Source of the DNA: Streptomyces graminofaciens
GTDB taxonomy: Bacteria; Actinomycetota; Actinomycetes; Streptomycetales; Streptomycetaceae
Reading direction: 5' to 3'
Assembly: GCF_030294945.1 (NCBI RefSeq)
Contig: NZ_AP018448.1
Span: 2,480,001 to 2,544,000, forward strand
DNA length: 64,000 bases
Each line of letters starts with the position of its first letter. The first letter of the stretch is position 1. The notes beneath the pieces are model-generated. The model saw only the letters and a list, made by a program, of their open reading frames with translations. It did not search any database and was not told the DNA's origin. Shown here piece after piece: positions 1 through 64,000 of the stretch. Both the position numbers and the translations under genes were made by a program.

Positions 1-119
1 GTCAGGGCGTCCACTCCGCCCTCTGCGAGCAGTGTGTATCCGGCCTGCAGGATGTCCTGCCGCGAACGGCGGCTGCGTTCCTGGTGGGCGCCAGGCCTGC
101 GGGCGGTGGACTCGGTCAC
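1..119 (-). CDS. TetR-family regulator, N-terminal part only (runs off window start)
   Basis: Only the first ~39 codons lie in the window. The GTG start at 119 opens a basic N-terminal tail and the beginning of the first helix of a TetR DNA-binding domain (pattern RSRQDILQAGYTLLAEGGVDAL). The same stretch recurs almost residue for residue in the TetR gene ending at 23535, including the QDIL and GGVDAL blocks, so the two are paralogues. Two GTGAA-N6-CTCAC boxes lie 45-85 bp upstream of the start and suggest autoregulation. The target cannot be told because the gene is cut off. Confidence 0.75.
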   Translation of the reverse strand, partial: MTESTARRPGAHQERSRRSRQDILQAGYTLLAEGGVDAL

Positions 120-162
120 CCAGGCATCTTACCGACCGAAGCGTTGACGTCGATGGACATAT

Positions 163-203
163 GTGAACTTCAGCTCACGTGCCCCTTGTGAAAAGGCGCT
201 CAC
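163..203. promoter_or_regulatory. Two TetR-type operator boxes, GTGAA-N6-CTCAC
   Basis: Boxes at 163-178 and 188-203 have the form GTGAA-N6-CTCAC, spaced 25 bp apart. Very similar boxes (GTGAA-N6-TTCAY) lie beside the paralogous TetR gene at 24229-24244 and 24305-24320, and a weaker one beside the TetR gene starting at 49118. I infer that they bind the TetR protein encoded at 1-119. Confidence 0.5.
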
Positions 204-263
204 ATAGCCTCCTCTGTCGCCCCCGAACAAACTCCCGCGCACCCGAGGAGCGACGACACACCG

Positions 264-1127
264 TTACCGCTCACCGGTCGACGGGTGATGCGCGTCCAGG
301 AGTGCCCGCAACTGTCGGTCCGCGAGGGGGCCAAGTTCTGCCTGGTGCCGTCGGAACGTTTGCGTGGAGCGGTGGGCGGGCCAGTCCTCACCCAGGTAGG
401 CAGCAGGCAGGCCGGGGTCGGCGCGCAAGAGTCGGCCCCAGTCGTCGTGGAGCTGCAGGAGTCGCGGCAGGGCCTCGGCGGCCGGCAGCTCCTCGCCTTC
501 CCAGCGCGCCAGGAACGCAAGGTGGGTGGCGCGCAAGGTTTCGAGGTCCCAGGCCTCGCGCACCAACTGCTCGGGGCGGCTCGGGGCGGCTGGTGTGCCA
601 TGGAAGGCCTCCACGAGCCCGAGCGCGTCCGGGAGGTCGTCGAGCAGTTCCTCGACGTCCACCCGGCCGGGGGCGATCCACACGTTGGGCTGGACAACGC
701 CGAATCCGGCCCAGGACAGCCGGCCTTGGAGGTGATAACGCACGTTGCGCAAGCGCTCCGGGACAGGGCAGCTCAAAACCGTCCAGATACCCTCGGCGTG
801 ATCGAAGGGCTCCGGCGAGAACATCCGGCCGCCACCCCTTCGCACCAACGCTCTCGCCTCTTCGGTCAGTTCGAAGGCACTGGCACGGCCCTGCCTGTGA
901 CGCGTCAGCAGGGAGCGGTGCACCATCCGGTTCAGTGTCGCGCGCGTGGCCGACTCGGAGATCCCCAGCCTGCTCAGTACGGACAGGAGCATCTGGGTCG
1001 GAACGGGCGGCGGCGCCTTCCGCTCCTCGCCCACTTCCCTGCCGAACACGTACAAGCCAAAGAAAGCCAGCACCAGTTCATGGGGTCCGGCCGCTTGGCC
1101 GACCTCCTCGACTCCTTGTTCCTGCAT
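264..1127 (-). CDS. PaaX-family transcriptional regulator
   Basis: 287 aa. An N-terminal winged helix (about residues 20-90, with GISESATRATLNRMVHRSLL) is followed by the PaaX central domain (W-x-Y/V-L pattern around FDHAEGIWTVLSCPVPE and LSWAGFGVVQPNVWIAP) and a C-terminal domain with WDLETLRATHLAFLARWE. PaaX proteins repress phenylacetate or other acyl-CoA catabolic genes and are released by the CoA-thioester. Start chosen at the ATG at 1127, where family similarity begins. It is divergent from the CocE-type hydrolase at 1261, with a perfect palindrome in between, so that hydrolase is the likely target. A second PaaX-like gene lies at 22612-23487. Confidence 0.85.
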   Translation of the reverse strand: MQEQGVEEVGQAAGPHELVLAFFGLYVFGREVGEERKAPPPVPTQMLLSVLSRLGISESATRATLNRMVHRSLLTRHRQGRASAFELTEEARALVRRGGGRMFSPEPFDHAEGIWTVLSCPVPERLRNVRYHLQGRLSWAGFGVVQPNVWIAPGRVDVEELLDDLPDALGLVEAFHGTPAAPSRPEQLVREAWDLETLRATHLAFLARWEGEELPAAEALPRLLQLHDDWGRLLRADPGLPAAYLGEDWPAHRSTQTFRRHQAELGPLADRQLRALLDAHHPSTGER

Positions 1128-1167
1128 ACCTCGATCGTACGCGACAACCCAGTACGTGTTGCTCTTT

Positions 1168-1183
1168 TTCGTGTTGACACGAA
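1168..1183. promoter_or_regulatory. Palindromic operator with -35 element
   Basis: TTCGTGTTGACACGAA is a perfect inverted repeat (7 bp arms, 2 bp centre) between the divergent PaaX and CocE genes. It contains a consensus TTGACA -35 hexamer at 1174-1179 on the plus strand. A second repeat, TGCATC-N10-GATGCA, lies at 1188-1209, over the expected -10 region. The layout suits repression of the hydrolase gene by the PaaX protein (inferred). Confidence 0.5.
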
Positions 1184-1260
1184 TCTCTGCATCATGTTTT
1201 CTGGATGCATCACCCCAGGGCGCATCCGTCGGATTCGCCGGTCGCGATATCGAGAGGAAC

Positions 1261-3060
1261 ATGACGATGAACGTGTACGAGCAGGACAACCTCGGCGTCG
1301 AGGTCCACTATCTGAAGGCAACCCCACTGGCCGCCTCAGAGCCTCCCCTGACGCCGTTCCAGCCCGGTACCACCGTGCTGCCCAAGGGGTCGGTGCATGT
1401 GGAGGGGGGCAAGCCGCTGCCGTGCGACATCCGACTGGACCGCGACCTGGCCATAGCGCTCCGCGACGGAACGGTGATCTACGGCGACGTCTATCGGCCC
1501 ACGGGCGACGAGCAGGTGCCGGTGATCCTGGTGTGGACCCCGTACGGCAAGTCCGGGGGATGGTGGAACAAGAACATGTATCCCACCACGTTCGGCGTGG
1601 ACCCGAAAGACCTGTCGGGCTTGCAGGCCTTCGAAGCCCCCGACCCCGCCTACTGGTGCGACCACGGCTATGCGATCGCCGTGGTCGACGTGCGCGGCAC
1701 CGGCCGCTCCGGTGGGGACCTCCTGGTCTGGGGCAGCGCCGGCGGGCGGGACGTCTACGACACCGTCGAGTGGCTCGCCGAACAGGAATGGTGTTCCGGC
1801 AAGGTCGGCATGAACGGCAACTCCCAGCTCGCCATCATGCAGTGGTTCGGCGCTGCGGAACGGCCCCCGCACCTCGCAGCCATCGCCCCGTGGGAGGCAC
1901 TGAGCGACATGTACCGGGACAACGCCGTGCGTGGCGGCATCCCCGACATGGACTTCCACAACCGCGACATCTTGGCGTTCCTCTACGGCGAGAACCGCTT
2001 CGAGGACGCCGCGGCCATGCTCGAGGATTATCCACTGATGAACGGCTACTGGGCCGACAAGCGCGCCAGGATCGAGCAGATCGATGTGCCGGCCTACGTC
2101 GTCGCCAGCTGGACCAACAGTCTGCACACCCGCGGCACGCTGGCGGCATTCCGGGGGATCGCCTCGACCGACAAGTGGCTGCGCGTCAGCAACGAACTGG
2201 AGTGGGTCGACATCGCCGACCCCGACAACGTCGCCGACCTGAACCGCTTCTTCGACCGCTACCTCAAGGACATCGACAACGGCTGGGAGGACACCCCGCG
2301 CGTGCGCCTGTCCGTGCTCGACCCCGGCGGCACCGACCAGGTCGGCCGACCGGAGAACGAATGGCCCCTCGCCCGGCAGGAATGGCGCACCCTCCACCTG
2401 GACGCGGCGGACGGCACCCTGTCGGACAAGCCACCCACGCAGGAGGCCATCGCCCGCTACCAGGGCAATGACAGCACTTCCTCCGTCACCTTCACCCTGT
2501 CGTTCGACGAGGACACCGAGATCACCGGCCACCTCAACCTGCACCTGTGGGTGGAGGCCGAGGCCGCGGAGGACATGGACCTGTTCGCCGCCGTGTACAA
2601 GACCGACAGCGACGGCAACCGTCTGTACCACTACGAGGTGCGAGGCGAGGAGGCCCGCGCCGCGGTCCGTGCCATGGCAGAAGGTAGCCACATGCCCGCG
2701 GGAATCACCTACTCGGGCCCGAACGGCCGGCTGCGCGTGTCCCATCGCGCCAAGGACCCCGAGCGCTCCACCCCGGCCGAGCCCTACCTCACCCACGCAG
2801 AGGAACAGCTCCTCACGCCCGGCGAGTGCGTCCCGGTCGAACTCGCCCTGTGGCCCACCTCCCTGCTCGTCCATCCCGGCGAGCACCTGGTCGTCGAGAT
2901 CGCCGGCCACCCCGTGGGTGATATCGCCCTGCCGCCCCTGCCCGGCGGCAACCCCGACATCCGCACCCGCAACAAGGGCGCCCACCTCATCCGCACCGGC
3001 GGCACCTACGACTCCCACCTGCTGCTGCCCGTGGTCCCGCCGGCCGACGTGCATCACTGA
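1261..3060 (+). CDS. CocE/NonD-family hydrolase (Xaa-Pro peptidase S15 type)
   Basis: 599 aa, cytoplasmic. An alpha/beta-hydrolase core (about residues 60-330, with VVDVRGTGRSGGD) is followed by the C-terminal beta-rich XPP domain. The nucleophile elbow is GMNGNSQLA with Ser188. The positions expected to hold the acid and base look unusual: SWTNS has Asn286 where relatives of cocaine esterase carry Asp, and RVSNELEW has Ser310 where I would expect His. The protein may belong to a subfamily with altered catalysis, or my alignment by eye may be off. Start at the ATG at 1261 after GAGAGG. Divergent from the PaaX gene, so probably induced by an aromatic or acyl-CoA ligand. Confidence 0.85.
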   Translation: MTMNVYEQDNLGVEVHYLKATPLAASEPPLTPFQPGTTVLPKGSVHVEGGKPLPCDIRLDRDLAIALRDGTVIYGDVYRPTGDEQVPVILVWTPYGKSGGWWNKNMYPTTFGVDPKDLSGLQAFEAPDPAYWCDHGYAIAVVDVRGTGRSGGDLLVWGSAGGRDVYDTVEWLAEQEWCSGKVGMNGNSQLAIMQWFGAAERPPHLAAIAPWEALSDMYRDNAVRGGIPDMDFHNRDILAFLYGENRFEDAAAMLEDYPLMNGYWADKRARIEQIDVPAYVVASWTNSLHTRGTLAAFRGIASTDKWLRVSNELEWVDIADPDNVADLNRFFDRYLKDIDNGWEDTPRVRLSVLDPGGTDQVGRPENEWPLARQEWRTLHLDAADGTLSDKPPTQEAIARYQGNDSTSSVTFTLSFDEDTEITGHLNLHLWVEAEAAEDMDLFAAVYKTDSDGNRLYHYEVRGEEARAAVRAMAEGSHMPAGITYSGPNGRLRVSHRAKDPERSTPAEPYLTHAEEQLLTPGECVPVELALWPTSLLVHPGEHLVVEIAGHPVGDIALPPLPGGNPDIRTRNKGAHLIRTGGTYDSHLLLPVVPPADVHH

Positions 3061-3386
3061 CAGGCCATCCGCCCTGCCGCGCAGCCGAGCCGCCGATGCG
3101 CCCCGACACCGCTTCCAGCCGTGCCGGGGCGCACAAGCCCAGCCCTTCCCGCACCGAGGCCGAACGCCGCCCTGTCCAAGGTGAGCAACCTGCCGGACGT
3201 GGCCCGGCGGCCTGGGTCGCCAAGGCCGGCGACTGACGCGGCTCTTCCCAGCGGAAATTCCAGGTCGACGCCACCGCTGCCGTGGGCCTGACGCCGGGGG
3301 TGGCGGCTACGGGAACCACCCGCCCCACGCGGAACCACAGGTCTACGCCTGCGGATCACCGCGTCCCGGTCGTCCGACGTACAGCC
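3061..3386. other. 326-bp convergent intergenic region, nothing recognised
   Basis: Lies between the 3' ends of the CocE-type hydrolase and the beta-lactamase-like gene. Open frames exist in it but their translations are Arg/Pro-rich, low-complexity and match no family I know. I see no strong terminator hairpin or transposon end. Confidence 0.4.
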
Positions 3387-4523
3387 TTACCCAAGGAGAC
3401 GTCCGGCCAGCGTCGAGAGCTCTCTGGCACGGTCGTTGTGCTCCCAGGGCATGAACGTCACCGTATTGGTCAGGAAGGCGAACGACAGGCCGGAGTCGGG
3501 ATCGGCCCAGACGACATTGCCACCCTGACCTTCATGCCCGAACGCGCGTGGCGACACCGTCGAACCGAAAAATGCCAGTTCCGATCTGGGCCTCGCACCC
3601 GGCTCGCCGGCAACGTACATGCTGAGGCTGCGGGTGACCGGACGGCCCCAGCGTCCCGTCATGTGCACCCTGACATGTCCGGTGGCATCGGCCAGGACGG
3701 CAGGGTCCCACAGTGTGCCGGGATTGTGCAGGTATGCCTGGTAGAGGCGCGCCAGCCCCGTGGGGGTTCCGACGCAGCCGGCGCCAGGGAATCCGGCGGC
3801 GCGACCCTCCGTCTCTCCCAGGCCACCAGGAGTGAGCACGGTTCCATCGCTCGACGTGAAGACCGGAGGCAGCATCGTCAGAGTCTCGTCCGAGAGGAAG
3901 TAGGTGTGCTCCAGGACTTTCTTCTGCTCGGCGGCCGACTCCCCCAGGGACACACCGTGGATCCCAGCCACGCCCAGTGGTTCCAGCACGCGGCTGCGGA
4001 GGAACTCGCGGTGGTCCAGGCCCGAGACGCGAGCGATCACTTCGGCCAGAACCCAGCTTCCGGACGCGGGGTGGTAGGCGTACCGCATGCCCGGCTCCTG
4101 AGTCAGGGTCCAGGAGGAGAACGCCTGCAGCCGCCTGTCGCGGTCGGTCCACTCCGGCCAGTCCAGGGGAGCGTCCGGAAATCCGCCCGTGTGCGTCATG
4201 ACGTGCTCGACCGTCACCCGCTCCTTGCCGTTGTCGGCGAAGTCGGGGACGTGCTGGGCGACCGGATCCTCGGGGCGTATCGCCCCCTCGCTCACCAGCA
4301 GCCACAGGGCGGCGTCCTGAACCGTCTTGGAGGGCGACATCACGACCATCGGCGTCTCCGGAACCGCCGCTCCATAGGCGCGTGCGAAGACGACCTCGCC
4401 ATCGAGCCCGACCGCGAACGAGGCCGCTCGCAGCTGACCCTCCTCGACTTCGCGTCGTACCCGCTCGCACAGCTCCTGGAGCACCGCTTCGTCCAACCTC
4501 GCCTGCGGCGAGCTCTTGTCCAT
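3387..4523 (-). CDS. Class-C beta-lactamase-like serine hydrolase (EstB-type esterase)
   Basis: 378 aa. The beta-lactamase/transpeptidase fold is shown by the SxxK motif MSPSK (Ser63, Lys66), the Tyr motif in YAYHPASGSW and the HxG box FGHEGQGG near the C-terminus, which replaces the KTG of true beta-lactamases. I see no signal peptide, which favours an intracellular esterase (EstB/LovD-like) over a periplasmic lactamase. The ATG at 4523 has AAGGAG 7 bp upstream, so the longer open frame was not used. Monocistronic as far as can be seen; an IS481 relic follows upstream. Confidence 0.88.
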   Translation of the reverse strand: MDKSSPQARLDEAVLQELCERVRREVEEGQLRAASFAVGLDGEVVFARAYGAAVPETPMVVMSPSKTVQDAALWLLVSEGAIRPEDPVAQHVPDFADNGKERVTVEHVMTHTGGFPDAPLDWPEWTDRDRRLQAFSSWTLTQEPGMRYAYHPASGSWVLAEVIARVSGLDHREFLRSRVLEPLGVAGIHGVSLGESAAEQKKVLEHTYFLSDETLTMLPPVFTSSDGTVLTPGGLGETEGRAAGFPGAGCVGTPTGLARLYQAYLHNPGTLWDPAVLADATGHVRVHMTGRWGRPVTRSLSMYVAGEPGARPRSELAFFGSTVSPRAFGHEGQGGNVVWADPDSGLSFAFLTNTVTFMPWEHNDRARELSTLAGRLLG

Positions 4524-4699
4524 GTCTTCTCCTTGATACTCCAGCTGTAGATCATGATCTTGCTGGTTCGAGGCTGGTGCGGAAACGGGTACGGCCACCG
4601 TTGATCACCGAAGTCGTGTGGACGAGCGGCGAGACGGTGGTCGCAGGTCACAGCAAGGGTCCCGGCCGATGGCGGGAGGCGGTCAAGCCGGCCATGAGC

Positions 4700-5096
4700 C
4701 GGTGACGGTGTGCCACTGACGCTGGTCGCCGAGGCCGCTGTGAGGGCGTCCTCGGCGTCGATCCGGTGGGAACGTTCGACCTTGCCGTTCAGCCCCAGGG
4801 TGCGGGGCTTGATGTAGGTGGGGGCGGTGCCCTCGTCGAGCACGTGCCAGTGGAAAACGCACTGGATTCGGCGCCGCTGTCGGTCTGGATGACCTCGACC
4901 AACGCGAGCAGCCGGGTGCAATCGTCGATGGCGGTGAACCGGAAGTACTTGTTGCGACCGCCACGCCACCCCTGGGCATCGAGGCGAGCGGCTCGGCCCC
5001 GGTGCACCACACAGCACCTTCCTCGGCGGCCCGCGGAGGGCGCGCGGTCAACATCGGTGCGACAGCCGGTGAAGTGCCCATCGAACTGCACTCCAT
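4700..5096 (-). mobile_element. IS481-family transposase relic (frameshifted)
   Basis: Pieces of one integrase-core transposase are spread over different minus-strand frames. KYFRFTAIDDCTRLLAL (around 4900-4950), then IQTDSGAE, then a frame change to APTYIKPRTLGLNGKVERSHRIDAED (about 4755-4825). These are the DDE-region blocks of IS481-type transposases. The N-terminal helix-turn-helix and the C-terminal RPH/LGG end are missing or scrambled and no intact inverted repeats were found, so it is dead. Confidence 0.8.
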
Positions 5097-5296
5097 GATG
5101 GACCGACAGCAGTCGATCTTCGGACCGTTGTGGTCACCCCAGCCGGCACGAGCGCAGCGGGCGGCGTCGCCAACCTCGTCGTCCGTCCGGCGAGTCAGTA
5201 GCGCCGCCCCGGCGCACGGGACCCGGCCCTGGCGAGGCTGAGCTCCGCGGACCGGTTCCTAGGTGCCCACCCGCTCTATGACGGGCGCCTGTTGAT

Positions 5297-6871
5297 TCAG
5301 TCCTGTGCCGCCGCCGTCGACGGTTCAGTGCGCACATGTTTTCCGCGGAGTTCCCTTTTACGGATCTTGCCTGCGCCGGACCTCGGCAGAGGCTCGGTGC
5401 GCAACTCCACCGTCTTCGGCACCTTGTAGCCGGCGATGTGCTTGCGGCAGTGCTCGATCAGGTCCCCTTCTGTGACGCCGGTTCCGGTGAGGGTGACGAC
5501 CACCGCGTGCACGCGCTCGCCCCAGCGTTTGTCGGGCACGCCGATGACCGCTACTTCGGCCACCTCCGGGTGCGTGTCCAGCACGCGCTCCACTTCCAGG
5601 GAATACACGTTCTCCCCGCCAGTGATGATCATGTCCTTGATCCGGTCTACGAGGAACACATAACCGTCCGCGTCGCGGTAGCCGCCGTCGCCTGTGCGGT
5701 ACCAGCCGTCCACCAGGGCCTGGCTGGTCGCCTCGGGACGGTTGAGGTAGCCGAGCATGATGTTCGGGCCCCGGACCCAGATCTCGCCGACCGTGCCGTC
5801 GGCTACGGGGCGGCCGTCGGCGTCGCGTATCTCCAGCTGCACACCCGGAAGCGGATGGCCGACCGAGTTCAACCGCTCCGGGACCTCTCCCGAGAGTGCT
5901 CTTCGGTGGTCCTGGGGCGACAGGAAGGTGCACCCGGGGCTTGCCTCCGTCATGCCGTACCCCTGAATGAACTCGCAGCCCAGTGCCTTCGTCGCCCGGC
6001 GCAATTGCTTTCCCGACATGGGAGAAGCGCCGTAGTGCACCAGCCGCAGGCTGCTGAAATCGGCGGGATGGTCGTCGAGATGGTCGAGCAGCATGTGGAT
6101 CATGGTGGGAACCAGGAATGCGACGGTGGCCCGGTGCTCGGCCACCGCCTGTGCGTAACCGGTAGGCGTGAACCGGGGCAGGAGCACGTGGGTGCCGCCC
6201 ACCCAGGTGACCGTGTGGATCATCTGCGCACCGGCCGCATGAAAGAAGGGCGGGGCGTGGAGAACGATGTCCTCGGGCTGGAACCCGTCCTGGTGGAAGT
6301 TGTGCTTGCAGTTGGACAGGATGTTCGCATGGCTCAACATGACGCCCTTGGGGCCTGCCGTCGTGCCTCCCGTGTACATGATGACGGCGAGCGAGTCGGG
6401 ATCGAGATCGGGGGGCGCGACGCCCTGGTCGGCCATGAGTGACTCGTAGGGCAGACAGTCGTCGGGACAGGTGCCGTCGCCGGCGAACAGCAGCTGCCTG
6501 AGGCCGGGGATGCGTTCGCGAAGACGGCGGCCCGCCTCAAGGTTCGGCGCATCGACGATGAGGATCTCGGCGCCGGAATCCTCGAGCATGAAGGCCAGTT
6601 CAGGGACAGCCAACCGCGTGTTCAGGGTGGTGAGGACGCGACCGTACGCCGGCACGGCCAGCCAGCTCTCCAGGTGCTCCAAGGAGTTCGCCAGCAGTAC
6701 CGCGACGACCGACCCCGGTTGGATCCCGGCCTCCGCCATACCTGCCCCGATACGCCGGACCCGGTCGTGCAACTCACGATAGGTCAGGCGCCGCTCCCTC
6801 TCGATCACAGCCGTCCGGGCACCGTGGGAGCGGGCCGCGTTCTCCAGAGGCCAAGCCAATGTTCCCTGCAT
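5297..6871 (-). CDS. AMP-forming acyl-CoA synthetase
   Basis: 524 aa ANL-superfamily enzyme that activates a carboxylic acid to its CoA thioester through an acyl-AMP. The P-loop-like motif MYTGGTTAGPKGVM is at about 165-178, the A5 motif is GYGMTEASP, the hinge motifs are YRTGDGGYRDADGY and DRIKDMIITGGENVY, and the C-terminal catalytic Lys lies in PRSGAGKIRKRELR. The ATG at 6871 follows AAAGGAGAT. It is the last gene of a minus-strand operon with CoA-transferase, FAA hydrolase and crotonase genes. The substrate is unknown; medium or long-chain acids and ring-derived acids are both possible. Confidence 0.9.
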   Translation of the reverse strand: MQGTLAWPLENAARSHGARTAVIERERRLTYRELHDRVRRIGAGMAEAGIQPGSVVAVLLANSLEHLESWLAVPAYGRVLTTLNTRLAVPELAFMLEDSGAEILIVDAPNLEAGRRLRERIPGLRQLLFAGDGTCPDDCLPYESLMADQGVAPPDLDPDSLAVIMYTGGTTAGPKGVMLSHANILSNCKHNFHQDGFQPEDIVLHAPPFFHAAGAQMIHTVTWVGGTHVLLPRFTPTGYAQAVAEHRATVAFLVPTMIHMLLDHLDDHPADFSSLRLVHYGASPMSGKQLRRATKALGCEFIQGYGMTEASPGCTFLSPQDHRRALSGEVPERLNSVGHPLPGVQLEIRDADGRPVADGTVGEIWVRGPNIMLGYLNRPEATSQALVDGWYRTGDGGYRDADGYVFLVDRIKDMIITGGENVYSLEVERVLDTHPEVAEVAVIGVPDKRWGERVHAVVVTLTGTGVTEGDLIEHCRKHIAGYKVPKTVELRTEPLPRSGAGKIRKRELRGKHVRTEPSTAAAQD

Positions 6872-7043
6872 GCTGCGATCTCCTTTGACAACAGCTTTCA
6901 AAAAGGGACGGATGCCGTGGATCATCGCGACCTACGGCGCGAGGGCGCTCAGCCTGAATGCTGCAACGGACAGCCGGGACAGTCCGACAGGCGGGTCCTC
7001 ACAGATGGGGACGGAGGTCTGTTGTGGTGGCCGGAAGCCGGGG

Positions 7044-7835
7044 TCAACGTCCTGAAAACTCGGGTCGCCTCTTCTGCATGAAGGCACGTTGCCCCTCGCG
7101 CACGTCATCCGATTCGGCGCACGCGGCGACGAGCGCCTCGGCATCTTCCCGCCTCGTCGCGTCGACGGCGGACTTGATCGCGGCCTTCGCGGCACGGACC
7201 GTCAGCGGCGCGTTGGCCGCGATGGCCGCGGCCAACGCTCGGGTCGCCTCCTCGAGTTCCCCTGCGGGCAGGACACGATTGACGAGGCCGGCATGGAGCG
7301 CTTCCGCTGCCGCGAGAGGACGACCGGTGAAGAGGATCTCGGCCGCGTAGCCCGGCCCGACGGCGTGCACCAAAGCGTGGGTGAGCGTGACGGGATAGCC
7401 GATGCCGAGGCGAGCGGCCGGGATGGCGAACCGGCTGTCGTCCGCGGCAATACGTATGTCCGCGCCGAGAGCGACTGCCACGCCCGCCCCCAGACAGTGG
7501 CCGTGGATCATGGCGATCAGCGGTGTGGAGAGCGTCGCGAGCCCTCCGAAGAGGCTCGCCTCCGTCTTCTCGGCCAGCGACCGGGTCACCGCGCTGGTCT
7601 GCTGGGCCTCGAACTCGGAGATGTCCGCGCCGGCCGCGAAGGCCACGCGGCCCTCCCCGCGCAGGACGATCACCCGAACCGTGGGATCGTCGTCCAGGCG
7701 CCGCAAAATCTCGTCCAACTGGCCCATCATGCTGATCGACAGGGCATTGCGGCGTCCCGGGTTGCTGATCGTGACCCAGCCGACGGAGTCCTCTGCCTTC
7801 CCATGGACGGTGCCCGGGGGCGGCATCGCGCTCAC
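7044..7835 (-). CDS. Crotonase-fold protein (enoyl-CoA hydratase/isomerase family) lacking both hydratase glutamates
   Basis: 263 aa. The oxyanion-hole segments FAAGADISEF and HGHCLGAGVAVALG are present and the C-terminal helices are of normal length. In classical enoyl-CoA hydratase the two catalytic glutamates sit in GGGCELA and QPEI. Here the corresponding segments read GAGVAVA and IPAARLGIGYP, so both glutamates appear replaced. An isomerase, hydrolase, decarboxylase or retro-Claisen role is therefore as likely as hydration. GTG at 7835 is the preferred start (GGAG 8 bp upstream), overlapping the FAA hydrolase stop by 4 bp. An ATG at 7826 is possible. Confidence 0.85.
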   Translation of the reverse strand: MSAMPPPGTVHGKAEDSVGWVTISNPGRRNALSISMMGQLDEILRRLDDDPTVRVIVLRGEGRVAFAAGADISEFEAQQTSAVTRSLAEKTEASLFGGLATLSTPLIAMIHGHCLGAGVAVALGADIRIAADDSRFAIPAARLGIGYPVTLTHALVHAVGPGYAAEILFTGRPLAAAEALHAGLVNRVLPAGELEEATRALAAAIAANAPLTVRAAKAAIKSAVDATRREDAEALVAACAESDDVREGQRAFMQKRRPEFSGR

Positions 7836-8716
7836 GGCCGCTTCTCCGCGTGGTAGCGGTTGCACAGCGCCCCGATGCCTTCGATGTGGACTTGGAACTC
7901 GTCGCCGTCGGTCAGATATCGGGGTGGCTGCCGGACGGCTCCGACTCCGGCCGGGGTTCCGGTCAGGATCAGATCGCCGGGCTCCAGCGTGAGGAAGGTC
8001 GTGAGGTAGGTGATCAGCTCGGTGACGCCGTAGACCATGCTGCTGGTGCGGTCGTCCTGCACGGTCTCTCCGTTGAGCAGTCCGGTGACACGAAGGTCGG
8101 GGTGGACGCCGCCGAGCCGCTCGGCGGGGACGACGACCGGCCCGAGCGGGGTGAGACCGTCCCACGCCTTGCCGGCGGTGCGGCCGGGGGTGTGCAGCTG
8201 GTAGTCGCGTACGGACCCGTCGTTGGCGATGGTGTAGCCGAACACCACGTCGGCCACGTCCTCGGCGGCGACCCGGCGGCACCGTCGGCCGATCACGACC
8301 GCGAGTTCGCTCTCGTAGTCGACCTTGTCCGATTCCGGTGGCAGTGCGAGATCCGCGTAGGGGCCTGCCAGGGCGTTGTCCCACTTGGGAAACAGGTCCG
8401 GGTAGGAGGGGGCGGAGGTGCGGCCCGTCTCCCTGCTGTGTGCGGGGTAGTTCTGGCCGACACAGATGATCTTGCGCGGCCGTCCGACGGGGCTGAGCAG
8501 GGCGTCCTCGTTCAGTGCGACCGGTTTGCCCGGCTGGATACGGCCGGACTGCCCCTCGGCGGCCTCCAGCAGCGCGGGCAGGTCGGTGAACGCGAGCCCG
8601 TCGACCGTGGCGATGTGCGCTGCCGTGGCTCCCGGCCGGAACAGCACCGCGGCCGGGCCGTCCGCCAGTTCCGCTCGTCCCAGGCCGGCTTCGGCGGCCC
8701 AGCTCTGCTCCGTCAT
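7832..8716 (-). CDS. Fumarylacetoacetate hydrolase-family protein
   Basis: 294 aa. The FAH C-terminal fold is shown by DYESELAVVIGRR with the metal-binding carboxylates, GYTIANDGSVRDYQ, and the glycine-rich GDLILTGTPAGVG. Family members hydrolyse, decarboxylate or hydrate oxo-acids made by ring cleavage, such as 2-hydroxyhepta-2,4-diene-dioates or acylpyruvates. ATG at 8716 after TGAGGAG. It lies 10 bp downstream of the CoA-transferase and overlaps the crotonase gene. In this setting it probably acts on the product of ring opening. Confidence 0.9.
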   Translation of the reverse strand: MTEQSWAAEAGLGRAELADGPAAVLFRPGATAAHIATVDGLAFTDLPALLEAAEGQSGRIQPGKPVALNEDALLSPVGRPRKIICVGQNYPAHSRETGRTSAPSYPDLFPKWDNALAGPYADLALPPESDKVDYESELAVVIGRRCRRVAAEDVADVVFGYTIANDGSVRDYQLHTPGRTAGKAWDGLTPLGPVVVPAERLGGVHPDLRVTGLLNGETVQDDRTSSMVYGVTELITYLTTFLTLEPGDLILTGTPAGVGAVRQPPRYLTDGDEFQVHIEGIGALCNRYHAEKRP

Positions 8717-8726
8717 GGCAGTCTCC

Positions 8727-9953
8727 TCATTTCGTACCGGCGTCTTCGTAGGCATCGGTGCCGGCGATGACCCCGGCGTCCACCAGTTGCTGGATGTCCT
8801 CGGCGCTGTAGCCGAGTTCGGCGAGGAGCGCGGGAGCGGACTCGCCCAGCCTCGGCGCCCCGCCTCGGGCGCGGGGCGCACCGTCGGCAACGACGGGTGT
8901 GTTCACGATGACCGGCTCGCCGTGGCGTTGCGGGTCCTTGGGGAAGATGCCGCGCACGCGAAACTGCGGATCGGCCACGACGGCGTCGATGGTGTTGACC
9001 GGCCCGCAGGGCACTCCGGCGTCCCGGAGCGCGGCCATCCAATGATCGCGCGGGGCAGTGATGAAGCGCTCTTGCAGAATGTCGGCCAGTTCTTTGCGAT
9101 GGCGGAACCGTTCGTACTCGGTCGCGAACCGCTCGTCACCGGACAGATCGATGCCCAGCACCGAGCACAGCCGCGGCCAGGAGCGGTCCACCGCGCCGAT
9201 GACGAGGGTCTGCCCGTCACCGCAGCCGAAGGCCTGGTACGGCGCTGCCAGGCGGTGCGCGGTGCCGAGCGGGCCGGGCACCTCTCCGGTGGCGACGTGG
9301 TCGGCGACCTCCCAGAGCGACCAGGCGGCCACCGTGTCGGCCAGCGCGATGTCCACGTATGAGCCTCCGCCCCCTGCCCGGGCACGTAGCAGGGCGGCGA
9401 GCACACCGATCGCGGCCCACATTCCGCTGCCGAGGTCGGACAGGGGGAAGCCGGCCTTGGCGAGACGGCCGTCGTCGGTGCCGGTAACACTCATCAGGCC
9501 GCCATAGGCCTGCGCGATCAGGTCGATGCCCTTGGCGTCCCGCATCGGCCCGAACTGACCGAACCCGGAGATGGAGCAGTAGACCAGGTCCGGACACTCG
9601 GCCCGCAGATCCTCGTAGCCCAGGCCCATCCGGGACATCGCGCCGACGCTGAAGTTCTCCACGAGGATGTCGCTGCGGCGGGCCAGGTCGATGACGATCT
9701 GTCGGCCGCCGGGGGACTTCAGGTCGACACCCAGGCTGCCCTTGTCACGATGAATGAGATCGAACGGCAGGGAGCGGCGGTCGGGACCCATCTTTCGCCG
9801 GCGCATACCGTCTCCGTCGACCGGCTCGATCTTGATCACCTCGGCGCCCAGATCGGAAAGGATCATGGTGCAGTACGGCCCCGCGAGGGCGCCCGTCACA
9901 TCGAGCACCCTGACGCCATCCAGAAACGGCGCCACTCTCGTCGTCCAGCCCAT
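8727..9953 (-). CDS. Family III CoA-transferase (CaiB/BaiF type)
   Basis: 408 aa. N-terminal GVRVLDVTGALAGPYCTMIL and LGAEVIKIEPV, and the catalytic Asp in KGIDLIAQAYGGLMSVTG, are diagnostic of formyl-CoA/succinyl-CoA type transferases and alpha-methylacyl-CoA racemases. It would move CoA between a donor thioester and a carboxylate from the pathway. First gene of the operon. Its promoter (TTGACG-N18-TAGCTT) and a GGTCC...GGACC palindrome lie just upstream and recur in front of the hydroxylase operon at 15120, linking it to the same regulon. Confidence 0.9.
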   Translation of the reverse strand: MGWTTRVAPFLDGVRVLDVTGALAGPYCTMILSDLGAEVIKIEPVDGDGMRRRKMGPDRRSLPFDLIHRDKGSLGVDLKSPGGRQIVIDLARRSDILVENFSVGAMSRMGLGYEDLRAECPDLVYCSISGFGQFGPMRDAKGIDLIAQAYGGLMSVTGTDDGRLAKAGFPLSDLGSGMWAAIGVLAALLRARAGGGGSYVDIALADTVAAWSLWEVADHVATGEVPGPLGTAHRLAAPYQAFGCGDGQTLVIGAVDRSWPRLCSVLGIDLSGDERFATEYERFRHRKELADILQERFITAPRDHWMAALRDAGVPCGPVNTIDAVVADPQFRVRGIFPKDPQRHGEPVIVNTPVVADGAPRARGGAPRLGESAPALLAELGYSAEDIQQLVDAGVIAGTDAYEDAGTK

Positions 9954-9973
9954 CGGCACTGCCCCTTCCCATC

Positions 9974-9990
9974 GGTCCGCATCGTGGACC
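9974..9990. promoter_or_regulatory. Candidate IclR operator GGTCCGCATCGTGGACC
   Basis: A 17-bp sequence with GGTCC/GGACC arms, located just downstream of the -10 element of the minus-strand promoter of the CoA-transferase operon. It differs at one base from the element at 17418-17434 before the IclR gene, and related copies lie at 15150-15186. The position over the early transcribed region fits repression. Binding by the IclR protein of 17489-18232 is inferred. Confidence 0.6.
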
Positions 9991-10016
9991 ACTGGACCGA
10001 ATAACGGCCTGATGGC

Positions 10017-10046
10017 AAGCTAGGTGATATTTCACCGGGGCGTCAA
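10017..10046 (-). promoter_or_regulatory. Promoter of the CoA-transferase operon
   Basis: On the minus strand TTGACG (10041-10046) is separated by 18 bp from TAGCTT (10017-10022). The same hexamers with the same spacing, and further flanking identity, occur before the FAD hydroxylase gene at 15193-15222. The spacer carries GGTGA-N4-TCACC, a small inverted repeat of unknown role. Confidence 0.6.
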
Positions 10047-10101
10047 GCAACGTCCCGCATACCTGTGAGCCGCCGGACTGGCAGGACGGAAGAGGTCTGA
10101 C

Positions 10102-10530
10102 ATGACAGCACCGGTCTCGTACGAAGCGGAAGCAGCATGTCGCCGCCTGGTGGTGGCTTTCGCCCATCACCTCGATCACCGGGAGTTCGACCGCGTGGCG
10201 GCTCTGTTCACCGACGACGGCGTCTGGGACAGGCACGGTGAGCGGTTGGAGGGCCCCGAGCAGATCCTCGCCCTGCTCGAGCAACGACCGCTCACCCAAC
10301 TCGAGCGACATGTGATGACCACCATCCACGTCACCCAGCTGTCGCCGGACGAATGCGCCTCGACCAGCTACGCGATGATCTTCCGCGCCGAGACGGCACC
10401 GGGTCGGCCGGCCGCAGTCCAAGGCCCGGTCGCCGTAGGCGATTTCCACGACCGGTTCCGGCTCACCGACAGCGGTTGGAAGCTCTCCTTCCGGACGTCG
10501 GAGCCAGTGTTCGTCATCCGACCCACATGA
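10102..10530 (+). CDS. NTF2/SnoaL-like small protein
   Basis: 142 aa. The start carries a helix with CRRLVVAFAHHLDHREFDRVAALFTDDGVWDRHGERL, the usual opening of a SnoaL-like cone fold, and the C-terminus has GDFHDRFRLTDSGWKLSFR. Members act as small isomerases, cyclases or accessory subunits of oxygenases. First gene of a plus-strand group with an SDR dehydrogenase, divergent from the CoA-transferase operon across a 148-bp region containing the shared operator. The substrate cannot be told. Confidence 0.75.
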   Translation: MTAPVSYEAEAACRRLVVAFAHHLDHREFDRVAALFTDDGVWDRHGERLEGPEQILALLEQRPLTQLERHVMTTIHVTQLSPDECASTSYAMIFRAETAPGRPAAVQGPVAVGDFHDRFRLTDSGWKLSFRTSEPVFVIRPT

Positions 10531-10613
10531 CACGGCGGAAGCCGGCCCCCACCCACTCCACCGAACAAACCTGACGTCGCGATCGGTCCTCCGCATCGCA
10601 GAGAAGGACGCCC

Positions 10614-11450
10614 ATGTCCACGCAACACCCCTTCGCCGGGCGCACACTCCTGATGTCCGGCGGCAGTCGCGGGATCGGCCTCGCGATCGCTGTCCGTGCC
10701 GCACGTGACGGCGCGAATGTCGCCTTCATCGCCAAGACCGACGCCCCCGACCCCCGGTTGCCGGGTACAATCCACACGGCGGCCGCGGAGATCGAAGCCG
10801 CCGGCGGCAACGCTCTCCCGATCGTCGGCGACATCCGCGACGACGACACCGTCTTCGACGCCGTGGCGAGAACTGCCGCCCGCTTCGGCGGGATAGACAT
10901 AGTCGTCAACAACGCCTCGGCGATCGCCCTCACCGGTGTCGGAGAGCTGCCCCTCAAGCGCTACGACCTGATACAGGACATCAACGCACGCGGCACCTTC
11001 GCCCTCACATCAGCCGCCCTGCCCTACCTCCTCAAGTCGTCGGCACCGCGAGTTCTCACCCTCTCGCCGCCGCTCAACCTCGACCGCCGCTGGCTGGCCC
11101 GGCATGCGCCGTACACCGTCAGCAAGTACGCGATGACCATGCTGACGCTCGGTGTGGCCGAACAGTATCGGGAGCAGGGCATCGCGGCCGGCTGTCTGTG
11201 GCCGCGGACCCTGGTGGCGACCGCCGCCGTGCGGAACGTCGTCGGCGGCGAGGACGGAATGCGGGCGTCCCGACGACCGGAGATCATGGCCGACGCGGCC
11301 GCGGCGATTCTCGCTCTCCCCGCATCCGAGAGCAATGGACAGTGCTACGTCGACGAGGAGGTGCTGCGTTCGGCCGGCGTCTTTGACCTGTCGTGCTACC
11401 TGCACGACGGTGCCACCGAGGAGAGCCTCGAAACAGACTTCTTCCTGTGA
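10614..11450 (+). CDS. Short-chain dehydrogenase/reductase (SDR)
   Basis: 278 aa. The cofactor motif SGGSRGIG near residues 15-22, NNAS after the fourth strand, and the active-site YTVSK give a classical SDR. The extended C-terminus and the IAKTD block after the first helix resemble HSDL2-type hydroxysteroid dehydrogenase-like proteins. Follows the NTF2-like gene by 83 bp. It probably oxidises or reduces an alcohol or ketone intermediate of the neighbouring CoA pathway. Confidence 0.88.
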   Translation: MSTQHPFAGRTLLMSGGSRGIGLAIAVRAARDGANVAFIAKTDAPDPRLPGTIHTAAAEIEAAGGNALPIVGDIRDDDTVFDAVARTAARFGGIDIVVNNASAIALTGVGELPLKRYDLIQDINARGTFALTSAALPYLLKSSAPRVLTLSPPLNLDRRWLARHAPYTVSKYAMTMLTLGVAEQYREQGIAAGCLWPRTLVATAAVRNVVGGEDGMRASRRPEIMADAAAAILALPASESNGQCYVDEEVLRSAGVFDLSCYLHDGATEESLETDFFL

Positions 11451-11518
11451 GCGAGCCCTTACAAGGCTCCAGCTCCAGTTCGATCTCATCGCTTCAGTAC
11501 CGGAAAGGGCTGTGAACC

Positions 11519-11791
11519 GTGACCACGCCAAGTACACCAGCGTCCAGCACCAGACCACCGTCCGCCATGCGCGTCTCGCTGACCTCCGGCCTCCTCGGCG
11601 GACTGATCGGGGCGGTGTTGAGCGCCCTCGTCAACTACGCGTTCGTCGGCGTGCCGGAGGGCGCGGCGGCCAACGCCGTGAATCACGCCGTGAGCGGCCT
11701 CATCAGCGGTTTCGCAGCCGGGTTCATCGGACTCCTGGTGCATCAGCGCAAAGCGTCCGCCGCGGCGGAGGCCAACTCGGCCGACCGGTAG
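11519..11791 (+). CDS. Small glycine-rich membrane protein
   Basis: 90 aa from a GTG start preceded by GGAAAGGG. Two hydrophobic, glycine-rich segments (about residues 22-45 and 58-76) separated by a short polar loop with GVPEGAAANAVNHA predict two membrane helices. The ends are Ser/Thr/Ala-rich. No family recognised. It follows the SDR gene by 68 bp and ends just before a strong convergent hairpin, so it belongs to the plus-strand group. Confidence 0.6.
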   Translation: MTTPSTPASSTRPPSAMRVSLTSGLLGGLIGAVLSALVNYAFVGVPEGAAANAVNHAVSGLISGFAAGFIGLLVHQRKASAAAEANSADR

Positions 11792-11820
11792 GGCGATCAC
11801 CGCCACCGGAGGTCAGGGAA

Positions 11821-11864
11821 CCGACGTCATGCGGGTCAGCCGCGCAGGACCCGCATGACGTCGG
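11821..11864. terminator. Bidirectional terminator hairpin overlapping a stop codon
   Basis: Perfect 17-bp arms: CCGACGTCATGCGGGTC (11821-11837) and its complement at 11848-11864, with a 10-base loop. It sits between convergent genes and includes the last codons and stop of the luciferase-like gene on the minus strand, so that protein's C-terminal codons double as the hairpin arm. Confidence 0.7.
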
Positions 11865-12717
11865 TGATGACGGCGATCTGCTCGTCCGGGGTGCCGCCGA
11901 CGATGCGGTTGCCGAGCCCGAGGTAGGTGGCGCCGGATTCGGCCCATTCCTCCATGACGGTACGCCACTGTTGCCCGGGAACAGCCTGGGTGAGCAGGCG
12001 GGCCTCGAGTCCGACGGCGGCCGCGGGCCGGCCTGCGTCGCGCACGTGGGTCCGAAGACGGGCAACCACCTCGCGGGCCTTGGCGGGGTCGAGGCCGAGC
12101 GGGGCGAACATCTTGTAACCGTCGGCGAATCGCGCGATGCGGCGCAGGGCTCTGTCGGTGGGGACTCCGCCACTGGCCATGCTGCCCGCGCCCATCCAGA
12201 CGGGGATGCGGCGTGTGGGCCGGGGGTGGATGCCCGCACCGTCGAGGTCGTGGAACTCGCCGGAGTAGTTCACACTGGGCTCACTCCACAGCAGACGCAT
12301 GACCTCGATCTGCTCCTCCAGGCGGGCGCCGCGGCGGCGGGGGTCCTGGCCGAGGAGAGCGACCTCACGGTCGTTCCAGCCGAGCGACACAGCCAGACGC
12401 AGCCGTCCACCCGACATCAGGTCGACCTCGGCGGCCTGTTTGGCGGCGAGGACCGTGGGCCGCAGGGGCAACAACAGCATCGAGGTGGTGATCTCGATGC
12501 GACTCGTGACGCCCGCCAGATAGGCGGCGAGGGTCATGGTCTCGTGCCACGGGTCGTCAAAGGCGAAGCCCGGCGGAAAGGGACTGTCGGTCGTGGCCGC
12601 CACGTGCTCGGAGAAGCTGAGGGTGTCGTAGCCCAGCTCCTCCGCGGCCTGGGCGAAGTCACGGATCGCCGACGGATCCTCGAAGTACGGCAGGTCACAC
12701 CCGAGCCGGATGGTCAT
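11836..12717 (-). CDS. Luciferase-like (LLM) oxidoreductase, F420 or flavin dependent
   Basis: 293 aa TIM-barrel protein. LGCDLPYFEDP at the start, EELGYDTLSFSEHV, DLMSGGRLRLAVSLGWN and a C-terminal GATYLGLG mark the LLM family; the general form resembles F420-dependent enzymes of actinobacteria. The ATG at 12717 overlaps the flavin reductase stop (ATGA), so the two are translationally coupled. Last gene of the operon begun by the FAD hydroxylase at 15120. With a flavin reductase directly upstream, an FMNH2-dependent monooxygenase role is also possible. Confidence 0.85.
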   Translation of the reverse strand: MTIRLGCDLPYFEDPSAIRDFAQAAEELGYDTLSFSEHVAATTDSPFPPGFAFDDPWHETMTLAAYLAGVTSRIEITTSMLLLPLRPTVLAAKQAAEVDLMSGGRLRLAVSLGWNDREVALLGQDPRRRGARLEEQIEVMRLLWSEPSVNYSGEFHDLDGAGIHPRPTRRIPVWMGAGSMASGGVPTDRALRRIARFADGYKMFAPLGLDPAKAREVVARLRTHVRDAGRPAAAVGLEARLLTQAVPGQQWRTVMEEWAESGATYLGLGNRIVGGTPDEQIAVITDVMRVLRG

Positions 12718-13298
12718 GCCGACCGCTCTTCCAGCACGGCATGGGTGCCGAACTCACGCCGGTGATAGGTGAGCGGCGCTCCGTCCCGGCTCGAGGCCGC
12801 GACCACCCTCCCCATCACCACGAGATGGTCACCGCCATCGACGAACCGTGTCACCTCACAGGCGAGCCAGCCGGTGACGCCCTGCAGACGAGGCAGTCCG
12901 GTGTCGACCTGCCAGGGCACGCCCGCGAATTTGTCGGCTCCCTTGCCGGCGAACCTTATCGCCAGCTCTCCCTGATCGGCGCCCAGCACGTTCAGGCCGA
13001 ATCGTCTCTTCTGCTGCAGCAGCGACAGCAGCGTGGAGTTGCGGTCCAGGGCGACCAGGACCATCGGCGGTTCCAGGGACAGTGCCGAGAAGGCGCTGAC
13101 CGTGGTGCCGTGAGGTCGGCCTTGACTGAAGGTGGTCACTACGGAAACCGGCGTGCACACCGAACCCATGACTCGGCGGAAGAGTTCGCCGGGAACGTAT
13201 CCAGGGGCCGGTGGCGACGCCGGAGGTGGAAAATCGCTGGCATTCACAGGCACCGCCTTTGTCGAGAGGGCCGGACGCCGATGCAGGTGTGCCGTCAT
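12714..13298 (-). CDS. Flavin reductase (HpaC-like)
   Basis: 194 aa. FRRVMGSVCTPVSVVTT, GTTVSAFSALSLEPPMVLVAL and RFGLNVLGADQ are the FMN-binding blocks of the flavin-reductase-like domain. It would supply FMNH2 or FADH2 to a two-component monooxygenase; both luciferase-like proteins (11836-12717 and 15393-16502) are candidates. The ATG at 13298 has AGGAG only 3 bp away, so a GTG at 13247 with AAAGG upstream may be the real start, shortening the poorly conserved N-terminus by 17 residues. Confidence 0.88.
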   Translation of the reverse strand: MTAHLHRRPALSTKAVPVNASDFPPPASPPAPGYVPGELFRRVMGSVCTPVSVVTTFSQGRPHGTTVSAFSALSLEPPMVLVALDRNSTLLSLLQQKRRFGLNVLGADQGELAIRFAGKGADKFAGVPWQVDTGLPRLQGVTGWLACEVTRFVDGGDHLVVMGRVVAASSRDGAPLTYHRREFGTHAVLEERSA

Positions 13299-13353
13299 CG
13301 GCTCCTGATATTTCAGCTATGAAGATCGCGATTCAGTACGTGATCACGTGGCA

Positions 13354-15120
13354 TCAAGGACTCGGCTTGCCCAAAACGGAGGCGATGACGCCGCGCAGTG
13401 TGGCCGCCGGATCGTCCACAAGGCCCCGCGAGCGCCATGCCACGTGGCGGTCAGGGCGGACCAGAAGGCAGCCGTCGTCGTCGAACTCCCGGATCCTGGT
13501 CCACTCCCCCAGGACATCGTCGTACTCGGCACGCAAGCCGATCGTCCGGGCGTCGACCGCGATGCCGGTCTCGCGCGAGATCGCCGCCACCGCCTCGGTC
13601 CACGCCTGACCACCGACCCCGGTGAGCACGGTGAACCGGCCGTGCCCGACGAGGTCGAGGGTCGAGACATGCCCGGTGCCATGCTGGAGCCAGACGTGGG
13701 GCAGGTGGGCCCCTGGGTGCGTGGTCGGGTGGTAGAAGAGCTCGGGATCCCTTGTGTACTCGGGGAATGGCGTTCCGTCGTCGACCACGGCGCTGGAGGT
13801 GTAACGCTGCCCCAACTCCACTCCGTGGCAGTTGAGTTGCCAATCGACCAAGGGGAGCGCATTCAGCACAGCGGCTCGGCGGGTCTCACCAGCCTTGCCG
13901 GGGGCGAAAAGCTCGTCGACAGCGGCCCATCCTTGCTCGGCGGTCTGCCCGGGAGCCACCCCAAGGGCTTCGGCGAGCGGTTGGAGATCCTGGATGCTCT
14001 TGATCGCCCGGTCGATCACCTGACGTCCTACCGGCTTGCGTTCGTCGTGGTAGGAGTCGAGCAACGAAGGACCGGCATGTCCGCGCAGCACATGGGCGAG
14101 CTTCCAGGCGAGGTTGTATGAGTCCTGGATCGAGGTGTTGCTCCCGAGCCCGTTCGCCGGCGGATGCCGGTGCGCCGCGTCACCGGCCAGGAAGACCCGG
14201 CCCTTGCGGTACCGCTCGGCCACCAACTGGTTGATGTCCCACTGCCCGATGTGCTTGATCGTGAAGTCGACGTCGGGATCCCCGATCCCGGCCCGGACGA
14301 GCTCGGCGACGGCCTGGTCCGAAGTGTCGGCGGGCAGCATGTCATGCATCAGGAACAGGGCGTTCCACTCTGTGTGCGGCACCACCGCGGTCCAGGGGCT
14401 CACCGCCACATTGGTCCCGGGGGGCGAGACCCAGAACAGCGCGCCGGGTCGATGCTCGACGAACCTGGACAGGTCCGCTTCGATCCAGACCGTGAAGGCG
14501 GACCCGATGGCGGTCGCGCCCTCCATGGAGAACCCGAGGCTGCGGGCGACCGTGCTGTTCCCGCCGTCGGCACCGATCGCGTAGCGCGCCTCGATGTCGT
14601 ACTCCACTCCGTCGTCGCGGCGCCGGACTCTGGCCCGCACACGCTCGTCGTCCTGCGTCATGTCGACGAGTTCGGTGTTGAACCGTATGTCGGCCTCGCG
14701 CTCCCGCGCCGCGGCCAGAATTGCCGGCTCCAGCACGGTCTGCGGCGCGTTGCACATCTCGCACGGACTCGCCGCCTCATAGTCGGCACGCCGGTCCTGC
14801 CCCTGCCCCCAGGACATCATGCGCGCCAGTTCGACCCCGGCGAACGAGGTCGCCCACACATTGGTACCCATCAACTCGGCGGGCATCGCGATCTCACGCA
14901 GGCGGTCCTCGATGCCCAGGTCGCGCAGCACTTCCACGGTCCGCTGATTGGTGATGTGAGCGCGCGGGGTGTGCGCCGTCGACCCGTACTTGGTCAGCGT
15001 GATCGCACTGACGCCGTACTCGGCCAGGAAAGCGGCCGCGGTCAAGCCGGCCGGCCCCGCGCCGACCACGAGTACGTCGGTGTGCACCACACCGCCTGCA
15101 GCGCCGCTGTCATGTGTCAT
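13354..15120 (-). CDS. FAD-dependent aromatic hydroxylase (phenol hydroxylase / TfdB-like)
   Basis: 588 aa group A flavoprotein monooxygenase. FAD-binding GAGPAGLTAA at about 21-30, the GADGGNS motif, and GRVFLAGDAAHRHPP followed by NGLGSNTSIQDSYNLAWKLA are present; the NGLGSNTSIQD block is typical of 2,4-dichlorophenol 6-monooxygenase relatives. A C-terminal thioredoxin-like domain follows (about 440-588). It would ortho-hydroxylate a phenolic or hydroxy-heterocyclic ring with NAD(P)H and O2. ATG at 15120 after GAGGAG. First gene of the operon, with a promoter and two operator copies upstream. Confidence 0.9.
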   Translation of the reverse strand: MTHDSGAAGGVVHTDVLVVGAGPAGLTAAAFLAEYGVSAITLTKYGSTAHTPRAHITNQRTVEVLRDLGIEDRLREIAMPAELMGTNVWATSFAGVELARMMSWGQGQDRRADYEAASPCEMCNAPQTVLEPAILAAAREREADIRFNTELVDMTQDDERVRARVRRRDDGVEYDIEARYAIGADGGNSTVARSLGFSMEGATAIGSAFTVWIEADLSRFVEHRPGALFWVSPPGTNVAVSPWTAVVPHTEWNALFLMHDMLPADTSDQAVAELVRAGIGDPDVDFTIKHIGQWDINQLVAERYRKGRVFLAGDAAHRHPPANGLGSNTSIQDSYNLAWKLAHVLRGHAGPSLLDSYHDERKPVGRQVIDRAIKSIQDLQPLAEALGVAPGQTAEQGWAAVDELFAPGKAGETRRAAVLNALPLVDWQLNCHGVELGQRYTSSAVVDDGTPFPEYTRDPELFYHPTTHPGAHLPHVWLQHGTGHVSTLDLVGHGRFTVLTGVGGQAWTEAVAAISRETGIAVDARTIGLRAEYDDVLGEWTRIREFDDDGCLLVRPDRHVAWRSRGLVDDPAATLRGVIASVLGKPSP

Positions 15121-15149
15121 AGCCGCTCCTCATCCAGTACTGCCACGGT

Positions 15150-15186
15150 GATCCGCATTTCGGACCATCGGACCGCCATACGGACC
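15150..15186. promoter_or_regulatory. Two degenerate IclR-type operator copies
   Basis: GATCCGCATTTCGGACC at 15150-15166 (13 of 17 bases as in the 9974 copy) and, on the minus strand, GGTCCGTATGGCGGTCC at 15170-15186 (14 of 17 as in the 17418 copy). They lie between the -10 element at 15193-15198 and the hydroxylase start, in the same relative place as the copy before the CoA-transferase. Confidence 0.55.
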
Positions 15187-15192
15187 ACTGGC

Positions 15193-15222
15193 AAGCTAAG
15201 TCAGCGCTCAGCGGAGCGTCAA
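15193..15222 (-). promoter_or_regulatory. Promoter of the FAD hydroxylase operon
   Basis: Minus strand TTGACG (15217-15222), 18-bp spacer, TAGCTT (15193-15198), identical in hexamers and spacing to the promoter at 10017-10046. Confidence 0.6.
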
Positions 15223-15263
15223 GCCGCTCGACAGCCTGGAGTCGTTGAAATTTGCCGCACCGG

Positions 15264-15297
15264 TTGACGCATGTAATGCCTCATACGATAGTTCGTA
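15264..15297 (+). promoter_or_regulatory. Promoter with inverted repeat before the LLM monooxygenase
   Basis: TTGACG (15264-15269), 17-bp spacer, GATAGT (15287-15292). The -10 region is overlapped by the inverted repeat TACGA-TAGT-TCGTA (15284-15297), a candidate operator different from the GGTCC element. Confidence 0.45.
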
Positions 15298-15392
15298 ACA
15301 TCTCACAGCGGCCAGTCTCATAGCTCAGGCCGCCGTCACACGGGTGCCGCACCGGCCCCGACCCCGATGTCTTCCATGAAGGGGTTCCGCAC

Positions 15393-16502
15393 ATGAAGGT
15401 CGAACTCTTCACACCGGTCGCGTACTACGGCGATCTCGACGCGTACGAGACGTGGCCCTTGCGACCGCGGTGGTACAAGAGCGAGCACGGCATGCAATCC
15501 ATGCAGTTCGGTTTCGAGCAGATGGAAGCGGCCTACGAGGGCGGGTTCGACTCGCTCAACCTCGCCGAGCACCACTACACGTCCCAGTTGACCCCGGTCC
15601 CCCACCTGTTCGCCGCGGCACTGGGTGAGCGGTTGCCCGATGCCCAGATCGCGGTCAACGGCACCGACCTCCCGCTGCACAATCCGATCATGGTCGCCGA
15701 GCAGTACGCCATGCTCGACAACCTGCTCGGCGGCCGACTGCGGTTCGCCTTGTTGCGCGGAACTCCCAACGAGTACATGACCTACGGCACCAACCCCTGG
15801 GAGGCTCGGGAGAAGTTCGAGGAAGGAGTCGAATTGGTCATCCGAGCCCTGACCGAGCCCGAGCCGTTCGGCTGGGAGGGCAAGTACTTCCGTTCCCGCA
15901 ACATCGCGCTGTTCCCACAGCCGGTGCAGAAACCCCACCCGAGGATCCTCCTGTCGGCCAACAGCGTCGCCTCCGCGCGCTTCGCCGGCAGGATGCGCTG
16001 CGACGCTGGCATCAGCTTCATGGCGCCGGAGAAGTGCGGGGAAGTCGTGGCCGCCTACCGTGAAGCAGCCGCCGAGGCCGGCTGGGCACCGACCGCAGAC
16101 AACATCCTCTACCGGCAGTTCGCCTACATCGCCGAGACCGACGAGCAGGCTCGCGAGGACACCGCCGACAAGTGGCCGCAGGGCAAAGGACTGTTCGCCA
16201 CCGACAACCTCGACCAGCTGATCGCGATGGCCACGGCGGGCGCGGCCCTGGCCGGCGCTCCCAAGGGGGCACCTCTGGATCCCTCGATGGCGCCCAAGTT
16301 CGGCGAGCCCTTCCTCGGCAGCCCCGAGACCGTACTGGCGCAGATCCGTGAGGCGGAGCGGCACATCGGAATGGGCCGCGTCGAGTTCGCCATCGTGCCG
16401 CCGAGCAACTGCCTCAGCCACGAACAGGTGATCCGCTGCATCAAACTCATCGGCCGGGAACTCATCCCGGCCCTTCACGCCGACGCGCCTGCCGCCGCCT
16501 GA
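15393..16502 (+). CDS. Luciferase-like flavin-dependent monooxygenase
   Basis: 369 aa. Bacterial-luciferase-family TIM barrel with NLAEHHYT at about residue 54, QIAVNGTDLPLHNPIMVAEQ, YAMLDNLLGGRLRFALLRGT and LGSPETVLAQIRE. Such proteins use FMNH2 from a separate reductase to cleave or oxidise C-C, C-N or C-S bonds; some open N-heterocyclic rings. The flavin reductase at 12714-13298 is the obvious partner. Followed 18 bp later by an alpha/beta hydrolase in the same transcript. Confidence 0.88.
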   Translation: MKVELFTPVAYYGDLDAYETWPLRPRWYKSEHGMQSMQFGFEQMEAAYEGGFDSLNLAEHHYTSQLTPVPHLFAAALGERLPDAQIAVNGTDLPLHNPIMVAEQYAMLDNLLGGRLRFALLRGTPNEYMTYGTNPWEAREKFEEGVELVIRALTEPEPFGWEGKYFRSRNIALFPQPVQKPHPRILLSANSVASARFAGRMRCDAGISFMAPEKCGEVVAAYREAAAEAGWAPTADNILYRQFAYIAETDEQAREDTADKWPQGKGLFATDNLDQLIAMATAGAALAGAPKGAPLDPSMAPKFGEPFLGSPETVLAQIREAERHIGMGRVEFAIVPPSNCLSHEQVIRCIKLIGRELIPALHADAPAAA

Positions 16503-16520
16503 CCGACAGAGGAGCCCACG

Positions 16521-17339
16521 ATGACAACCACACCCACCGTGCCCGGCGCCGCCTTCACTGAGCACGCGGTCGAGGCCGACGGATTCACCATCCGGTACTT
16601 CGAGACAGGCGAAGGCGATGCCCTGGTCGTGCTCCACGGCGCCGGCGGCCCGGTGTTCTCCCCGGCGCTGGACATCCTCGCCGACCGCTACCGGGTGATC
16701 CTCTTCGAGATGCCCGGCTTCGGCGAGCAGCCCAACGACCGCCACCAGTCGCTCGCCGAGATGGCCGCCACGATCGACGCGGCGACACGGGCACTCGGCC
16801 TGGAGTTCTACCACCTGCTCGGCACCTCCTTCGGCGGTGCCGTGGCCACGCACCTCGCGCTGAACCACTCGGAGCGGCTGGCCTCCCTCGTACTCGAAGC
16901 CCCGGCGACCTTCCGTGTCGGCAGCACCCCACCCGGGCCGCATCTGGCACCGGACGAGATGCGCCGCATGTTCCGCAGGCACCCCGAGCGGGTCCCGGCG
17001 TGGCAACCGCCGGACCCCTCGGCGGCGGCCCGGGTGTGGCCGCTGGTCGGACGACTGCTGGCGGAGACTCCGGAGTACGACGAGCAACTCGTGGCACGCC
17101 TGTCCACGTGCCAGGTCCGCACGCTCGTCGTGTTCGGGGACTACGACGGCGTGACCCCATCCGACAACGGGCGCGTCTTCCGGCGCCACATGCCGAACAG
17201 CCACTTTGTGCTCGTCCATGACGCGGCGCACGACATCCAGGCGGACCGGCCCGAAGCCTTCGCCGACGTCGTCGGCGACTTCCTCACCCGCGGATGGTCG
17301 TTCGCCCTCCCCGAGGAGTCCACTCTCATCAACCCCTGA
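16521..17339 (+). CDS. Alpha/beta hydrolase (MhpC / C-C bond hydrolase-like)
   Basis: 272 aa. Oxyanion segment LHGAGGP, nucleophile elbow GTSFGG, acid in VFGDYDGVTP and base in DAAHDIQADRP complete the Ser-Asp-His triad. The size and layout match meta-cleavage product hydrolases and related enol-lactone or amide hydrolases. Cotranscribed with the LLM monooxygenase, so it probably hydrolyses the oxygenated or opened-ring product. A very strong terminator follows. Confidence 0.88.
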   Translation: MTTTPTVPGAAFTEHAVEADGFTIRYFETGEGDALVVLHGAGGPVFSPALDILADRYRVILFEMPGFGEQPNDRHQSLAEMAATIDAATRALGLEFYHLLGTSFGGAVATHLALNHSERLASLVLEAPATFRVGSTPPGPHLAPDEMRRMFRRHPERVPAWQPPDPSAAARVWPLVGRLLAETPEYDEQLVARLSTCQVRTLVVFGDYDGVTPSDNGRVFRRHMPNSHFVLVHDAAHDIQADRPEAFADVVGDFLTRGWSFALPEESTLINP

Positions 17340-17360
17340 GAGCGAAGAGGACGCAGAGCG

Positions 17361-17401
17361 CCTGCCCCCTTGCCCGACCGCCGGTCGGGCAAGGGGGCAG
17401 G
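17361..17401 (+). terminator. Strong hairpin terminator after the alpha/beta hydrolase
   Basis: Perfect 19-bp arms, CCTGCCCCCTTGCCCGACC (17361-17379) and its complement (17383-17401), with a 3-base loop. No U-tract, as is common in high-GC actinomycetes. Confidence 0.8.
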
Positions 17402-17417
17402 CTGCGTCGGCGCACTC

Positions 17418-17434
17418 GGTCCGCATGGTGGACC
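17418..17434. promoter_or_regulatory. Candidate IclR autoregulatory operator GGTCCGCATGGTGGACC
   Basis: The best palindromic copy of the element (GGTCC-N7-GGACC), 55 bp before the IclR start codon and nearly identical to 9974-9990. Its presence before the regulator itself suggests autoregulation and identifies the probable binding protein. Confidence 0.6.
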
Positions 17435-17488
17435 AGCATTGTTACTCTGGGGACTGGTGCAGGCCTGCCGAACCGTGCGAGGAGAGCA

Positions 17489-18232
17489 ATGCGAAGCGTC
17501 CTGACCGCTCTGCGGGTGCTGGAAGCCGTTTCCCAGCTGCAACCGGTGGGACTCAGCGAACTGAGTCGGCAGCTCGGCCTGCCCAAGACGACGGTCCAGC
17601 GGGGTCTTGTCGCCCTCGCCGAAGCCGGCTGGCTTGAGAGCGACCAGGCGGACAGCGCGCGCTGGATTGTCGCCACCAAGGCGTTCGTCGTCGGCAGTAC
17701 GGTCGCCAATCGAGGCAGCCTGCGCGACCGAGCCCTGCCCCATATGAACGCGCTCGCGGCTGAGGTTCAGGAAACCATCCACCTGATGATCCCTGACGGT
17801 CACCAGGCCGTGCTCATGGAACGCCTCGACAGCCCGCACCCCGTGCGCGCCTTCGCCCCTCTGGGCGCGCGCGCCCCCCTGCATGCCAGCTCCAACGGAA
17901 AGGCGATCCTCGCCCATCTGCCGGACGAGGAGGCAGCCCGCTACGTGGAGCACGGCTTGGCGGCCGTCACGGAGCGAACCATCACCGAGCCCGCCAAGCT
18001 CTACGAGGAACTGGCCCTCATCAGGAAGCGCGGCTACGCGGTTGCCAACGAGGAACTGCAGGACGGCGTGGTCTCCGTAGCCGCGCCCATCCTCGCCGCC
18101 GATGAACGCCCCGTCGGCTCCCTGTCCATCTCAGCGCCGAAGGCACGGATGCCCAGGACGCTCTGGTCCGACTACGGAAAAAAGGTCCACCAGGCAGCCA
18201 ACACCATCGCCGACGCTCCTTCGCCCCGATGA
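17489..18232 (+). CDS. IclR-family transcriptional regulator
   Basis: 247 aa. N-terminal winged helix (about 1-60; GLSELSRQLGLPKTTVQRGL) and a C-terminal GAF-like effector domain with APLHASSNGKAILAHLP and GYAVANEELQDGVVSVAAPI. IclR proteins sense aromatic or small-acid ligands. The ATG at 17489 follows GAGGAG. The palindromes at 9974, 15150-15186 and 17418 make it the likely regulator of both minus-strand operons of this block. Convergent with the DUF3500 gene. Confidence 0.9.
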   Translation: MRSVLTALRVLEAVSQLQPVGLSELSRQLGLPKTTVQRGLVALAEAGWLESDQADSARWIVATKAFVVGSTVANRGSLRDRALPHMNALAAEVQETIHLMIPDGHQAVLMERLDSPHPVRAFAPLGARAPLHASSNGKAILAHLPDEEAARYVEHGLAAVTERTITEPAKLYEELALIRKRGYAVANEELQDGVVSVAAPILAADERPVGSLSISAPKARMPRTLWSDYGKKVHQAANTIADAPSPR

Positions 18233-18258
18233 CCGGGTAGCCGATGTGCCGGTCGGTC

Positions 18259-19389
18259 CTACTTGTCGGGGACGCTCGAGCGGAGCCGTGTGGTCAAGTG
18301 GTGACCGGTGGCGCGTTCCCGTTCGTAGTGCTCGGCGAGGAGGTCGTGGCCGAGGTCGTTCCGGTAGTCCCGCCACATCGAGTGGATGTGGTTGCCGTTG
18401 TCGATGGCGTTGTCGAACTCGATCAGCACGGTGCTGCCTTGGATGCGGAAGTAGTGGGGGGTTCCGGGTTCCTGGCCGCCCGCCCAGCAGAAGTAGAGGT
18501 TGTCCAGTCCTTCACGTTCGACGCGGGCGAGTTGCTTGCGCGCGAGTTCACCGGGCATCCGCCAGAGGTAGGTCCCGACGAGTTCGACGAGTGCGTCGCC
18601 CTGGTCAGTGGTCAGGTCTTTGCCACAGACGCCCTTCGGATCGTCCTTGCTGAACTTCAGCGCTTCGCGGTCCTCGTCAGTGATCCGGTACCACGGGATA
18701 CCCAGGTCTTCGTGATCCGGGTATTCCACCTTGCCGATGAAGGGGACCTGCCGGGTGGCGTAGTCGGCAGGTGCCACCGTGTGGATCACCGTCTGGTCCC
18801 GCTGCACGGGCGTGAGTGAGCGCAACAGCGCGAAGGCCTGATCCTCCTCGTGCGCCAAGGGAGCGAGCAAGCCGGCACTGGCAGGCTGTGCCCCGAGGTT
18901 GCACGGGGTGACCGTCAGCCACCGCTGCCCGATGATGGTGTAGCTCAGGGAGATGTGGTGGCCCAGGAAGCGCCAACCCCAGGTGTCCTCGAAACCTGGT
19001 CGGCCGAAGAACGCGAGGAAGTACTGGTCGCTGTTGCGGAAGTCGCCCGTCGGTGCGCCCAGCATCTGCTGTTCGCGCTCGCGCAGGATGTTCTCCATCG
19101 CCATGATCTGCAGCACCTGGCTGTAGCCCTGCTCGCTCAGCGACGCCGCGAGAAGACTGTGCACGAGCGTGCGCTGGTGGGAGTTCAAGCCAGCCAGCGG
19201 CACCCCCTGACGATCAGGCTTGGGAATGAAGTCCCAGTCCACCCGGCCCGGGTCGTCCATGGAGAACTCGCACTCACGCCGCTGAGCGCCGTCCATGCTG
19301 TACAGCAACGCCCATGTGGTCACCAACATGCGGCGGATGGTCTCCGGTGCCTCGTAGACCTCTGTTGTCCCAGTCGTCTCGATCGTCAT
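18259..19389 (-). CDS. DUF3500-family protein
   Basis: 376 aa, cytoplasmic by appearance (no signal peptide). LNSHQRTLVHSLLAASLSEQGY, GDFRNSDQYFLAFFG, WGWRFLGHHISLSYTI and the C-terminal GTPHYFRIQGSTVLIEFDN with HIHSMWRDYRNDLG match the DUF3500 family as I know it. The His-rich blocks (GHHISL; NHIHS) look like possible metal or substrate sites. Biochemical role unknown. The ATG at 19389 overlaps the stop of the 90-aa upstream gene (ATGA), so the two are coupled. A promoter and palindrome lie before the pair and a GntR gene is next upstream. Confidence 0.8.
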   Translation of the reverse strand: MTIETTGTTEVYEAPETIRRMLVTTWALLYSMDGAQRRECEFSMDDPGRVDWDFIPKPDRQGVPLAGLNSHQRTLVHSLLAASLSEQGYSQVLQIMAMENILREREQQMLGAPTGDFRNSDQYFLAFFGRPGFEDTWGWRFLGHHISLSYTIIGQRWLTVTPCNLGAQPASAGLLAPLAHEEDQAFALLRSLTPVQRDQTVIHTVAPADYATRQVPFIGKVEYPDHEDLGIPWYRITDEDREALKFSKDDPKGVCGKDLTTDQGDALVELVGTYLWRMPGELARKQLARVEREGLDNLYFCWAGGQEPGTPHYFRIQGSTVLIEFDNAIDNGNHIHSMWRDYRNDLGHDLLAEHYERERATGHHLTTRLRSSVPDK

Positions 19390-19658
19390 GCCACACCGTC
19401 GCTGGCGGTCGTCTCGACATGTGCGCGGACACGGCCTTGCTCGTCTGTCCATCCCTGGCGTTCGGCGTATGCAATCATCGCCGCGAGCTTGTCCTGCCAT
19501 GCGTCATCCTCCGCACGCCCCGCCAGGTTCGTGAGCGTGTCCGGCTTCACCCATGCGTGCGTGGACGTGACAAGGACGACCTTGAACGCGGTGAAGTCCT
19601 CTTGTTCGCACATCTCGACGGTGGGAGGGACTCGTCGGGTGTCTACGCGGAGATACAC
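19386..19658 (-). CDS. Small conserved-looking protein coupled to DUF3500
   Basis: 90 aa from a GTG at 19658 with AAAGGAG 6 bp upstream. Sequence features: VEMCEQEDFTAFKVVLVTS in the first third and a C-terminal helix with DAWQDKLAAMIAYAERQGW. No family recognised. Its coupling to the DUF3500 gene suggests that the two products work together, perhaps as subunits or as enzyme and accessory protein. Confidence 0.7.
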   Translation of the reverse strand: MYLRVDTRRVPPTVEMCEQEDFTAFKVVLVTSTHAWVKPDTLTNLAGRAEDDAWQDKLAAMIAYAERQGWTDEQGRVRAHVETTASDGVA

Positions 19659-19709
19659 ACGCCACTCCTTTGAGGCAGGGACAGAGGGCGCGCAAGCAAA
19701 GTCATACTG

Positions 19710-19758
19710 TCAGCGCGCTGATATGTCACAAGTTAGATTTGAAACATCACTGTGTCAA
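19710..19758 (-). promoter_or_regulatory. Promoter and palindromic operator of the DUF3500 operon
   Basis: Minus strand TTGACA (19753-19758), 17-bp spacer, TAACTT (19730-19735), a good housekeeping-type promoter. Just downstream, around the expected start of transcription, is the 12-bp perfect palindrome TCAGCGCGCTGA (19710-19721), a candidate operator for the neighbouring GntR protein. Confidence 0.6.
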
Positions 19759-19774
19759 CCTGCTGCACCTGCGG

Positions 19775-20509
19775 CTATTGCGGGGTCGTCTTCCGCAGCG
19801 GTACGACCTCTGTCGCGACCACGGACGGCCAGCGTGCCAGCGTACGCAGGACCCGGTTGTGGGACTGCTCGATGTAGTACCGCGCGAACTCCGCGAACTT
19901 GTCACCGTCACGCAGGAGGAAGTTGTCCTTCCACCTGCCCAGAGGGACAAGCGGTTCCCCGTAGTCCAGCAGTTCGGAGTCGATGACCAGGATCCACACC
20001 CGTGTCAACTCTCCAGACAAACGGGCGCAGGTACTGATCATGTAGTCGTTGCGGGTGGCCTCGGCCAGGATGGTGAACATCTGGTCGATGATCTCGACAG
20101 TGCGTTGTGTGGCCTCTCGCGTGCGCCCCTGCTCCTTCGTCAGACTCGCAATTTCCGCGCCACAGGCGATGATGCGGTCGAGCTGCTCCTCAGTGGCGCC
20201 GACGACACCGCGACGGGCCACCTCCGGCCCGAGGACTGCCCAGAAGTCGAAGAGATCGTCGACCGCCTTGATGGTGAGGGGCTTGACCTGGTAGCCCTTC
20301 CTCGGAAGCGTGCGCACCAGCCCCTCGTGATCCAGGCGAGTAAGTGCGTCACGGATGGGCGACACCCCGAAACCCGTATCGGTCGCGAGCCGGCGTTCGG
20401 TGAGCCGCTCCCCCGGGGCCAGCCGACACCTGACGATGTCAGCCCGAATCCGGAGGTAGGCGGCTTCGCCGAGGGACCCCGTATCCAGCTCACGGTCACT
20501 CAAGGTCAT
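19775..20509 (-). CDS. GntR-family regulator (FCD/FadR subfamily)
   Basis: 244 aa. Winged helix with GSLGEAAYLRIRADIVRCRL, APGERLTERRLA, FGVSPIRDALTRLDHEGLV and PRKGYQV, then an all-helical FCD ligand domain. The ATG at 20509 is chosen because family similarity starts there and GAGG lies 4 bp upstream; an ATG at 20533 is an alternative. It precedes the DUF3500 pair on the same strand, with a separate promoter in between, and probably controls it. Confidence 0.88.
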   Translation of the reverse strand: MTLSDRELDTGSLGEAAYLRIRADIVRCRLAPGERLTERRLATDTGFGVSPIRDALTRLDHEGLVRTLPRKGYQVKPLTIKAVDDLFDFWAVLGPEVARRGVVGATEEQLDRIIACGAEIASLTKEQGRTREATQRTVEIIDQMFTILAEATRNDYMISTCARLSGELTRVWILVIDSELLDYGEPLVPLGRWKDNFLLRDGDKFAEFARYYIEQSHNRVLRTLARWPSVVATEVVPLRKTTPQ

Positions 20510-20520
20510 CGGTCCTCGTC

Positions 20521-20548
20521 TGTAGGTGGACATCTTCGTTAACCTACA
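20521..20548. promoter_or_regulatory. Inverted repeat before the GntR gene
   Basis: TGTAGGT (20521-20527) and ACCTACA (20542-20548) form a perfect 7-bp inverted repeat with a 14-bp gap, 11 bp upstream of the GntR start. A candidate autoregulatory site. Confidence 0.4.
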
Positions 20549-20706
20549 GGCTACATTGCACGGGACTGCCAGTGATGTGTCACTGCGGGGTAGTACCGCA
20601 CTACGAGGACAAGACGGTTTTGGGTGGAGCCGCACCGAGGGGCCGGCTCCGCCGGTGACGAGGGCATCCATCCCTTGGTCAGTAGCCGGTGTCGCAGTTG
20701 TGAGGG

Positions 20707-21030
20707 TTACTGCAGAGGTGAACTGACCGTCGGGCTCAAGCATGTGACCTCGACTCCAGTGATCTTCGACGGGTCGAATCCTTCGAGGTCGGCAAGGAAC
20801 TGGCCGGCGCCCGACTCACGGAGGCCGGCTCAGACGGGCGCCGCCAGCTCCGGACTCCGACCAAAGCGCTCGGCCAGTTCGGTGGGGTCAGCGCCCTCAT
20901 CCATCGACGCCAGCACGAACAGCCGTGGTTCCTTGTCGTCGGGGCTGGTCCAGAAGCCATGTGCGCGGATACCGGCCTTCGGGAAGAAGCCGTTCAGGTA
21001 CCGGGGATAGATCACATCCCGGCTGCACAT
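20707..21030 (-). pseudogene. Broken NIPSNAP-like gene with in-frame TGA
   Basis: One minus-strand frame reads from the ATG at 21030 through YPRYLNGFFPKAGIRAHGFW and RLFVLASMDEGADP to SPELAAPV. It then meets TGA at 20830-20832 and continues in the same frame with FLADLEGFDPSKITGVEVTC to TAA at 20707. The two halves together resemble a small NIPSNAP-type or antibiotic-monooxygenase-like protein. The family call is tentative. The nonsense codon and the adjoining transposase relic indicate a dead gene. Confidence 0.55.
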
Positions 21031-21059
21031 GGGCGCAGGTCCCGTCAGCGTTCGGTCCG

Positions 21060-21220
21060 CCCTGGGCCACCGCTTATCGCCGTTTCATGGGATGGTCCAC
21101 GGCCCGGGTGCGGGCAAAGCTGCACTGGCCTGGTCCTGGACGAATTCGGTTTCCGCGGTGAGCTGGACTGGTCGAGGTGCGCGATCGACCCGGCCGGCTT
21201 GCGGGCTCTCAAGATGGAGG
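21060..21220 (+). mobile_element. IS5-family transposase relic
   Basis: AYRRFMGWSTARVRAKLH in one plus-strand frame is continued, after a frameshift near 21125, by LVLDEFGFRGELDWSRCAID and then LRALK. This matches the end of the DNA-binding part and the first Asp of the DDE region (DWSRxAID) of IS5-type transposases. The rest of the gene is absent. Confidence 0.65.
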
Positions 21221-21256
21221 GATGGGGTGTGTCGCGCGGGGGCGGTCTGCAGTGGA

Positions 21257-22426
21257 TCAGCTGAGCCGTCGGGTGGGCTCGCGCGTGACGGCCCGGCCGA
21301 TGATCTCCTTCATGATCTCTGTGGTTCCCGCGTAAAGCGTGCTGGCACGGGCATCGAGGAACTCGCGCGCGATGGCGTACTCACGCATGAAGCCGTATCC
21401 GCCGTGCAGTTGCAGGCACTGCGAGAGCACGCGCTGCTGCAGTTCGGTTGTCCACCACTTGGCCATTGCCGCCTCGATGTCCGAGAGCCCGTCATGGACG
21501 TACTCGTCGATGCACCGATCGACGAAGACGCGGGCGACCTGCACCTCGGTGGCAAGCTCGGCAAGAGTGAAGCGAGTCGCCTGGAACGACGTCAGCGGCT
21601 GCCCGAAGGCATGGCGCTCAGTGGTGTGGGACAGCGCATGGCCGAACGCGCGTTCCATGCTCGCCACCGCGGTCACCGCCACGCTGAGCCGCTCGCGCAC
21701 CAGGTTCTGGCGCAGACAGCTGAGCGCTTCACCCTCCTTCCCGAGGAGATTCCCGCGCGGCACGCGGACGTTGTCGAAGAACAGTTCGGCCGTGTCCTGG
21801 GCAGCCAGGCCGATCTTGTCGAGTTTGCGGCCGCGGCTGAATCCGGGCATGTCGCGTTCCACCACGAACAGGCTGAGGTGCCCGCTGCGCGGTGCCGGAT
21901 CGGTCTTGGCCACGACGACAACCAGGTCGGCGAGGATGCCGTTGCTGATGAAGGTCTTGGTGCCGTTCAGGAGGTAGTCGTCGCCGTCGGGAACCGCGGT
22001 CGTGGCGATCCCTTTGAGGTCGCTGCCGGTGCCGGGCTCGGTCATGGCGAGGGCGGCCACGCGCTCGCCGGCGCACAACTGCGGGAGCCAGCGGGCCTTC
22101 TGTTGGTCGGTACACAACTCGTCCAGGTAGGGAGCAACGAGGTCGTTGAAGCCCGAGAGGCCCATGACTACCGAGGTCGCCCCCACACGGGTGAGTTCCT
22201 CGTTGATCACCACGCTGTAGCGGAAGTCCGGCTCGCCGCCCCCACCGTGGCGCTCGTCGACGCCCATGCCCAGCAGCCCCAGGGCGCCCGCCTTGGCGTA
22301 CAGCGCGCGGTCGACGACACCGGCGGCGTTCCACTCGTCGAGGTGAGGGGCCACCTCGCGTTCGGCGAAGTCCCGCGCCACGGACCTCAGTTGCTCGTGC
22401 ATCACGTCGAAGACATGTCGTTTCAT
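21257..22426 (-). CDS. Acyl-CoA dehydrogenase (long-chain/isovaleryl type)
   Basis: 389 aa flavoenzyme that introduces an alpha-beta double bond into an acyl-CoA. LAMTEPGTGSDL, TFISNG, and the C-terminal QLHGGYGFMREYAIAREFLD and YAGTTEIMKEIIGR are the signature blocks. Since the C-terminal YAGTTE lacks the YEG glutamate of medium-chain enzymes, the catalytic base is probably the Glu in VRERLSVAV, as in long-chain and isovaleryl-CoA dehydrogenases. The ATG at 22426 follows GGAGG. Single gene with its own promoter, convergent to nothing intact and next to the second PaaX-like regulator. Confidence 0.92.
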   Translation of the reverse strand: MKRHVFDVMHEQLRSVARDFAEREVAPHLDEWNAAGVVDRALYAKAGALGLLGMGVDERHGGGGEPDFRYSVVINEELTRVGATSVVMGLSGFNDLVAPYLDELCTDQQKARWLPQLCAGERVAALAMTEPGTGSDLKGIATTAVPDGDDYLLNGTKTFISNGILADLVVVVAKTDPAPRSGHLSLFVVERDMPGFSRGRKLDKIGLAAQDTAELFFDNVRVPRGNLLGKEGEALSCLRQNLVRERLSVAVTAVASMERAFGHALSHTTERHAFGQPLTSFQATRFTLAELATEVQVARVFVDRCIDEYVHDGLSDIEAAMAKWWTTELQQRVLSQCLQLHGGYGFMREYAIAREFLDARASTLYAGTTEIMKEIIGRAVTREPTRRLS

Positions 22427-22516
22427 CCGTCCTCCAGAACGGTTCGGAGGGGAGTGGGAAGCGAAGGTGCCGCAACGGGCCGCTCTCCGGAGCGGCGGCA
22501 GGCACGTCACGCCTTG

Positions 22517-22558
22517 ACGTTAGGCATACTTTCGACGACCGTCAATGAATCATCGAAA
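22517..22558 (-). promoter_or_regulatory. Promoter and operator of the acyl-CoA dehydrogenase
   Basis: Minus strand TTGACG (22540-22545), 17-bp spacer, TAACGT (22517-22522). An imperfect inverted repeat, TTTCGACGA (22530-22538) and TCATCGAAA (22550-22558), straddles the -35 element and is a candidate repressor site. Confidence 0.5.
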
Positions 22559-22611
22559 TTTGAAAACGGTCGGACGACCCGAAGGCGCCGTGACTCGCCG
22601 AACACATCGCG

Positions 22612-23487
22612 TCACGTATGTCGCACCAGGGTGCGGAATTCCTCGTACGCCGGTCGCTCCCACACCTCGTAGAGCCGACGGAACGTCATGGCCGACCTGG
22701 TGGCCGGCCAGTCCGGGCCCAGGTGTGCGGGGGGAAGTCCGGGATCCGCCCGCAGCAGGCGGAACCAGTCCGCCAACAGGGAGATGAGACGGGCCAGTTC
22801 GCCACCGCGGCGCTTCTCGGCGGTTTCCCAGCGGTCCAGGAAGGTCTGGTGCTCCCGGCGCAGGACATTCAGGTCCCAGACTCTGGCGATCAGGGCGGGC
22901 AGTTCCGTGGGGCGCCGTGGTGTCGCGGTGAACAAGTCGACCGTGGCAGTCAGTTCGTCCGCTTCGGGAAAGCCCGCCAGCACGTCCTCGATCTCGGGCG
23001 CTCCCGGGGCGATCCACACTCCGTCCCGCAGCGCGCCGAAGCCTGCCCAGGCGAGCCGCGCCCGCAGCCGGTATCGCAGGTCACGCCGACTTTCCGGAAC
23101 CGAGAAGCTCAGCAGCGTCCACTCGCCGAAGGCATGATCGAACGGGCGGGGGGACAGGACCCGGTCCCGGCCCCGGGTCAGCTGGGCACGCCCGGCGTCA
23201 CTGAGGTGAAAGGCGACCGTCCGCCCCTGCCGGACGCGGAGCAGCACGCCTCGCCGCACCATCCGGGACAGAACGGCCCTGGCGGCGCTCTCGTTCACGC
23301 CGACGTCGCCGAGAACCCGTACGAACACTTGCGACGGAATCGCCTCGCCGTGACCGTGATCAAGCACGACGGTTGCTACCAGAGCCAGGACAAGTTCCTG
23401 AGGCAGTCCGCGCGTGAGGTCTTCCTTGTCGGGATCGCCGGGCTCCTGCCTCGCGGCGTCCACATTCGCCGTTTCGTCACACGCCAC
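22612..23487 (-). CDS. PaaX-like transcriptional regulator (second copy)
   Basis: About 291 aa from a GTG at 23487 (AGGA upstream); the true start is uncertain and a GTG eight codons further in is possible. It shares with the PaaX gene at 264-1127 the winged helix (VNESAARAVLSRMVRRGVLL), the RPFDHAFGEWTLLSFSVPESRRD block, LAWAGFGALRDGVWIAPG and the C-terminal WDLNVLRREHQTFLDRWE. Probably controls the acyl-CoA dehydrogenase next door or a CoA-thioester pathway nearby. Confidence 0.82.
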   Translation of the reverse strand: MACDETANVDAARQEPGDPDKEDLTRGLPQELVLALVATVVLDHGHGEAIPSQVFVRVLGDVGVNESAARAVLSRMVRRGVLLRVRQGRTVAFHLSDAGRAQLTRGRDRVLSPRPFDHAFGEWTLLSFSVPESRRDLRYRLRARLAWAGFGALRDGVWIAPGAPEIEDVLAGFPEADELTATVDLFTATPRRPTELPALIARVWDLNVLRREHQTFLDRWETAEKRRGGELARLISLLADWFRLLRADPGLPPAHLGPDWPATRSAMTFRRLYEVWERPAYEEFRTLVRHT

Positions 23488-23534
23488 TTCGGCAGATCCT
23501 AGACGGTCGACACGGATACATCCAAAGACGCCGA

Positions 23535-24182
23535 TCAATGCCCTTGCGACGCGCCCAGCAGATAGGCGATGACCGCCGCCTGGAGCTGCTTCCTCAGCTC
23601 GGTCCATGGCAGGGGCCGATCCGACTCGAGGAACTCACCCTGGGTGACCCGGTGCGCCACAGCGGCGTAGACCAGGCGGTACGCGAAGTCGAGGGCGGCG
23701 GCCCGGTCGGAGTGAGCGATGGGTATGTGATCGAGAGCCTCGACGAAGCGGTGGTTGCCCTCGACGCTGACTCGCGAACCCAACGTCTTCACCGCATCAT
23801 GGCGGGTGCCGAGGAGAAGGAAGACACCCAGCAGGTGTTCGTGCGTCCGGAAGGCGTCGACGATCGCCCCCACCGCTTCGGCGACCTCGTCGGCAGGGTC
23901 CGGGAGGCTTCGCAGCCGCTCTGCGGACACCCGCTCTGCGATCTCGGCCCGGATCATGTCGGTGAAGGCGCGCTGAATGGCGTACAACAGCCCTTCCTTG
24001 TCACCGAAGTGCCGATAGATGCTGCCGACCGCCACGCCCGCGCGCTCGGCGACGGCAGCGACCGTGAGCGCGTCCACCCCGCCTCCTTCGAGCACCGTGA
24101 GCCCGGCACGAAGGATGTCCTGTTGCGAACGGCGACCGCCTTCCTGCAGAGCGGCCGGTCTACGCACGGTGGAGTCAGTCAC
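23535..24182 (-). CDS. TetR-family transcriptional regulator
   Basis: 215 aa from a GTG at 24182. HTH: SQQDILRAGLTVLEGGG, TVAAVAERAGVAVGSIYRHF, GDKEGLLYAI. The C-terminal part (FAYRLVYAAVAHRVTQGEFL, AYLLGASQGH) closely resembles the TetR gene at 48477-49118, and the N-terminus resembles the cut gene at 1-119. Divergent from the hydroxyquinol operon at 24434, with two GTGAA-N6-TTCAY boxes in between; the likely repressor of that operon. Confidence 0.9.
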   Translation of the reverse strand: MTDSTVRRPAALQEGGRRSQQDILRAGLTVLEGGGVDALTVAAVAERAGVAVGSIYRHFGDKEGLLYAIQRAFTDMIRAEIAERVSAERLRSLPDPADEVAEAVGAIVDAFRTHEHLLGVFLLLGTRHDAVKTLGSRVSVEGNHRFVEALDHIPIAHSDRAAALDFAYRLVYAAVAHRVTQGEFLESDRPLPWTELRKQLQAAVIAYLLGASQGH

Positions 24183-24206
24183 TCGCGCATCTTATCCGTC
24201 GGACTC

Positions 24207-24320
24207 TTGACGTTCATGTTGCCGTTATGTGAATCTCGATTCATTCGAAGGGCGACACTTGCTGTGCCTCACAGGCCAGATCTGTTGTCAACGTTGGCCA
24301 TGTTGTGAACCGTAATTCAC
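24207..24320 (+). promoter_or_regulatory. Promoter with two TetR boxes upstream of the hydroxyquinol operon
   Basis: TTGACG (24207-24212), 18-bp spacer, GAATCT (24231-24236). The box GTGAA-TCTCGA-TTCAT (24229-24244) overlaps the -10 element and a second box, GTGAA-CCGTAA-TTCAC, lies at 24305-24320. The same promoter form with a GTGAA box over the -10 occurs before the Rieske operon at 49314-49357. Confidence 0.55.
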
Positions 24321-24433
24321 GCGTGCCAGTTCTGATGCACATCGTCATCGGCTCAGAGGCCGATCGCCCCTTTCCCACTCCTCACGCCCAAACCCTCTCC
24401 CACAACGGCGCGGGGCTCTTCTGGAGGTGCACT

Positions 24434-25990
24434 GTGGACCCGATCTACGACATCGCCGTCGTCGGGTACGGACCGACCGGACTCACCGCCGCGTCGCTGC
24501 TGGGCCGGCTCGGCCACCGGGTCGTTGTATGCGAACGCTGGCCCGGCCTGTACGGGCTGCCCCGACTCACCCACATCGACCACGAGGCGGCCCGAACCAT
24601 CCAGGCGGCGGGCGACATCGACCACGCGCTGCGCGACTCGTCCCTGTCCGAGTATGTGTGGGTCAACGGCAAGGGCCAGACTCTGATCAAGATCCCGGCG
24701 GACCCCAACGGTCCGCTGGGTTTTCCGGACCACATCTCCATGTACCAGCCCGACGTCGAGTGCGCCATCGACGAGCGCCTGCGCACCTACGGAACCGTGG
24801 ATGTCCGCCAGGGCTGGGCGGTGACCGATCTGGAGCAGGACGCGGACGCCGTCACCCTGCGGCTGCGCGGATGGAACGCCGACACGGTGACCGCAGACGG
24901 TCCGCATGACCAGGTCCGCGCCCGCTACGTGATCGCGGCGGACGGCAGCCGCAGCGGGGTTCGCGAACTGCTCGGCGTGGAGCGCCAGGACTTCGGCTTC
25001 AACGAGCAGTGGCTCAACATCGACACCGAATGGCTGCGCCCTCAGCCTCCCGAGTACGCGGTCGGTACGCAGTACTGCGACCCGGCGCGCGGTCACATGA
25101 CCATCAACATCGGAACCCGCCGTCAACGCTTCGAGTTCGCCCTGCTGCCGGGGGAGACGACCGAGGAGATGACCACCCCGGAATCCGCCTGGCGTCTCCT
25201 GCGCCAGTACCACGACCTGGGGCCCGACGACCTGCGGGTCGTTCGTCGGCTGGTGTACAGCTTCGAGGCTCGCATCGCCACCCGCTGGCGGGTGGGGCGC
25301 GTCTTCCTGGCGGGCGATGCCGCCCACACCATGCCCCCGTACCTCGGCCAGGGCGCGTGCAGCGGCATGCGCGACGCGACCAACCTCGCCTGGAAATTGC
25401 ATCTGGTGCTCGGCGAGCAGACCCCCGACACTCTGCTGGACACCTACGAGAGCGAGCGCCGCCCGCACGTCACCGTGCTCACCCATGCGGCAATCGGGCT
25501 CGGCAAGGTCGCCAACACCCATGACGTGGAGGCCGCGGCTGCCCGGGACGCGGCCTTCGCCGCCGGCAGGATTCCTCCCCCGCCTCCTTTCCCGCCGATC
25601 AGCAACGGCGTCCTGCGGCAGAACGCCGTCACCCCCGTCGGCATCCTCACTCCGCAGGGCCGCATCCGGACCGTCGACGGAACGACCGGGCGGTTCGACG
25701 ACCTCACCGGCTTCGGTTTCGCCCTGGTCACGGCCGAGGACCCTACGGAGGCTCTGGGACCGGAGCGCCTGGCCCTGCTGGAACGCCTGGGCTGCGCCGT
25801 GGTCTCGCTCGACACCGTGGAAGACCTCGACGGCCGGCACGGGGCCTACCTCCGGCGACTTGGCGCGGTGGGCTATCTGGCCCGCCCCGACTTCGTGCTG
25901 TTCGGTTCGGCCGTGGACCGTACGGACCTCGGCACGCTGGTGGACGACCTGAACGCAGCTCTCTTCGGAACAGTGAGGACAGCCGTATGA
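24434..25990 (+). CDS. FAD-dependent aromatic hydroxylase (MhpA / resorcinol-hydroxylase-like)
   Basis: 518 aa group A flavoprotein monooxygenase. FAD motif AVVGYGPTGLTAASLLG near residue 10, AADGSRSGVRELLG, and GRVFLAGDAAHTMPPYLGQG followed by SGMRDATNLAWKL, the form seen in MhpA and resorcinol-type hydroxylases. In an operon with hydroxyquinol 1,2-dioxygenase and maleylacetate reductase it would make hydroxyquinol (1,2,4-trihydroxybenzene) from a dihydroxylated ring. The GTG at 24434 is preceded by GGAGG 7 bp away. The next gene overlaps it by 4 bp. Confidence 0.9.
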   Translation: MDPIYDIAVVGYGPTGLTAASLLGRLGHRVVVCERWPGLYGLPRLTHIDHEAARTIQAAGDIDHALRDSSLSEYVWVNGKGQTLIKIPADPNGPLGFPDHISMYQPDVECAIDERLRTYGTVDVRQGWAVTDLEQDADAVTLRLRGWNADTVTADGPHDQVRARYVIAADGSRSGVRELLGVERQDFGFNEQWLNIDTEWLRPQPPEYAVGTQYCDPARGHMTINIGTRRQRFEFALLPGETTEEMTTPESAWRLLRQYHDLGPDDLRVVRRLVYSFEARIATRWRVGRVFLAGDAAHTMPPYLGQGACSGMRDATNLAWKLHLVLGEQTPDTLLDTYESERRPHVTVLTHAAIGLGKVANTHDVEAAAARDAAFAAGRIPPPPPFPPISNGVLRQNAVTPVGILTPQGRIRTVDGTTGRFDDLTGFGFALVTAEDPTEALGPERLALLERLGCAVVSLDTVEDLDGRHGAYLRRLGAVGYLARPDFVLFGSAVDRTDLGTLVDDLNAALFGTVRTAV

Positions 25991-27108
25991 CGCTCGAGAA
26001 CCCGGAGACCGCCCCGCTGTCGCCGCTCGTGGCCGCGCAGCACCGGGCCATGCCCCTCACCCGGCTCGTCGACTGCGGGATGGATCACGCGGATGCCCGC
26101 CGGCTCCTCTCCGACACAGCCGGTGGGACGCCCTGGGAGGAGTCCGCCGCGCTCCTCGCGGACACCTGGCTGGAGCGCGCCCGTCTCGCCGAGGAGGCCG
26201 GGCATCTCACGACGGCCCGTGAGTCGTACCGGTACGCGTCCGCCGCGTTGATGTTCGCGCAGATGGCGTACCAGACCGACAACGACGACAAGCGCGAGCT
26301 GTACTCCCGTCACACCGCCGCCACCGCATCGGCCGCCGGCCTCGCCGTTCCCTACGCGTCACGCATCGAACGGGTCGAGATCCCTCACCGCGACAGCACC
26401 CTGACCGGCTGGCTCTGCCTGCCACCCACCGGCCCCGCCCGGGCCACCGTCGTCGTCTGGGGCGGCCTGAGCGGATGGGGAGCGGCGTACCTGCGCATCG
26501 CCGACGCCTACACCGCGCGCGGACTGGCCTGTCTGCTCGCCGAAGGTCCCGGCCAGGGGGAATCGCGCCTTCGTCACGGCCTCTACTTCGACGAGAAGGT
26601 CACCGAAGGCTTCGCCCGCTTCATCGACCTCGCCGAGGCCGACTCCCGCCTCGCCGGCGGCATCGGCGTCCAGGGCATCAGCTTCGGCGGTCTGTTCGCC
26701 GCGCACCTGGCCGCCGCCGACCCACGCGTAGCCGCGGTAGTGGTCAACGGTGCCCCAGCCGCACCGACGACACCCGAGTTCCGCACCGCCCGCGAACAGA
26801 TCTCCGCGGCGGTCGGCACCGAGGGTCTGGACCGGGTGACCGAGGTCATGCACAGCCTCCGCTTCGCCCCTGACACGCACCGCATCACCTGCCCGCTGCT
26901 CCTGCTGCACGGCGGCCGCGACCCGCTCGCCCGCTACGAGGACCAGGAGCCGTTCCTGCGCGCCGCCGGTCCCGCCACCGCCACCTTGCGCATCTGGCCG
27001 GACGGCGAACACACCCTGTACAACCATGCCGCCGAACGCGACGCGTTCACCGCGGACTGGTTCACGGACCACCTCACTGGCAACATCGTCCCGAAGAGCG
27101 AGGAGTAG
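25987..27108 (+). CDS. Alpha/beta hydrolase, FrsA / dihydroxypseudooxynicotine hydrolase type
   Basis: 373 aa. A helical N-terminal domain (about 1-115, with SYRYASAALMFAQMAYQTDN) precedes the hydrolase core, which carries GQGES, the nucleophile elbow QGISFGG, Asp in HGGRDPLA and His in DGEHTLYN. The architecture matches C-C bond hydrolases such as 2,6-dihydroxypseudooxynicotine hydrolase, which splits an acyl chain off a dihydroxylated ring. Here it may release the resorcinol- or hydroquinone-type ring that then enters the hydroxyquinol route. ATGA overlap with the hydroxylase gene. Confidence 0.85.
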   Translation: MTLENPETAPLSPLVAAQHRAMPLTRLVDCGMDHADARRLLSDTAGGTPWEESAALLADTWLERARLAEEAGHLTTARESYRYASAALMFAQMAYQTDNDDKRELYSRHTAATASAAGLAVPYASRIERVEIPHRDSTLTGWLCLPPTGPARATVVVWGGLSGWGAAYLRIADAYTARGLACLLAEGPGQGESRLRHGLYFDEKVTEGFARFIDLAEADSRLAGGIGVQGISFGGLFAAHLAAADPRVAAVVVNGAPAAPTTPEFRTAREQISAAVGTEGLDRVTEVMHSLRFAPDTHRITCPLLLLHGGRDPLARYEDQEPFLRAAGPATATLRIWPDGEHTLYNHAAERDAFTADWFTDHLTGNIVPKSEE

Positions 27109-27110
27109 CA

Positions 27111-27980
27111 ATGGACTTCACCGTCGAGACGGCCACCGCCGCGGTCGTGGAGAGCTTCCGGGGAACCAAGGACGCCCGGCTGCGGGAGGTGATGGAGAGC
27201 CTGACACGCCATCTGCACGCATTCGTGAAGGACACCGAACCCACGATGGAGGAATGGGAGGCCGCGATCGGCTTTCTCACCGCCACCGGCCAGAAGTGCG
27301 ACGACACCCGGCAGGAGTTCGTGCTGCTCTCCGACGTTCTGGGCGTCTCCATGCTCGTGGAGACCATGAACGGGGACGAGCAGGGCACCGAGAGCACGGT
27401 CCTGGGCCCCTTCCACATGACCGAGTCGCCACGCCGCGAACTCGGTGACTCCATCGACCTGATGGGCACCGGTCGGCCCTGCGTCGTCTCCGGCCGGGTC
27501 ACCGGTCCCGACGGCACTCCCCTGGCCGGGGCCGAGCTGGACGTGTGGCAGTGCACCGAGGACGGTTTCTACGACGTGCAGCAGCCCGACGTACAGCCAC
27601 CGGGCAACGGGCGCGGGCTGTTCCACACGGACGTCGAGGGCCGCTACTGGTTCCGTACCGTCGTCCCCTCCCACTACCCGATCCCGACCGACGGACCGGT
27701 GGGCGGCCTGCTCCGTGCCACCGGCAGGCACCCCTACCGGCCCGCCCATGTGCACTTCATCGCCGGTACCCCAGGCCACCGGCCCGTCACCACGCACGCG
27801 TTCGTCGCGGGCAGCCCCTACGTGGACTCCGACGCCGTCTTCGCAGTCAAACGAGGGCTGATCACCGACTTCGCCGAGTCGCGGGACCAGCAGGAAGCCG
27901 AGCGCTTCGGCGTGACCACCCCTTTCCGGCACGCGACGTTCGACATCGTCCTGGCGACGGCCCCGGACCACACGCCATGA
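27111..27980 (+). CDS. Hydroxyquinol 1,2-dioxygenase (intradiol), copy A
   Basis: 289 aa, normal size. Fe(III) ligands visible at Tyr154 (DGFYDVQQ), Tyr189 (SHYPIPTDG), His213 and His215 (RPAHVHF). The N-terminal helical dimer domain contains RQEFVLLSDVLGVSMLVE, typical of hydroxyquinol and catechol intradiol enzymes. It cleaves hydroxyquinol to maleylacetate. Begins 2 bp after the hydrolase gene and overlaps the maleylacetate reductase by 4 bp; the pairing with that reductase favours hydroxyquinol over catechol as substrate. Confidence 0.92.
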   Translation: MDFTVETATAAVVESFRGTKDARLREVMESLTRHLHAFVKDTEPTMEEWEAAIGFLTATGQKCDDTRQEFVLLSDVLGVSMLVETMNGDEQGTESTVLGPFHMTESPRRELGDSIDLMGTGRPCVVSGRVTGPDGTPLAGAELDVWQCTEDGFYDVQQPDVQPPGNGRGLFHTDVEGRYWFRTVVPSHYPIPTDGPVGGLLRATGRHPYRPAHVHFIAGTPGHRPVTTHAFVAGSPYVDSDAVFAVKRGLITDFAESRDQQEAERFGVTTPFRHATFDIVLATAPDHTP

Positions 27981-29059
27981 ACACCTTCACGTACGAGGCC
28001 GTGCCCATGCGCGTGGTCTTCGGCGCCGGAAGCCTGGACCGGCTGCCGCAAGAGGCCGAGCGGTTGCACCTGCACCGGCCGCTGGTGCTGTCCACGCCCG
28101 GACAGCGGGACCTCGCAGAACGAGCGGCCGCGCTGCTCGGCGACTCCTGCGCCGGAGTCTTCGCCGAGGCGCGCATGCACGTGCCCGCCGACGTCGCTGC
28201 GAAGGCTCTGGAGGTCGCTCGCGACGTCGCCGCGGACGGCTGCGTGGCCGTCGGCGGCGGCTCCACGATCGGCCTGGGAAAGGCGATCGCGCTGAAGTCC
28301 GGACTACCGGTCATCAGTGCGCCGACGACCTACGCCGGATCCGAGATGACTCCCATCTGGGGACTCACCGAAAACGGCCGCAAACAGACCGGCCGGGACC
28401 GGTCCGTCCTGCCACGCAGCGTGGTCTACGACCCCGAACTCACCCTGCGCCTGCCGGTCGACGTGTCGGTGACCAGCGGCTTCAACGCCATCGCGCATGC
28501 GGTTGAGGCCCTGTACGCGCCGGACGCCTCACCGATCGTCTCCCTGATGGCCGAGGAGGGCGTACGTTCCCTGGCCACCGCGCTACCGGCCCTCACCGCC
28601 GACCCGCACGACCTGGACGCCCGCACCGCGGCGCTGCGCGGCGCCTGGCTCTGCGGGAGCTGTCTGGGGGCGACCACCATGTCACTGCACCACAAGCTCT
28701 GCCACATCCTCGGCGGCACCTTCGACCTGCCCCACGCCCCCGTCCACACCGTCCTGCTCCCCTACGTCGCCTCCTTCAACCTCCCCACCGCTCCGGCCGC
28801 CGAGCGTGTCCTCCGCCGCGCCCTTGCCACCGACGACGTACCGGGACACCTCGCGCGGGTCGCAACTCAACTCGGGGCACCGCGGTCTCTGGACGAACTC
28901 GGCCTCACCGAGAACGACCTCACCGAGGTGATCGCCCAGGCCCAGAGGCGGCCCTACGCCAACCCTCGCCCCGTCTCCGCCGACGACGTCCGCGCGATCC
29001 TGACAGACGCCCTGCGGGGCACCCTCGCCCCTCGGGCATCCTCCAGATCCCCGGAGTGA
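27977..29059 (+). CDS. Maleylacetate reductase, copy A
   Basis: 360 aa iron-alcohol-dehydrogenase-fold enzyme that reduces maleylacetate to 3-oxoadipate with NAD(P)H. MRVVFGAGSLDRLP, GGGSTIGLGKAIAL, TTYAGSEMTPIWG, and SLHHKLCHILGGTFDLPHA are diagnostic of the family. ATG at 27977 within the dioxygenase stop. Last gene of the operon, followed by a bidirectional hairpin. The second copy lies at 54488-55558; their sequences are clearly different, so this is not a recent duplication. Confidence 0.92.
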   Translation: MNTFTYEAVPMRVVFGAGSLDRLPQEAERLHLHRPLVLSTPGQRDLAERAAALLGDSCAGVFAEARMHVPADVAAKALEVARDVAADGCVAVGGGSTIGLGKAIALKSGLPVISAPTTYAGSEMTPIWGLTENGRKQTGRDRSVLPRSVVYDPELTLRLPVDVSVTSGFNAIAHAVEALYAPDASPIVSLMAEEGVRSLATALPALTADPHDLDARTAALRGAWLCGSCLGATTMSLHHKLCHILGGTFDLPHAPVHTVLLPYVASFNLPTAPAAERVLRRALATDDVPGHLARVATQLGAPRSLDELGLTENDLTEVIAQAQRRPYANPRPVSADDVRAILTDALRGTLAPRASSRSPE

Positions 29060-29221
29060 TCCGGTACGTCGAGAATGCCGGTGCTGAGGTCAGGTCGTAC
29101 AACGCCTGTCGCTGACGCGCGTTGGCGACCCGCGGACTCGGATGCCACGAGAGCCCTGTTCACTGCGGACCTCCCACTACCGAACCCACCAACTTCAGTA
29201 GGTACTTCTCCCGCGCAAACC

Positions 29222-29260
29222 GTCAGATCCCGGGTGCGTCACGCAACACGCGGATCTGAC
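29222..29260. terminator. Convergent hairpin after the hydroxyquinol operon
   Basis: GTCAGATCC (29222-29230) and GGATCTGAC (29252-29260) form a perfect 9-bp inverted repeat around a partly pairing 21-bp centre, between the maleylacetate reductase and the convergent TetR gene. Confidence 0.55.
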
Positions 29261-29265
29261 CACCG

Positions 29266-29850
29266 TCATGCGCCGGGATACCAGGGTGCGAGCGCTGCGT
29301 CGACTGCGTCGACTACCAACTCGTTGTCCAGCCTGGCACCGAGCATGAACCGCTGGAACAGCAGCGGACCGAGGATCTGGGCGACCAGTTGCCTGGCGTT
29401 CCACTGGACGCCAGGGCGGAGTTCACCGCGCTCGACGGCAGCGGTGAGCACGTCCGCCAGGTGCTCGTCGGCGCGGCCGAACATCTCTTCTCGGACACGC
29501 CGCACGCCCTCGTCCCGCTCCGCCCGCTCGATGACCGTGGCGATGACCGAAGCGGAGACAGGCTGGTTGAGCCAGTCGGCCTGCTGCTGCAGCTGGGTCA
29601 CCAACTGGTCGCGGACCGGGCCGTCGTCCAGCGTGAGCAGGGGGCGGGCGCCGTGGGCCACGGCGTCGAGGAGGAGGGATTGCAGGTCGGGCCAGTGCCG
29701 GTAGACGGTGGCCCGTCCCATTCCGGCACGCTCAGCGACCGCCGCATGGGTGACCCGTTCCGGTCCTCCTTCGACGAGGAGTGCGGTGGCAGCGGCCAGG
29801 GCGGAAGCACGGCTGCGGAGGGCGCGGGGGTCGTTGCTGTTCCGGGGCAC
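29266..29850 (-). CDS. TetR-family transcriptional regulator
   Basis: 194 aa from a GTG at 29850 with GAGAGG 7 bp upstream; an ATG at 29871 without a visible ribosome site is the alternative. HTH: VTHAAVAERAGMGRATVYRHW. The C-terminal domain is of the TetR_C type with RPGVQWNARQLVAQILGPLL. Divergent from the DUF1269-like gene at 29957; a TTGTGAG-N9-CTCACAA operator lies between, so it probably represses itself and that gene. Confidence 0.88.
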   Translation of the reverse strand: MPRNSNDPRALRSRASALAAATALLVEGGPERVTHAAVAERAGMGRATVYRHWPDLQSLLLDAVAHGARPLLTLDDGPVRDQLVTQLQQQADWLNQPVSASVIATVIERAERDEGVRRVREEMFGRADEHLADVLTAAVERGELRPGVQWNARQLVAQILGPLLFQRFMLGARLDNELVVDAVDAALAPWYPGA

Positions 29851-29875
29851 TTGGCTGCCTCTCTCACACATCAAT

Positions 29876-29925
29876 TTGTGAGACGTATTGACTCACAACT
29901 CCTCTTCGATACATACTGTCTCACA
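29876..29925. promoter_or_regulatory. TetR operator between divergent genes
   Basis: TTGTGAG (29876-29882) and CTCACAA (29892-29898) form a perfect 7-bp inverted repeat. A further GTCTCACA half-site at 29918-29925 complements TGTGAGAC at 29877-29884, giving a second possible pairing. Confidence 0.6.
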
Positions 29926-29956
29926 GATGACGGGCAAGAGTCCAAGGAGGCATCAC

Positions 29957-30559
29957 ATGTCCATGAGCGAAAACGCCATCGCCCTCCGCTTCGCCGACCG
30001 GGCCACCGCCTACCAGGCGCTCAGCGACCTCAAGCACCTGACCTCCGCCACCACCGAGGTCCGCGGCGCGGTCCTGATCGAGCGCCTGGAAGACGGCACG
30101 GTCCGCATCCCCGAGGGGCTGGAGACCAAGGCAGGACGTAACACAGCCGTCGGCGGGCTGGTGGGCTCACTGGTCGGCATCCTCGGCGGCCCCCTCGGCG
30201 TACTGATGGGCTGGGGCATCGGCGCGGCGATCGGCTCGGGCTACGACTACAAGCGGGTCACCGAGGCCACCGGCGCCGTCGGCGCGTTCACGCCGCACGT
30301 CCCGCCGGGGGGCACGGCCGTCCTCGCCGAGGTGCGGGAGTCCGACACTCAGGCACTGGATTTGCTGGCCATGCGCTACGACGCCGTCCTCGAGCGCCGC
30401 CCGGCCGACTCGGCTCGGACCGAACTGAAGGCCATGGAGGAAGCCGCGGACCGGATCAGGAAGGAGGAGGCGAAGCAGGAGCGCAGCCGCAAGCATGCCG
30501 AGGCCGAGCAGAAAATCAAGGGCCACGTCACAACGCTGAAGCAGAAGATCACCGCGTAA
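29957..30559 (+). CDS. DUF1269-like membrane-associated protein
   Basis: 200 aa. The N-terminal ferredoxin-like part (ALRFADRATAYQALSDLKHL, VRGAVLIERLEDGTVRIPEG) is followed by a glycine-zipper segment of about 45 residues (GGLVGSLVGILGGPLGVLMG, GIGAAIGSGYD) and a charged coiled coil rich in Lys, Glu and Arg at the C-terminus. Likely membrane-inserting or shell-like. Start at the ATG at 29957 after AAGGAGG. Under control of the divergent TetR protein. Function unknown. Confidence 0.75.
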   Translation: MSMSENAIALRFADRATAYQALSDLKHLTSATTEVRGAVLIERLEDGTVRIPEGLETKAGRNTAVGGLVGSLVGILGGPLGVLMGWGIGAAIGSGYDYKRVTEATGAVGAFTPHVPPGGTAVLAEVRESDTQALDLLAMRYDAVLERRPADSARTELKAMEEAADRIRKEEAKQERSRKHAEAEQKIKGHVTTLKQKITA

Positions 30560-30621
30560 CCGGCGCGAGCGGCCCGGACACGAAACGGCGCCACCCCGAC
30601 TCCCCGCACCCTGCACGATCC

Positions 30622-30646
30622 GGGCGGGCCCGATATGGGCCCGCCC
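30622..30646 (+). terminator. Hairpin terminator after the DUF1269-like gene
   Basis: GGGCGGGCCC (30622-30631) and GGGCCCGCCC (30637-30646), 10-bp perfect arms with the loop GATAT, 63 bp after the stop codon. Confidence 0.7.
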
Positions 30647-30754
30647 ACACGGCTGTGTGCGCCGCGCCGTGACGTGCAATTCCACATCCCGCACCAGCGA
30701 CCAGCGTTCGGGCTGCCAGTCACATGAGCACGTTCCGGGTAGCTGCGTTCCGCG

Positions 30755-31180
30755 TCAGTTTCCAGTCATGGCCTCCGCGGGCTGGTCGGGCGTCGCGTCG
30801 GAGTCGACGTCGTTGCCGTTGCCGTTGCCGTCGGCGAGTTCCTTCTCGGGGAGGAGGGTGGGTACGAGTCCGGGAACGACCACGGGCACCAGGTAGCGGA
30901 ACACCGGTGTCAGGGCGTGCTGGCAGGAGAGGATCACCGCGTCCTGGACGTTGTCGGGGAGGGAGTGGACCAGCGCCGGAGTGGGCGAGCGGGTGTCGCC
31001 CACCGCGCCCGGCGGAGGCGCCACTGAGGCGGTCGCCAGCTGGTCGGTGAGGCGGTGGGTGAACACCGCGCCGACACCCGAGGTGTCGAGGGTGGCGCCG
31101 ATCTCGCGGAAGAAGTCGTGGGCGGAGGTCGCGGTGCCCGCATCAGTGCCGGGGTCGCCGAGGCGGCCGTAGACGGGCAT
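30755..31180 (-). pseudogene. C-terminal remnant of an EmrB/QacA-type (DHA2) exporter
   Basis: The minus-strand frame reads AHDFFREIGATLDTSGVGAV, TDQLATASVAPPP, LPDNVQDAVILSCQHALTPV and FRYLVPVVVPGLVPTLLPEK, which is the last two membrane helices and connecting loop of a 14-helix MFS exporter. The preceding ~350 residues are missing; upstream sequence to 31332 in another frame resembles nothing. Together with the broken TetR gene just upstream it is the remains of a regulator-exporter operon. Confidence 0.7.
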
Positions 31181-31365
31181 GGCGACAGCATCGCGGCCAT
31201 GCGGGCGGCGAATACGAGGCCGAAGTGGCGCGGAGTGCCGGAGGAGCTCTGCTCCCCGCCTCCACGGCCGGGGTTGAGTCGCTCAACGAGGCTCCTGACA
31301 TCGAAAGTTGTGGAGAAGAGCACGTCACGCATCGGGACCGGGCTCGCGTAGGGCCGATCCGGCCG

Positions 31366-31975
31366 TCACGGGGGCAGCAGGGTGCGCAGGAGTTCCGCGG
31401 AGCGTTCGACGTACGGGACCGGGATTCGTCCGTCGCGCTCTGGGACTCCTCGCACGCCCAGCGCTCCAGGCCGGTGTGCATCGCGGTCAGGGCGAGGGCG
31501 GCGAGCAAGGCCGGCACCTCACCGTCGGGCCGTTGCTCGGCCGCTGCGCGACCGCCTCGGCGATCGAGCGCTGGAAGCAGTCGAAGCGGGTCGGCATCGC
31601 GGCCGGCAGGGCGGGGTGGCTGCGCGTGAGCGCGAAGACGGCGTGCGTCTCCTGACGTTGCGGCGCGTTGTCGGCCAGATCCCGTACCAGCAGCTGGGTC
31701 AGGTCCGCGAGTACTTCCCTGGGGTGCGCGGCTCCGCGCGCGATGAACTCCGCGGCCAACCCTTCGGGCAGCTCGGTGGGGCCTGGCAGTACGGCCGCTT
31801 CCTTGTTCGGGAAATAGTTGAAGAACGTGCGCGGCGAGACTTCGGCCTCCGCACTGATCATGTTGGCGGTGATCTTGTCGAAGCCATGTTCCCGAGCCAG
31901 CCACAGTGCGGCCGCATGGACATCTCGCCGCGTCTGCCGACGGCGCCGGACACGCAGACCGTTGGTGGAAGCCAT
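31366..31975 (-). pseudogene. TetR-family regulator with two frameshifts
   Basis: Starts at the ATG at 31975 with an intact HTH (ITANMISAEAEVSPRTFFNY, FPNKEAAVLPGP). The frame changes near 31530 (continuing as GEVPALLAALALTAMHTGLE, RWACEESQ) and again near 31430 (continuing as IPVPYVERSAELLRTLLPP to TGA at 31366). Read across the shifts it is a full-length TetR protein. Either a recent pseudogene or two sequencing errors; the adjacent truncated exporter favours real decay. Confidence 0.7.
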
Positions 31976-32058
31976 GCAGGAACGTTCAACGAAAGAGAGA
32001 AAGATTCAACGAAACGCCGAACTCAAAGGGATCCAGGAGGCCGACCGGCATCGGCCGC

Positions 32059-32802
32059 TCAGCCCGTCTCCGCATCGCTGGAGATCTCGTTAAGGTAGTT
32101 GTAGATCGTGTAGCGGCTCACACCCAGCCGTTGCGCGATCACATCCACAGCCTCCCGGATGGCGAAGAACCCGCGCTGGTCCAGGTCGCGCACCACCTCC
32201 ACCTTATGACTCTTCTTCATCAGGTGGAGCGGGACACCCACGTCCTCGATGGCTTGACGGATGATGCCGTCAGCGAGGTCGTCCACCGTGGCGGGGAAGG
32301 TTTCCACGGGCACTTCCGCGACCGATGCTCCCGTCGCGCCGTTGAAAGCGGTCAGTGCCTCCAGGACCTCCTTGGCCCGCTGGAGGTCGTGAACGTCGGA
32401 GTTGACACACAGACAGGCCACCGGAACGCCCGACGGGGTGCGGAAGAACATGCTCGAAGACCGCAGCACCAGCCCCTCCGCGGTCTCCGTACGGTAGTTG
32501 ATCATGTCTTCGGGCTGATTCGAACGGAACGTGCGCAGACCGAGGTCGGTCGGCGGACCACCGACCTCACGGCCGGTGACGGCACCGGCGATGGCCGCGA
32601 TCGTGTTCGGCATGCGGGTGAGGTCGTGCAGAACCACTTCCGTGCGCGGCTGGAGCGCCTTCGCCAGGGCAGGGACGATCGGGGCCACGATCTCGACCAC
32701 CCGTGCGGCGTAGGCGCGTTGGCTCAGCGTGAACGCCATCCCCCTGCCGGAACCGGTCTCCTCGGTTGGGCGCTTGCGGGTTGGACGCGGATTGGCTGCC
32801 AT
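32059..32802 (-). CDS. YheO/DauR-type transcriptional regulator (PAS-like plus HTH)
   Basis: 247 aa. N-terminal YheO-like PAS domain (LAKALQPRTEVVLHDLTRMP, INYRTETAEGLVLRSSSMFF, VACLCVNSDVHDL) and a C-terminal HTH_22 (FFAIREAVDVIAQRLGVSRY, TIYNYLNE). The founding member DauR controls D-arginine catabolism. Divergent from the ABC transporter/hydrolase operon at 33016 with an inverted repeat in between, so that operon is the likely target and its substrate the likely effector. Start uncertain: ATG 32802 or 32739. Confidence 0.85.
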   Translation of the reverse strand: MAANPRPTRKRPTEETGSGRGMAFTLSQRAYAARVVEIVAPIVPALAKALQPRTEVVLHDLTRMPNTIAAIAGAVTGREVGGPPTDLGLRTFRSNQPEDMINYRTETAEGLVLRSSSMFFRTPSGVPVACLCVNSDVHDLQRAKEVLEALTAFNGATGASVAEVPVETFPATVDDLADGIIRQAIEDVGVPLHLMKKSHKVEVVRDLDQRGFFAIREAVDVIAQRLGVSRYTIYNYLNEISSDAETG

Positions 32803-32897
32803 TCCACAAAGTGTGGCAGTGGCAGGTCTGCGAAGTCAATGCGGTAGATCCCCGGAGAACCCAGCCGCACAGGGCTTCCATCGCTGCGATTTATGTG

Positions 32898-32933
32898 CAA
32901 CTTTTTGTCGAGAACATCAACAGCAAGTTGACA
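32898..32933. promoter_or_regulatory. Operator-like repeat and -35 element before the ABC operon
   Basis: CAACTTTTTGT (32898-32908) and ACAGCAAGTTG (32920-32930) form an inverted repeat with 9 of 11 positions paired. The right arm overlaps the TTGACA at 32928-32933 on the plus strand. No clear -10 could be assigned. A plausible binding site for the divergent DauR-type regulator. Confidence 0.45.
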
Positions 32934-33015
32934 CTTCCACCGAGCTTGGCGCTGACAGACCCAGAAACGAGGTGCCCAGCATGTTCCTCGCATGCCCGCC
33001 GAGAGGAGGCCGGCC

Positions 33016-33978
33016 ATGGTAGCGACCTTCGTTCTGAGACGCCTGGGGGCCGGCATCCTGCTCCTGCTGACGCTGAGCTTCCTCGTGTTCTGCCTGCTTG
33101 GCCTCAGCCCGGGCACACCGCTCCAAGCCCTGCTGGGGACCAGGCCGGCATCACCCGAGCTGGTCGACTCCCTCAACGCCCGCTACCACCTCGACGACCC
33201 TTTCCTGGTGCAGTACGGGCGATGGCTCGCGGGCGTCTGCGCACTCGACTTCGGGCAGTCGATCTCCGTGCAGAGCGACGCCCCGGTCGGGCAGATCCTT
33301 TCCGAACGGATGGCCCTGACCTTGCAGTTGGGGGGCTACGCCCTCGTTCTGATCCTGCTCGTCGGCATCCCGCTCGGCATGCTGGCCGGCATCCGGCGGG
33401 GGCGCCGCACGGACCGGGCCATCTCGGCGGGCGCGACCGTCGCCATCAGCGCACCGGCCTTCGTCCTCGCGATCGTCCTGCTCTACGTCTTCGGAGTCGC
33501 CCTGAGGTGGTTCCCGGTCTACGGGACCGGTACCGGCTTCGCCGAGCGCGTCTCGCACCTCACCCTGCCCGCTGTCGCCCTGGCGACCGTGCTGTCCGGC
33601 ATTCTGGTCCGCCAGACCCGCGCCGCCATGCTCACGGCGGTGTCCCAGGACTTCATCACCTTCGCCAGGCTGCGCGGTCTCAGCCACGGCCGGGTCCTCG
33701 TGCGCTACGCACTGCGCAATGCCGCACTGCCCGTCGTCACCAGCCTCGGCCTCATCCTCGTAGCGGCTCTGACCTCCACGCTCTTCATCGAGCAGGTGTT
33801 CTCGCTGCCTGGAATCGGCACGCTGCTGCTGGCGGCGGTGACCAACAACGACGTGCCTGTCGTGCAGGGAGCGGTGCTGGTGCTCGGCGCCTCAGTCATC
33901 TTGACCAATCTCGCCGTGGACCTCCTGGGACTGGCACTGGACCCGCGGACGCGGTTCGCCGTGAAGGACGGTGCGTGA
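33016..33978 (+). CDS. ABC transporter permease, DppB type
   Basis: 320 aa, six predicted membrane helices. N-terminal FVLRRLGAGILLLLTLSFLV, the DPFLVQYGRWL block and the C-terminal EAA loop region (FITFARLRGLSHGRVLVRYA, LRNAALPVVTSL) are typical of dipeptide/nickel permeases. Start at the ATG at 33016 with GGAGG 6 bp upstream. First gene of a long operon; its stop overlaps the next start (TGATG). Confidence 0.92.
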   Translation: MVATFVLRRLGAGILLLLTLSFLVFCLLGLSPGTPLQALLGTRPASPELVDSLNARYHLDDPFLVQYGRWLAGVCALDFGQSISVQSDAPVGQILSERMALTLQLGGYALVLILLVGIPLGMLAGIRRGRRTDRAISAGATVAISAPAFVLAIVLLYVFGVALRWFPVYGTGTGFAERVSHLTLPAVALATVLSGILVRQTRAAMLTAVSQDFITFARLRGLSHGRVLVRYALRNAALPVVTSLGLILVAALTSTLFIEQVFSLPGIGTLLLAAVTNNDVPVVQGAVLVLGASVILTNLAVDLLGLALDPRTRFAVKDGA

Positions 33979-34856
33979 TGGCCGAACTGACCGCTGTCGC
34001 CCAGACCGTGGAAGCACCCGAGCAGATCGAAGGGCGCCGACGGAAGCGACCGCCCATTCTGATCCTCCTGGCCGGGTCAGTCGCCGCGGCGATCGCCGTT
34101 CTGGTGGTGATCGGTCCATGGACCACTCCGTTCGACCCGACCCACCAGGATCTGATGAACACCGCGGCCGGCCCGGGAGGCGGCCACCCCCTGGGCACCG
34201 ACAGCCTGGGCCGGGACGTACTGTCCCTCCTCCTCGCCGGAGCCCGCATCGCGGTCATCGGTCCGGTCATCGTCGCGGCGGGCGCCGTCCTCTTCGGTAC
34301 GACGCTCGGCATGGCCGCGGCATGGAAGGGCGGATTCGTCGACTCCCTCATCAGCCGAGTCGCCGACCTCATGTACGCACTGCCCGGACTGCTCGTCATC
34401 GTGGTCATCGTCGGCGTGCTCGGCGGAGGTTACTGGCTCGCCGTCGGGGTGCTCCTGCTGCTGTCCCTGCCGACCGCGTTCCGCATGACGCGCAGCGTGG
34501 CGGCTGCCCAGGTACGCCTGCCCTACATCGAGGCGGCCCGGACACTGGGGCTGTCCGTCCCACGCATCGTCTTCCGCCACATCCTTCCCAACATCTTCCC
34601 CACGATCCTCGCCACCTTCCTGCTGGACTTCGTCGGAGCGCTCATCGGTCTGTCAGGACTCTCCTTCCTCGGCCTCGGCGCTCCCCCCGGAACACCCGAC
34701 TGGGGATCCCTCCTCCAGGACGGCCAGAGCATGCTCACCGTCAACCCGTGGGTCTCCCTCGCCCCCGGCCTGCTGATCCTGCTGACCGCCACCAGCATCA
34801 CCCTCCTGGGAGACTGGATGTACGACCGCTACTCCGCCCGAGGAGGACAACGGTGA
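33978..34856 (+). CDS. ABC transporter permease, DppC type
   Basis: 292 aa. Short cytoplasmic N-terminus, first helix at about 28-48, GGGHPLGTDSLGRDVLSLLL (the DppC signature), EAA loop YIEAARTLGLSVPRIVFRHI followed by LPN, and a conserved end with PGLLILLTATSITLLGDWMY. Pairs with the preceding DppB-type permease. Translation is coupled at both ends. Confidence 0.92.
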   Translation: MAELTAVAQTVEAPEQIEGRRRKRPPILILLAGSVAAAIAVLVVIGPWTTPFDPTHQDLMNTAAGPGGGHPLGTDSLGRDVLSLLLAGARIAVIGPVIVAAGAVLFGTTLGMAAAWKGGFVDSLISRVADLMYALPGLLVIVVIVGVLGGGYWLAVGVLLLLSLPTAFRMTRSVAAAQVRLPYIEAARTLGLSVPRIVFRHILPNIFPTILATFLLDFVGALIGLSGLSFLGLGAPPGTPDWGSLLQDGQSMLTVNPWVSLAPGLLILLTATSITLLGDWMYDRYSARGGQR

Positions 34857-36754
34857 CGGGCATACAGCGGCAGTCGGCGGCGCCCCTGCTGTCCGTGCGC
34901 GACCTGCGGGTGAAGACCCGGCAGGGCCGGATCCTGCTCAATAGCACGAGCTTCGACCTCAGGGCCGGTGAAGTACTCGGCATCGTCGGGGAATCGGGCA
35001 GCGGCAAGACGATGACGGCCCGCGCGCTGGCACGTGCTCTGGCCGACGGTGTCTCGGCGGAGGGCGAAGTCGTCTTCGACGGCACTTCGTTGCTCGATAT
35101 CAGCGAGCGTGAACTGCGTCCCCTGCGCGGGTCCCGCATCGCGATGGTGCTGCAGGATCCCTTCACGGCTCTCAATCCGCTGCAGACCGTTCGCGAGCAC
35201 CTGCGCGAGTCGCTGGGGCCGGCCGTCCGCAGGAACAAGGCGGAAGCCCGTACCGAGGTCGCGCGGCGGCTGGCCGAGGTCGGTCTCGCGGCGGAGGTCG
35301 CCGACCGCTATCCGTTCCAGCTGTCCGGCGGCATGCGTCAGAGGGTGGCCATCGCCACGGCGCTCGCCCAGGACCCCGCGTTCCTCATCGCGGACGAGCC
35401 GACCACGGCCCTGGACGCGACCACTCAGGCACAGGTCCTCGAACTCCTGCGCACGCTGCAATGCGACCGCGGCATGGCACTGATCCTCATCACCCACGAC
35501 CTCCGCGTCGCGTTCTCGGTGTGCGACCGGATCATGGTGATGTACGCGGGAACCGTTCTGGAGCACGCGCCGGCCGAGCAGATGGCGCGTCGGCCCCGTC
35601 ATCCGTACTCGCTCGGTCTGATGCTGGCGGAACCGCCGGTCAACCGCTATCAGGAACGCCTCGCCTCGGTTCCCGGAAACGTGCCGCCGGCCCACTCCGT
35701 CACACAGACCTGCGCGTTCGCGGACCGATGCCAGTGGCGCCGTGACGCGTGCACCTCGGGCCCGCCACTCCTGGCCGAGGTGAGTGCGCCAGGCGCTGTT
35801 GTCGAGCACCACTCGGCATGTGTCCGCGCCGCGGACCTGAGCGACGAGCTGGACGCCGCGATACGTTCCCGGTCCACCACCGCGGACGAGCCACCCGTAC
35901 GCGGTCTCGGCGCGCCACTGCTGCAGGTCAGGGCGTTGAGCAAGACCTTCCGAACGGCCTCCCTGACCGGCCGGCGCAAGGAGAACGTCGCACTCGCGGA
36001 CGTCACGTTCGAGATAGCCGAGGGCGAGTCGCTGGGCCTGCTGGGGGAGACCGGATCGGGCAAGACGACGACGGCTCGGTGCGTCCTGGGTCTGTCCACC
36101 CCCACATCCGGCGCCATCGAGCTCGACGGGTTCGACATCAGTGACTACCGGCGACTCTCCCGCGAGCAGCGCGCACGGGTACGCCGTCTTGTCCAGGTCG
36201 TCTTCCAGGACCCCTACGCGTCGCTGAATCCGTCGATGACGATCGAGACGGCTCTGGGAGAAGCCATCACGGCCGGTGGAGCGGGCGTTCACGGCGCACC
36301 CGGGACGGTTGCCGAGCTGCTGGACCTCGTCGGTCTGCCACAGATCCACGCTCGACGCCGCCCCAGTGCCCTGTCCGGCGGTGAGCGACAGCGCGTCGCG
36401 ATCGCCCGGGCGCTGGCGGTACGGCCCAAACTGCTCATCTGCGACGAGCCGGTGGCCGCGCTCGACGTCTCCGTCCAGGCCCAGATCCTCGAACTGCTCC
36501 GTGACATCCGCACCCGCTACGGCACCAGCATGCTCTTCATCACCCACGACCTGTCAGTCGTACGTCAGATGACCGATCGGACCCTGGTCCTCAAGGACGG
36601 CACGATCGTCGAAGCAGGCGACACCGCTCAGCTCCTGGACGCTCCGCGGCACCCCTACACCAAGAGTCTGGTCGCCTCCGTGCCCGGCCCCCGAGCCGCC
36701 ACGGTCGACACCACCTCGGGTGACGGCTCGCGGGAGCCCTCCCGCAAACCCTGA
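34853..36754 (+). CDS. Fused dipeptide-type ABC ATPase (DppD-DppF)
   Basis: 633 aa carrying two complete ATPase domains in one chain. First: Walker A GESGSGKT, signature LSGGMRQRVAIA, Walker B FLIADEPTTALD, with the oligopeptide-transporter C-terminal extension including the cysteines of CAFADRCQWRRDAC. Second (from about residue 350): GETGSGKT, LSGGERQRVAIA, LLICDEPVAALD, and a shorter C-terminal tail. Energises the DppB/C pair. GTG at 34853 overlaps the permease stop, preceded by GGAGG. Confidence 0.93.
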   Translation: MTGIQRQSAAPLLSVRDLRVKTRQGRILLNSTSFDLRAGEVLGIVGESGSGKTMTARALARALADGVSAEGEVVFDGTSLLDISERELRPLRGSRIAMVLQDPFTALNPLQTVREHLRESLGPAVRRNKAEARTEVARRLAEVGLAAEVADRYPFQLSGGMRQRVAIATALAQDPAFLIADEPTTALDATTQAQVLELLRTLQCDRGMALILITHDLRVAFSVCDRIMVMYAGTVLEHAPAEQMARRPRHPYSLGLMLAEPPVNRYQERLASVPGNVPPAHSVTQTCAFADRCQWRRDACTSGPPLLAEVSAPGAVVEHHSACVRAADLSDELDAAIRSRSTTADEPPVRGLGAPLLQVRALSKTFRTASLTGRRKENVALADVTFEIAEGESLGLLGETGSGKTTTARCVLGLSTPTSGAIELDGFDISDYRRLSREQRARVRRLVQVVFQDPYASLNPSMTIETALGEAITAGGAGVHGAPGTVAELLDLVGLPQIHARRRPSALSGGERQRVAIARALAVRPKLLICDEPVAALDVSVQAQILELLRDIRTRYGTSMLFITHDLSVVRQMTDRTLVLKDGTIVEAGDTAQLLDAPRHPYTKSLVASVPGPRAATVDTTSGDGSREPSRKP

Positions 36755-36811
36755 CGCGCTCCCGCCCAGTCGTTGCCCCTCCCCCTGTTCCCAGGAAGGA
36801 ACTCCCTCCTC

Positions 36812-38452
36812 ATGCTCAACAGACGATCACGACGCACGGCGCCCACCGTCCTGGGCGGTCTGCTTCTGATGAGCCTCACGGCCACCGCGTGCGCCGGAAC
36901 AGACACCACCGACGACGGTGCCGCGGCAAAGCTGACCGACGACGACATACCCACGTTCACGTTCGCGCTTCCCTCGCAGCCTCCCGGCTACGACAAGGCG
37001 ACGAGCACCCAGCCGGTGGTCACCGGCAGCTTCATGTCCCTGGTCACGGAGCCGCTCGAGCGCGTCGCACCGAACGGCTCCTACATCCCGGCCCTCGCCG
37101 AGAAGGTCGTCCAGCCCGATTCCAGGACCATCGTGTACAAGCTCCGCTCGGGGGTGAAGTTCTCCGACGGCGAGCCGCTCACCGCTGAGGACGTCGCCTG
37201 GAGCCTGACGCACACGGCGACCCCGCCCGCGCAGACCTCTGCGAGCGTTCGTGGCTTCTCCAGCGCGAAGGTGACCGGGGATCTCGAGGTGACGGTGAAG
37301 CTCAGTGCCGCGATACCCACGGCCAGGGCCGGGCTGGCAGGCGCGACGCTCGTCCAGGAGAAGAAGTTCGCCACGGCTCACGCCTCGAAGCTGGGTACCA
37401 GTGCCGCGATCCCTGTCGGCACGGGTCCCTACGAGGTCACCTCGGCCAATGCCTCCGGCGTCACGCTCACTCGCAGGGACGGCTACTGGGGCAGCAAGCC
37501 AAAGGTCAAGAAGCTCAACCTCAAGGTGATCACCGACGACAACAGCGCCCAACTGGCCATGCGCTCGGGCGACGTCGACATGCGCGTGCTGACCAATGTC
37601 AAGTCGGCGCCGCAGTGGCGCGCCGTGCCGGGCACCCACGTCTACTCCGCAGCCTCCGACGCGGTCAACTTCCTCGCGATGGACGTGACCAAGGCTCCCT
37701 TCGACGACGTGCACGTACGCAGGGCGGTCGCCTACGCGACGGACATCCCGGGCCTGGTGAAGGCCGCCTGGGGAGGTGAGGCGACACCGCTCAAGGGCTT
37801 CCTGCCGGCCAAGAACCTCGCCGGGGTGGCCGGCGGCAACGAGGCGGCGCAGAGGTTCCTCGACTCCCTGCCCAGTCAGGCCATCGACCTGAAGAAGGCC
37901 AAGGCGGAACTGGTCAAGTCCGGTCACGCCGACGGGTTCAGCACCACGATCGAGTACATCGACGCCGTGCCGGCGACCAAGGCGCTGGCACTGTCGCTCC
38001 AACAAAACCTCAAAACCTTGGGCATCGACGTCACCGTCAAGTCCGTCACCCTCAACGCCTGGTCCGCCAAGTTCTACGAGCACAAGCTGACCGGCATCTC
38101 CCTGGCCTTCGGTTTCACCACCTCAGGCACGGATCCGGCTTCTCTGCTCGGCTCTGCGGTGGGCAAGGAGAACATCGGCCCCCAGAAGGTCAACATCGCC
38201 AACTTCACCACCCCCGAGGTCGAGAAGTCGCTCCCCGTGGTGAACACGGCGGGTACCGACGCCACCCGTTGGGACGCCACGCAGACACTGCTGACCCAGA
38301 TCGCCGACCAGGTTCCCTACGTACCGCTCGCCGCACAGGACTTCCTCATGGCTGTCGGCAAGGGGTTCGCCTCATCCACCGGAAAGGTCACCGTCGACGA
38401 CTACTTCGACGGCCGGTGGGCGCTGAACCTCCGGGCCACCCAGGCCAAGTGA
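36812..38452 (+). CDS. Extracellular solute-binding lipoprotein (family 5)
   Basis: 546 aa. A signal peptide (RRSRR, then about 17 hydrophobic residues) ends in a lipobox-like LTATAC with Cys27, suggesting a lipid-anchored protein. The SBP_bac_5 fold is shown by LVTEPLERVAPNGSYIPALA, YKLRSGVKFSDGEPLTAEDV and VGTGPYEVTSANASGVTLTR. It delivers the substrate to the DppB/C/DF complex. Members bind peptides, opines, nickel chelates or amides, so the ligand cannot be told from sequence. Confidence 0.92.
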   Translation: MLNRRSRRTAPTVLGGLLLMSLTATACAGTDTTDDGAAAKLTDDDIPTFTFALPSQPPGYDKATSTQPVVTGSFMSLVTEPLERVAPNGSYIPALAEKVVQPDSRTIVYKLRSGVKFSDGEPLTAEDVAWSLTHTATPPAQTSASVRGFSSAKVTGDLEVTVKLSAAIPTARAGLAGATLVQEKKFATAHASKLGTSAAIPVGTGPYEVTSANASGVTLTRRDGYWGSKPKVKKLNLKVITDDNSAQLAMRSGDVDMRVLTNVKSAPQWRAVPGTHVYSAASDAVNFLAMDVTKAPFDDVHVRRAVAYATDIPGLVKAAWGGEATPLKGFLPAKNLAGVAGGNEAAQRFLDSLPSQAIDLKKAKAELVKSGHADGFSTTIEYIDAVPATKALALSLQQNLKTLGIDVTVKSVTLNAWSAKFYEHKLTGISLAFGFTTSGTDPASLLGSAVGKENIGPQKVNIANFTTPEVEKSLPVVNTAGTDATRWDATQTLLTQIADQVPYVPLAAQDFLMAVGKGFASSTGKVTVDDYFDGRWALNLRATQAK

Positions 38453-38462
38453 GGACCAGCTG

Positions 38463-39557
38463 ATGACGCTGTCCGCCGACTCCCACCGCAGGTTCGTGCA
38501 GGAGGCTTTTCCGGAGAAGCCGTCCTGTGCCTACCTCGACACGGCTTCTGTGGGCCTGGTGCCCGAGGCGGTGCGAACCGCCGTCGGCGCGTGCTACGAG
38601 GCGCTCGGCGCGGGGGTCCGCGGGATGGCACGCACCCGCTCCGCCGTCGAGCAGACCAGGGAACTGCTGTCCTCGGAGTTCAACTGCGCCCCCCAGGACA
38701 TCACCTTCGCCTCCTCCACCGGCGAGGTCGTCAACGCCGTCGCCCGCGCCATCACGTGGCGGGACGACGACGAGGTGCTGGTCCTCGCGGACGAGTTCCC
38801 CACCACGCTCCTCCCCTGGAGCAGGCTTCCGGGAGTACGTCTGGTCACGGTGCAGCCGGGGCCGGACGACGACCGCCTCGGCGCCCTCCTCACGGCGATC
38901 AACCCGCGTACCCGGCTCGTGGCGGTCTCCCACGTCAACTCCGTAACGGGCACCCTGATCGACCTCACGGCGCTCGGCCGAGCCTGTGCCCAGGCCGGCG
39001 CTCTGCTGCTGTGCGACGCCGCCCAGTCCGCCGGGGTCGTCCCCGTCGACGCGAACGACGTGGATTTCCTCGTGGCCACCGGCTACAAGTGGATGCTCGC
39101 CGGGTTCGGCATCGCCTTCGTCATCACCAAGCCGACGGTTCGGGAACACCTCTCCCCCACGCTCCTGGGACACGGCAACATCCCGCCCTCGCACGAGTTG
39201 GCCGTAGGTACCCCGAACCTGAGTGGCATCCACGCCCTCGGCGCCGCCGCGCGACTGCGTCACACCATAGGCCTCGAGAGCATCTCCCGCAGGGCACACG
39301 ACCTCGCCGACCGCATCCGGGCCGAGGCGGCCGACCTGGGTCACGCCCTCGCGTCCCACGACGGCCAGGGAACGATCGTCAGTCTCAGACTGTCCGCCGA
39401 CGCGGCCGACGAGCTCGTCGCGCGGCTCGGGCACGGTGGCGTCGTCACCGCGCAGCGCGGCGGCAACCTGCGCGTCTCACCCCACTTCTACACGCTGGAC
39501 AGCGAGGTCGACGCGTTGCTCGGCGCTCTGTCCAGCACTTCTCCCACGGCGACCTGA
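38463..39557 (+). CDS. Class V aminotransferase-fold PLP enzyme
   Basis: 364 aa. AYLDTASVGLVPEAVRTAV at the start, CDAAQSAGVVPVD with the cofactor Asp, and ATGYKWMLAGFG with the PLP-binding Lys place it with cysteine-desulfurase / isopenicillin-epimerase-like proteins. No catalytic Cys loop of a desulfurase was seen. Possible roles are racemisation, epimerisation or beta/alpha-elimination of an amino acid released by the neighbouring hydrolases. ATG at 38463, 10 bp after the lipoprotein gene. RidA follows, fitting an enamine or imine product. Confidence 0.85.
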   Translation: MTLSADSHRRFVQEAFPEKPSCAYLDTASVGLVPEAVRTAVGACYEALGAGVRGMARTRSAVEQTRELLSSEFNCAPQDITFASSTGEVVNAVARAITWRDDDEVLVLADEFPTTLLPWSRLPGVRLVTVQPGPDDDRLGALLTAINPRTRLVAVSHVNSVTGTLIDLTALGRACAQAGALLLCDAAQSAGVVPVDANDVDFLVATGYKWMLAGFGIAFVITKPTVREHLSPTLLGHGNIPPSHELAVGTPNLSGIHALGAAARLRHTIGLESISRRAHDLADRIRAEAADLGHALASHDGQGTIVSLRLSADAADELVARLGHGGVVTAQRGGNLRVSPHFYTLDSEVDALLGALSSTSPTAT

Positions 39558-39568
39558 AAGGGACGACA

Positions 39569-39955
39569 GTGTCCAAGCGGATCATCCAGAACGGTTCCTC
39601 GCTGGGCCCCTACTCGCAGGCGGTCATCGTCGGCAACCACTGCTACGTGGCCGGTACCGGCGGCTTTCTCCCCGGCACATCCCAGCTGGTGGAAGGAGGC
39701 AAGGAAGCAGAGATCCGGCAGACCATGAAGAACCTCGAAGCCGTCATCGGTGAGGCCGGGTACAGCATGTCGGACATCGTCAGCGTCACCGCCTACCTGC
39801 GTGACGTCTCCGACTGGCCCACGTTCAACGAGATCTACTCCACCTGCTTCGAGCCGGAATCCGCCCCTGCCCGAGCCGTGGTGGGCGTGGCCGAGCTGCC
39901 CGCCGGAGCCAACCTCGAGGTCACCTGCGTCGCCGTCCGTGAGGACACCGCCTGA
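39569..39955 (+). CDS. RidA-family enamine/imine deaminase
   Basis: 128 aa, GTG start at 39569 after AAAGGGA. GPYSQAVIVGNHCYVAGTGG at the start and the substrate-binding Arg in PARAVVGVAELPAGANLEVT are the RidA/YjgF signatures. Family members hydrolyse 2-aminoacrylate and related enamines made by PLP enzymes. It sits directly after the PLP enzyme and overlaps the next start by one base. Confidence 0.9.
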   Translation: MSKRIIQNGSSLGPYSQAVIVGNHCYVAGTGGFLPGTSQLVEGGKEAEIRQTMKNLEAVIGEAGYSMSDIVSVTAYLRDVSDWPTFNEIYSTCFEPESAPARAVVGVAELPAGANLEVTCVAVREDTA

Positions 39956-41937
39956 TGCCGGCAGCCGGCCACACTGAGCGGTTCACCTACTTCGGGGCGG
40001 GAGAGCGGTGCGGCGAGCTCGTCGTGACACACCACCCCGACGGCGAACTCCGCACCGACTTCGCCGTGTCCAACAACGGCCGCGGGGCCGAACTGCACGA
40101 ACGAATCTCCGTCGGCGAAGACGGGCAGCTGCCCCACCAGTGGACGGTGGAGGGCACCTCGCTGATGGGTGGTCAGGTACAGGAACGCTTCGTCACCGAC
40201 GGCCTCACTCAGACGTGGACGAGCCAGGCCGAGGCCGGCGAGCACTCCGGCACACCCAGGCTGTACCTTCCGGCGGACTCAAGCCCCTACAGCACCTGGA
40301 TAGCGGCCCGGGCGGCGCTGGCCGCGGGCGGTTCGGTGGAGGCACTGCCCCACGGCCATGTCCGGACCGATCTGCTGCACAGCACGCAACTCGACGGTCC
40401 TGGGGGGCCGGTGCCCGTCGATGTCCATGCCGTCAGGGGCATCGCCCTGACGCCGGAATACGTCCTCACCGACGCCGAAGGCGAACTGATCGCCTGTCTC
40501 GCCATGGGCAGCGACCTGGTCCGTGCCCCCTTCGAGCAGCAGTACCCCGCACTGGCGAAGCTGGAAGGCACTCTCACGCGTGCCTACCTGCACCAGGTGC
40601 AAGAGCGGATCCGCCACCGGTTCGACGCGCCGGTCCGCATCCGCGCCGTCCGCGTCTTCGACCCTGACCGCCTGACCCTCACCGAACCCATGTCGGTCAC
40701 GATGTTCCGCGACCGGATCACCGGCATGGCACCGGACGAGGAGAGCGTGGCGGTCGCCGGGGAAGTCGTCATCGACGGCGCTGGGGGCACCCTGGTGGCC
40801 GGGCTGCACGACATGCACGCCCATGTGCGGCCGATCGACGGCCTGTTCTATCTCGCCGCAGGTGTCACGACCGTCCGCGACATGGGCAACGCCAACGAGG
40901 CACTGCTGTCGTTGACCGCCAGCTGGGACACGGGCGCCATCGCCGGACCCACCGTCGTGCCCTCGGGGTTCATCGAGGGCCGCAGCCCGCACTCCGCACT
41001 GTTCGGGTTCATCCCCGAGACCCTCGAGGAAGCACTGGACGCGGTCCGCTGGTACGCCGCACGCGGCTACCACCAGATCAAGATCTACAACTCCATGAAT
41101 CCCGACTGGGTGCCGGCGCTGACCGCGGAGGCACACCGCCTGGGCCTGCGGGCCGTGGGTCACATCCCGGCCTTCACCACTCCCGACCGGATGATCGAGG
41201 CGGGCTACGACGAGATCACACACGTCAACCAGCTCATGCTGGGCTGGCTCCTGGACGAGGGAGAGGACACCCGCACACCGCTCAGGCTCACCGCCATGAC
41301 GCGCGCCAAGGACCTCGACCTGGACTGTGACGCGGTCCGGCACACCCTGAAACTGATGCGGGAGAGGAACATCGGCCTCGACACCACTGCCGTCATCGTC
41401 GAACGGCTCATGCTCAGCCGCGCCCGGACGGTCCTGTCGGCCGACGCTCCGTTCCTGAGCCACATGCCCGCCGGTTACCAGCGTCAGCGCAAGCGCACCT
41501 ACGTCCCCTTCACCAGCGAGGACGACCTGAGCGAGTACGACACGTCCTTCCCTGTGGTCCTCAAGGTCCTGAAGCGCCTGCACGATCACGGCATCGCTCT
41601 GTGGCCCGGAACCGACGACTCCACAGGCTTCACCGTCCACCGCGAACTCGAACTCTATGTGGAGGCCGGGCTCCCGGCCGCGGAAGTGCTGCGCATCGCC
41701 ACCCGCGACTGTGCCGATCACCTCGGCCTGGGACACAGCCACGGCCGCGTCGAACCCGGCAGGAACGCCTCCTTCGTGCTGCTGGACGGCGACCCCCTTG
41801 AGGACATCAGCGTGGTCCGCGACGTCCGCATGGTCGTCAAGAACGGGGACGTCTACTACCCGCACGAGATCTACACGGAACTCGGGATCAGGCCCTTCAG
41901 TACGCCGCCGACCGTCATTCAGGGTGACGGCTCATGA
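39955..41937 (+). CDS. Amidohydrolase with extra N-terminal domain
   Basis: 660 aa. The C-terminal 390 residues form a metal-dependent amidohydrolase: HxH in LHDMHAHV (about residue 283), IKIYNSMNP with a possible carbamylated Lys, VGHIPAF and a late Asp in WPGTDDSTG. The first ~240 residues are a beta-rich domain of unknown type with FVTDGLTQTWTSQAEAGEHS. Imidazolonepropionase/prolidase-like members hydrolyse amide or C-N bonds. Within the transporter operon it probably acts on the imported compound. Confidence 0.85.
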   Translation: MPAAGHTERFTYFGAGERCGELVVTHHPDGELRTDFAVSNNGRGAELHERISVGEDGQLPHQWTVEGTSLMGGQVQERFVTDGLTQTWTSQAEAGEHSGTPRLYLPADSSPYSTWIAARAALAAGGSVEALPHGHVRTDLLHSTQLDGPGGPVPVDVHAVRGIALTPEYVLTDAEGELIACLAMGSDLVRAPFEQQYPALAKLEGTLTRAYLHQVQERIRHRFDAPVRIRAVRVFDPDRLTLTEPMSVTMFRDRITGMAPDEESVAVAGEVVIDGAGGTLVAGLHDMHAHVRPIDGLFYLAAGVTTVRDMGNANEALLSLTASWDTGAIAGPTVVPSGFIEGRSPHSALFGFIPETLEEALDAVRWYAARGYHQIKIYNSMNPDWVPALTAEAHRLGLRAVGHIPAFTTPDRMIEAGYDEITHVNQLMLGWLLDEGEDTRTPLRLTAMTRAKDLDLDCDAVRHTLKLMRERNIGLDTTAVIVERLMLSRARTVLSADAPFLSHMPAGYQRQRKRTYVPFTSEDDLSEYDTSFPVVLKVLKRLHDHGIALWPGTDDSTGFTVHRELELYVEAGLPAAEVLRIATRDCADHLGLGHSHGRVEPGRNASFVLLDGDPLEDISVVRDVRMVVKNGDVYYPHEIYTELGIRPFSTPPTVIQGDGS

Positions 41938-41967
41938 CCGCACAGCCGTGATCAAGGAGAACAGATC

Positions 41968-43227
41968 GTGACAACAACGCTGTGGACAGGGCTGCCCCAA
42001 CTCGTCAAGGATCTGCAAGTCCTGTACCAGGACCTGCACCAGAATCCCGAACTGCCCTTGCAGGAACACCGCACCGCCGAACGCGTGGCCCAGAGGCTGC
42101 GCATGCTGGACTACGAGGTCACCGAGCAGGTGGGCGGGACAGGCGTCGTGGGCGTACTCCGGCGCGGCGAGGGCCCCGTCGTGATGCTGAGATCGGAACT
42201 CGACGCCCTCCCCCTGTTGGAGAAGACCGGGCTGCCCTTCGCCTCCACCGTGCGGGCGACAGGGCTCGACGGGCTGGAAACACCGGTGATGCACGCGTGC
42301 GGTCACGATATGCACATCACGTGCCTGATCGGCGCGGCGACCCTGCTCGCCCAAGCCACCGCCGCTTGGTCCGGCACCCTGATGCTGGTGTTCCAGCCGG
42401 CAGAGGAACTCGCCTGCGGCGCACAGAACATGGTGGACGACGGCCTCTTCGAACGCTTCCCCACACCGAACGTCGTGCTCGGGCAACATGTCATTCCCAC
42501 CCCGGTCGGAACCATCGGCTACGGGTCCGGCGCCATCATGGCCGCCATGGACGCGGCGCAAGTCGTCCTGCACGGCCGTGGCGGACATGGATCCCGCCCG
42601 GAGACCACGGTCGACCCCGTTCTGATGGCGGCGCACATCGTCACCCGGCTGCAGGGCGTGGTCTCGCGCGAGATCGCCGCTTCCGAGGCCGCGGTGGTGA
42701 CGGTCGGACGGCTCGCCGCGGGTACCAAGGACAACATCATCCCGGACACCGCCGAGCTGGGAATCAGCGTCCGGAGCTTCTCCACCAGCACGCGAACGAC
42801 CATACGCCGGGCCATCGAACGCATCATCCGCAGTGAAGCCGACGCCAGTGGGGCACCCCGGCCCCCGGAGGTGACGTGGACGATCGCGGCCCCGGTGACC
42901 GAGAACGACCCCGATGCCACCGCCATCACGATCGCGTCTCTCATGTCGCACTTCGGTGAGCAGCGCATCACCGTGATGCCTCCGGTCACGGGCAGCGAGG
43001 ACGTCGGTGTCTTCGGCGCGGCCTGCAAGGCTCCCACCGTCTTCTGGTTCCTCGGCGGCCTCGACCCGGCCGACTTCGCCGCCGCCGTCGAGGAAGGCAG
43101 ACAGGACAGTCTGCCGACCAACCACTCACCGCACTTCGCCCCCGTAGTAGAGCCCACCCTGCACACCGGTATTCAAGCGCTCGTCGTAGCCGCGACGGCG
43201 TGGCTCGGTGCGCCGGACGAAAGGTGA
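41968..43227 (+). CDS. M20-family amidohydrolase (N-acyl amino acid / hippurate hydrolase type)
   Basis: 419 aa from a GTG at 41968 after AAGGAGA. LYQDLHQNPELPLQEHRTAE, VMLRSELDALPL, HACGHDMH (metal site), VFQPAEELACGA with the catalytic and metal Glu, and GQHVIPTPVGTIGYGSG are the signatures of HipO/AmhX-like zinc or manganese enzymes. It removes an acyl group from an amino acid or related amine. Same operon as the preceding amidohydrolase. Confidence 0.92.
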   Translation: MTTTLWTGLPQLVKDLQVLYQDLHQNPELPLQEHRTAERVAQRLRMLDYEVTEQVGGTGVVGVLRRGEGPVVMLRSELDALPLLEKTGLPFASTVRATGLDGLETPVMHACGHDMHITCLIGAATLLAQATAAWSGTLMLVFQPAEELACGAQNMVDDGLFERFPTPNVVLGQHVIPTPVGTIGYGSGAIMAAMDAAQVVLHGRGGHGSRPETTVDPVLMAAHIVTRLQGVVSREIAASEAAVVTVGRLAAGTKDNIIPDTAELGISVRSFSTSTRTTIRRAIERIIRSEADASGAPRPPEVTWTIAAPVTENDPDATAITIASLMSHFGEQRITVMPPVTGSEDVGVFGAACKAPTVFWFLGGLDPADFAAAVEEGRQDSLPTNHSPHFAPVVEPTLHTGIQALVVAATAWLGAPDER

Positions 43228-43232
43228 TCCCC

Positions 43233-44855
43233 ATGTGCCGTCCCACCCTCCGGGTGACTCTCACACCGTGCCTGGCCGGGAACGCGGCATCTGGCGTGCG
43301 GGTCACTTATGCCATCGGCGGACTCCGGTTCGCAGCCGGCCAGGCCCTGTGCAAGCTCCCCGAAGTTCTCTTCGGGGTGGAGGCGGCCAAGGTCGCCTCC
43401 GACGGCATCCGCGCCACCGATGACCTCGGCGTCATTCCGCTCACCCACACCCTGGACGACCCCACGCCCTCCTTCACCTACCGGCGCTGGACCGTGCAGA
43501 GGGACACCCGAGGCGACGTGACGGTGGACTACGTCGCACCCGTACGCATCGTCGACGCCACCACCGCCAACGGTCCCCTCTTCGACCTGCGCGCCGAGGG
43601 CGCTGGCATCAGCGGCGCCGGCATCAGCTTCCTCGCCCTGCCCGAACTGGAGGCAACCTTCGACACCGAGGTGCGCTGGGACCTCAAGGAACTCCCCTCC
43701 GAAGCCCGCGGGGTCAGCAGCCACGGTGAGGGCACCGTACGCCGCACCACCACCCTGGAATCCGTCGCCTGCACCTTCTTCATGGCCGGCGTCCTGCATT
43801 CCCACCCGCCAGAGCCGCACCCGACCTTCGGCATGTTCTGGCTCTCCCCGCCGACCTTCGACGCAGCCCTGATCGGCCGACAGAGCCGGATCCTCTACGA
43901 GGAGATGTGCCGGTTCTTCCGCGAACCGGCCCCCGGCTTCCGCGTGTTCGTCCGGAAGCATCCCTACCGCGGCCTCGGCGGAAGCCTCCTTCCCGGCTCA
44001 CGCGGCTACATGTTCGGGTGGAGCGACTCCGAGACACACACGATCGAGGAGCTGACGCGGCTGCTTGCCCACGAAACGGTCCACAACTGGCCACTGTTGG
44101 ACGGATGGGAAGATCCCAGTCAGGTGAGTTGGTACAACGAGGGAGTCGCCGAGTATTACTCGATTTTCCTCCCGCACCGAGTCGGCCTGATCAGCGATGA
44201 GGCCTTCCTCGACTCACTCAACCAGCGAGCCCGGGGCTACTACGGAAACCCGCTGCAGACCCTCACCTCGGCAGAAGCCGCCGAGCTCTACTGGAAGGAC
44301 TGGCGCGCCCAGAGGGTGCCGTACGGCCGCGGGCTGTTCCACCTGATCGACATGGACCACCGCATTCGGCAAGCCACACACGGGACGCGGAGCCTCGACG
44401 ACGTGGTTCTGGCTCTTCTGGAACGCAAGCGCGCGGGCCACAAGGCCACCCTCGAGGACTGGACGACACTCGTCACCCAGGAAGTGGGGGATGCCGCGCG
44501 AACAGCACACGAGGCCATGATGTCCGGGGAGTGGATCCTCCCGGACCTCGACTGCCTCATGCCGTACTTCCAAGCCAAGGAAGTCGAGATCCACCAGCTG
44601 GACGTCGGCTTCGACTACAGCAGCTTCAAGGCCGGCATCGTTTCCGGCATCGTCCACAGCGGTCCTGCGGCGAAGGCCGGCGTACGCGAAGGCGACACCA
44701 TCGTGCACGCTCCGCCGCCAGAGAGGATAAACGCGGGGAGGCTGACGGACATATCCCTGACACTCCGGAGAGGAAGCGACCTCGTCGACGTTACGTACGA
44801 GCCGCTGGGCCGGCAAGTGAAGGGCATGGTCTGGCAGAACGGGGCTGTCAGCTGA
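43233..44855 (+). CDS. M61-like gluzincin peptidase with C-terminal PDZ domain
   Basis: 540 aa. HETVH (residues 280-284) and the downstream NEGVAEYY (Glu303) form the zinc site of the glycyl-aminopeptidase (M61) family; the N-terminal ~200 residues are beta-rich as in that family. A PDZ domain ends the protein (GIVSGIVHSGPAAKAGVREG, DTIVHAPPP). No signal peptide is evident, so it may work in the cytoplasm on imported peptides. Last gene of the operon, 5 bp after the M20 gene. ATG at 43233 with AAAGGTGA upstream. Confidence 0.88.
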   Translation: MCRPTLRVTLTPCLAGNAASGVRVTYAIGGLRFAAGQALCKLPEVLFGVEAAKVASDGIRATDDLGVIPLTHTLDDPTPSFTYRRWTVQRDTRGDVTVDYVAPVRIVDATTANGPLFDLRAEGAGISGAGISFLALPELEATFDTEVRWDLKELPSEARGVSSHGEGTVRRTTTLESVACTFFMAGVLHSHPPEPHPTFGMFWLSPPTFDAALIGRQSRILYEEMCRFFREPAPGFRVFVRKHPYRGLGGSLLPGSRGYMFGWSDSETHTIEELTRLLAHETVHNWPLLDGWEDPSQVSWYNEGVAEYYSIFLPHRVGLISDEAFLDSLNQRARGYYGNPLQTLTSAEAAELYWKDWRAQRVPYGRGLFHLIDMDHRIRQATHGTRSLDDVVLALLERKRAGHKATLEDWTTLVTQEVGDAARTAHEAMMSGEWILPDLDCLMPYFQAKEVEIHQLDVGFDYSSFKAGIVSGIVHSGPAAKAGVREGDTIVHAPPPERINAGRLTDISLTLRRGSDLVDVTYEPLGRQVKGMVWQNGAVS

Positions 44856-45046
44856 GGTGATTAACTGCAGCCCGGGTGGTGCTCGCAGCCGGTGAGTCGG
44901 GCCCGGGCCTCGCCCCGCGACCACTGCCCGCGCTCCACCGGCACCCCCCTGACCGACCGTCTGAAGGCTCCGAGACGGCTGGTGTCGCCGATGGCAGAAC
45001 GGGCTGGGCATCCCGAGCCTGCGCGGCCGCGACTGCCTCGTGAGTT

Positions 45047-45480
45047 TCAGTGCCTCATCGGCCCGCCATCGGCCAGGTCGAAGAGTCGCGTGAGGGCATT
45101 CACTGTGCGGCAGGGGTGGGCCCTGGCTATGGCAACACACGCCGTTGCGTGTCCGTAGTCAGAGAAGCGGTATTGATGAGGTCCTCGTGGCACATCGGAA
45201 GCAAGCAGGTCAAGGAGAGTCTGGGCCTGAGCCAGCGTTCCTCTCGCCCCAAGAGCACAGGCGCTGCGTGCGGCCTGATATGTGAGGTGCCGAAGTGGGG
45301 ATTCCATCAACTTGCCCGTTCTGCCGCGCTCAGTCAGAGCCAGCAGTGCGGTGAGATGGGCGACGGCCGTGTCGTCATCGAGTAGGTCTGCCTGCGCCGC
45401 AATCAGCGCCGCACGGGCGTGCAGCGTCCACCACGGCGCATCGATTAGAGGGCAGGGCCTCGGACTCGCTTGCCCAGTTA
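45047..45480 (-). pseudogene. Unrecognised gene remnant, C-terminal part
   Basis: A continuous minus-strand frame from about 45480 to a TGA at 45047 has a gene-like amino-acid composition (WWTLHARAALIAAQADLLDD, AHLTALLALTERGRTGKLME, YQAARSACALGARG, RFSDYGHATACVAIARA), suggesting helical repeats. It has an in-frame stop at its upstream end and no good start before an ATG at 45310 (87 codons). Probably a truncated gene of a repeat-containing regulator; family not identified. The rest of 44856-45584 holds nothing I recognise. Confidence 0.35.
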
Positions 45481-45584
45481 CCCTTTAGGCGCCAGCCGAA
45501 TCCAGACAACCTCATCCAACGCGTCCGCGCCCTGGGTATACACGCAGATGAAGTCCCGCGGACGCATGAGGTAAGAAGACATCC

Positions 45585-46205
45585 GTGACCGAACCGCCCC
45601 AGACCGCCACCCAGCACGCGTTTATCGCCCTCGCGCCGCCCGACGATGCGAAGAACGAGCTGGCACACGCGCTGAGCCCGGCCTACGCCGCCTATCCCAA
45701 CCTGCGCTGGAACCGCATCGAAGACTGGCACATCACTCTGGCCTTCCTGGGCGAGCTGCCGGTGCAGGCCATCGAGCGGCTTCGTTCACCCCTCGCCGAC
45801 CTGGCGGCTTCCCGCCCCTCTCTCGAACTGGCACTGCTCGGTGGCGGACACTTCGACGAGCGAGTGCTGTGGAGCGGCGTCGCGGGCGATCTCGACCAAC
45901 TGCACGAGCTGAGCGAAGCGGTACGGGCGCGGATCAGGGACTGCGACGTCGCCTTCGCCGAACGCCCGCTGCGTCCCCACCTCACGCTGGCCCGCGCTCG
46001 CCGCTACGACAACGCGTCCGTAACGTCGGCGGCCGCAGGCCTCGACGGCGTCAGCGGACGCCCTTGGCAGACCGCACGTCTCCACTTGGTCGGCAGCACG
46101 GCAAGTGGCCACCCGGGCCCGCGGCGCTATCAGGACATCGACGCATGGACCCTGGTCACTGGGCAAAGGCATCGCCCCGCAACCGTCACAGACTGCACCG
46201 CATGA
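45585..46205 (+). CDS. thpR: RNA 2',3'-cyclic phosphodiesterase (2H family, ThpR-like)
   Basis: 206 aa from a GTG at 45585. The two HxT motifs of the 2H phosphoesterase fold are WHITLAFLGELP (about residue 50) and RPHLTLARAR (about 130). HAFIALAPPDDAKNELAHAL at the start is typical of ThpR. It hydrolyses 2',3'-cyclic phosphate RNA ends to 2'-phosphate. The C-terminal ~25 residues look nonconserved. No operon partner; a stand-alone gene in a decayed region. Confidence 0.88.
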   Translation: MTEPPQTATQHAFIALAPPDDAKNELAHALSPAYAAYPNLRWNRIEDWHITLAFLGELPVQAIERLRSPLADLAASRPSLELALLGGGHFDERVLWSGVAGDLDQLHELSEAVRARIRDCDVAFAERPLRPHLTLARARRYDNASVTSAAAGLDGVSGRPWQTARLHLVGSTASGHPGPRRYQDIDAWTLVTGQRHRPATVTDCTA

Positions 46206-46528
46206 GCACGAAGACGGTTCGGGCCCTGCCATGATGCCTGCTCGACCCCACGCGCCCTGAACCCACTCAGACGGTCACCCCGCCGGTCAGGAGGCGGGCC
46301 AGCACATGCTCCTCTTAGCAGATGTAGGCCCAAGGTAACCAACCGCGCACGACGGGCGTCGTCGACCCTGCTCCGGCGAGATCCGTTGTGCAGTTTTCCG
46401 GAGAATATGCGCCATTTCGACCCCGGCCTCACACTCCGACGCCACAGGCCGGACCAAGATCCGGACCAGGCACGGCCCAACTCGGCTCAGCCGCAGTCAA
46501 GTCCACCCATAGCCTCAGGTCAGAGGCT
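46206..46528. other. Noncoding stretch, nothing recognised
   Basis: No convincing open frame on either strand between the phosphodiesterase gene and the small frame at 46529. Composition is slightly less GC-rich than the neighbouring genes. No repeats or promoter pair that I would defend. Confidence 0.3.
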
Positions 46529-46603
46529 ATGGCGAGCCTGTACCACCAGCAGACGAAGAACCTCCTGGTGTCGTACTCGCCGAAGAAGCTGGGCTTCTTC
46601 TAG
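46529..46603 (+). CDS. Possible 24-aa peptide followed by hairpins
   Basis: ATG at 46529, TAG at 46601-46603. The peptide is Lys/Gln-rich in the middle (HQQTKNLLVSYSPKK) and ends LGFF. AGAGG lies only 2 bp before the ATG. The last codons form the 8-bp hairpin GAAGAAGC-TGG-GCTTCTTC (46582-46600) and a strong terminator starts 10 bp after the stop. It could be a leader peptide or part of a small RNA; as a gene it is uncertain. Confidence 0.3.
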   Translation: MASLYHQQTKNLLVSYSPKKLGFF

Positions 46604-46613
46604 ACGCACGAAA

Positions 46614-46653
46614 AAAGGCGCCTGACCTGGGTTTTCACCCGTCAGGCGCCTTT
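46614..46653 (+). terminator. Rho-independent-type terminator
   Basis: AAAGGCGCCTGAC (46614-46626) and GTCAGGCGCCTTT (46641-46653), 13-bp perfect arms with a 14-base loop and flanking A/T runs. The best canonical terminator in the window, which implies a real transcript ending here. Confidence 0.8.
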
Positions 46654-46674
46654 CGCTCAGCCGCTCTCGACCGC

Positions 46675-46971
46675 GCGGCGACCGCGAGTGCCGCTGCCGC
46701 GGTCCGGTCCTCCGGCGGCGTCCCGGTCAGCGGCCACGTCATCGGCGCCGAGTCGGCGCCCGTGCCGCAGGCAGTCGTCACCCTGATCTCGCTGGGCGGG
46801 CGGCAGGTGGGCCGCGTGGTGACCCACCCGGACGGTTCGTACACGGTGGACGCGCCGGGCGCGGGCAACTACGTACGCCAGGACGGCGGCTATGCCTTCA
46901 CCGACCTGGATGGCGGCGAGTACACGGCCATGGCGGCAGGCCACCCGCCGAAGGTCACCAACCGAGGCTGA
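46675..46971 (+). pseudogene. Remnant of the regulatory-domain tail of an EmrB-type exporter
   Basis: The plus frame reads VSGHVIGAES, VVTLISLGGRQVGRVVTHPD, GSYTVDAPGAGNYV and then YAFTDLDGGEYTAMAAGHPP. These are carboxypeptidase-regulatory-like (CarbopepD_reg) repeats that follow the membrane part in some Streptomyces MFS exporters. The text jumps from one repeat to a later one at about 46873, so there is an internal deletion, and the membrane domain is absent. It ends where a thiolase fragment on the other strand begins. Confidence 0.6.
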
Positions 46972-47265
46972 CCGTCCATTCCTTCGGCATCCGCGGGTTG
47001 ACCAGCCGCCGGCCGAGCGTGGTCGAGACCGCGGTGACGTCGTCGGCCGGGAACGGTTTCGCCGACTTGGGCAGCACCCACGGCGCACGCGTCATCGACT
47101 CCACGCCACCGGTCAGCACCACCTCGGCGTCGCCGGACTCGATCGTCGGGCTCGCGGTCATCGCCACGTCGAGGCTGGAGCCGCACAGCCGGTTGACCGT
47201 GGTGCCGGGCACGCTCACGGCATACCGCGCCCGGCGTGTGGCGATCTCCTCGGTCACGAAGACGT
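46955..47265 (-). pseudogene. Thiolase (PcaF/acetyl-CoA acetyltransferase) fragment
   Basis: The minus-strand frame carries VPGTTVNRLCGSSLDVAMTA with the catalytic Cys, ESGDAEVVLTGGVESMTRAP, WVLPKSAKPFPADDVTAVST and NPRMPKEWTVSLG, then stops. This is roughly residues 80-190 of a 3-oxoadipyl-CoA/acetyl-CoA thiolase. The N-terminal third and the catalytic C-terminal half are missing. A thiolase is what would be needed after the hydroxyquinol routes, so an intact copy must lie elsewhere. Confidence 0.75.
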
Positions 47266-47269
47266 CCAA

Positions 47270-47880
47270 GTCGAGCCGACCCTGGTGGTCGAGGTCGATG
47301 AGTATCGCGGACGTCGCGGGAGGGAAGGCAGTCGCCGTACCAACTCGATCAGCGGGACCTCCGCCTGGGTATGACTCCGCCGCATTCGAGGGGCGATCCA
47401 CGAGTGTCAGGACGGGCACATTCATCGGGTCCGACCGGCCGACCGGCCTGGCAGACACAGCGAAGCCATCGGGCGTGCACGTGACCTGCCGGCACGTGGC
47501 CAATGGTTGCGCCTCGGAAGGCGCGAGGCCGCGGTGCCGACGCTGCACCGGAGTCGAGACAGACGATCCGTGAGTGACCGCGGCGGAACGACGCAGAGCC
47601 GATCCCTCACATGCGAAGCGCGGCTCGTGATCACTGCTTCGTCCGACCTCGGCGTGACTCCGGCGTACATGCGCTTCGGCTACGAACTCCAGCTCACCTG
47701 TCCGCGTGGGCAGCGTCATCATCACATCGATCTGGGGCGACGTTCGAGGGAAAGGCGGCGCGTGGTCGCGCGGCGCGAGGTCAGGCACGCCGAGAGGCAC
47801 ACGCGAGTCAGCCATACCCATGGTTCGCGGCGACTCCCAGCGAGGCTCGACACTGCCGCCGTACCGACCAGGAGGAAGAC
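47270..47880. other. About 600 bp without a recognisable gene
   Basis: Open frames here have Arg/Ser/Pro-rich translations and no family resemblance. The stretch lies between the thiolase fragment and the GlcG-like gene, and I read it as decayed DNA. Confidence 0.35.
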
Positions 47881-48303
47881 CTACGCGACGATCTTCGCGA
47901 CGGAGTCGCGAGCCTGATTCGCGATGCGGTCGTCAGTGACGTCGTCCGCCCCGCCCACGCCGATGGCGCCGATGACCTCCCCGTCGGCCGTCACGATCGG
48001 CACACCGCCGGCGACCGCCAGAAGGTTGGAATCGACCAGGTGGGGAGGCGCCACCTGCATCCGAGGGGATGCGGCGAAGGCCGCGAACTTGTCCGTCGGG
48101 ACACCGCTCACGGCCGAGGTGTAGGCCTTGCGTCGCGCGGTCTCCACGCTGAGAAGGCCGACGCCGTCGTCACTGAGAAGAACCTTCGTGACGCCACTTC
48201 GGTTGACCACGACAGCGCACACCTTGTGCCCGTCAGCCCTTCCTGCTTCCAGAGCGGCAAGTGCGGCGCCGTGCGCGATCTCGTAGCTGAGCGGCTCTCG
48301 CAT
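47881..48303 (-). CDS. GlcG/HbpS-family (DUF336) protein
   Basis: 140 aa. EIAHGAALAALEAGRADGHK, VCAVVVNRSGV, ARRKAYTSAVSGVPTDKF and GGVPIVTADGEVIGAIGVGG define the family, whose members bind haem or cobalamin or accompany glycolate and aromatic catabolism genes. The ATG at 48303 follows GGAAGGA. Other members form small octameric proteins. Upstream lies the repeat GCGAATG-N14-CATTCGC, and the next gene is a TetR regulator on the same strand. Confidence 0.85.
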   Translation of the reverse strand: MREPLSYEIAHGAALAALEAGRADGHKVCAVVVNRSGVTKVLLSDDGVGLLSVETARRKAYTSAVSGVPTDKFAAFAASPRMQVAPPHLVDSNLLAVAGGVPIVTADGEVIGAIGVGGADDVTDDRIANQARDSVAKIVA

Positions 48304-48433
48304 TGAGCGGTTCCTTCCCTGATGACCGGAACGGTCAACCGGCCGTCTTCCGTGGAGTCCTCGGTCACCTTCGGCGCGGACGATCGCTGATTCCGGAGGC
48401 GCTGGGAGCCCGCTCAGTATGTCGCCACCCAAC

Positions 48434-48461
48434 GCGAATGTGAAGCGATCCTCGCATTCGC
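48434..48461. promoter_or_regulatory. Inverted repeat upstream of the GlcG-like gene
   Basis: GCGAATG (48434-48440) and CATTCGC (48455-48461) are perfect inverted arms. The sequence GCGAATGTGAA within it recurs at 49336-49346 before the Rieske operon, so one regulator, probably the TetR protein encoded between them, may control both. Confidence 0.5.
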
Positions 48462-48476
48462 ATCAGGGCTCGGAGG

Positions 48477-49118
48477 TTACCGCGCCGACGCGCCGAGCAG
48501 GTACGGACAGGCGATATCCACCAGCTCATCGGTGAGTTGACGCCACGTCAGCGGCCGTTCGGACTCGAATTGTTCACCGTGCAGCACGCGGTTCATGCAG
48601 GCCCCGTACACCAGGCGATAGACGACATCCAGACGCAGTTCCGGCTCCGGCCCGTCGATCATGGGCACGATCGGCTCCAGGAATCGCCGGAAGACATGGC
48701 CGGCGTCGATGCTGGCCTCGGACCCGATGCGAGCCACTGCGGGATCGGTGGTGCCCGCGGTGATGAAGACGCGCATCAGGCGCGCGTGCGCTTGAAACGT
48801 CTCGGTGAGCCCGGCGACCGCCGAGGCGACCAGCACGGTCGGATCTGTGTGCAGCGGAGTGAAGCGGCGAATGATGTCATTGCGAAACTGATCGATCATG
48901 TCGTACTGCAGAGCCGCGATCAGGCGGTCCTTGCCGGCGAACCGTCGGTAGACGCTGCCGACCGAGACGCCCGCCCGAGCAGCGACGGCCGCGACAGTGA
49001 GCGCCTCGGTGCCGCCCTCTTCGAGGAGGGCCGTACCTGCCTCCAGGATCCGCTGCTGGGTCAGCCGACTGCGCGCCTGCTGCGCCGGCGGCAGCTCGAG
49101 TGACGGTTCGCTACTCAC
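48477..49118 (-). CDS. TetR-family transcriptional regulator
   Basis: 213 aa from a GTG at 49118. HTH: LTQQRILEAGTALLEEGG, TVAAVAARAGVSVGSVYRRF, AGKDRLIAALQYDM. The C-terminal VYRLVYGACMNRVLHGEQFE and PYLLGASAR parallel the TetR gene at 23535-24182, which guards the other hydroxyquinol operon. It lies between the GlcG-like gene and the Rieske operon, both of which have a GCGAATGTGAA motif upstream. Likely repressor of both. Confidence 0.88.
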   Translation of the reverse strand: MSSEPSLELPPAQQARSRLTQQRILEAGTALLEEGGTEALTVAAVAARAGVSVGSVYRRFAGKDRLIAALQYDMIDQFRNDIIRRFTPLHTDPTVLVASAVAGLTETFQAHARLMRVFITAGTTDPAVARIGSEASIDAGHVFRRFLEPIVPMIDGPEPELRLDVVYRLVYGACMNRVLHGEQFESERPLTWRQLTDELVDIACPYLLGASAR

Positions 49119-49313
49119 CGCCCAAGCGTATACGCCGACGGCATCCGCTCCGGCGGCCCCCGCACCTTGCGCTGCCGGGCCGTGGAGAGCGGCGCGATCA
49201 GGTCGGCGGGCGAGCGGCACACATGGGCGGCACCAGGCTCGACCGGCCCGCAGCCGAGGCCCCCCGTCGGGTTACCGCCCTCTCGCGATCAAGGGGGTGC
49301 CTGAACAAGACCC

Positions 49314-49357
49314 TTGACGGTCCGCGAGAAGAAATGCGAATGTGAATCACGTTTTAT
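49314..49357 (+). promoter_or_regulatory. Promoter with TetR-type box before the Rieske operon
   Basis: TTGACG (49314-49319), 18-bp spacer, GAATGT (49338-49343). GTGAA-TCACGT-TTTAT (49342-49357) overlaps the -10 and resembles the boxes at 24229-24244. Hexamers, spacing and box position parallel the promoter of the first hydroxyquinol operon. Confidence 0.5.
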
Positions 49358-49456
49358 TTTCGAGGGTTGCGCATGGTGATGCCCTCGCAGGTGATCGCTC
49401 CACAGCACCTGCGCGCGCCACCGGCTGTGCGCCCGAGCCGCACGGGAGACAGAACG

Positions 49457-50752
49457 ATGACCACCACTCCAGAGGTCGACAAAGGCACCGCTTACGGTCG
49501 CCCGAAGCCCTCGTACAACGCCCGCCTCCGCGAAGTCGGGCCCCGTACGCCCATGGGCGAGGCACTGCGCCGCTACTGGCAGCCGATCGCCAGCTCGGAA
49601 ACGCTCCTGGCCGGCGCCCTGCCGCAGAAGACCCGCGTACTGGGCGAGGACCTGGTCGTGTTCCGGGACGGGCAGGGCAACCCCGGTGTCGTGATCGAGC
49701 GCTGCACCCACCGCGGCGCCAGCCTCTTCTACGGGCGGGTCGAGGACGACGGCATCCGCTGCTGTTACCACGGCTGGAAGTTCGACGTGCAGGGCCACTG
49801 CATCGAGCAAGCGTGCGAGCCGGGCCTGGGGCGCAGGCGTGACGCCGCCCGTCAGCCGTGGTATCCGGTCGCGGAGCGCTACGGCCTGGTCTTCGTCTAC
49901 ATGGGCCCGCCCGAGCTCAAACCCGAGCTCCCCCGCTACGACGCGCTGGAGGATCCCGCTGAGGACGAGAAGTACTTCGCCAGCTGGCCGGTCCCGCACG
50001 CCGCGGTCCTCGGCATGCCGGCGGACTTCAGCTGGCTCAACATCTACGAGAACTCCGCCGACCCGACGCACGTCACCTGGCTCCACTCCACGCACAGCGG
50101 GTATCAGATGCTGGGCACCGGCACCTTCGGCTACCCCGAGAACTTCTTCGACCCGGCCACCATCGCCGAGCGCCTGACATACGAACGCACCGACCACGGT
50201 GTGAAGTACACCCAGCGGTTCGAGGTCGAGGGCGAGGACGGCGAGGTCACCGAGTACGGCTTCGCGGTCGAGCAACAGCTTCCCAACGTCTTCGGCCTGC
50301 CGGACTACGTGAAGGTGACCCCCGACGAGCGCCCGGACCAGTTGCTGTGGGTCGTGCCCTCCGACGACACCAGCCACCGGCTCTTCTTCTCGATCCGCAC
50401 GAACGATCCCGAGCGCATGGTCCGCTTCGTGATCGGCATCACGCAGAACGGCAAGCAGAACCACGAGCTGACCGATGAGGAGCGCCAGCGATTCCCCGGT
50501 GACACGGAGGCCCAGGGCTCGCAGGGAGCGATCACCCTGGACTCAGAGGAGACCCTGGCCACCGGAGACCGTGGCGTCGTCATGCTGCGACGCATGCTTC
50601 TCACGATGGCCGACGACGTCGAGGCCGGGCGCGACCCGATCAACATCATCCGCGACGCGTCGGAGGTCCACCGCACCCAGTCCGGCCTCTTCACCATCGG
50701 CAAGCGCCCGGCGGGCGACAACGCCGACGCCCCGGCCGCCGCCGGCATCTGA
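49457..50752 (+). CDS. Rieske non-haem iron oxygenase, catalytic subunit
   Basis: 431 aa. The Rieske [2Fe-2S] site is C83-T-H85 and C102-C-Y-H105. The mononuclear iron site is NIYENSADPTHVTWLHSTH (N/D-x2-H-x4-H). The general form is that of phthalate 4,5-dioxygenase, vanillate O-demethylase and phenoxybenzoate dioxygenase, which use a separate one-component reductase. It would dihydroxylate or O-demethylate an aromatic substrate. Start at the ATG at 49457. Its reductase follows 9 bp later. Confidence 0.92.
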   Translation: MTTTPEVDKGTAYGRPKPSYNARLREVGPRTPMGEALRRYWQPIASSETLLAGALPQKTRVLGEDLVVFRDGQGNPGVVIERCTHRGASLFYGRVEDDGIRCCYHGWKFDVQGHCIEQACEPGLGRRRDAARQPWYPVAERYGLVFVYMGPPELKPELPRYDALEDPAEDEKYFASWPVPHAAVLGMPADFSWLNIYENSADPTHVTWLHSTHSGYQMLGTGTFGYPENFFDPATIAERLTYERTDHGVKYTQRFEVEGEDGEVTEYGFAVEQQLPNVFGLPDYVKVTPDERPDQLLWVVPSDDTSHRLFFSIRTNDPERMVRFVIGITQNGKQNHELTDEERQRFPGDTEAQGSQGAITLDSEETLATGDRGVVMLRRMLLTMADDVEAGRDPINIIRDASEVHRTQSGLFTIGKRPAGDNADAPAAAGI

Positions 50753-50761
50753 GCAGGAACC

Positions 50762-51724
50762 ATGAGCAACGAGTGGCTCGACACCATCGTGGTCACCCGG
50801 CGCGACGCGACTGCCCGGATCATGGTGCTCGAACTGGTCAGTGCCGACGACGTCGAGCTCCCGGAGTTCGCCGCCGGCGCCCACGTCGACGTACTGGTGG
50901 ACAGTGCCGCCGGCCTGGTCCGCCAGTACTCGCTGTGCGGAACGCCGCACGACCGCGCCCGCTACCGGCTGGCGGTGCTGGCCGAGACGGCGTCGCGCGG
51001 CGGCTCGCTGGGGATGCATCGACTTCGCGAAGGCGACAGGTTGCGGATCTCGCGTCCGCGGAACAGGTTCGGGGTCTCGGACGAGGCACGTCGCCATCTG
51101 CTGGTGGCCGGGGGAATCGGCGTCACCCCTCTGTTGGCCATGGCGCACGCGCTCGAAGCCAGGGGCGCGGAGTACGAGTTGCACTACTGCGCTCGAAGCC
51201 GGACGGATTCGGCGTTCCTCGACGAGTTGGAGCACAACCCCCACGTTCGGCTCCACTTCGACGACGGCCCGGACGACCAGCGCTTCGACGCTGCCACCGA
51301 CATCGGCCCGCCCGACCCCGAGGCGGCGATCTACGTCTGTGGTCCCGGGGGCTTCATGGACTTCGTGATCTCCTCCGCACGCCGAGCGGAATGGCCTGCC
51401 GAAGCGATCCACAAGGAGCGCTTCGCACCCGTGGAGGACGCCGCCGCGCACACGGCCGGCGGGACTTTCACCGTGCGGCTCGCCAAGTCCGGGGGCGAGT
51501 ACGAGATCAAGGAAGGCGAGAGCGTCCTCGACGTCCTGCTCGCGGGCGGCGTCGACACCCCTTACTCCTGCCAGCAGGGAATCTGCGGCGAGTGCATCGT
51601 GCGCGTAATCGCCGGAGAGCCCGACCACCGCGACGACATCCTGACCGACCGTGAGCGCGCCGACGGCATGTTCACCACGTGCTCATCGCGAGCACACTCA
51701 CCGATTCTGGAGCTGGACCTATGA
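50762..51724 (+). CDS. Oxygenase reductase (phthalate dioxygenase reductase / VanB type)
   Basis: 320 aa. FMN-binding RQYSLCGTP, NAD-binding GGIGVTPLLAMAHALEARG and YVCGPGGFMDFVI, and a C-terminal plant-type [2Fe-2S] domain with PYSCQQGICGECIVRV and the fourth Cys in TTCSSRA. It carries electrons from NADH to the Rieske protein. The stop overlaps the next start (ATGA). Confidence 0.93.
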   Translation: MSNEWLDTIVVTRRDATARIMVLELVSADDVELPEFAAGAHVDVLVDSAAGLVRQYSLCGTPHDRARYRLAVLAETASRGGSLGMHRLREGDRLRISRPRNRFGVSDEARRHLLVAGGIGVTPLLAMAHALEARGAEYELHYCARSRTDSAFLDELEHNPHVRLHFDDGPDDQRFDAATDIGPPDPEAAIYVCGPGGFMDFVISSARRAEWPAEAIHKERFAPVEDAAAHTAGGTFTVRLAKSGGEYEIKEGESVLDVLLAGGVDTPYSCQQGICGECIVRVIAGEPDHRDDILTDRERADGMFTTCSSRAHSPILELDL

Positions 51725-52125
51725 CCACGACATCCACCGCAACCGCCACGGCCGTGCAGGCGATCGAGCAGGCAGAGGCCGCATGGCTCGTGGCCCTCAC
51801 CGAGGGCGAAGAAGCGATGACCGCGCTCATGCTCGAGGACAGCCGGGCCATCCACGGCCCGGTCGGGAAGATCGACGACCGTGAGACGTTCTCACATTTC
51901 ACCTGGACCCGCCGCCGCATGGTTTTCGCGAAGGCCGAGGAGCTCAGCATCACCGTGCGGGGCAACACCGCGATCACCACGTGCCTCCAGGAGATGCACA
52001 TCATCTTCGACGAAAACCTCCCTCCGTTCCCGGTCCAGGAGACGGTGACACGGGTCTGGGAGGAGACCTCGGAGGGCTGGCGCCTGGCGCACATGCACCA
52101 GGCCAAGCGCATGCCCCCGGTCTGA
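51721..52125 (+). CDS. NTF2-like (DUF4440-type) small protein
   Basis: 134 aa. AIEQAEAAWLVALTEGEEAM, AIHGPVGKIDDRETF and the end TRVWEETSEGWRLAHMHQAK indicate an NTF2-like cone fold. The gene at 62812-63231 is a clear paralogue (EAAWLVAITTGDEEQ; VHGPVGNVHDRERF; GWRLGHMQ). Both stand next to oxygenase genes. The fold is shared with small subunits of ring-hydroxylating dioxygenases, so an accessory subunit role is conceivable. Coupled to the reductase by ATGA overlap. Confidence 0.8.
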   Translation: MTTTSTATATAVQAIEQAEAAWLVALTEGEEAMTALMLEDSRAIHGPVGKIDDRETFSHFTWTRRRMVFAKAEELSITVRGNTAITTCLQEMHIIFDENLPPFPVQETVTRVWEETSEGWRLAHMHQAKRMPPV

Positions 52126-52267
52126 GGCCCACAACGGCCGACCACCTCACCCGCACGCGGCTGTTCGATGAACGGACATGAGGGTTCAGGGCGGGACGCC
52201 TGAGGCGGAGAGTTCGACATGCAGGGTTCGTGCGGCGGTCGCCGCTGTTGTAGAGGTGAGGCAACAC

Positions 52268-53758
52268 ATGTCAGCCACTGAGATCGAGGCACCCACGTCC
52301 GGCGTGGTCCGGACCAGCGACCTCCTCATCGCGGGCAAGCACGTCGCGGCCCAGGACGGCCGCTACTTCGAGACGGTCGAGGCCCTGACCGGTGAACCGA
52401 TCGCACGGGTCGCGGCAGCCTCCGTCGAGGACGTCAACCTCGCGGTGGACGCGGCGGCGGCCGCCCTTCCGGAGTGGTCGAACCTTCCGCCGGCCGCCCG
52501 GCGCAAGGTACTGGAGCGCGCGGCCGTCCTGCTCGGCGAGCGCACGGACGAGATCGTCGCCACGATGAGCCGCGAGATGGGCGCCACTCTCCCGTGGTGC
52601 GGCTTCAACGTGCACGTCGCGAAGGGGATGTTCGTCGAGGCGGCGGCCCAGGCGTACTCGGCCGTCGGCGAGGTCATTCCGTCGGACGTGCCCGGCCTCA
52701 CCGCCCTCGGCGTGCGTCAGCCGGTCGGCGTCGTCGTCGGCATCGCACCGTGGAACGCACCGCTGATCCTCGGCGTGCGCGCCATCGTGTGGCCGCTGGT
52801 GTGGGGCAACACCGTGGTGCTGAAGTCCTCCGAGCAGACACCGCTCACCCAGGCCGCCATCGTCCAGGTGCTGCACGATGCCGGTGTGCCCGCCGGAGCG
52901 GTCAACCTCATCAGCAACGCGCCCGAGGACGGTCCGAGTGTCGTCGAGGCTCTGATCGCCCACCCCGCCGTGACCCGCGTGAACTTCACCGGATCCAGCC
53001 GGGTCGGCCGCGTCATCGGCGAACTCGGTGGCCGCCACCTGACCCGTGTGGTCCTCGAACTCGGTGGCAAGGCTCCGTTCCTGGTGCTTCCCGACGCGGA
53101 TCTGGAGGAGGCCGCCGCCGCGGCCAGCTTCGGCGCCTTCATGAACCAGGGCGAGATCTGCATGTCGACCGAGCGCGTCATCGTCGACAGGACTGTGGCC
53201 GACGAACTCTGCTCCCGCCTTGCTGAGCGTGCCGCCAAGCTTGTGGTCGGCCCCCCGAGCGACCCCACCTCACAGATCGGTCCGCTGGTCCACACCGGCG
53301 CCCGGGACCACGTGGTCGCACTGATCGAGGACGCCCGTACCAAGGGTGCGCAGGTCCTGGCCGGTGGCACGGCCGACGGCCTGTTCGTGAAGCCCACGGT
53401 GCTGCGCGGTGTCACGCCGGACATGCTCATCTACCGTGAGGAGTCCTTCGGACCGGTGGTCTCGATCATCGAGGTGGATTCGACCGACGAAGCCGTCGCG
53501 GTCGCCAACGACACCGAGTACGGGCTCTCCGCCGCGGTCTTCGGCAAGGACGCGGCCGCCGCGCTCGACGTGGCTCGCCGGATCAGGTCCGGCATCTGCC
53601 ACATCAACGGCGCCACCGTGCACGACGAGCCCCAGATGCCCTTCGGTGGAGTCGGTGCCAGCGGCTGGGGTCGCTTCGGCTCCCGCGCCGCGCTGGAGGA
53701 GTTCACGGAGCTGCGCTGGATCACCATCCAGTCCGGATCCCGCCACTACCCCATCTGA
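52268..53758 (+). CDS. NAD(P)-dependent aldehyde dehydrogenase
   Basis: 496 aa. APWNAPLILGVRAIVWPLVW, the NAD loop FTGSSRVGRVIG, the general-base Glu in LELGGKAPFLVL and the nucleophile Cys in NQGEICMSTERV are all in place. The GEICMST form is typical of vanillin/salicylaldehyde/benzaldehyde dehydrogenases. It would oxidise an aromatic aldehyde made upstream. ATG at 52268; 142 bp separate it from the NTF2-like gene, but no terminator intervenes. Confidence 0.92.
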   Translation: MSATEIEAPTSGVVRTSDLLIAGKHVAAQDGRYFETVEALTGEPIARVAAASVEDVNLAVDAAAAALPEWSNLPPAARRKVLERAAVLLGERTDEIVATMSREMGATLPWCGFNVHVAKGMFVEAAAQAYSAVGEVIPSDVPGLTALGVRQPVGVVVGIAPWNAPLILGVRAIVWPLVWGNTVVLKSSEQTPLTQAAIVQVLHDAGVPAGAVNLISNAPEDGPSVVEALIAHPAVTRVNFTGSSRVGRVIGELGGRHLTRVVLELGGKAPFLVLPDADLEEAAAAASFGAFMNQGEICMSTERVIVDRTVADELCSRLAERAAKLVVGPPSDPTSQIGPLVHTGARDHVVALIEDARTKGAQVLAGGTADGLFVKPTVLRGVTPDMLIYREESFGPVVSIIEVDSTDEAVAVANDTEYGLSAAVFGKDAAAALDVARRIRSGICHINGATVHDEPQMPFGGVGASGWGRFGSRAALEEFTELRWITIQSGSRHYPI

Positions 53759-53891
53759 ATGCTGCGACGAGGGCGTCCGGCGCACGTGACACGGCGTGCG
53801 CCGGGCCCGACTCTCCCTGCTGCAACGGGATCCGGTCGCGGTTACCGGCTACTCGCACCCCGCAGAACGAGACCAGAGCGGAATTCGAACA

Positions 53892-54488
53892 ATGTCGCAG
53901 ACCGACAACGACCGCCACGAGATCCGGCAACTCGTCGAGAACTGGGCGCTGTGGCGCGATGCCGGGGACTGGGGCCGCTTCGCCACGGTCTGGCATCCAC
54001 GCGACGGCCGGATGAGCGCCACCTGGTTCCAGGGAAGCGCCACCGACTTCATCAAGGCCAGTCGTGAAGGCTTCGACAACGGAGTCAGCATCCTCCACTT
54101 CCTCGGTGGCCACACTGCGGACGTCGCCGGAGACCGAGCCATCGCCCAAACGAAGATGACCATCAACCAGCGCGCGACCATCGACGGCGTCGAGGTCGAT
54201 GTCGTCTGCACCGGCCGCTTCTACGACTTCCTCTCCCGCCACGAGAGTCGCTGGACCATCGTGCGTCGGCAACCGATCTACGAGAAGGACCGGCTCGACG
54301 TCGTAGACCCCGCGGCCTCACTGATGTTGGACCCCGAACTCCTGAACCGCTTCCCGACCGGCTACCGGCACTTGGCCTACCTGCAGACCAAGGCGGGTTT
54401 CACGGTGAAGGACGGGCTTCCCGGCCTCACCGGCACAGCAGTCGAGCAGCTCTACGGCGAAGGCAAGCAATGGCTGGCGGAGGCCTGA
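53892..54488 (+). CDS. SnoaL-like protein
   Basis: 198 aa. [20 protein letters not shown] and [20 protein letters not shown] open a SnoaL-type domain, and the middle carries [20 protein letters not shown]. The C-terminal ~60 residues ([20 protein letters not shown] and GLPGLTG) form an extension. Some relatives act as dehydratases or ring-oxygenase-associated proteins. The start has no strong ribosome site. Its stop shares a base with the maleylacetate reductase start, so the two are coupled. Confidence 0.78.
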
Positions 54489-55558
54489 TGAAGTTCACAC
54501 ACGAAACCCTTTCCCAGCGGGTGGTGTTCGCAGCCGGGGAGTCACCCGCCGCCGTGGCGGCGGAGGTCGAGGCGCTCGGCGGTTCCAAGGTCATGCTGAT
54601 CGCGTCGGAGCGCGAGAAGGAACTGGCCGACCCGATCGCCAAGGAGATCCCGGTCGTGCTGCGTCACGAGGAGGTCGTGATGCACGTGCCGGTCGAGGTC
54701 GCCCGGCGAGCCCGTCGGGCGGCGGCCGACGCGGGCGCGGACATCCTGGTCAGCGTCGGCGGCGGCTCGACCACGGGGCTGGCCAAGGCGGTGGCGATGA
54801 CCACCGGGCTGCCGATCGTCGCGGTACCCACCACATACGCCGGCTCCGAGGCGACCAATGTCTGGGGCCTGACCGAGGGCGAGACCAAGACCACCGGCGT
54901 GGACGACGAGGTGCTGCCCGCGTCGGTCGTGTACGACGCAGGTCTGCTGACCACGCTCCCCGGCGAGATGACCGTGGCCAGCGGCCTGAACGCGATGGCG
55001 CACTGCGTGGACTCGATGTGGGGGCCACGCAGCGACCCGATCGACCGGGCCCTGGCGCAGGAGGGCATCCGCGCACTGGCGACCGGCCTGCCGACTGTGG
55101 CCGACGACTCGACGAGCGTCAAGGGCATCGAACAGACGCTGTACGGCGCCTACCTGGCCGCCGTCGCGTTCGCCTCGGCCGGCTCCGGGATGCACCACAA
55201 GATCTGCCATGTCCTCGGCGGCATGTTCAACCTCCCCCACGCACAGACCCACGCGGTCGTGCTGCCCCACGTGCTGGCCTTCAACGCCCCGCACGCACCC
55301 GAGGCGGAGGCGCGCATCGCCCAGGCGTTCGGCGCGGTCTTCCGCACCACCCGGACGGCGAGCGCCGGCCTGGCCGCCCTGCGTCACGCGCTGGACGCGC
55401 CGAGGGCGCTGCGCGACTACGGCATGCCCGAGGACGGCATCGCCAAGGCGCTGGGGCCGATCACGCAGGCGATCCCGGTGAACAACCCCACCCCCGTCAA
55501 CGACGAGAACCTGACCGCGCTGCTGAAGGCGGCATGGGCCGGCGACCCGATCAGCTGA
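54488..55558 (+). CDS. Maleylacetate reductase, copy B
   Basis: 356 aa. [60 protein letters not shown] and [20 protein letters not shown] are the family blocks. Same reaction as the enzyme at 27977-29059, but divergent in sequence and placed before, not after, its dioxygenase. GGAGG lies 4 bp upstream of the ATG. Confidence 0.92.
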
Positions 55559-55569
55559 AGGAGGCCGTC

Positions 55570-56508
55570 ATGGCTACCTACGTCAACCCCGGCTCGGCCC
55601 AGGCCGGCGCCCACGGCACGGTCTACCGCGAGGTGTCATCGGAGCAGCAGGCGGTCGAGCAGCAACTCGTCGACAACGTCGTGGCCTCCTTCGACGCCTG
55701 CCAGGACCCTCGGCTGCAGGAACTCATGATCTCCCTGGTCAAGCACCTGCACTCCTTCATCCGCGAGGTCCGGCTGACCGAGGAGGAGTGGGGGACGGCG
55801 ATCGACTTCCTCACCAGGGCCGGCCACATCACCGACGAGGTCCGGCAGGAGTTCATCCTGCTGTCCGACACCCTCGGCGCGAGCATGCAGACGATCAACG
55901 TCAACAACCAGGCCTACAAGGGTGCCACTGAGGCGACCGTCTTCGGGCCGTTCTTCGTCGAGGACTCCCCGGCGATCGAACTCGGCGGTGACCTGGCCTT
56001 CGGTGCCCCCGGCGAGCCCTGCTGGGTCGAGGGCACCGTCACCGACACCGACGGCACCCCGCTCGCCGGCGCGCGGATCGAGGTCTGGGAGGCCGACGAG
56101 GACGGGCTCTACGACGTGCAGTACGAGGCCGGCAAGCGCGCAGGCCGGGCGCATCTCTTCTCCGCGGCCGACGGCGGATACCGCTTCTGGGGCCTCACCC
56201 CGACGCCGTACCCCATCCCGAACGACGGACCCGTCGGCAAGATGCTCGACGCGGTCGGCCGCTCGCCGCTGCGCGCCAGCCACCTGCACTTCATGGTGTC
56301 CCACGAGGGGGCGCGCACGCTGGTGACCCACATCTTCCCCGAGGGCGACCCGATCGGCCGCAAGGACACCGTCTTCGGCGTGAAGGACTCGCTGATCAAG
56401 CGGTTCGAGCGGCAGCCCGCCGGCACGCCGACGCCCGACGGCCGCGTCATCGACGGCACGTGGAGCCGTGTGCGCTTCGACATCGTCCTCGCCCCCGCGG
56501 GCATATGA
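55570..56508 (+). CDS. Hydroxyquinol 1,2-dioxygenase (intradiol), copy B
   Basis: 312 aa. Iron ligands Tyr181 (DGLYDVQY), Tyr214 (PYPIPNDG), His238 and His240 (RASHLHF). The usual RPAHxHF motif reads RASHLHF here, so the residue before the first His differs from copy A. The N-terminal helical domain has [20 protein letters not shown]. About 20 residues longer at the N-terminus than copy A. Last gene of the Rieske operon; AAGGAGG before the ATG. Confidence 0.92.
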
Positions 56509-56997
56509 GCGTGCCTGCCGCTCCGACCGAGGAGGAAGGAAGTTCTTGCAGCGGAGGCGGCCCGTGGCGTCGCGATGGCTGCGAGGGAACCCCGACTCCC
56601 TCGCAGCAATCCTCGGAGCACCTGGGCAAACTACGAGCCGGCGCCCTCACCCACCCGGAGATGGCCTCTGGTCCGACAGGATTCCATGTGGTCGGCCAAC
56701 TGGCGCTGCTGTGGATCGAAGTGAGTGCGACCGTCATCACCCAGGTGCCGACCGTCGCCCATGCACAACGTCTCGCTGACAGTGTGGACGCAGAGTGGCG
56801 CAGGCGTACGCATGGCCGCTCACCATCCGACCGTACTTTCACCGATCTGATCGTTCGACACGAGCGCGGTCCGCCGTCAAAGCCCTGGAAGCGTAGAGAC
56901 GTTGTCATGCCACTTCGGCCCTGAGCTGGGCCGTTCCGTGTTACTGCCATGTGCCGTGGCGCTGTGTCTCCTGCGGCTGTTGTAGAAGTCCGCGATC
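56509..56997. other. About 490 bp of unassigned sequence before the IS701 relic
   Basis: A plus-strand frame ending at 56924 includes FHVVGQLALLWIEVSATVIT and DSVDAEWRRRTHGRSPSDRT, which could be part of a protein, but it has no start with a ribosome site and I recognise no family. No terminator was seen right after the dioxygenase. Confidence 0.3.
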
Positions 56998-57940
56998 ACC
57001 GGTACGGCCGGCAAGGTCACCGACTGTCAGGTGGGAGTGTCGCTGCACCTGGCGCGCGAGCCTGCCTCGGCGGCGGTGAACTGGCGACTGTTCCTGCCTG
57101 CTGCGTGGGATCCCGCCTCTGCGGAGGCCGATGCGGTCAAGGTCGCTCGCCGCGGCCGCTGAGGCATCCCTGCCGGGGTGGGGCATGTGGAGAAGTGGCA
57201 GCTGGCCCTGGACATGATCGAGGAGACGCAGTCGTGGGGCATCGGCGTTCCCCTGGCGGTCGCGGACGCCGGATACGGTGATGCACTTCCTCCCGTCATA
57301 CTGCCCATCCGGCCGCCGCCCGGCCCGTCCTGCCCGTCTACGCGGGCACCGGCCGACCACCGAAAGTGCAGTACCCCGAGCCTGCGCAGACCGTGAAAGA
57401 GCTGGTCATCGCGGCCGGCCGGACGGCCGTGAGGCCGGTGTCCTGGCGGGAAGGCTCCCGGCCCGGCAAGGGGGTCAGTGGCTTCAACGCATGTACTCAC
57501 GGTTCGTCGCCCTGCGTATCCGCCCCGTCGGCCGCGGCATCCGCCGGGCCACCGACGAAGTGGAATTGCCCGAACGCCGGCTGCTGGCCGAATGGCCGGA
57601 CGACGAGAGCGAGCCGGTGCGGTTCTGGCTCTCCAGTCTGCCCTCCGGAATGCCGCCGGCCACCCTGGTGCGGCCGGCCAAGCTCCGCCGGCGCATCGAG
57701 CACGACTACCGCGAGATGAAACAGGCCCTGGGCCTGGCCCACTTCGAAGGCCGCACCTACCAGGGCTGGCACCACCACGTCACCCTCGTCTCCGCCGCCC
57801 ACGCCTTCTGCACCCTGCAACGACTGGCACGATCTCCAAGAGACGCGGCGCAGGCCTGAGCCATTACCAAGTGGTCCGTGAACGGCAGACCCTCCTCGCG
57901 CTCTGGGCCGGCGCCTGCCCCACCTGGGCCGCCGGTGGGT
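56998..57940 (+). mobile_element. IS701-type (DDE) transposase relic with several frameshifts
   Basis: Blocks in different plus-strand frames line up as one transposase: DCQVGVSLHLAREPASAAVN with WRLFLPAAWDPAS (57020-57120), VGHVEKWQLALDMIEETQSW and LAVADAGYGD (57180-57280), LVIAAGRTAVRPVSWREGSR (57400-57470), VALRIRPVGRGIRRATDEVE and YREMKQALGLAHFEG (57500-57760), LSHYQVVRERQTLLALWAGA (57860-57920). At least four frame changes and no N-terminal third, so it is inactive. Terminal repeats were not found. Confidence 0.8.
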
Positions 57941-58103
57941 GCAAACCTCGCGGACGACCAGCGCGCGAAGTTCCCCGTGGTCGAGGACGTCGGTGGCGAC
58001 TTCACCTCGCGCAATGGTCAGGCCGACAGCAACTCCGCAAAGTCGCGCAGAGGTCGCGCCCCATCCCAATCGGCTGATGGCCGCCAGACGATTTGAAGAT
58101 CTC

Positions 58104-58515
58104 TCACGTGATCTCGTTGTCCTGGACGAGCTCGATCATCCCTGGGGCATCTTCACCTGCGTCCAGAAAGTAGACGTCACGCCCTGGGGGCAGATCGTGA
58201 AAGTGCACCGACGCTCCGCTCGCCTCACGACGTTCCTCCTCTTCCTTGACGTTCGGCACGGCCTTGGCTACGTGATGGAAGCCGTAGCCAAGGCGTTCGT
58301 AGGCGTCCTTGTAGATGAAGGGCTCGTCGTCGAGGGTCTGGACGAGCTCGACCATCATGTGCCCGAGAAGGCTAGGGCGATGGCGAACTCGGCCTTCCCC
58401 GGCTCACCGCGGTAGGTGGAGCCCTCGCCGCCGATCCTCCCGTTCACGAACCAGGGCCCATCGCCGAGTTCGTCGGTCCACCAACGCATCCCGGCAGTGA
58501 GGTCGGGGAGGGAGG
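58104..58515 (-). pseudogene. Frameshifted VOC (glyoxalase-fold) gene
   Basis: AGMRWWTDELGDGPWFVNGR and GEPGKAEFAIALAFSG lie in one minus-strand frame that stops at 58355. The protein continues in another frame from MMVELVQTLDDEPFIYKDAY through GYGFHHVAKAVPNVKEEEER to 58104. A single frameshift near 58365 explains this. Read through, it is a VOC metalloenzyme-fold protein of roughly 130 aa lacking its first strand. Confidence 0.7.
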
Positions 58516-58620
58516 GCCGCACCTGTGATGTGGCTGGCTTGGGGTGAGGCCAGCAAGAACACGGCGTCGGCGAGCTCACAGGTCTTCCCGAGGAAACGCT
58601 GACGCCGGTCCTCGACGACC
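58506..58620 (-). pseudogene. C-terminal fragment of an SDR dehydrogenase
   Basis: The minus frame reads GKTCELADAVFLLASPQASH and ITGAALP, the standard C-terminal helix and strand of short-chain dehydrogenases (ADAVxFLASP...ITG). Upstream Rossmann sequence is absent. It runs directly into the VOC remnant. Confidence 0.5.
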
Positions 58621-58688
58621 AGGTCGCGACTTCCGGCGTCAGTCGTGCCGTCCACGGTTCTTCTTCGTGGTCGGTCAGGAGTGGTGGC

Positions 58689-60383
58689 TCATGCGTCGAT
58701 CTCGATGCCGCCGAAGGGAGCTCCGCCATTCAGGACGCGCTCCTCCGGAGGAATGGGCGCAAGGCTCACGCGCACGTCGATGCACGTCGGTCGGCGGGCC
58801 GCGAGGGCGGCCTCGATCGCCGGGCCGAGCTGGTCCAGCTCTGTGACGTCGACGCCGTCCGCGCCGAGAGCTCGTGCCACGCTGCTGTAGGAGCCGTTCT
58901 CCAGACGGTTGTTGGTGACACGGTCCTGTCCGAAGAAGAACTGCTGGGTGTGCAGAGTGGCGCCCCACGCTTGGTTGTTGAGGACGATCACAATGACCGG
59001 GAGCCCCGCCCGGACAAGGGAGTCGAACTCGGCCAGGCTGTAGCCGACGGCACCGTCGCCGGTGACGAGGATCGTCGCCTTGTCGGGGGTCGCGTACTGC
59101 GCTCCCAGGGCCACGCCGAAGTTGCTGCCCATCGAACTGAGGTAGCCGTGCCCGAGGTAGTGGGCCAGAGGCGCGAGCGCGATCGTCTCGGAGAGCCACA
59201 GCTCGGTCAGAGCACCGTCGACGACCACGGTGGCCTGGTCGGGGACGCTCTCGGCGATCGTGCGGACCGCGAGGTACGGGTGGATCGCGCCCTCGTGCTG
59301 CTCGGTTTCGGCGGCAAGCGCGGACCGTCGGGTGGCCGAGACGTCCCGCAAAGTCCCCAGCCAGTCGTCGCGCCCTGAGGGAACGGGGCTGGCGCCCAGG
59401 CGCTCGTTCAGCAGGCCGATCGTGCCGATCGGGTCTGCCTGGATGCCGAGTTCGACATCCTGCAGACGGCCGAGCTCACGGCCATCGGGGTCGATCTGGA
59501 AGATCCGCGAGCTCTTCGGGAGCAGTCGGCCCGTGCCGAACTGGGTGGCCAGTCCAAAGCGCAGCCCGAGCAGCAGGACCATGTCGGGCCGCTCGTCCTC
59601 GGGGACGGTGGCCAGGGTCTGGAGGAGACCGACGTGCTGCTCGGACCCGACGATCGCACCGAGTCCCTCCCAGTCGGAGAAGAGGGGCACCCCGGTACGG
59701 GCGGCGAACTCGTGCAACTGCGCGCGTGCTTCGGCGGTGACGAAGGACTTGCCGACCAGCGCGATCGGCCGACGCGCGGTGCCGAGTGCCTCGAGGATCC
59801 GGTCGAGGCCACCGGCCGGGGCGATGCCGGTGCCGTCGATCTCGACTCGGTAGTCCTCGACCTCGTCGACATCGACCTGCTGACGCAGGACGTCCCAGGG
59901 GATGTCGAGGAGCACCGGGCCCTTGGGCTCCGACTGCGCGATGCGGATGGCCTGGGCGACCAGACGGGGAATCAGCTCGGTACGGGTGACGCGGTGCGCG
60001 AACTTGGTCACCGGGGTGGCCATGGCGACCTGGTCGAATCCGGCCTGCTGGTCGTTGACCTGGTCCGTTTCGAGAGGACCGGAGCCCGCGATGTAGAGGA
60101 CGGGGGTCCGGTCGAGATGGGCGTTGGCGATGGAGGTCAGGACGTTGGTGAAGCCGCCACCCGCTGTCACGACGGCGACACCCAGGTCCCCGGTGACCCG
60201 CGCATATCCCTCGGCGGCGTGGCCGGCGTTCATCTCGTGGCGCACGTCGACGATCCGTAGCTTGGCATCCAGGGCGTCCTGGAGGATGCCGTCGATGTGC
60301 GCTCCGGGCAGGCCGAAGGCCACGTTGACTCCGGCTCGCTGCAGTGTGCGCACGACGAGCCCACTACCGGTTGCGGTTGCCAT
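58689..60383 (-). CDS. Thiamine-diphosphate enzyme (acetolactate synthase / benzoylformate decarboxylase type)
   Basis: 564 aa with all three domains: N-terminal PYR domain with activating Glu50 (RHEMNAGHAAEGYARVTG), a central domain with PDMVLLLGLRFGLATQFG, and the C-terminal PP domain with the ThDP motif GDGAVGYSLAEFDSLVRAGL ... NN. Such enzymes decarboxylate a 2-oxo acid or join acyl units. No FAD-site test was possible. In a catabolic setting a benzoylformate- or oxalyl-type decarboxylase or a carboligase is plausible. The ATG at 60383 is preceded by AAGGGCGGA. Same strand as the monooxygenase upstream, 273 bp apart. Confidence 0.9.
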   Translation of the reverse strand: MATATGSGLVVRTLQRAGVNVAFGLPGAHIDGILQDALDAKLRIVDVRHEMNAGHAAEGYARVTGDLGVAVVTAGGGFTNVLTSIANAHLDRTPVLYIAGSGPLETDQVNDQQAGFDQVAMATPVTKFAHRVTRTELIPRLVAQAIRIAQSEPKGPVLLDIPWDVLRQQVDVDEVEDYRVEIDGTGIAPAGGLDRILEALGTARRPIALVGKSFVTAEARAQLHEFAARTGVPLFSDWEGLGAIVGSEQHVGLLQTLATVPEDERPDMVLLLGLRFGLATQFGTGRLLPKSSRIFQIDPDGRELGRLQDVELGIQADPIGTIGLLNERLGASPVPSGRDDWLGTLRDVSATRRSALAAETEQHEGAIHPYLAVRTIAESVPDQATVVVDGALTELWLSETIALAPLAHYLGHGYLSSMGSNFGVALGAQYATPDKATILVTGDGAVGYSLAEFDSLVRAGLPVIVIVLNNQAWGATLHTQQFFFGQDRVTNNRLENGSYSSVARALGADGVDVTELDQLGPAIEAALAARRPTCIDVRVSLAPIPPEERVLNGGAPFGGIEIDA

Positions 60384-60656
60384 TGATGATCCGCCCTTCT
60401 GGACGTACTCAGGGTTTCAACAAATTCGCTGGGACAGGGCCGTATCCCGGGCCGTCCGTACCGGAGTCTCGGGTGTGGCCTGGGTGCCGACAATGGCCGT
60501 GTTCGTTGGATGGTCAACGCCTCGTTCGACCTGGAAAGGTCGAGACCCCGTCGACCGAACCGAGCCCGACCCGTGATGACGCCACAGCCGAGAGGGATAC
60601 CAACCCTTGCTTCCAGCCGTGTCGCCCGGGATGCACATGTGCCTCCCGGGTTTGAT

Positions 60657-61856
60657 TCACACCGAGGCTGAGACAGCGACCTCGGGGTCGTACTCGTAGA
60701 TCCAGCCGTTCGCCCTGAGCGGGTCGGCCTGCGAGTACGCCAGGTCGCGCGCTTGCTGCTCAGGGCCGTCCGGAAGGTGGTTGATGTGAGACCTTCCGTG
60801 CGACACCTCCTGCAGGCGTGCCGTGCGGCGTCGACGGAGCTCTTCGTAGCGCCCCAGCGCCGTGATCGGGTTGTCCGGGTCCGCCGCGAGGCAGAGGGCC
60901 AGGACCGCGCCGTCTTCGATCGCCTGTGCAGCGCCTTGGGCGAAGAACGGGAACATCGGGTGGGCCGCGTCACCCAGCAGGGTCGCGTTTCCACGGTTCC
61001 AGTGGTCGAGGGGCTCGCGGTCGAGCAACGCCCAGCGCCCCGGCGTGTCGGCCGACCTGATCAGCTCGACCAGACGCGGATCCCAACCCGCGAACTCGTC
61101 GAGTAGTTCCCTGAGCGTCGCGGTGGCCGTCCATGACTCGACACTGCCCGACCCGGCCGGTGCGAAGGCGACGAGGTTGACGTACTCCTCACCGGAGACC
61201 GGGTAGTGCACGAGGTGGTGGTCGGGGCCGATCCAGAGGGTCTGGGCGCGCCGCCTGGCGAAGTCGGGTGCCTTCTCGGCAGGTACGAGGGCCCGGAAGG
61301 CGCAGATGCCTGACTCCCTGGCATGAGTCGGCCCGACGATGGCGCCGCGCACTCGTGAGTGGACCCCGTCGGCGCCGATGAGGATGTCCGGGCGAACCGT
61401 CTCGCCGTCCTCGAACCGCAGAACCGCCTGGTCGCCTTCGAACTCGACCGAGACGCAGCGCTTGCCCAGATGGACCGAGTGCTCGGGGACAGCCGACCTC
61501 AAGGCGTCCAGCAGGTCGGCGCGGTGGGCGGCGTAGGTGTGCTCGCCGTACAGGCGCACGCACCCCTCATCCAGGTTCTCCGCCGAGAGGACGGCGCCGT
61601 TCTCCCAGCGCCGGAACTCCCAACCGATCTCCATCCGGACCGCGCGCTCGATGAACCGGTCCAGCACGCCAAGACGCCGTAGCAGGCGAGCGGCGTTGGG
61701 CGCGATCACCAGGCCGGCACCAACTTCGGTCAGGGCGGCCGCCTGCTCGTAGACGTCACTGTCGAAGCCCTTCTCGCGAAGGAAAGCCGCGGTAGCGAGG
61801 CCCCCGATGCCGCCACCGAGGATCGCGATCTTAGGGCCTACTCCCGTAGTCATCAT
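60657..61856 (-). CDS. FAD-dependent monooxygenase (salicylate / 6-hydroxynicotinate hydroxylase-like)
   Basis: 399 aa. FAD motif AILGGGIGGLATAAFLREKG at 11-30, GAGLVIAPNAARLLRRLGVL, IGADGVHSRVRGAIVG and LLGDAAHPMFPFFAQGAAQA with IEDGAVLA. The size and MFPFFAQG block match salicylate 1-hydroxylase, 3-hydroxybenzoate 6-hydroxylase and 6-hydroxynicotinate 3-monooxygenase. Oxidative decarboxylation or hydroxylation of a hydroxy-aromatic acid is the expected reaction. Divergent from the IclR gene at 62004, its probable regulator. Confidence 0.9.
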   Translation of the reverse strand: MMTTGVGPKIAILGGGIGGLATAAFLREKGFDSDVYEQAAALTEVGAGLVIAPNAARLLRRLGVLDRFIERAVRMEIGWEFRRWENGAVLSAENLDEGCVRLYGEHTYAAHRADLLDALRSAVPEHSVHLGKRCVSVEFEGDQAVLRFEDGETVRPDILIGADGVHSRVRGAIVGPTHARESGICAFRALVPAEKAPDFARRRAQTLWIGPDHHLVHYPVSGEEYVNLVAFAPAGSGSVESWTATATLRELLDEFAGWDPRLVELIRSADTPGRWALLDREPLDHWNRGNATLLGDAAHPMFPFFAQGAAQAIEDGAVLALCLAADPDNPITALGRYEELRRRRTARLQEVSHGRSHINHLPDGPEQQARDLAYSQADPLRANGWIYEYDPEVAVSASV

Positions 61857-61874
61857 GCTCTTTCACTCCCGTGG

Positions 61875-61888
61875 ACCTCGAGCGAGGT
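61875..61888. promoter_or_regulatory. Palindrome ACCTCG-AG-CGAGGT
   Basis: A perfect 14-bp palindrome 19 bp before the monooxygenase start codon, in the 147-bp region shared with the divergent IclR gene. A candidate operator, unsupported by a second copy. Confidence 0.35.
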
Positions 61889-62003
61889 GGTAACTGGCTG
61901 CCTGTAAGAGTTCGGCAAAATGCGCGCTGAAAGAACACCCTCATCCATCCAACGAACATAGAAGGTAGAGTGAATGGGGTCACGCATGATGAAGGAGAGG
62001 CCC

Positions 62004-62783
62004 ATGCCTCGTGCGAACGAACCAGGACGCACAGTCAGCTCTCGACTATGGGATCTGCTGTTTGCCTTTGACCCCAACAACACCGAGCTGAGCCTCGCTG
62101 ACCTGGCCCGACGTACCGGCATGCCACACGCCACCGCCAGACGCCTCACGCTCGAACTCGTGGAGGCCGGCGCGCTGGAGCGCACCAGCGACAACCGCTT
62201 CGCGATCGGCCTGCGTCTGTGGCGTCTCGGCACGCTCGCACCGCGCGCCGAGACACTCCGCAGCGCCGCGCAGCCGTTCATGGAGGACCTGTACACGGCT
62301 CTTCGCCAGCATGTGCAACTGGCCGTCCTCCAGGGCGACCATGCCGTGATCATCGAGCGACTGTCGGCTGTCAACGCCGTCGGTCTGACGTCGCAGGTCG
62401 GCGGCCTTCTGCCCTTGCATTGCTCAGGCGTCGGCAAGGTGCTTCTGAGCCACAGCAGTCCGGCCTTCATCGATGAGGTGCTGGCGGGAAGGCTGCAGCG
62501 CTTCACTCCCAAGACGATCGTGGAGCCGGCCGAACTGCGTCGCGAACTGGCGTCCTGCCGCTCAACCGGAACGGTGGTTGTCAAGGAAGAGCTGAGCGAA
62601 GGGGCCGAGTCGGTCGCGACGCGCATCGTCGACGGCCGCGGCAAAGTCGTCGCGGCTCTGTCCGTCGTGGTGGCCGCGGGCTCGATCAAACTGCAAGCGG
62701 CCGTTCCCTCACTGGTCGCGAGCGGACTGGGATTGTCCAGGAGCCTCGGCTGGAGGCCGGGCATCCCCATTCGCACCTCGTAA
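62004..62783 (+). CDS. IclR-family transcriptional regulator (second)
   Basis: 259 aa. Winged helix LSLADLARRTGMPHATARRL and LELVEAGALERT; effector domain with LLPLHCSGVGKVLLSHSSPA and VVKEELSEGAESVATRIVDG. The ATG at 62004 follows AAGGAGAGG; three earlier in-frame ATGs were not used for lack of such a site. Divergent from the monooxygenase gene and convergent to the NTF2-like gene at 62812. Clearly distinct from the IclR protein at 17489, so a different ligand is expected. Confidence 0.9.
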   Translation: MPRANEPGRTVSSRLWDLLFAFDPNNTELSLADLARRTGMPHATARRLTLELVEAGALERTSDNRFAIGLRLWRLGTLAPRAETLRSAAQPFMEDLYTALRQHVQLAVLQGDHAVIIERLSAVNAVGLTSQVGGLLPLHCSGVGKVLLSHSSPAFIDEVLAGRLQRFTPKTIVEPAELRRELASCRSTGTVVVKEELSEGAESVATRIVDGRGKVVAALSVVVAAGSIKLQAAVPSLVASGLGLSRSLGWRPGIPIRTS

Positions 62784-62811
62784 CCCTTCGTGGGGCGAGG
62801 AAACCGGCGCG

Positions 62812-63231
62812 TCATACCGGCGGTTGCCGCCGGGAGAGCTGCATGTGGCCGAGGCGCCATCCCTCGTCGGTCGAGAACCACACCCGGGTGGCCACGGCCT
62901 GCACGAGGAACGGCGGCAGGTCGGGCAAGCGCCGGACGCGCATCTTCTGAAAGCACGTCACGATGGCCCGTCCCCCTCGCTGCCGGCACGTCACCTCGCT
63001 GGTCTCAGCCTCGACGGTGGGTCCCATGGAGGCGTTGTAACTGAGGAAGCGCTCGCGGTCATGGACATTCCCGACCGGGCCGTGAACGATCACACAGTCG
63101 GGGAGCATCAGGTCACGCTGCTCCTCGTCGCCGGTTGTGATCGCGACGAGCCACGCCGCCTCCGCCTGAGCAACGGTGTCTGGCATGCGGACGTCGTTCA
63201 CACTGCTCGCCCCTTGGTGCGCGGTGGTCAT
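62812..63231 (-). CDS. NTF2-like (DUF4440-type) protein, paralogue of 51721-52125
   Basis: 139 aa. VAQAEAAWLVAITTGDEEQR, VIVHGPVGNVHDRERFLSYN and FSTDEGWRLGHMQLSRRQPP correspond block by block to the small gene of the Rieske operon. The ATG at 63231 follows AGGAG. The region between it and the exporter holds a strong hairpin. Its association with the monooxygenase/ThDP-enzyme group suggests a role in oxygenation or substrate sensing; none is established. Confidence 0.8.
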   Translation of the reverse strand: MTTAHQGASSVNDVRMPDTVAQAEAAWLVAITTGDEEQRDLMLPDCVIVHGPVGNVHDRERFLSYNASMGPTVEAETSEVTCRQRGGRAIVTCFQKMRVRRLPDLPPFLVQAVATRVWFSTDEGWRLGHMQLSRRQPPV

Positions 63232-63284
63232 TGTTCGACTCCTGTCTGAGTGCGTCTGTTGATCGTTGTGCCTTGTACGCCGTG

Positions 63285-63326
63285 GCCCGCCGCAACTGCT
63301 GCTCGCGAGGAGGAGTTGCGGCGGGC
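63285..63326 (-). terminator. Hairpin terminator after the exporter gene
   Basis: GCCCGCCGCAACT (63285-63297) and AGTTGCGGCGGGC (63314-63326), 13-bp perfect arms and a 16-base loop, 62 bp after the exporter stop on the minus strand. Confidence 0.75.
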
Positions 63327-63387
63327 GCTCTGGTTGGCCTGGCCGACCTGCTACCCGTGTCCCGGCCCCGGCGCGTTCGTCATGCGG

Positions 63388-64000
63388 TCAGTCGGCGAGG
63401 GTGTGCGGGTCGTCATCGAGATGAGCCTGGTCCACGCCGCCGCGCACTCCGACGAGAATGAGCGCCGCCGCCACGAGAGCCGCCACGCCGGCGAGCACGT
63501 ACGCGATGGAGTAACTGCTGCTGAGGGCGTCGAAAGCGACGTCCTTGAGCGGGTTGAAGGGCACCACCTGACCATCCGGCAGTGTGATGCTGGCCGGCAC
63601 CGAGTTGGCGCCGAGCGGGCCCGATTGCACGGCGTGCACCGCTGCCTCGAGCTGTGCTCTCTGATCCGCGGGAGCATGGGCCGCGGATGCCTGGAAGGCC
63701 TCGTAGGCCTTGCTCAGTCCGGGATCGCCGGCCAGCTTGCGGGCGATCTCGTCGGAGGCCCGGCCCAGTGCGACAGCACCGGCGATCGCGGGGCCGAGGG
63801 CGAACCCGAGGTCCCGGAACGTGCTCGTGACACCGCTCGCCATACCGGCGAGGTGGTTGGGCAACGTGTTGACCGCGACCGCGGTGATGGAGGCGAAGGC
63901 GAGTGCCGAGCCGACACCGGCGAGGACCAGCGGCCCGACGATGGCGCCGATGGACCGACTGGTCGTCGGGATGACGGCGAACCACAGCCCGCTGGCACCG
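63388..64000 (-). CDS. EmrB/QacA-type (DHA2) MFS exporter, C-terminal part (runs off window end)
   Basis: The last ~204 residues are present: a membrane helix with AIVGPLVLAGVGSALAFASI, LPNHLAGMASGVTSTFRDLG followed by FALGPAIAGAV (the motif typical of helices 11-12), a large extracytoplasmic loop (about 90 residues) and a final helix with YSIAYVLAGVAALVAAALIL. It would export a hydrophobic compound, perhaps a toxic aromatic. The rest of the gene lies beyond position 64000. Confidence 0.88.
   Translation of the reverse strand, partial: GASGLWFAVIPTTSRSIGAIVGPLVLAGVGSALAFASITAVAVNTLPNHLAGMASGVTSTFRDLGFALGPAIAGAVALGRASDEIARKLAGDPGLSKAYEAFQASAAHAPADQRAQLEAAVHAVQSGPLGANSVPASITLPDGQVVPFNPLKDVAFDALSSSYSIAYVLAGVAALVAAALILVGVRGGVDQAHLDDDPHTLAD

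Follow-up and report, generated by a model that had tools for sequence, protein, structure and literature searches.

The question raised by this locus of Streptomyces graminofaciens is whether one IclR-family regulator controls two catabolic operons that lie on the minus strand of the same stretch. The window, that is the whole stretch of DNA analysed, has a length of 64,000 nucleotides. An earlier note on this DNA had proposed that a shared palindrome and an identical promoter tie two distant operons, one with a CoA-transferase gene and one with a hydroxylase gene, to an autoregulated IclR gene. On the sequence comparisons given below, we consider it highly probable that the caiB operon and the monooxygenase operon form one IclR regulon through a shared operator and promoter. 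The genes concerned, named from Pfam and NCBIfam and assigned to predicted operons by their spacing, are as follows.

8727-9953, minus strand: CaiB-type (family III) CoA-transferase, first gene of operon 1 (Pfam CoA_transf_3, 370.5 bits).
7832-8716, minus strand: FAA-hydrolase family protein, operon 1 (Pfam FAA_hydrolase, 218 bits on a longer ORF).
7044-7835, minus strand: enoyl-CoA hydratase, operon 1 (Pfam ECH_1, residues 198-445 of a 446-aa ORF).
13354-15120, minus strand: FAD-dependent aromatic-ring-hydroxylase-type monooxygenase, operon 2 (Pfam FAD_binding_3, 363.8 bits, and Rng_hyd_C).
12714-13298, minus strand: flavin reductase, operon 2 (Pfam Flavin_Reduct).
11836-12717, minus strand: LLM (luciferase-like, TIGR03619 F420 type) oxidoreductase, operon 2 (Pfam; NCBIfam TIGR03619 above cut-off).
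15393-17339, plus strand: divergent LLM oxidoreductase and alpha/beta hydrolase genes (Pfam).
17489-18232, plus strand: IclR-family regulator of 247 aa (Pfam HTH_IclR 43.3 bits, cut-off 22; IclR_C 148.8 bits, cut-off 24).

The protein encoded at 17489-18232 has the N-terminal HTH_IclR domain, the C-terminal IclR_C domain and the length of about 250 aa that define the IclR family. Both operons sit in one continuous catabolic cluster, and describing them as distant was an overstatement. The gene set looks suited to degrading an aromatic or otherwise cyclic compound by way of CoA esters; a literature search on the combination of enzymes in the cluster gave no match. By reading frame, the FAA-hydrolase gene starts at the ATG at 8716 or at 8755, its ORF being open to 8890, and the enoyl-CoA hydratase gene starts at the GTG at 7835 or the ATG at 7826. 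The 446-aa ORF (7044-8384) overlaps the FAA-hydrolase gene in another frame and only its last ~250 residues correspond to the enoyl-CoA hydratase, so automatic annotation could call a false fusion here. An acyl-CoA ligase gene (6925-5297), separated by 118 bases from the end of the enoyl-CoA hydratase gene, may also belong to operon 1. A perfect 12-bp palindrome, ACGTGATCACGT (13338-13349), lies in the 55 bp that separate the monooxygenase gene from the flavin reductase gene. A second catabolic-looking module is the neighbour of the cluster at 21029-27980, with a PaaX-like regulator (22612-23607) and an MhpA-type FAD monooxygenase (24305-25990).

The palindromes and promoters all lie at the positions that had been claimed for them, and the elements relevant to control of these genes are the following.

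9974-9990: palindrome GGTCCGCATCGTGGACC.
9974-10010, minus strand: composite operator before caiB, AGGCC-N7-GGTCC-N3-GGTCC-N7-GGACC, with its palindromes centred at 10002 and 9982.
15150-15186, minus strand: composite operator before the monooxygenase gene, GGTCC-N7-GGTCC-N3-GGTCC-N7-GGATC, with its palindromes centred at 15178 and 15158.
17418-17434, plus strand: single palindrome GGTCCGCATGGTGGACC before iclR, at the expected -35 of the predicted TGtTACTCT promoter.
10017-10046, minus strand: predicted promoter of the caiB operon, TTGACG-N18-TAGCTT.
15193-15222, minus strand: predicted promoter of the monooxygenase operon, TTGACG-N18-TAGCTT.
15264-15292: predicted promoter of the divergent LLM gene, TTGACG-N17-GATAGT.
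17440-17448, plus strand: extended -10 of iclR, TGTTACTCT, predicted from sequence only.

Where the earlier note had linked the regulator to the two operons through one palindrome, the link stands in the form of a shared and conserved operator and promoter, but at both operons the operator consists of two palindromes in tandem instead of one. At the monooxygenase operon, 15150-15166 has two mismatches to the pattern of that note and 15170-15186 matches it exactly; at the caiB operon, a weaker second palindrome at 9994-10010 (AGGCC-N7-GGTCC) was absent from it. Both operon operators thus consist of two tandem 17-bp palindromes with centres 20 bp apart and four boxes in fixed register, and can be written on the minus strand as the 37-bp composite GGTCC-N7-GGWCC-N3-GGTCC-N7-GGACC. 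The second box is GGTCC, not GGACC, in six composites (those of the promoters in the window, S. spongiae and a genome of the same genus, G261), which are not independent of one another. Boxes 1-3 therefore read as direct repeats, with AGGCC or AGACC as box 1 at the caiB sites. The two palindromes are about two turns apart, a spacing that would fit the dimer-of-dimers binding described for the IclR family.

The placement of these operators bears on what the regulator would do there. Both start 6 bp downstream of the -10 hexamer, between it and the start codon as had been proposed, and lie over the predicted transcription start; they are best read as repressor sites for this reason. A different possibility is that IclR acts as an activator at these sites, or as a repressor of the two operons and an activator of the divergent LLM and hydrolase genes. 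The IclR family does include activators and dual regulators (PMC8222616), and the operator at 15150-15186 also precedes, by 77 bp, the predicted -35 of the divergent genes, which are possible further targets of IclR. However, an operator downstream of the -10 and over the predicted start at both minus-strand operons suits blocking better than recruitment, and the distance from -10 to operator is kept in G261. We regard activation as improbable and repression as the preferred reading. A perfect inverted repeat, TACGA-N4-TCGTA (15284-15297), covers the predicted -10 of the divergent LLM gene and is unchanged in S. spongiae; it may be due to chance, with 39 of 100 shuffles of the window holding at least one match at up to one mismatch.

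In order to see how specific the sites are, we compared their counts with controls. The form GGTCCGNATNGYGGWCC has three exact matches in the genome of 11,602,651 bp, all of them inside this 7.5-kb stretch; the whole-genome motif search, which the earlier note had named as a test, does not refute its proposal. The symmetric form GGTCCGCANNNTGGACC matches twice in the genome, at caiB and iclR (reversed control, one match), and the composite at up to two mismatches matches only the two operon operators (reversed control, none). Looser searches lose this specificity: the pattern of the earlier note at up to two mismatches is at background in the genome (204 + 192 against 189 + 197 for the reversed control), as is the composite at three mismatches with GGTCC fixed in box 2 (5 + 5 against 4 + 8). 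Within the window, 33 matches to the pattern at up to three mismatches compare with 16.2 expected, and none of 100 shuffles reaches 33. The background-level counts of the single pattern at two to three mismatches and of the composite at three could be taken to mean that the repeats arise by chance or are a general genome repeat. We give this explanation hardly any weight, as the exact and near-exact forms are confined to these promoters in the genome and recur beside iclR orthologues.

The conservation in relatives that the earlier note asked for is also seen: the operator is kept beside IclR orthologues in S. spongiae, in G261 and in a genome of another family, G539. With at most seven candidates scored per genome, an iclR orthologue (E <= 1e-60) is rare, being found in 2 of 392 genus genomes and in 2 of 394 class genomes, the genome of the window being counted in both. 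Among genome contigs there are two related loci, that of S. spongiae at 98% and a relative at 32%. The S. spongiae cluster is about 95-98% alike to that of the window, and a comparison of the operon operators of the two shows 1 of 40 box bases differing versus 11 of 34 spacer bases (Fisher p 0.0008). At up to two mismatches the S. spongiae genome has two composites, both from this cluster; counts at three mismatches equal the control (12 + 12 and 12 + 11). In G261 there are three IclR homologues, of which two (60-61% identity) are divergent to a caiB relative (73-74%), with composites of 0 and 1 mismatches between each of these iclR genes and its caiB; the third, 47% identical, has no composite upstream. 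Two of the three distinct composites of that genome (up to two mismatches) are within 6 kb of an iclR orthologue. In G539 the IclR orthologue has 63-64% identity, and no difference is apparent, in the part aligned, between it and an IclR under the name Angustibacter luteus. A composite lies there between iclR and an ABC-transporter gene, and all three distinct composites of the genome (up to two mismatches) are within 6 kb of iclR. In the G261 locus L025, three GGTCC-N7-GGACC palindromes occur in 453 bp (16777-17229), ~2.2 kb beyond the third IclR homologue, and may be further operators.

We then scored the composite in the 400 bp upstream of 18 IclR homologues against 60 shuffles each. Each of the three homologues at 60-64% identity is preceded by a composite with 0-1 mismatches, and five at 44-45% (four of one genus and one of another family) have one with 3-4 mismatches; none of the 60 shuffles scores as well in any of these eight cases. 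For the other ten (eight that are 41-52% identical, plus those of the window and S. spongiae) the best composite has at least six mismatches and is no better than shuffles. One 41% homologue, in G778 (L029), is preceded by GGTTC-N7-GAACC-N3-GGTTC, a like layout with another box sequence; scored for GGTCC boxes, it is equalled by 9 of 60 shuffles. The plasmid collection holds five relatives, all below 60% identity, and a DNA search of the cluster in it gave one chance-like match of 120 bases.

The promoter is conserved together with the operator. The arrangement TTGACG-N17/18-TA[GAC]CTT-N6/7-operator is common to both promoters of the window, both of S. spongiae and both caiB promoters of G261. 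The transporter promoter of G539 is TTGACA-N17-TACCTT-N6 followed by the operator; the other two of the three G539 sites are without the conserved hexamers. We searched the 392 genus genomes for this module (TTGAC, 36 bp, composite; up to three mismatches) and obtained matches in eight, compared to one match of the reversed control in all 392. Both orthologue genomes have two promoter sites each at 0-2 mismatches, and the six others have one match each, five at three mismatches and that of G362 at two (TTGTC at -35). At up to two mismatches the module is thus found in 2 of 2 orthologue genomes versus 1 of 390 others (p about 4e-5). In six comparison genomes, which have no iclR match at E <= 1e-60 where searched, the composite alone at up to two mismatches has no site in four and one site each in G094 and G013; such single matches mean nothing, because the reversed control also matches in 5 of the 8 genomes searched whole, with up to 3 + 2 in G684.

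The operator could have followed one of the enzymes instead of the regulator. Association with the monooxygenase was rejected, as the two genomes whose monooxygenases came nearest in the search, those of the window itself apart (58-60%, two copies each), have no composite (up to two mismatches) in 19.9 kb and no relative of the window IclR nearby; in one of them, G094, the single composite is 0.58 Mb away. Association with caiB was rejected as well, since the operator-bearing 19-kb stretch of G539 holds no relative of caiB, and there relatives only of IclR and of two monooxygenases were found among the 19 window proteins compared. The presence of the operator beside orthologues, and its absence at monooxygenases without this IclR, indicate that the operator tracks the regulator.

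The same comparisons bear on whether another regulator owns the operators, namely the GntR-type (19775-20743) or PaaX-type (22612-23607) protein or an IclR paralogue elsewhere. The genes of the first two are both within 10 kb, and two IclR paralogues (~41% identity) are neighbours at 10.97 Mb and have a recognition helix much like that of the window IclR, in an alignment that leaves out the rows of G684, G416 and G683; a different IclR protein could thus bind these sites. However, GntR and PaaX relatives were not found (E <= 1e-10) in the composite-bearing 19-kb stretch of G539, where IclR was found, and neither was found in the C9 stretch of G261. The type of palindrome and the 20-bp spacing agree with what PMC8222616 describes for the IclR family, and the IclR paralogue tested has no composite upstream. 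Ownership by another regulator seems quite improbable to us, and the IclR protein of the cluster stays the preferred candidate.

The regulator's own gene is a separate case. Its upstream palindrome, GGTCCGCATGGTGGACC, is unchanged in S. spongiae despite a 15-nt insertion directly beside it. In the 400 bp before iclR there is no composite: the best has six mismatches in both the window and S. spongiae, which is matched by 17 of 60 and 21 of 60 shuffles, respectively, and with one palindrome the 20-nt tandem spacing does not occur. The idea of autoregulation is less secure than that of the two-operon regulon: a palindrome precedes iclR, but this palindrome is single and has no recognisable second half. 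It appears reasonably likely that IclR lowers its own synthesis through this single palindrome over the predicted -35 region. Between the hydrolase gene and iclR, at ~17350-17408, there is a strong hairpin (-57.6 kcal/mol, z -7.8) without a T run, whose stem is kept in S. spongiae with a compensating length change. It is likely a terminator and separates iclR from the preceding hydrolase gene, which suggests that iclR has a promoter of its own.

The preferred reading of repression by IclR can be put as a mechanism. The IclR protein (17489-18232) would most likely bind each tandem operator as a dimer of dimers. Without inducer, it would block the operon of caiB, FAA hydrolase and enoyl-CoA hydratase as well as that of FAD monooxygenase, flavin reductase and LLM oxidoreductase. 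A catabolic intermediate would bind IclR and release it from the operators, so that both operons could be transcribed, and IclR would probably limit its own level through the single palindrome. A bolder proposal is that the four-box operator is a distinct IclR-family type, with boxes 1-3 as direct GGTCC repeats and only box 4 inverted, fused to a conserved promoter at a fixed distance from TTGACG (36 bp); an asymmetric tetramer would bind it, and it would move between actinobacteria with its regulator as one promoter-operator cassette while the catabolic genes change. We hold this only tentatively and rather doubt it. These findings make a regulon testable for an uncharacterised actinobacterial catabolic cluster, with a candidate regulator, 37-bp operators defined to the base and two operons. 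They also provide a neat example of an IclR operator that stays with its regulator from one family to another as the enzymes change. They open no new kind of regulation.

It remains to compare the system with known ones. The window IclR scores 140.7 bits with the PcaR/PcaU/PobR model (TIGR02431), below the cut-off of 284.75. The best-scoring named IclR model is that of BhcR (NCBIfam NF045644), with 192.5 bits and again below the cut-off (350). BhcR has its role in glyoxylate / beta-hydroxyaspartate metabolism. A literature search for GGTCC and the IclR family did not show GGTCC in the IclR papers among the matches listed, and it was not found in the main text of PMC8222616. That study (Suvorova and Gelfand 2021, PMC8222616) gives the group 1 motif of the family as GKTYCRYW3-4RYGRAMC, tandem sites 18-22 nt apart in 94 of 181 orthologous groups, and site positions of -20 to -80 relative to the gene start. 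Its regulators act on their own genes and on one or two neighbouring operons, for the most part in aromatic metabolism. With N3 in place of W3, the motif fits the proximal caiB palindrome and the iclR palindrome with no mismatch and the monooxygenase palindromes with one and two; the distal caiB palindrome, with 4 of 14 mismatches, would not pass alone. The spacing of 20 nt at caiB and at the monooxygenase falls within 18-22 nt, and all five window palindromes, with centres 29, 49, 38, 58 and 63 bp from the start codons, are within the described range. The likeness to group 1 thus consists of inverted half-sites, tandem spacing, position, and the putative control of self plus adjacent operons. 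In contrast, the outer base G (GGT...ACC) is outside the four subgroups named in PMC8222616, and box 2 of the Streptomyces composites is GGTCC instead of the inverse GGACC. The direct GGTCC boxes recall the operators of PcaU, PobR and HmgR, in which, as reported in PMC8222616, a palindrome adjoins an extra direct half-site repeat, although these have three boxes and the window operator has four. The TtgV-operator complex (PDB 2XRO, Lu et al. 2010) serves, according to PMC8222616, as the model for how a tetramer of the IclR family would sit on tandem sites; it belongs to an efflux-pump regulator. The sites are real and well supported by comparison, and the proposed regulon is of an ordinary kind of bacterial gene control, in an arrangement already described for many IclR-family regulators (PMC8222616).
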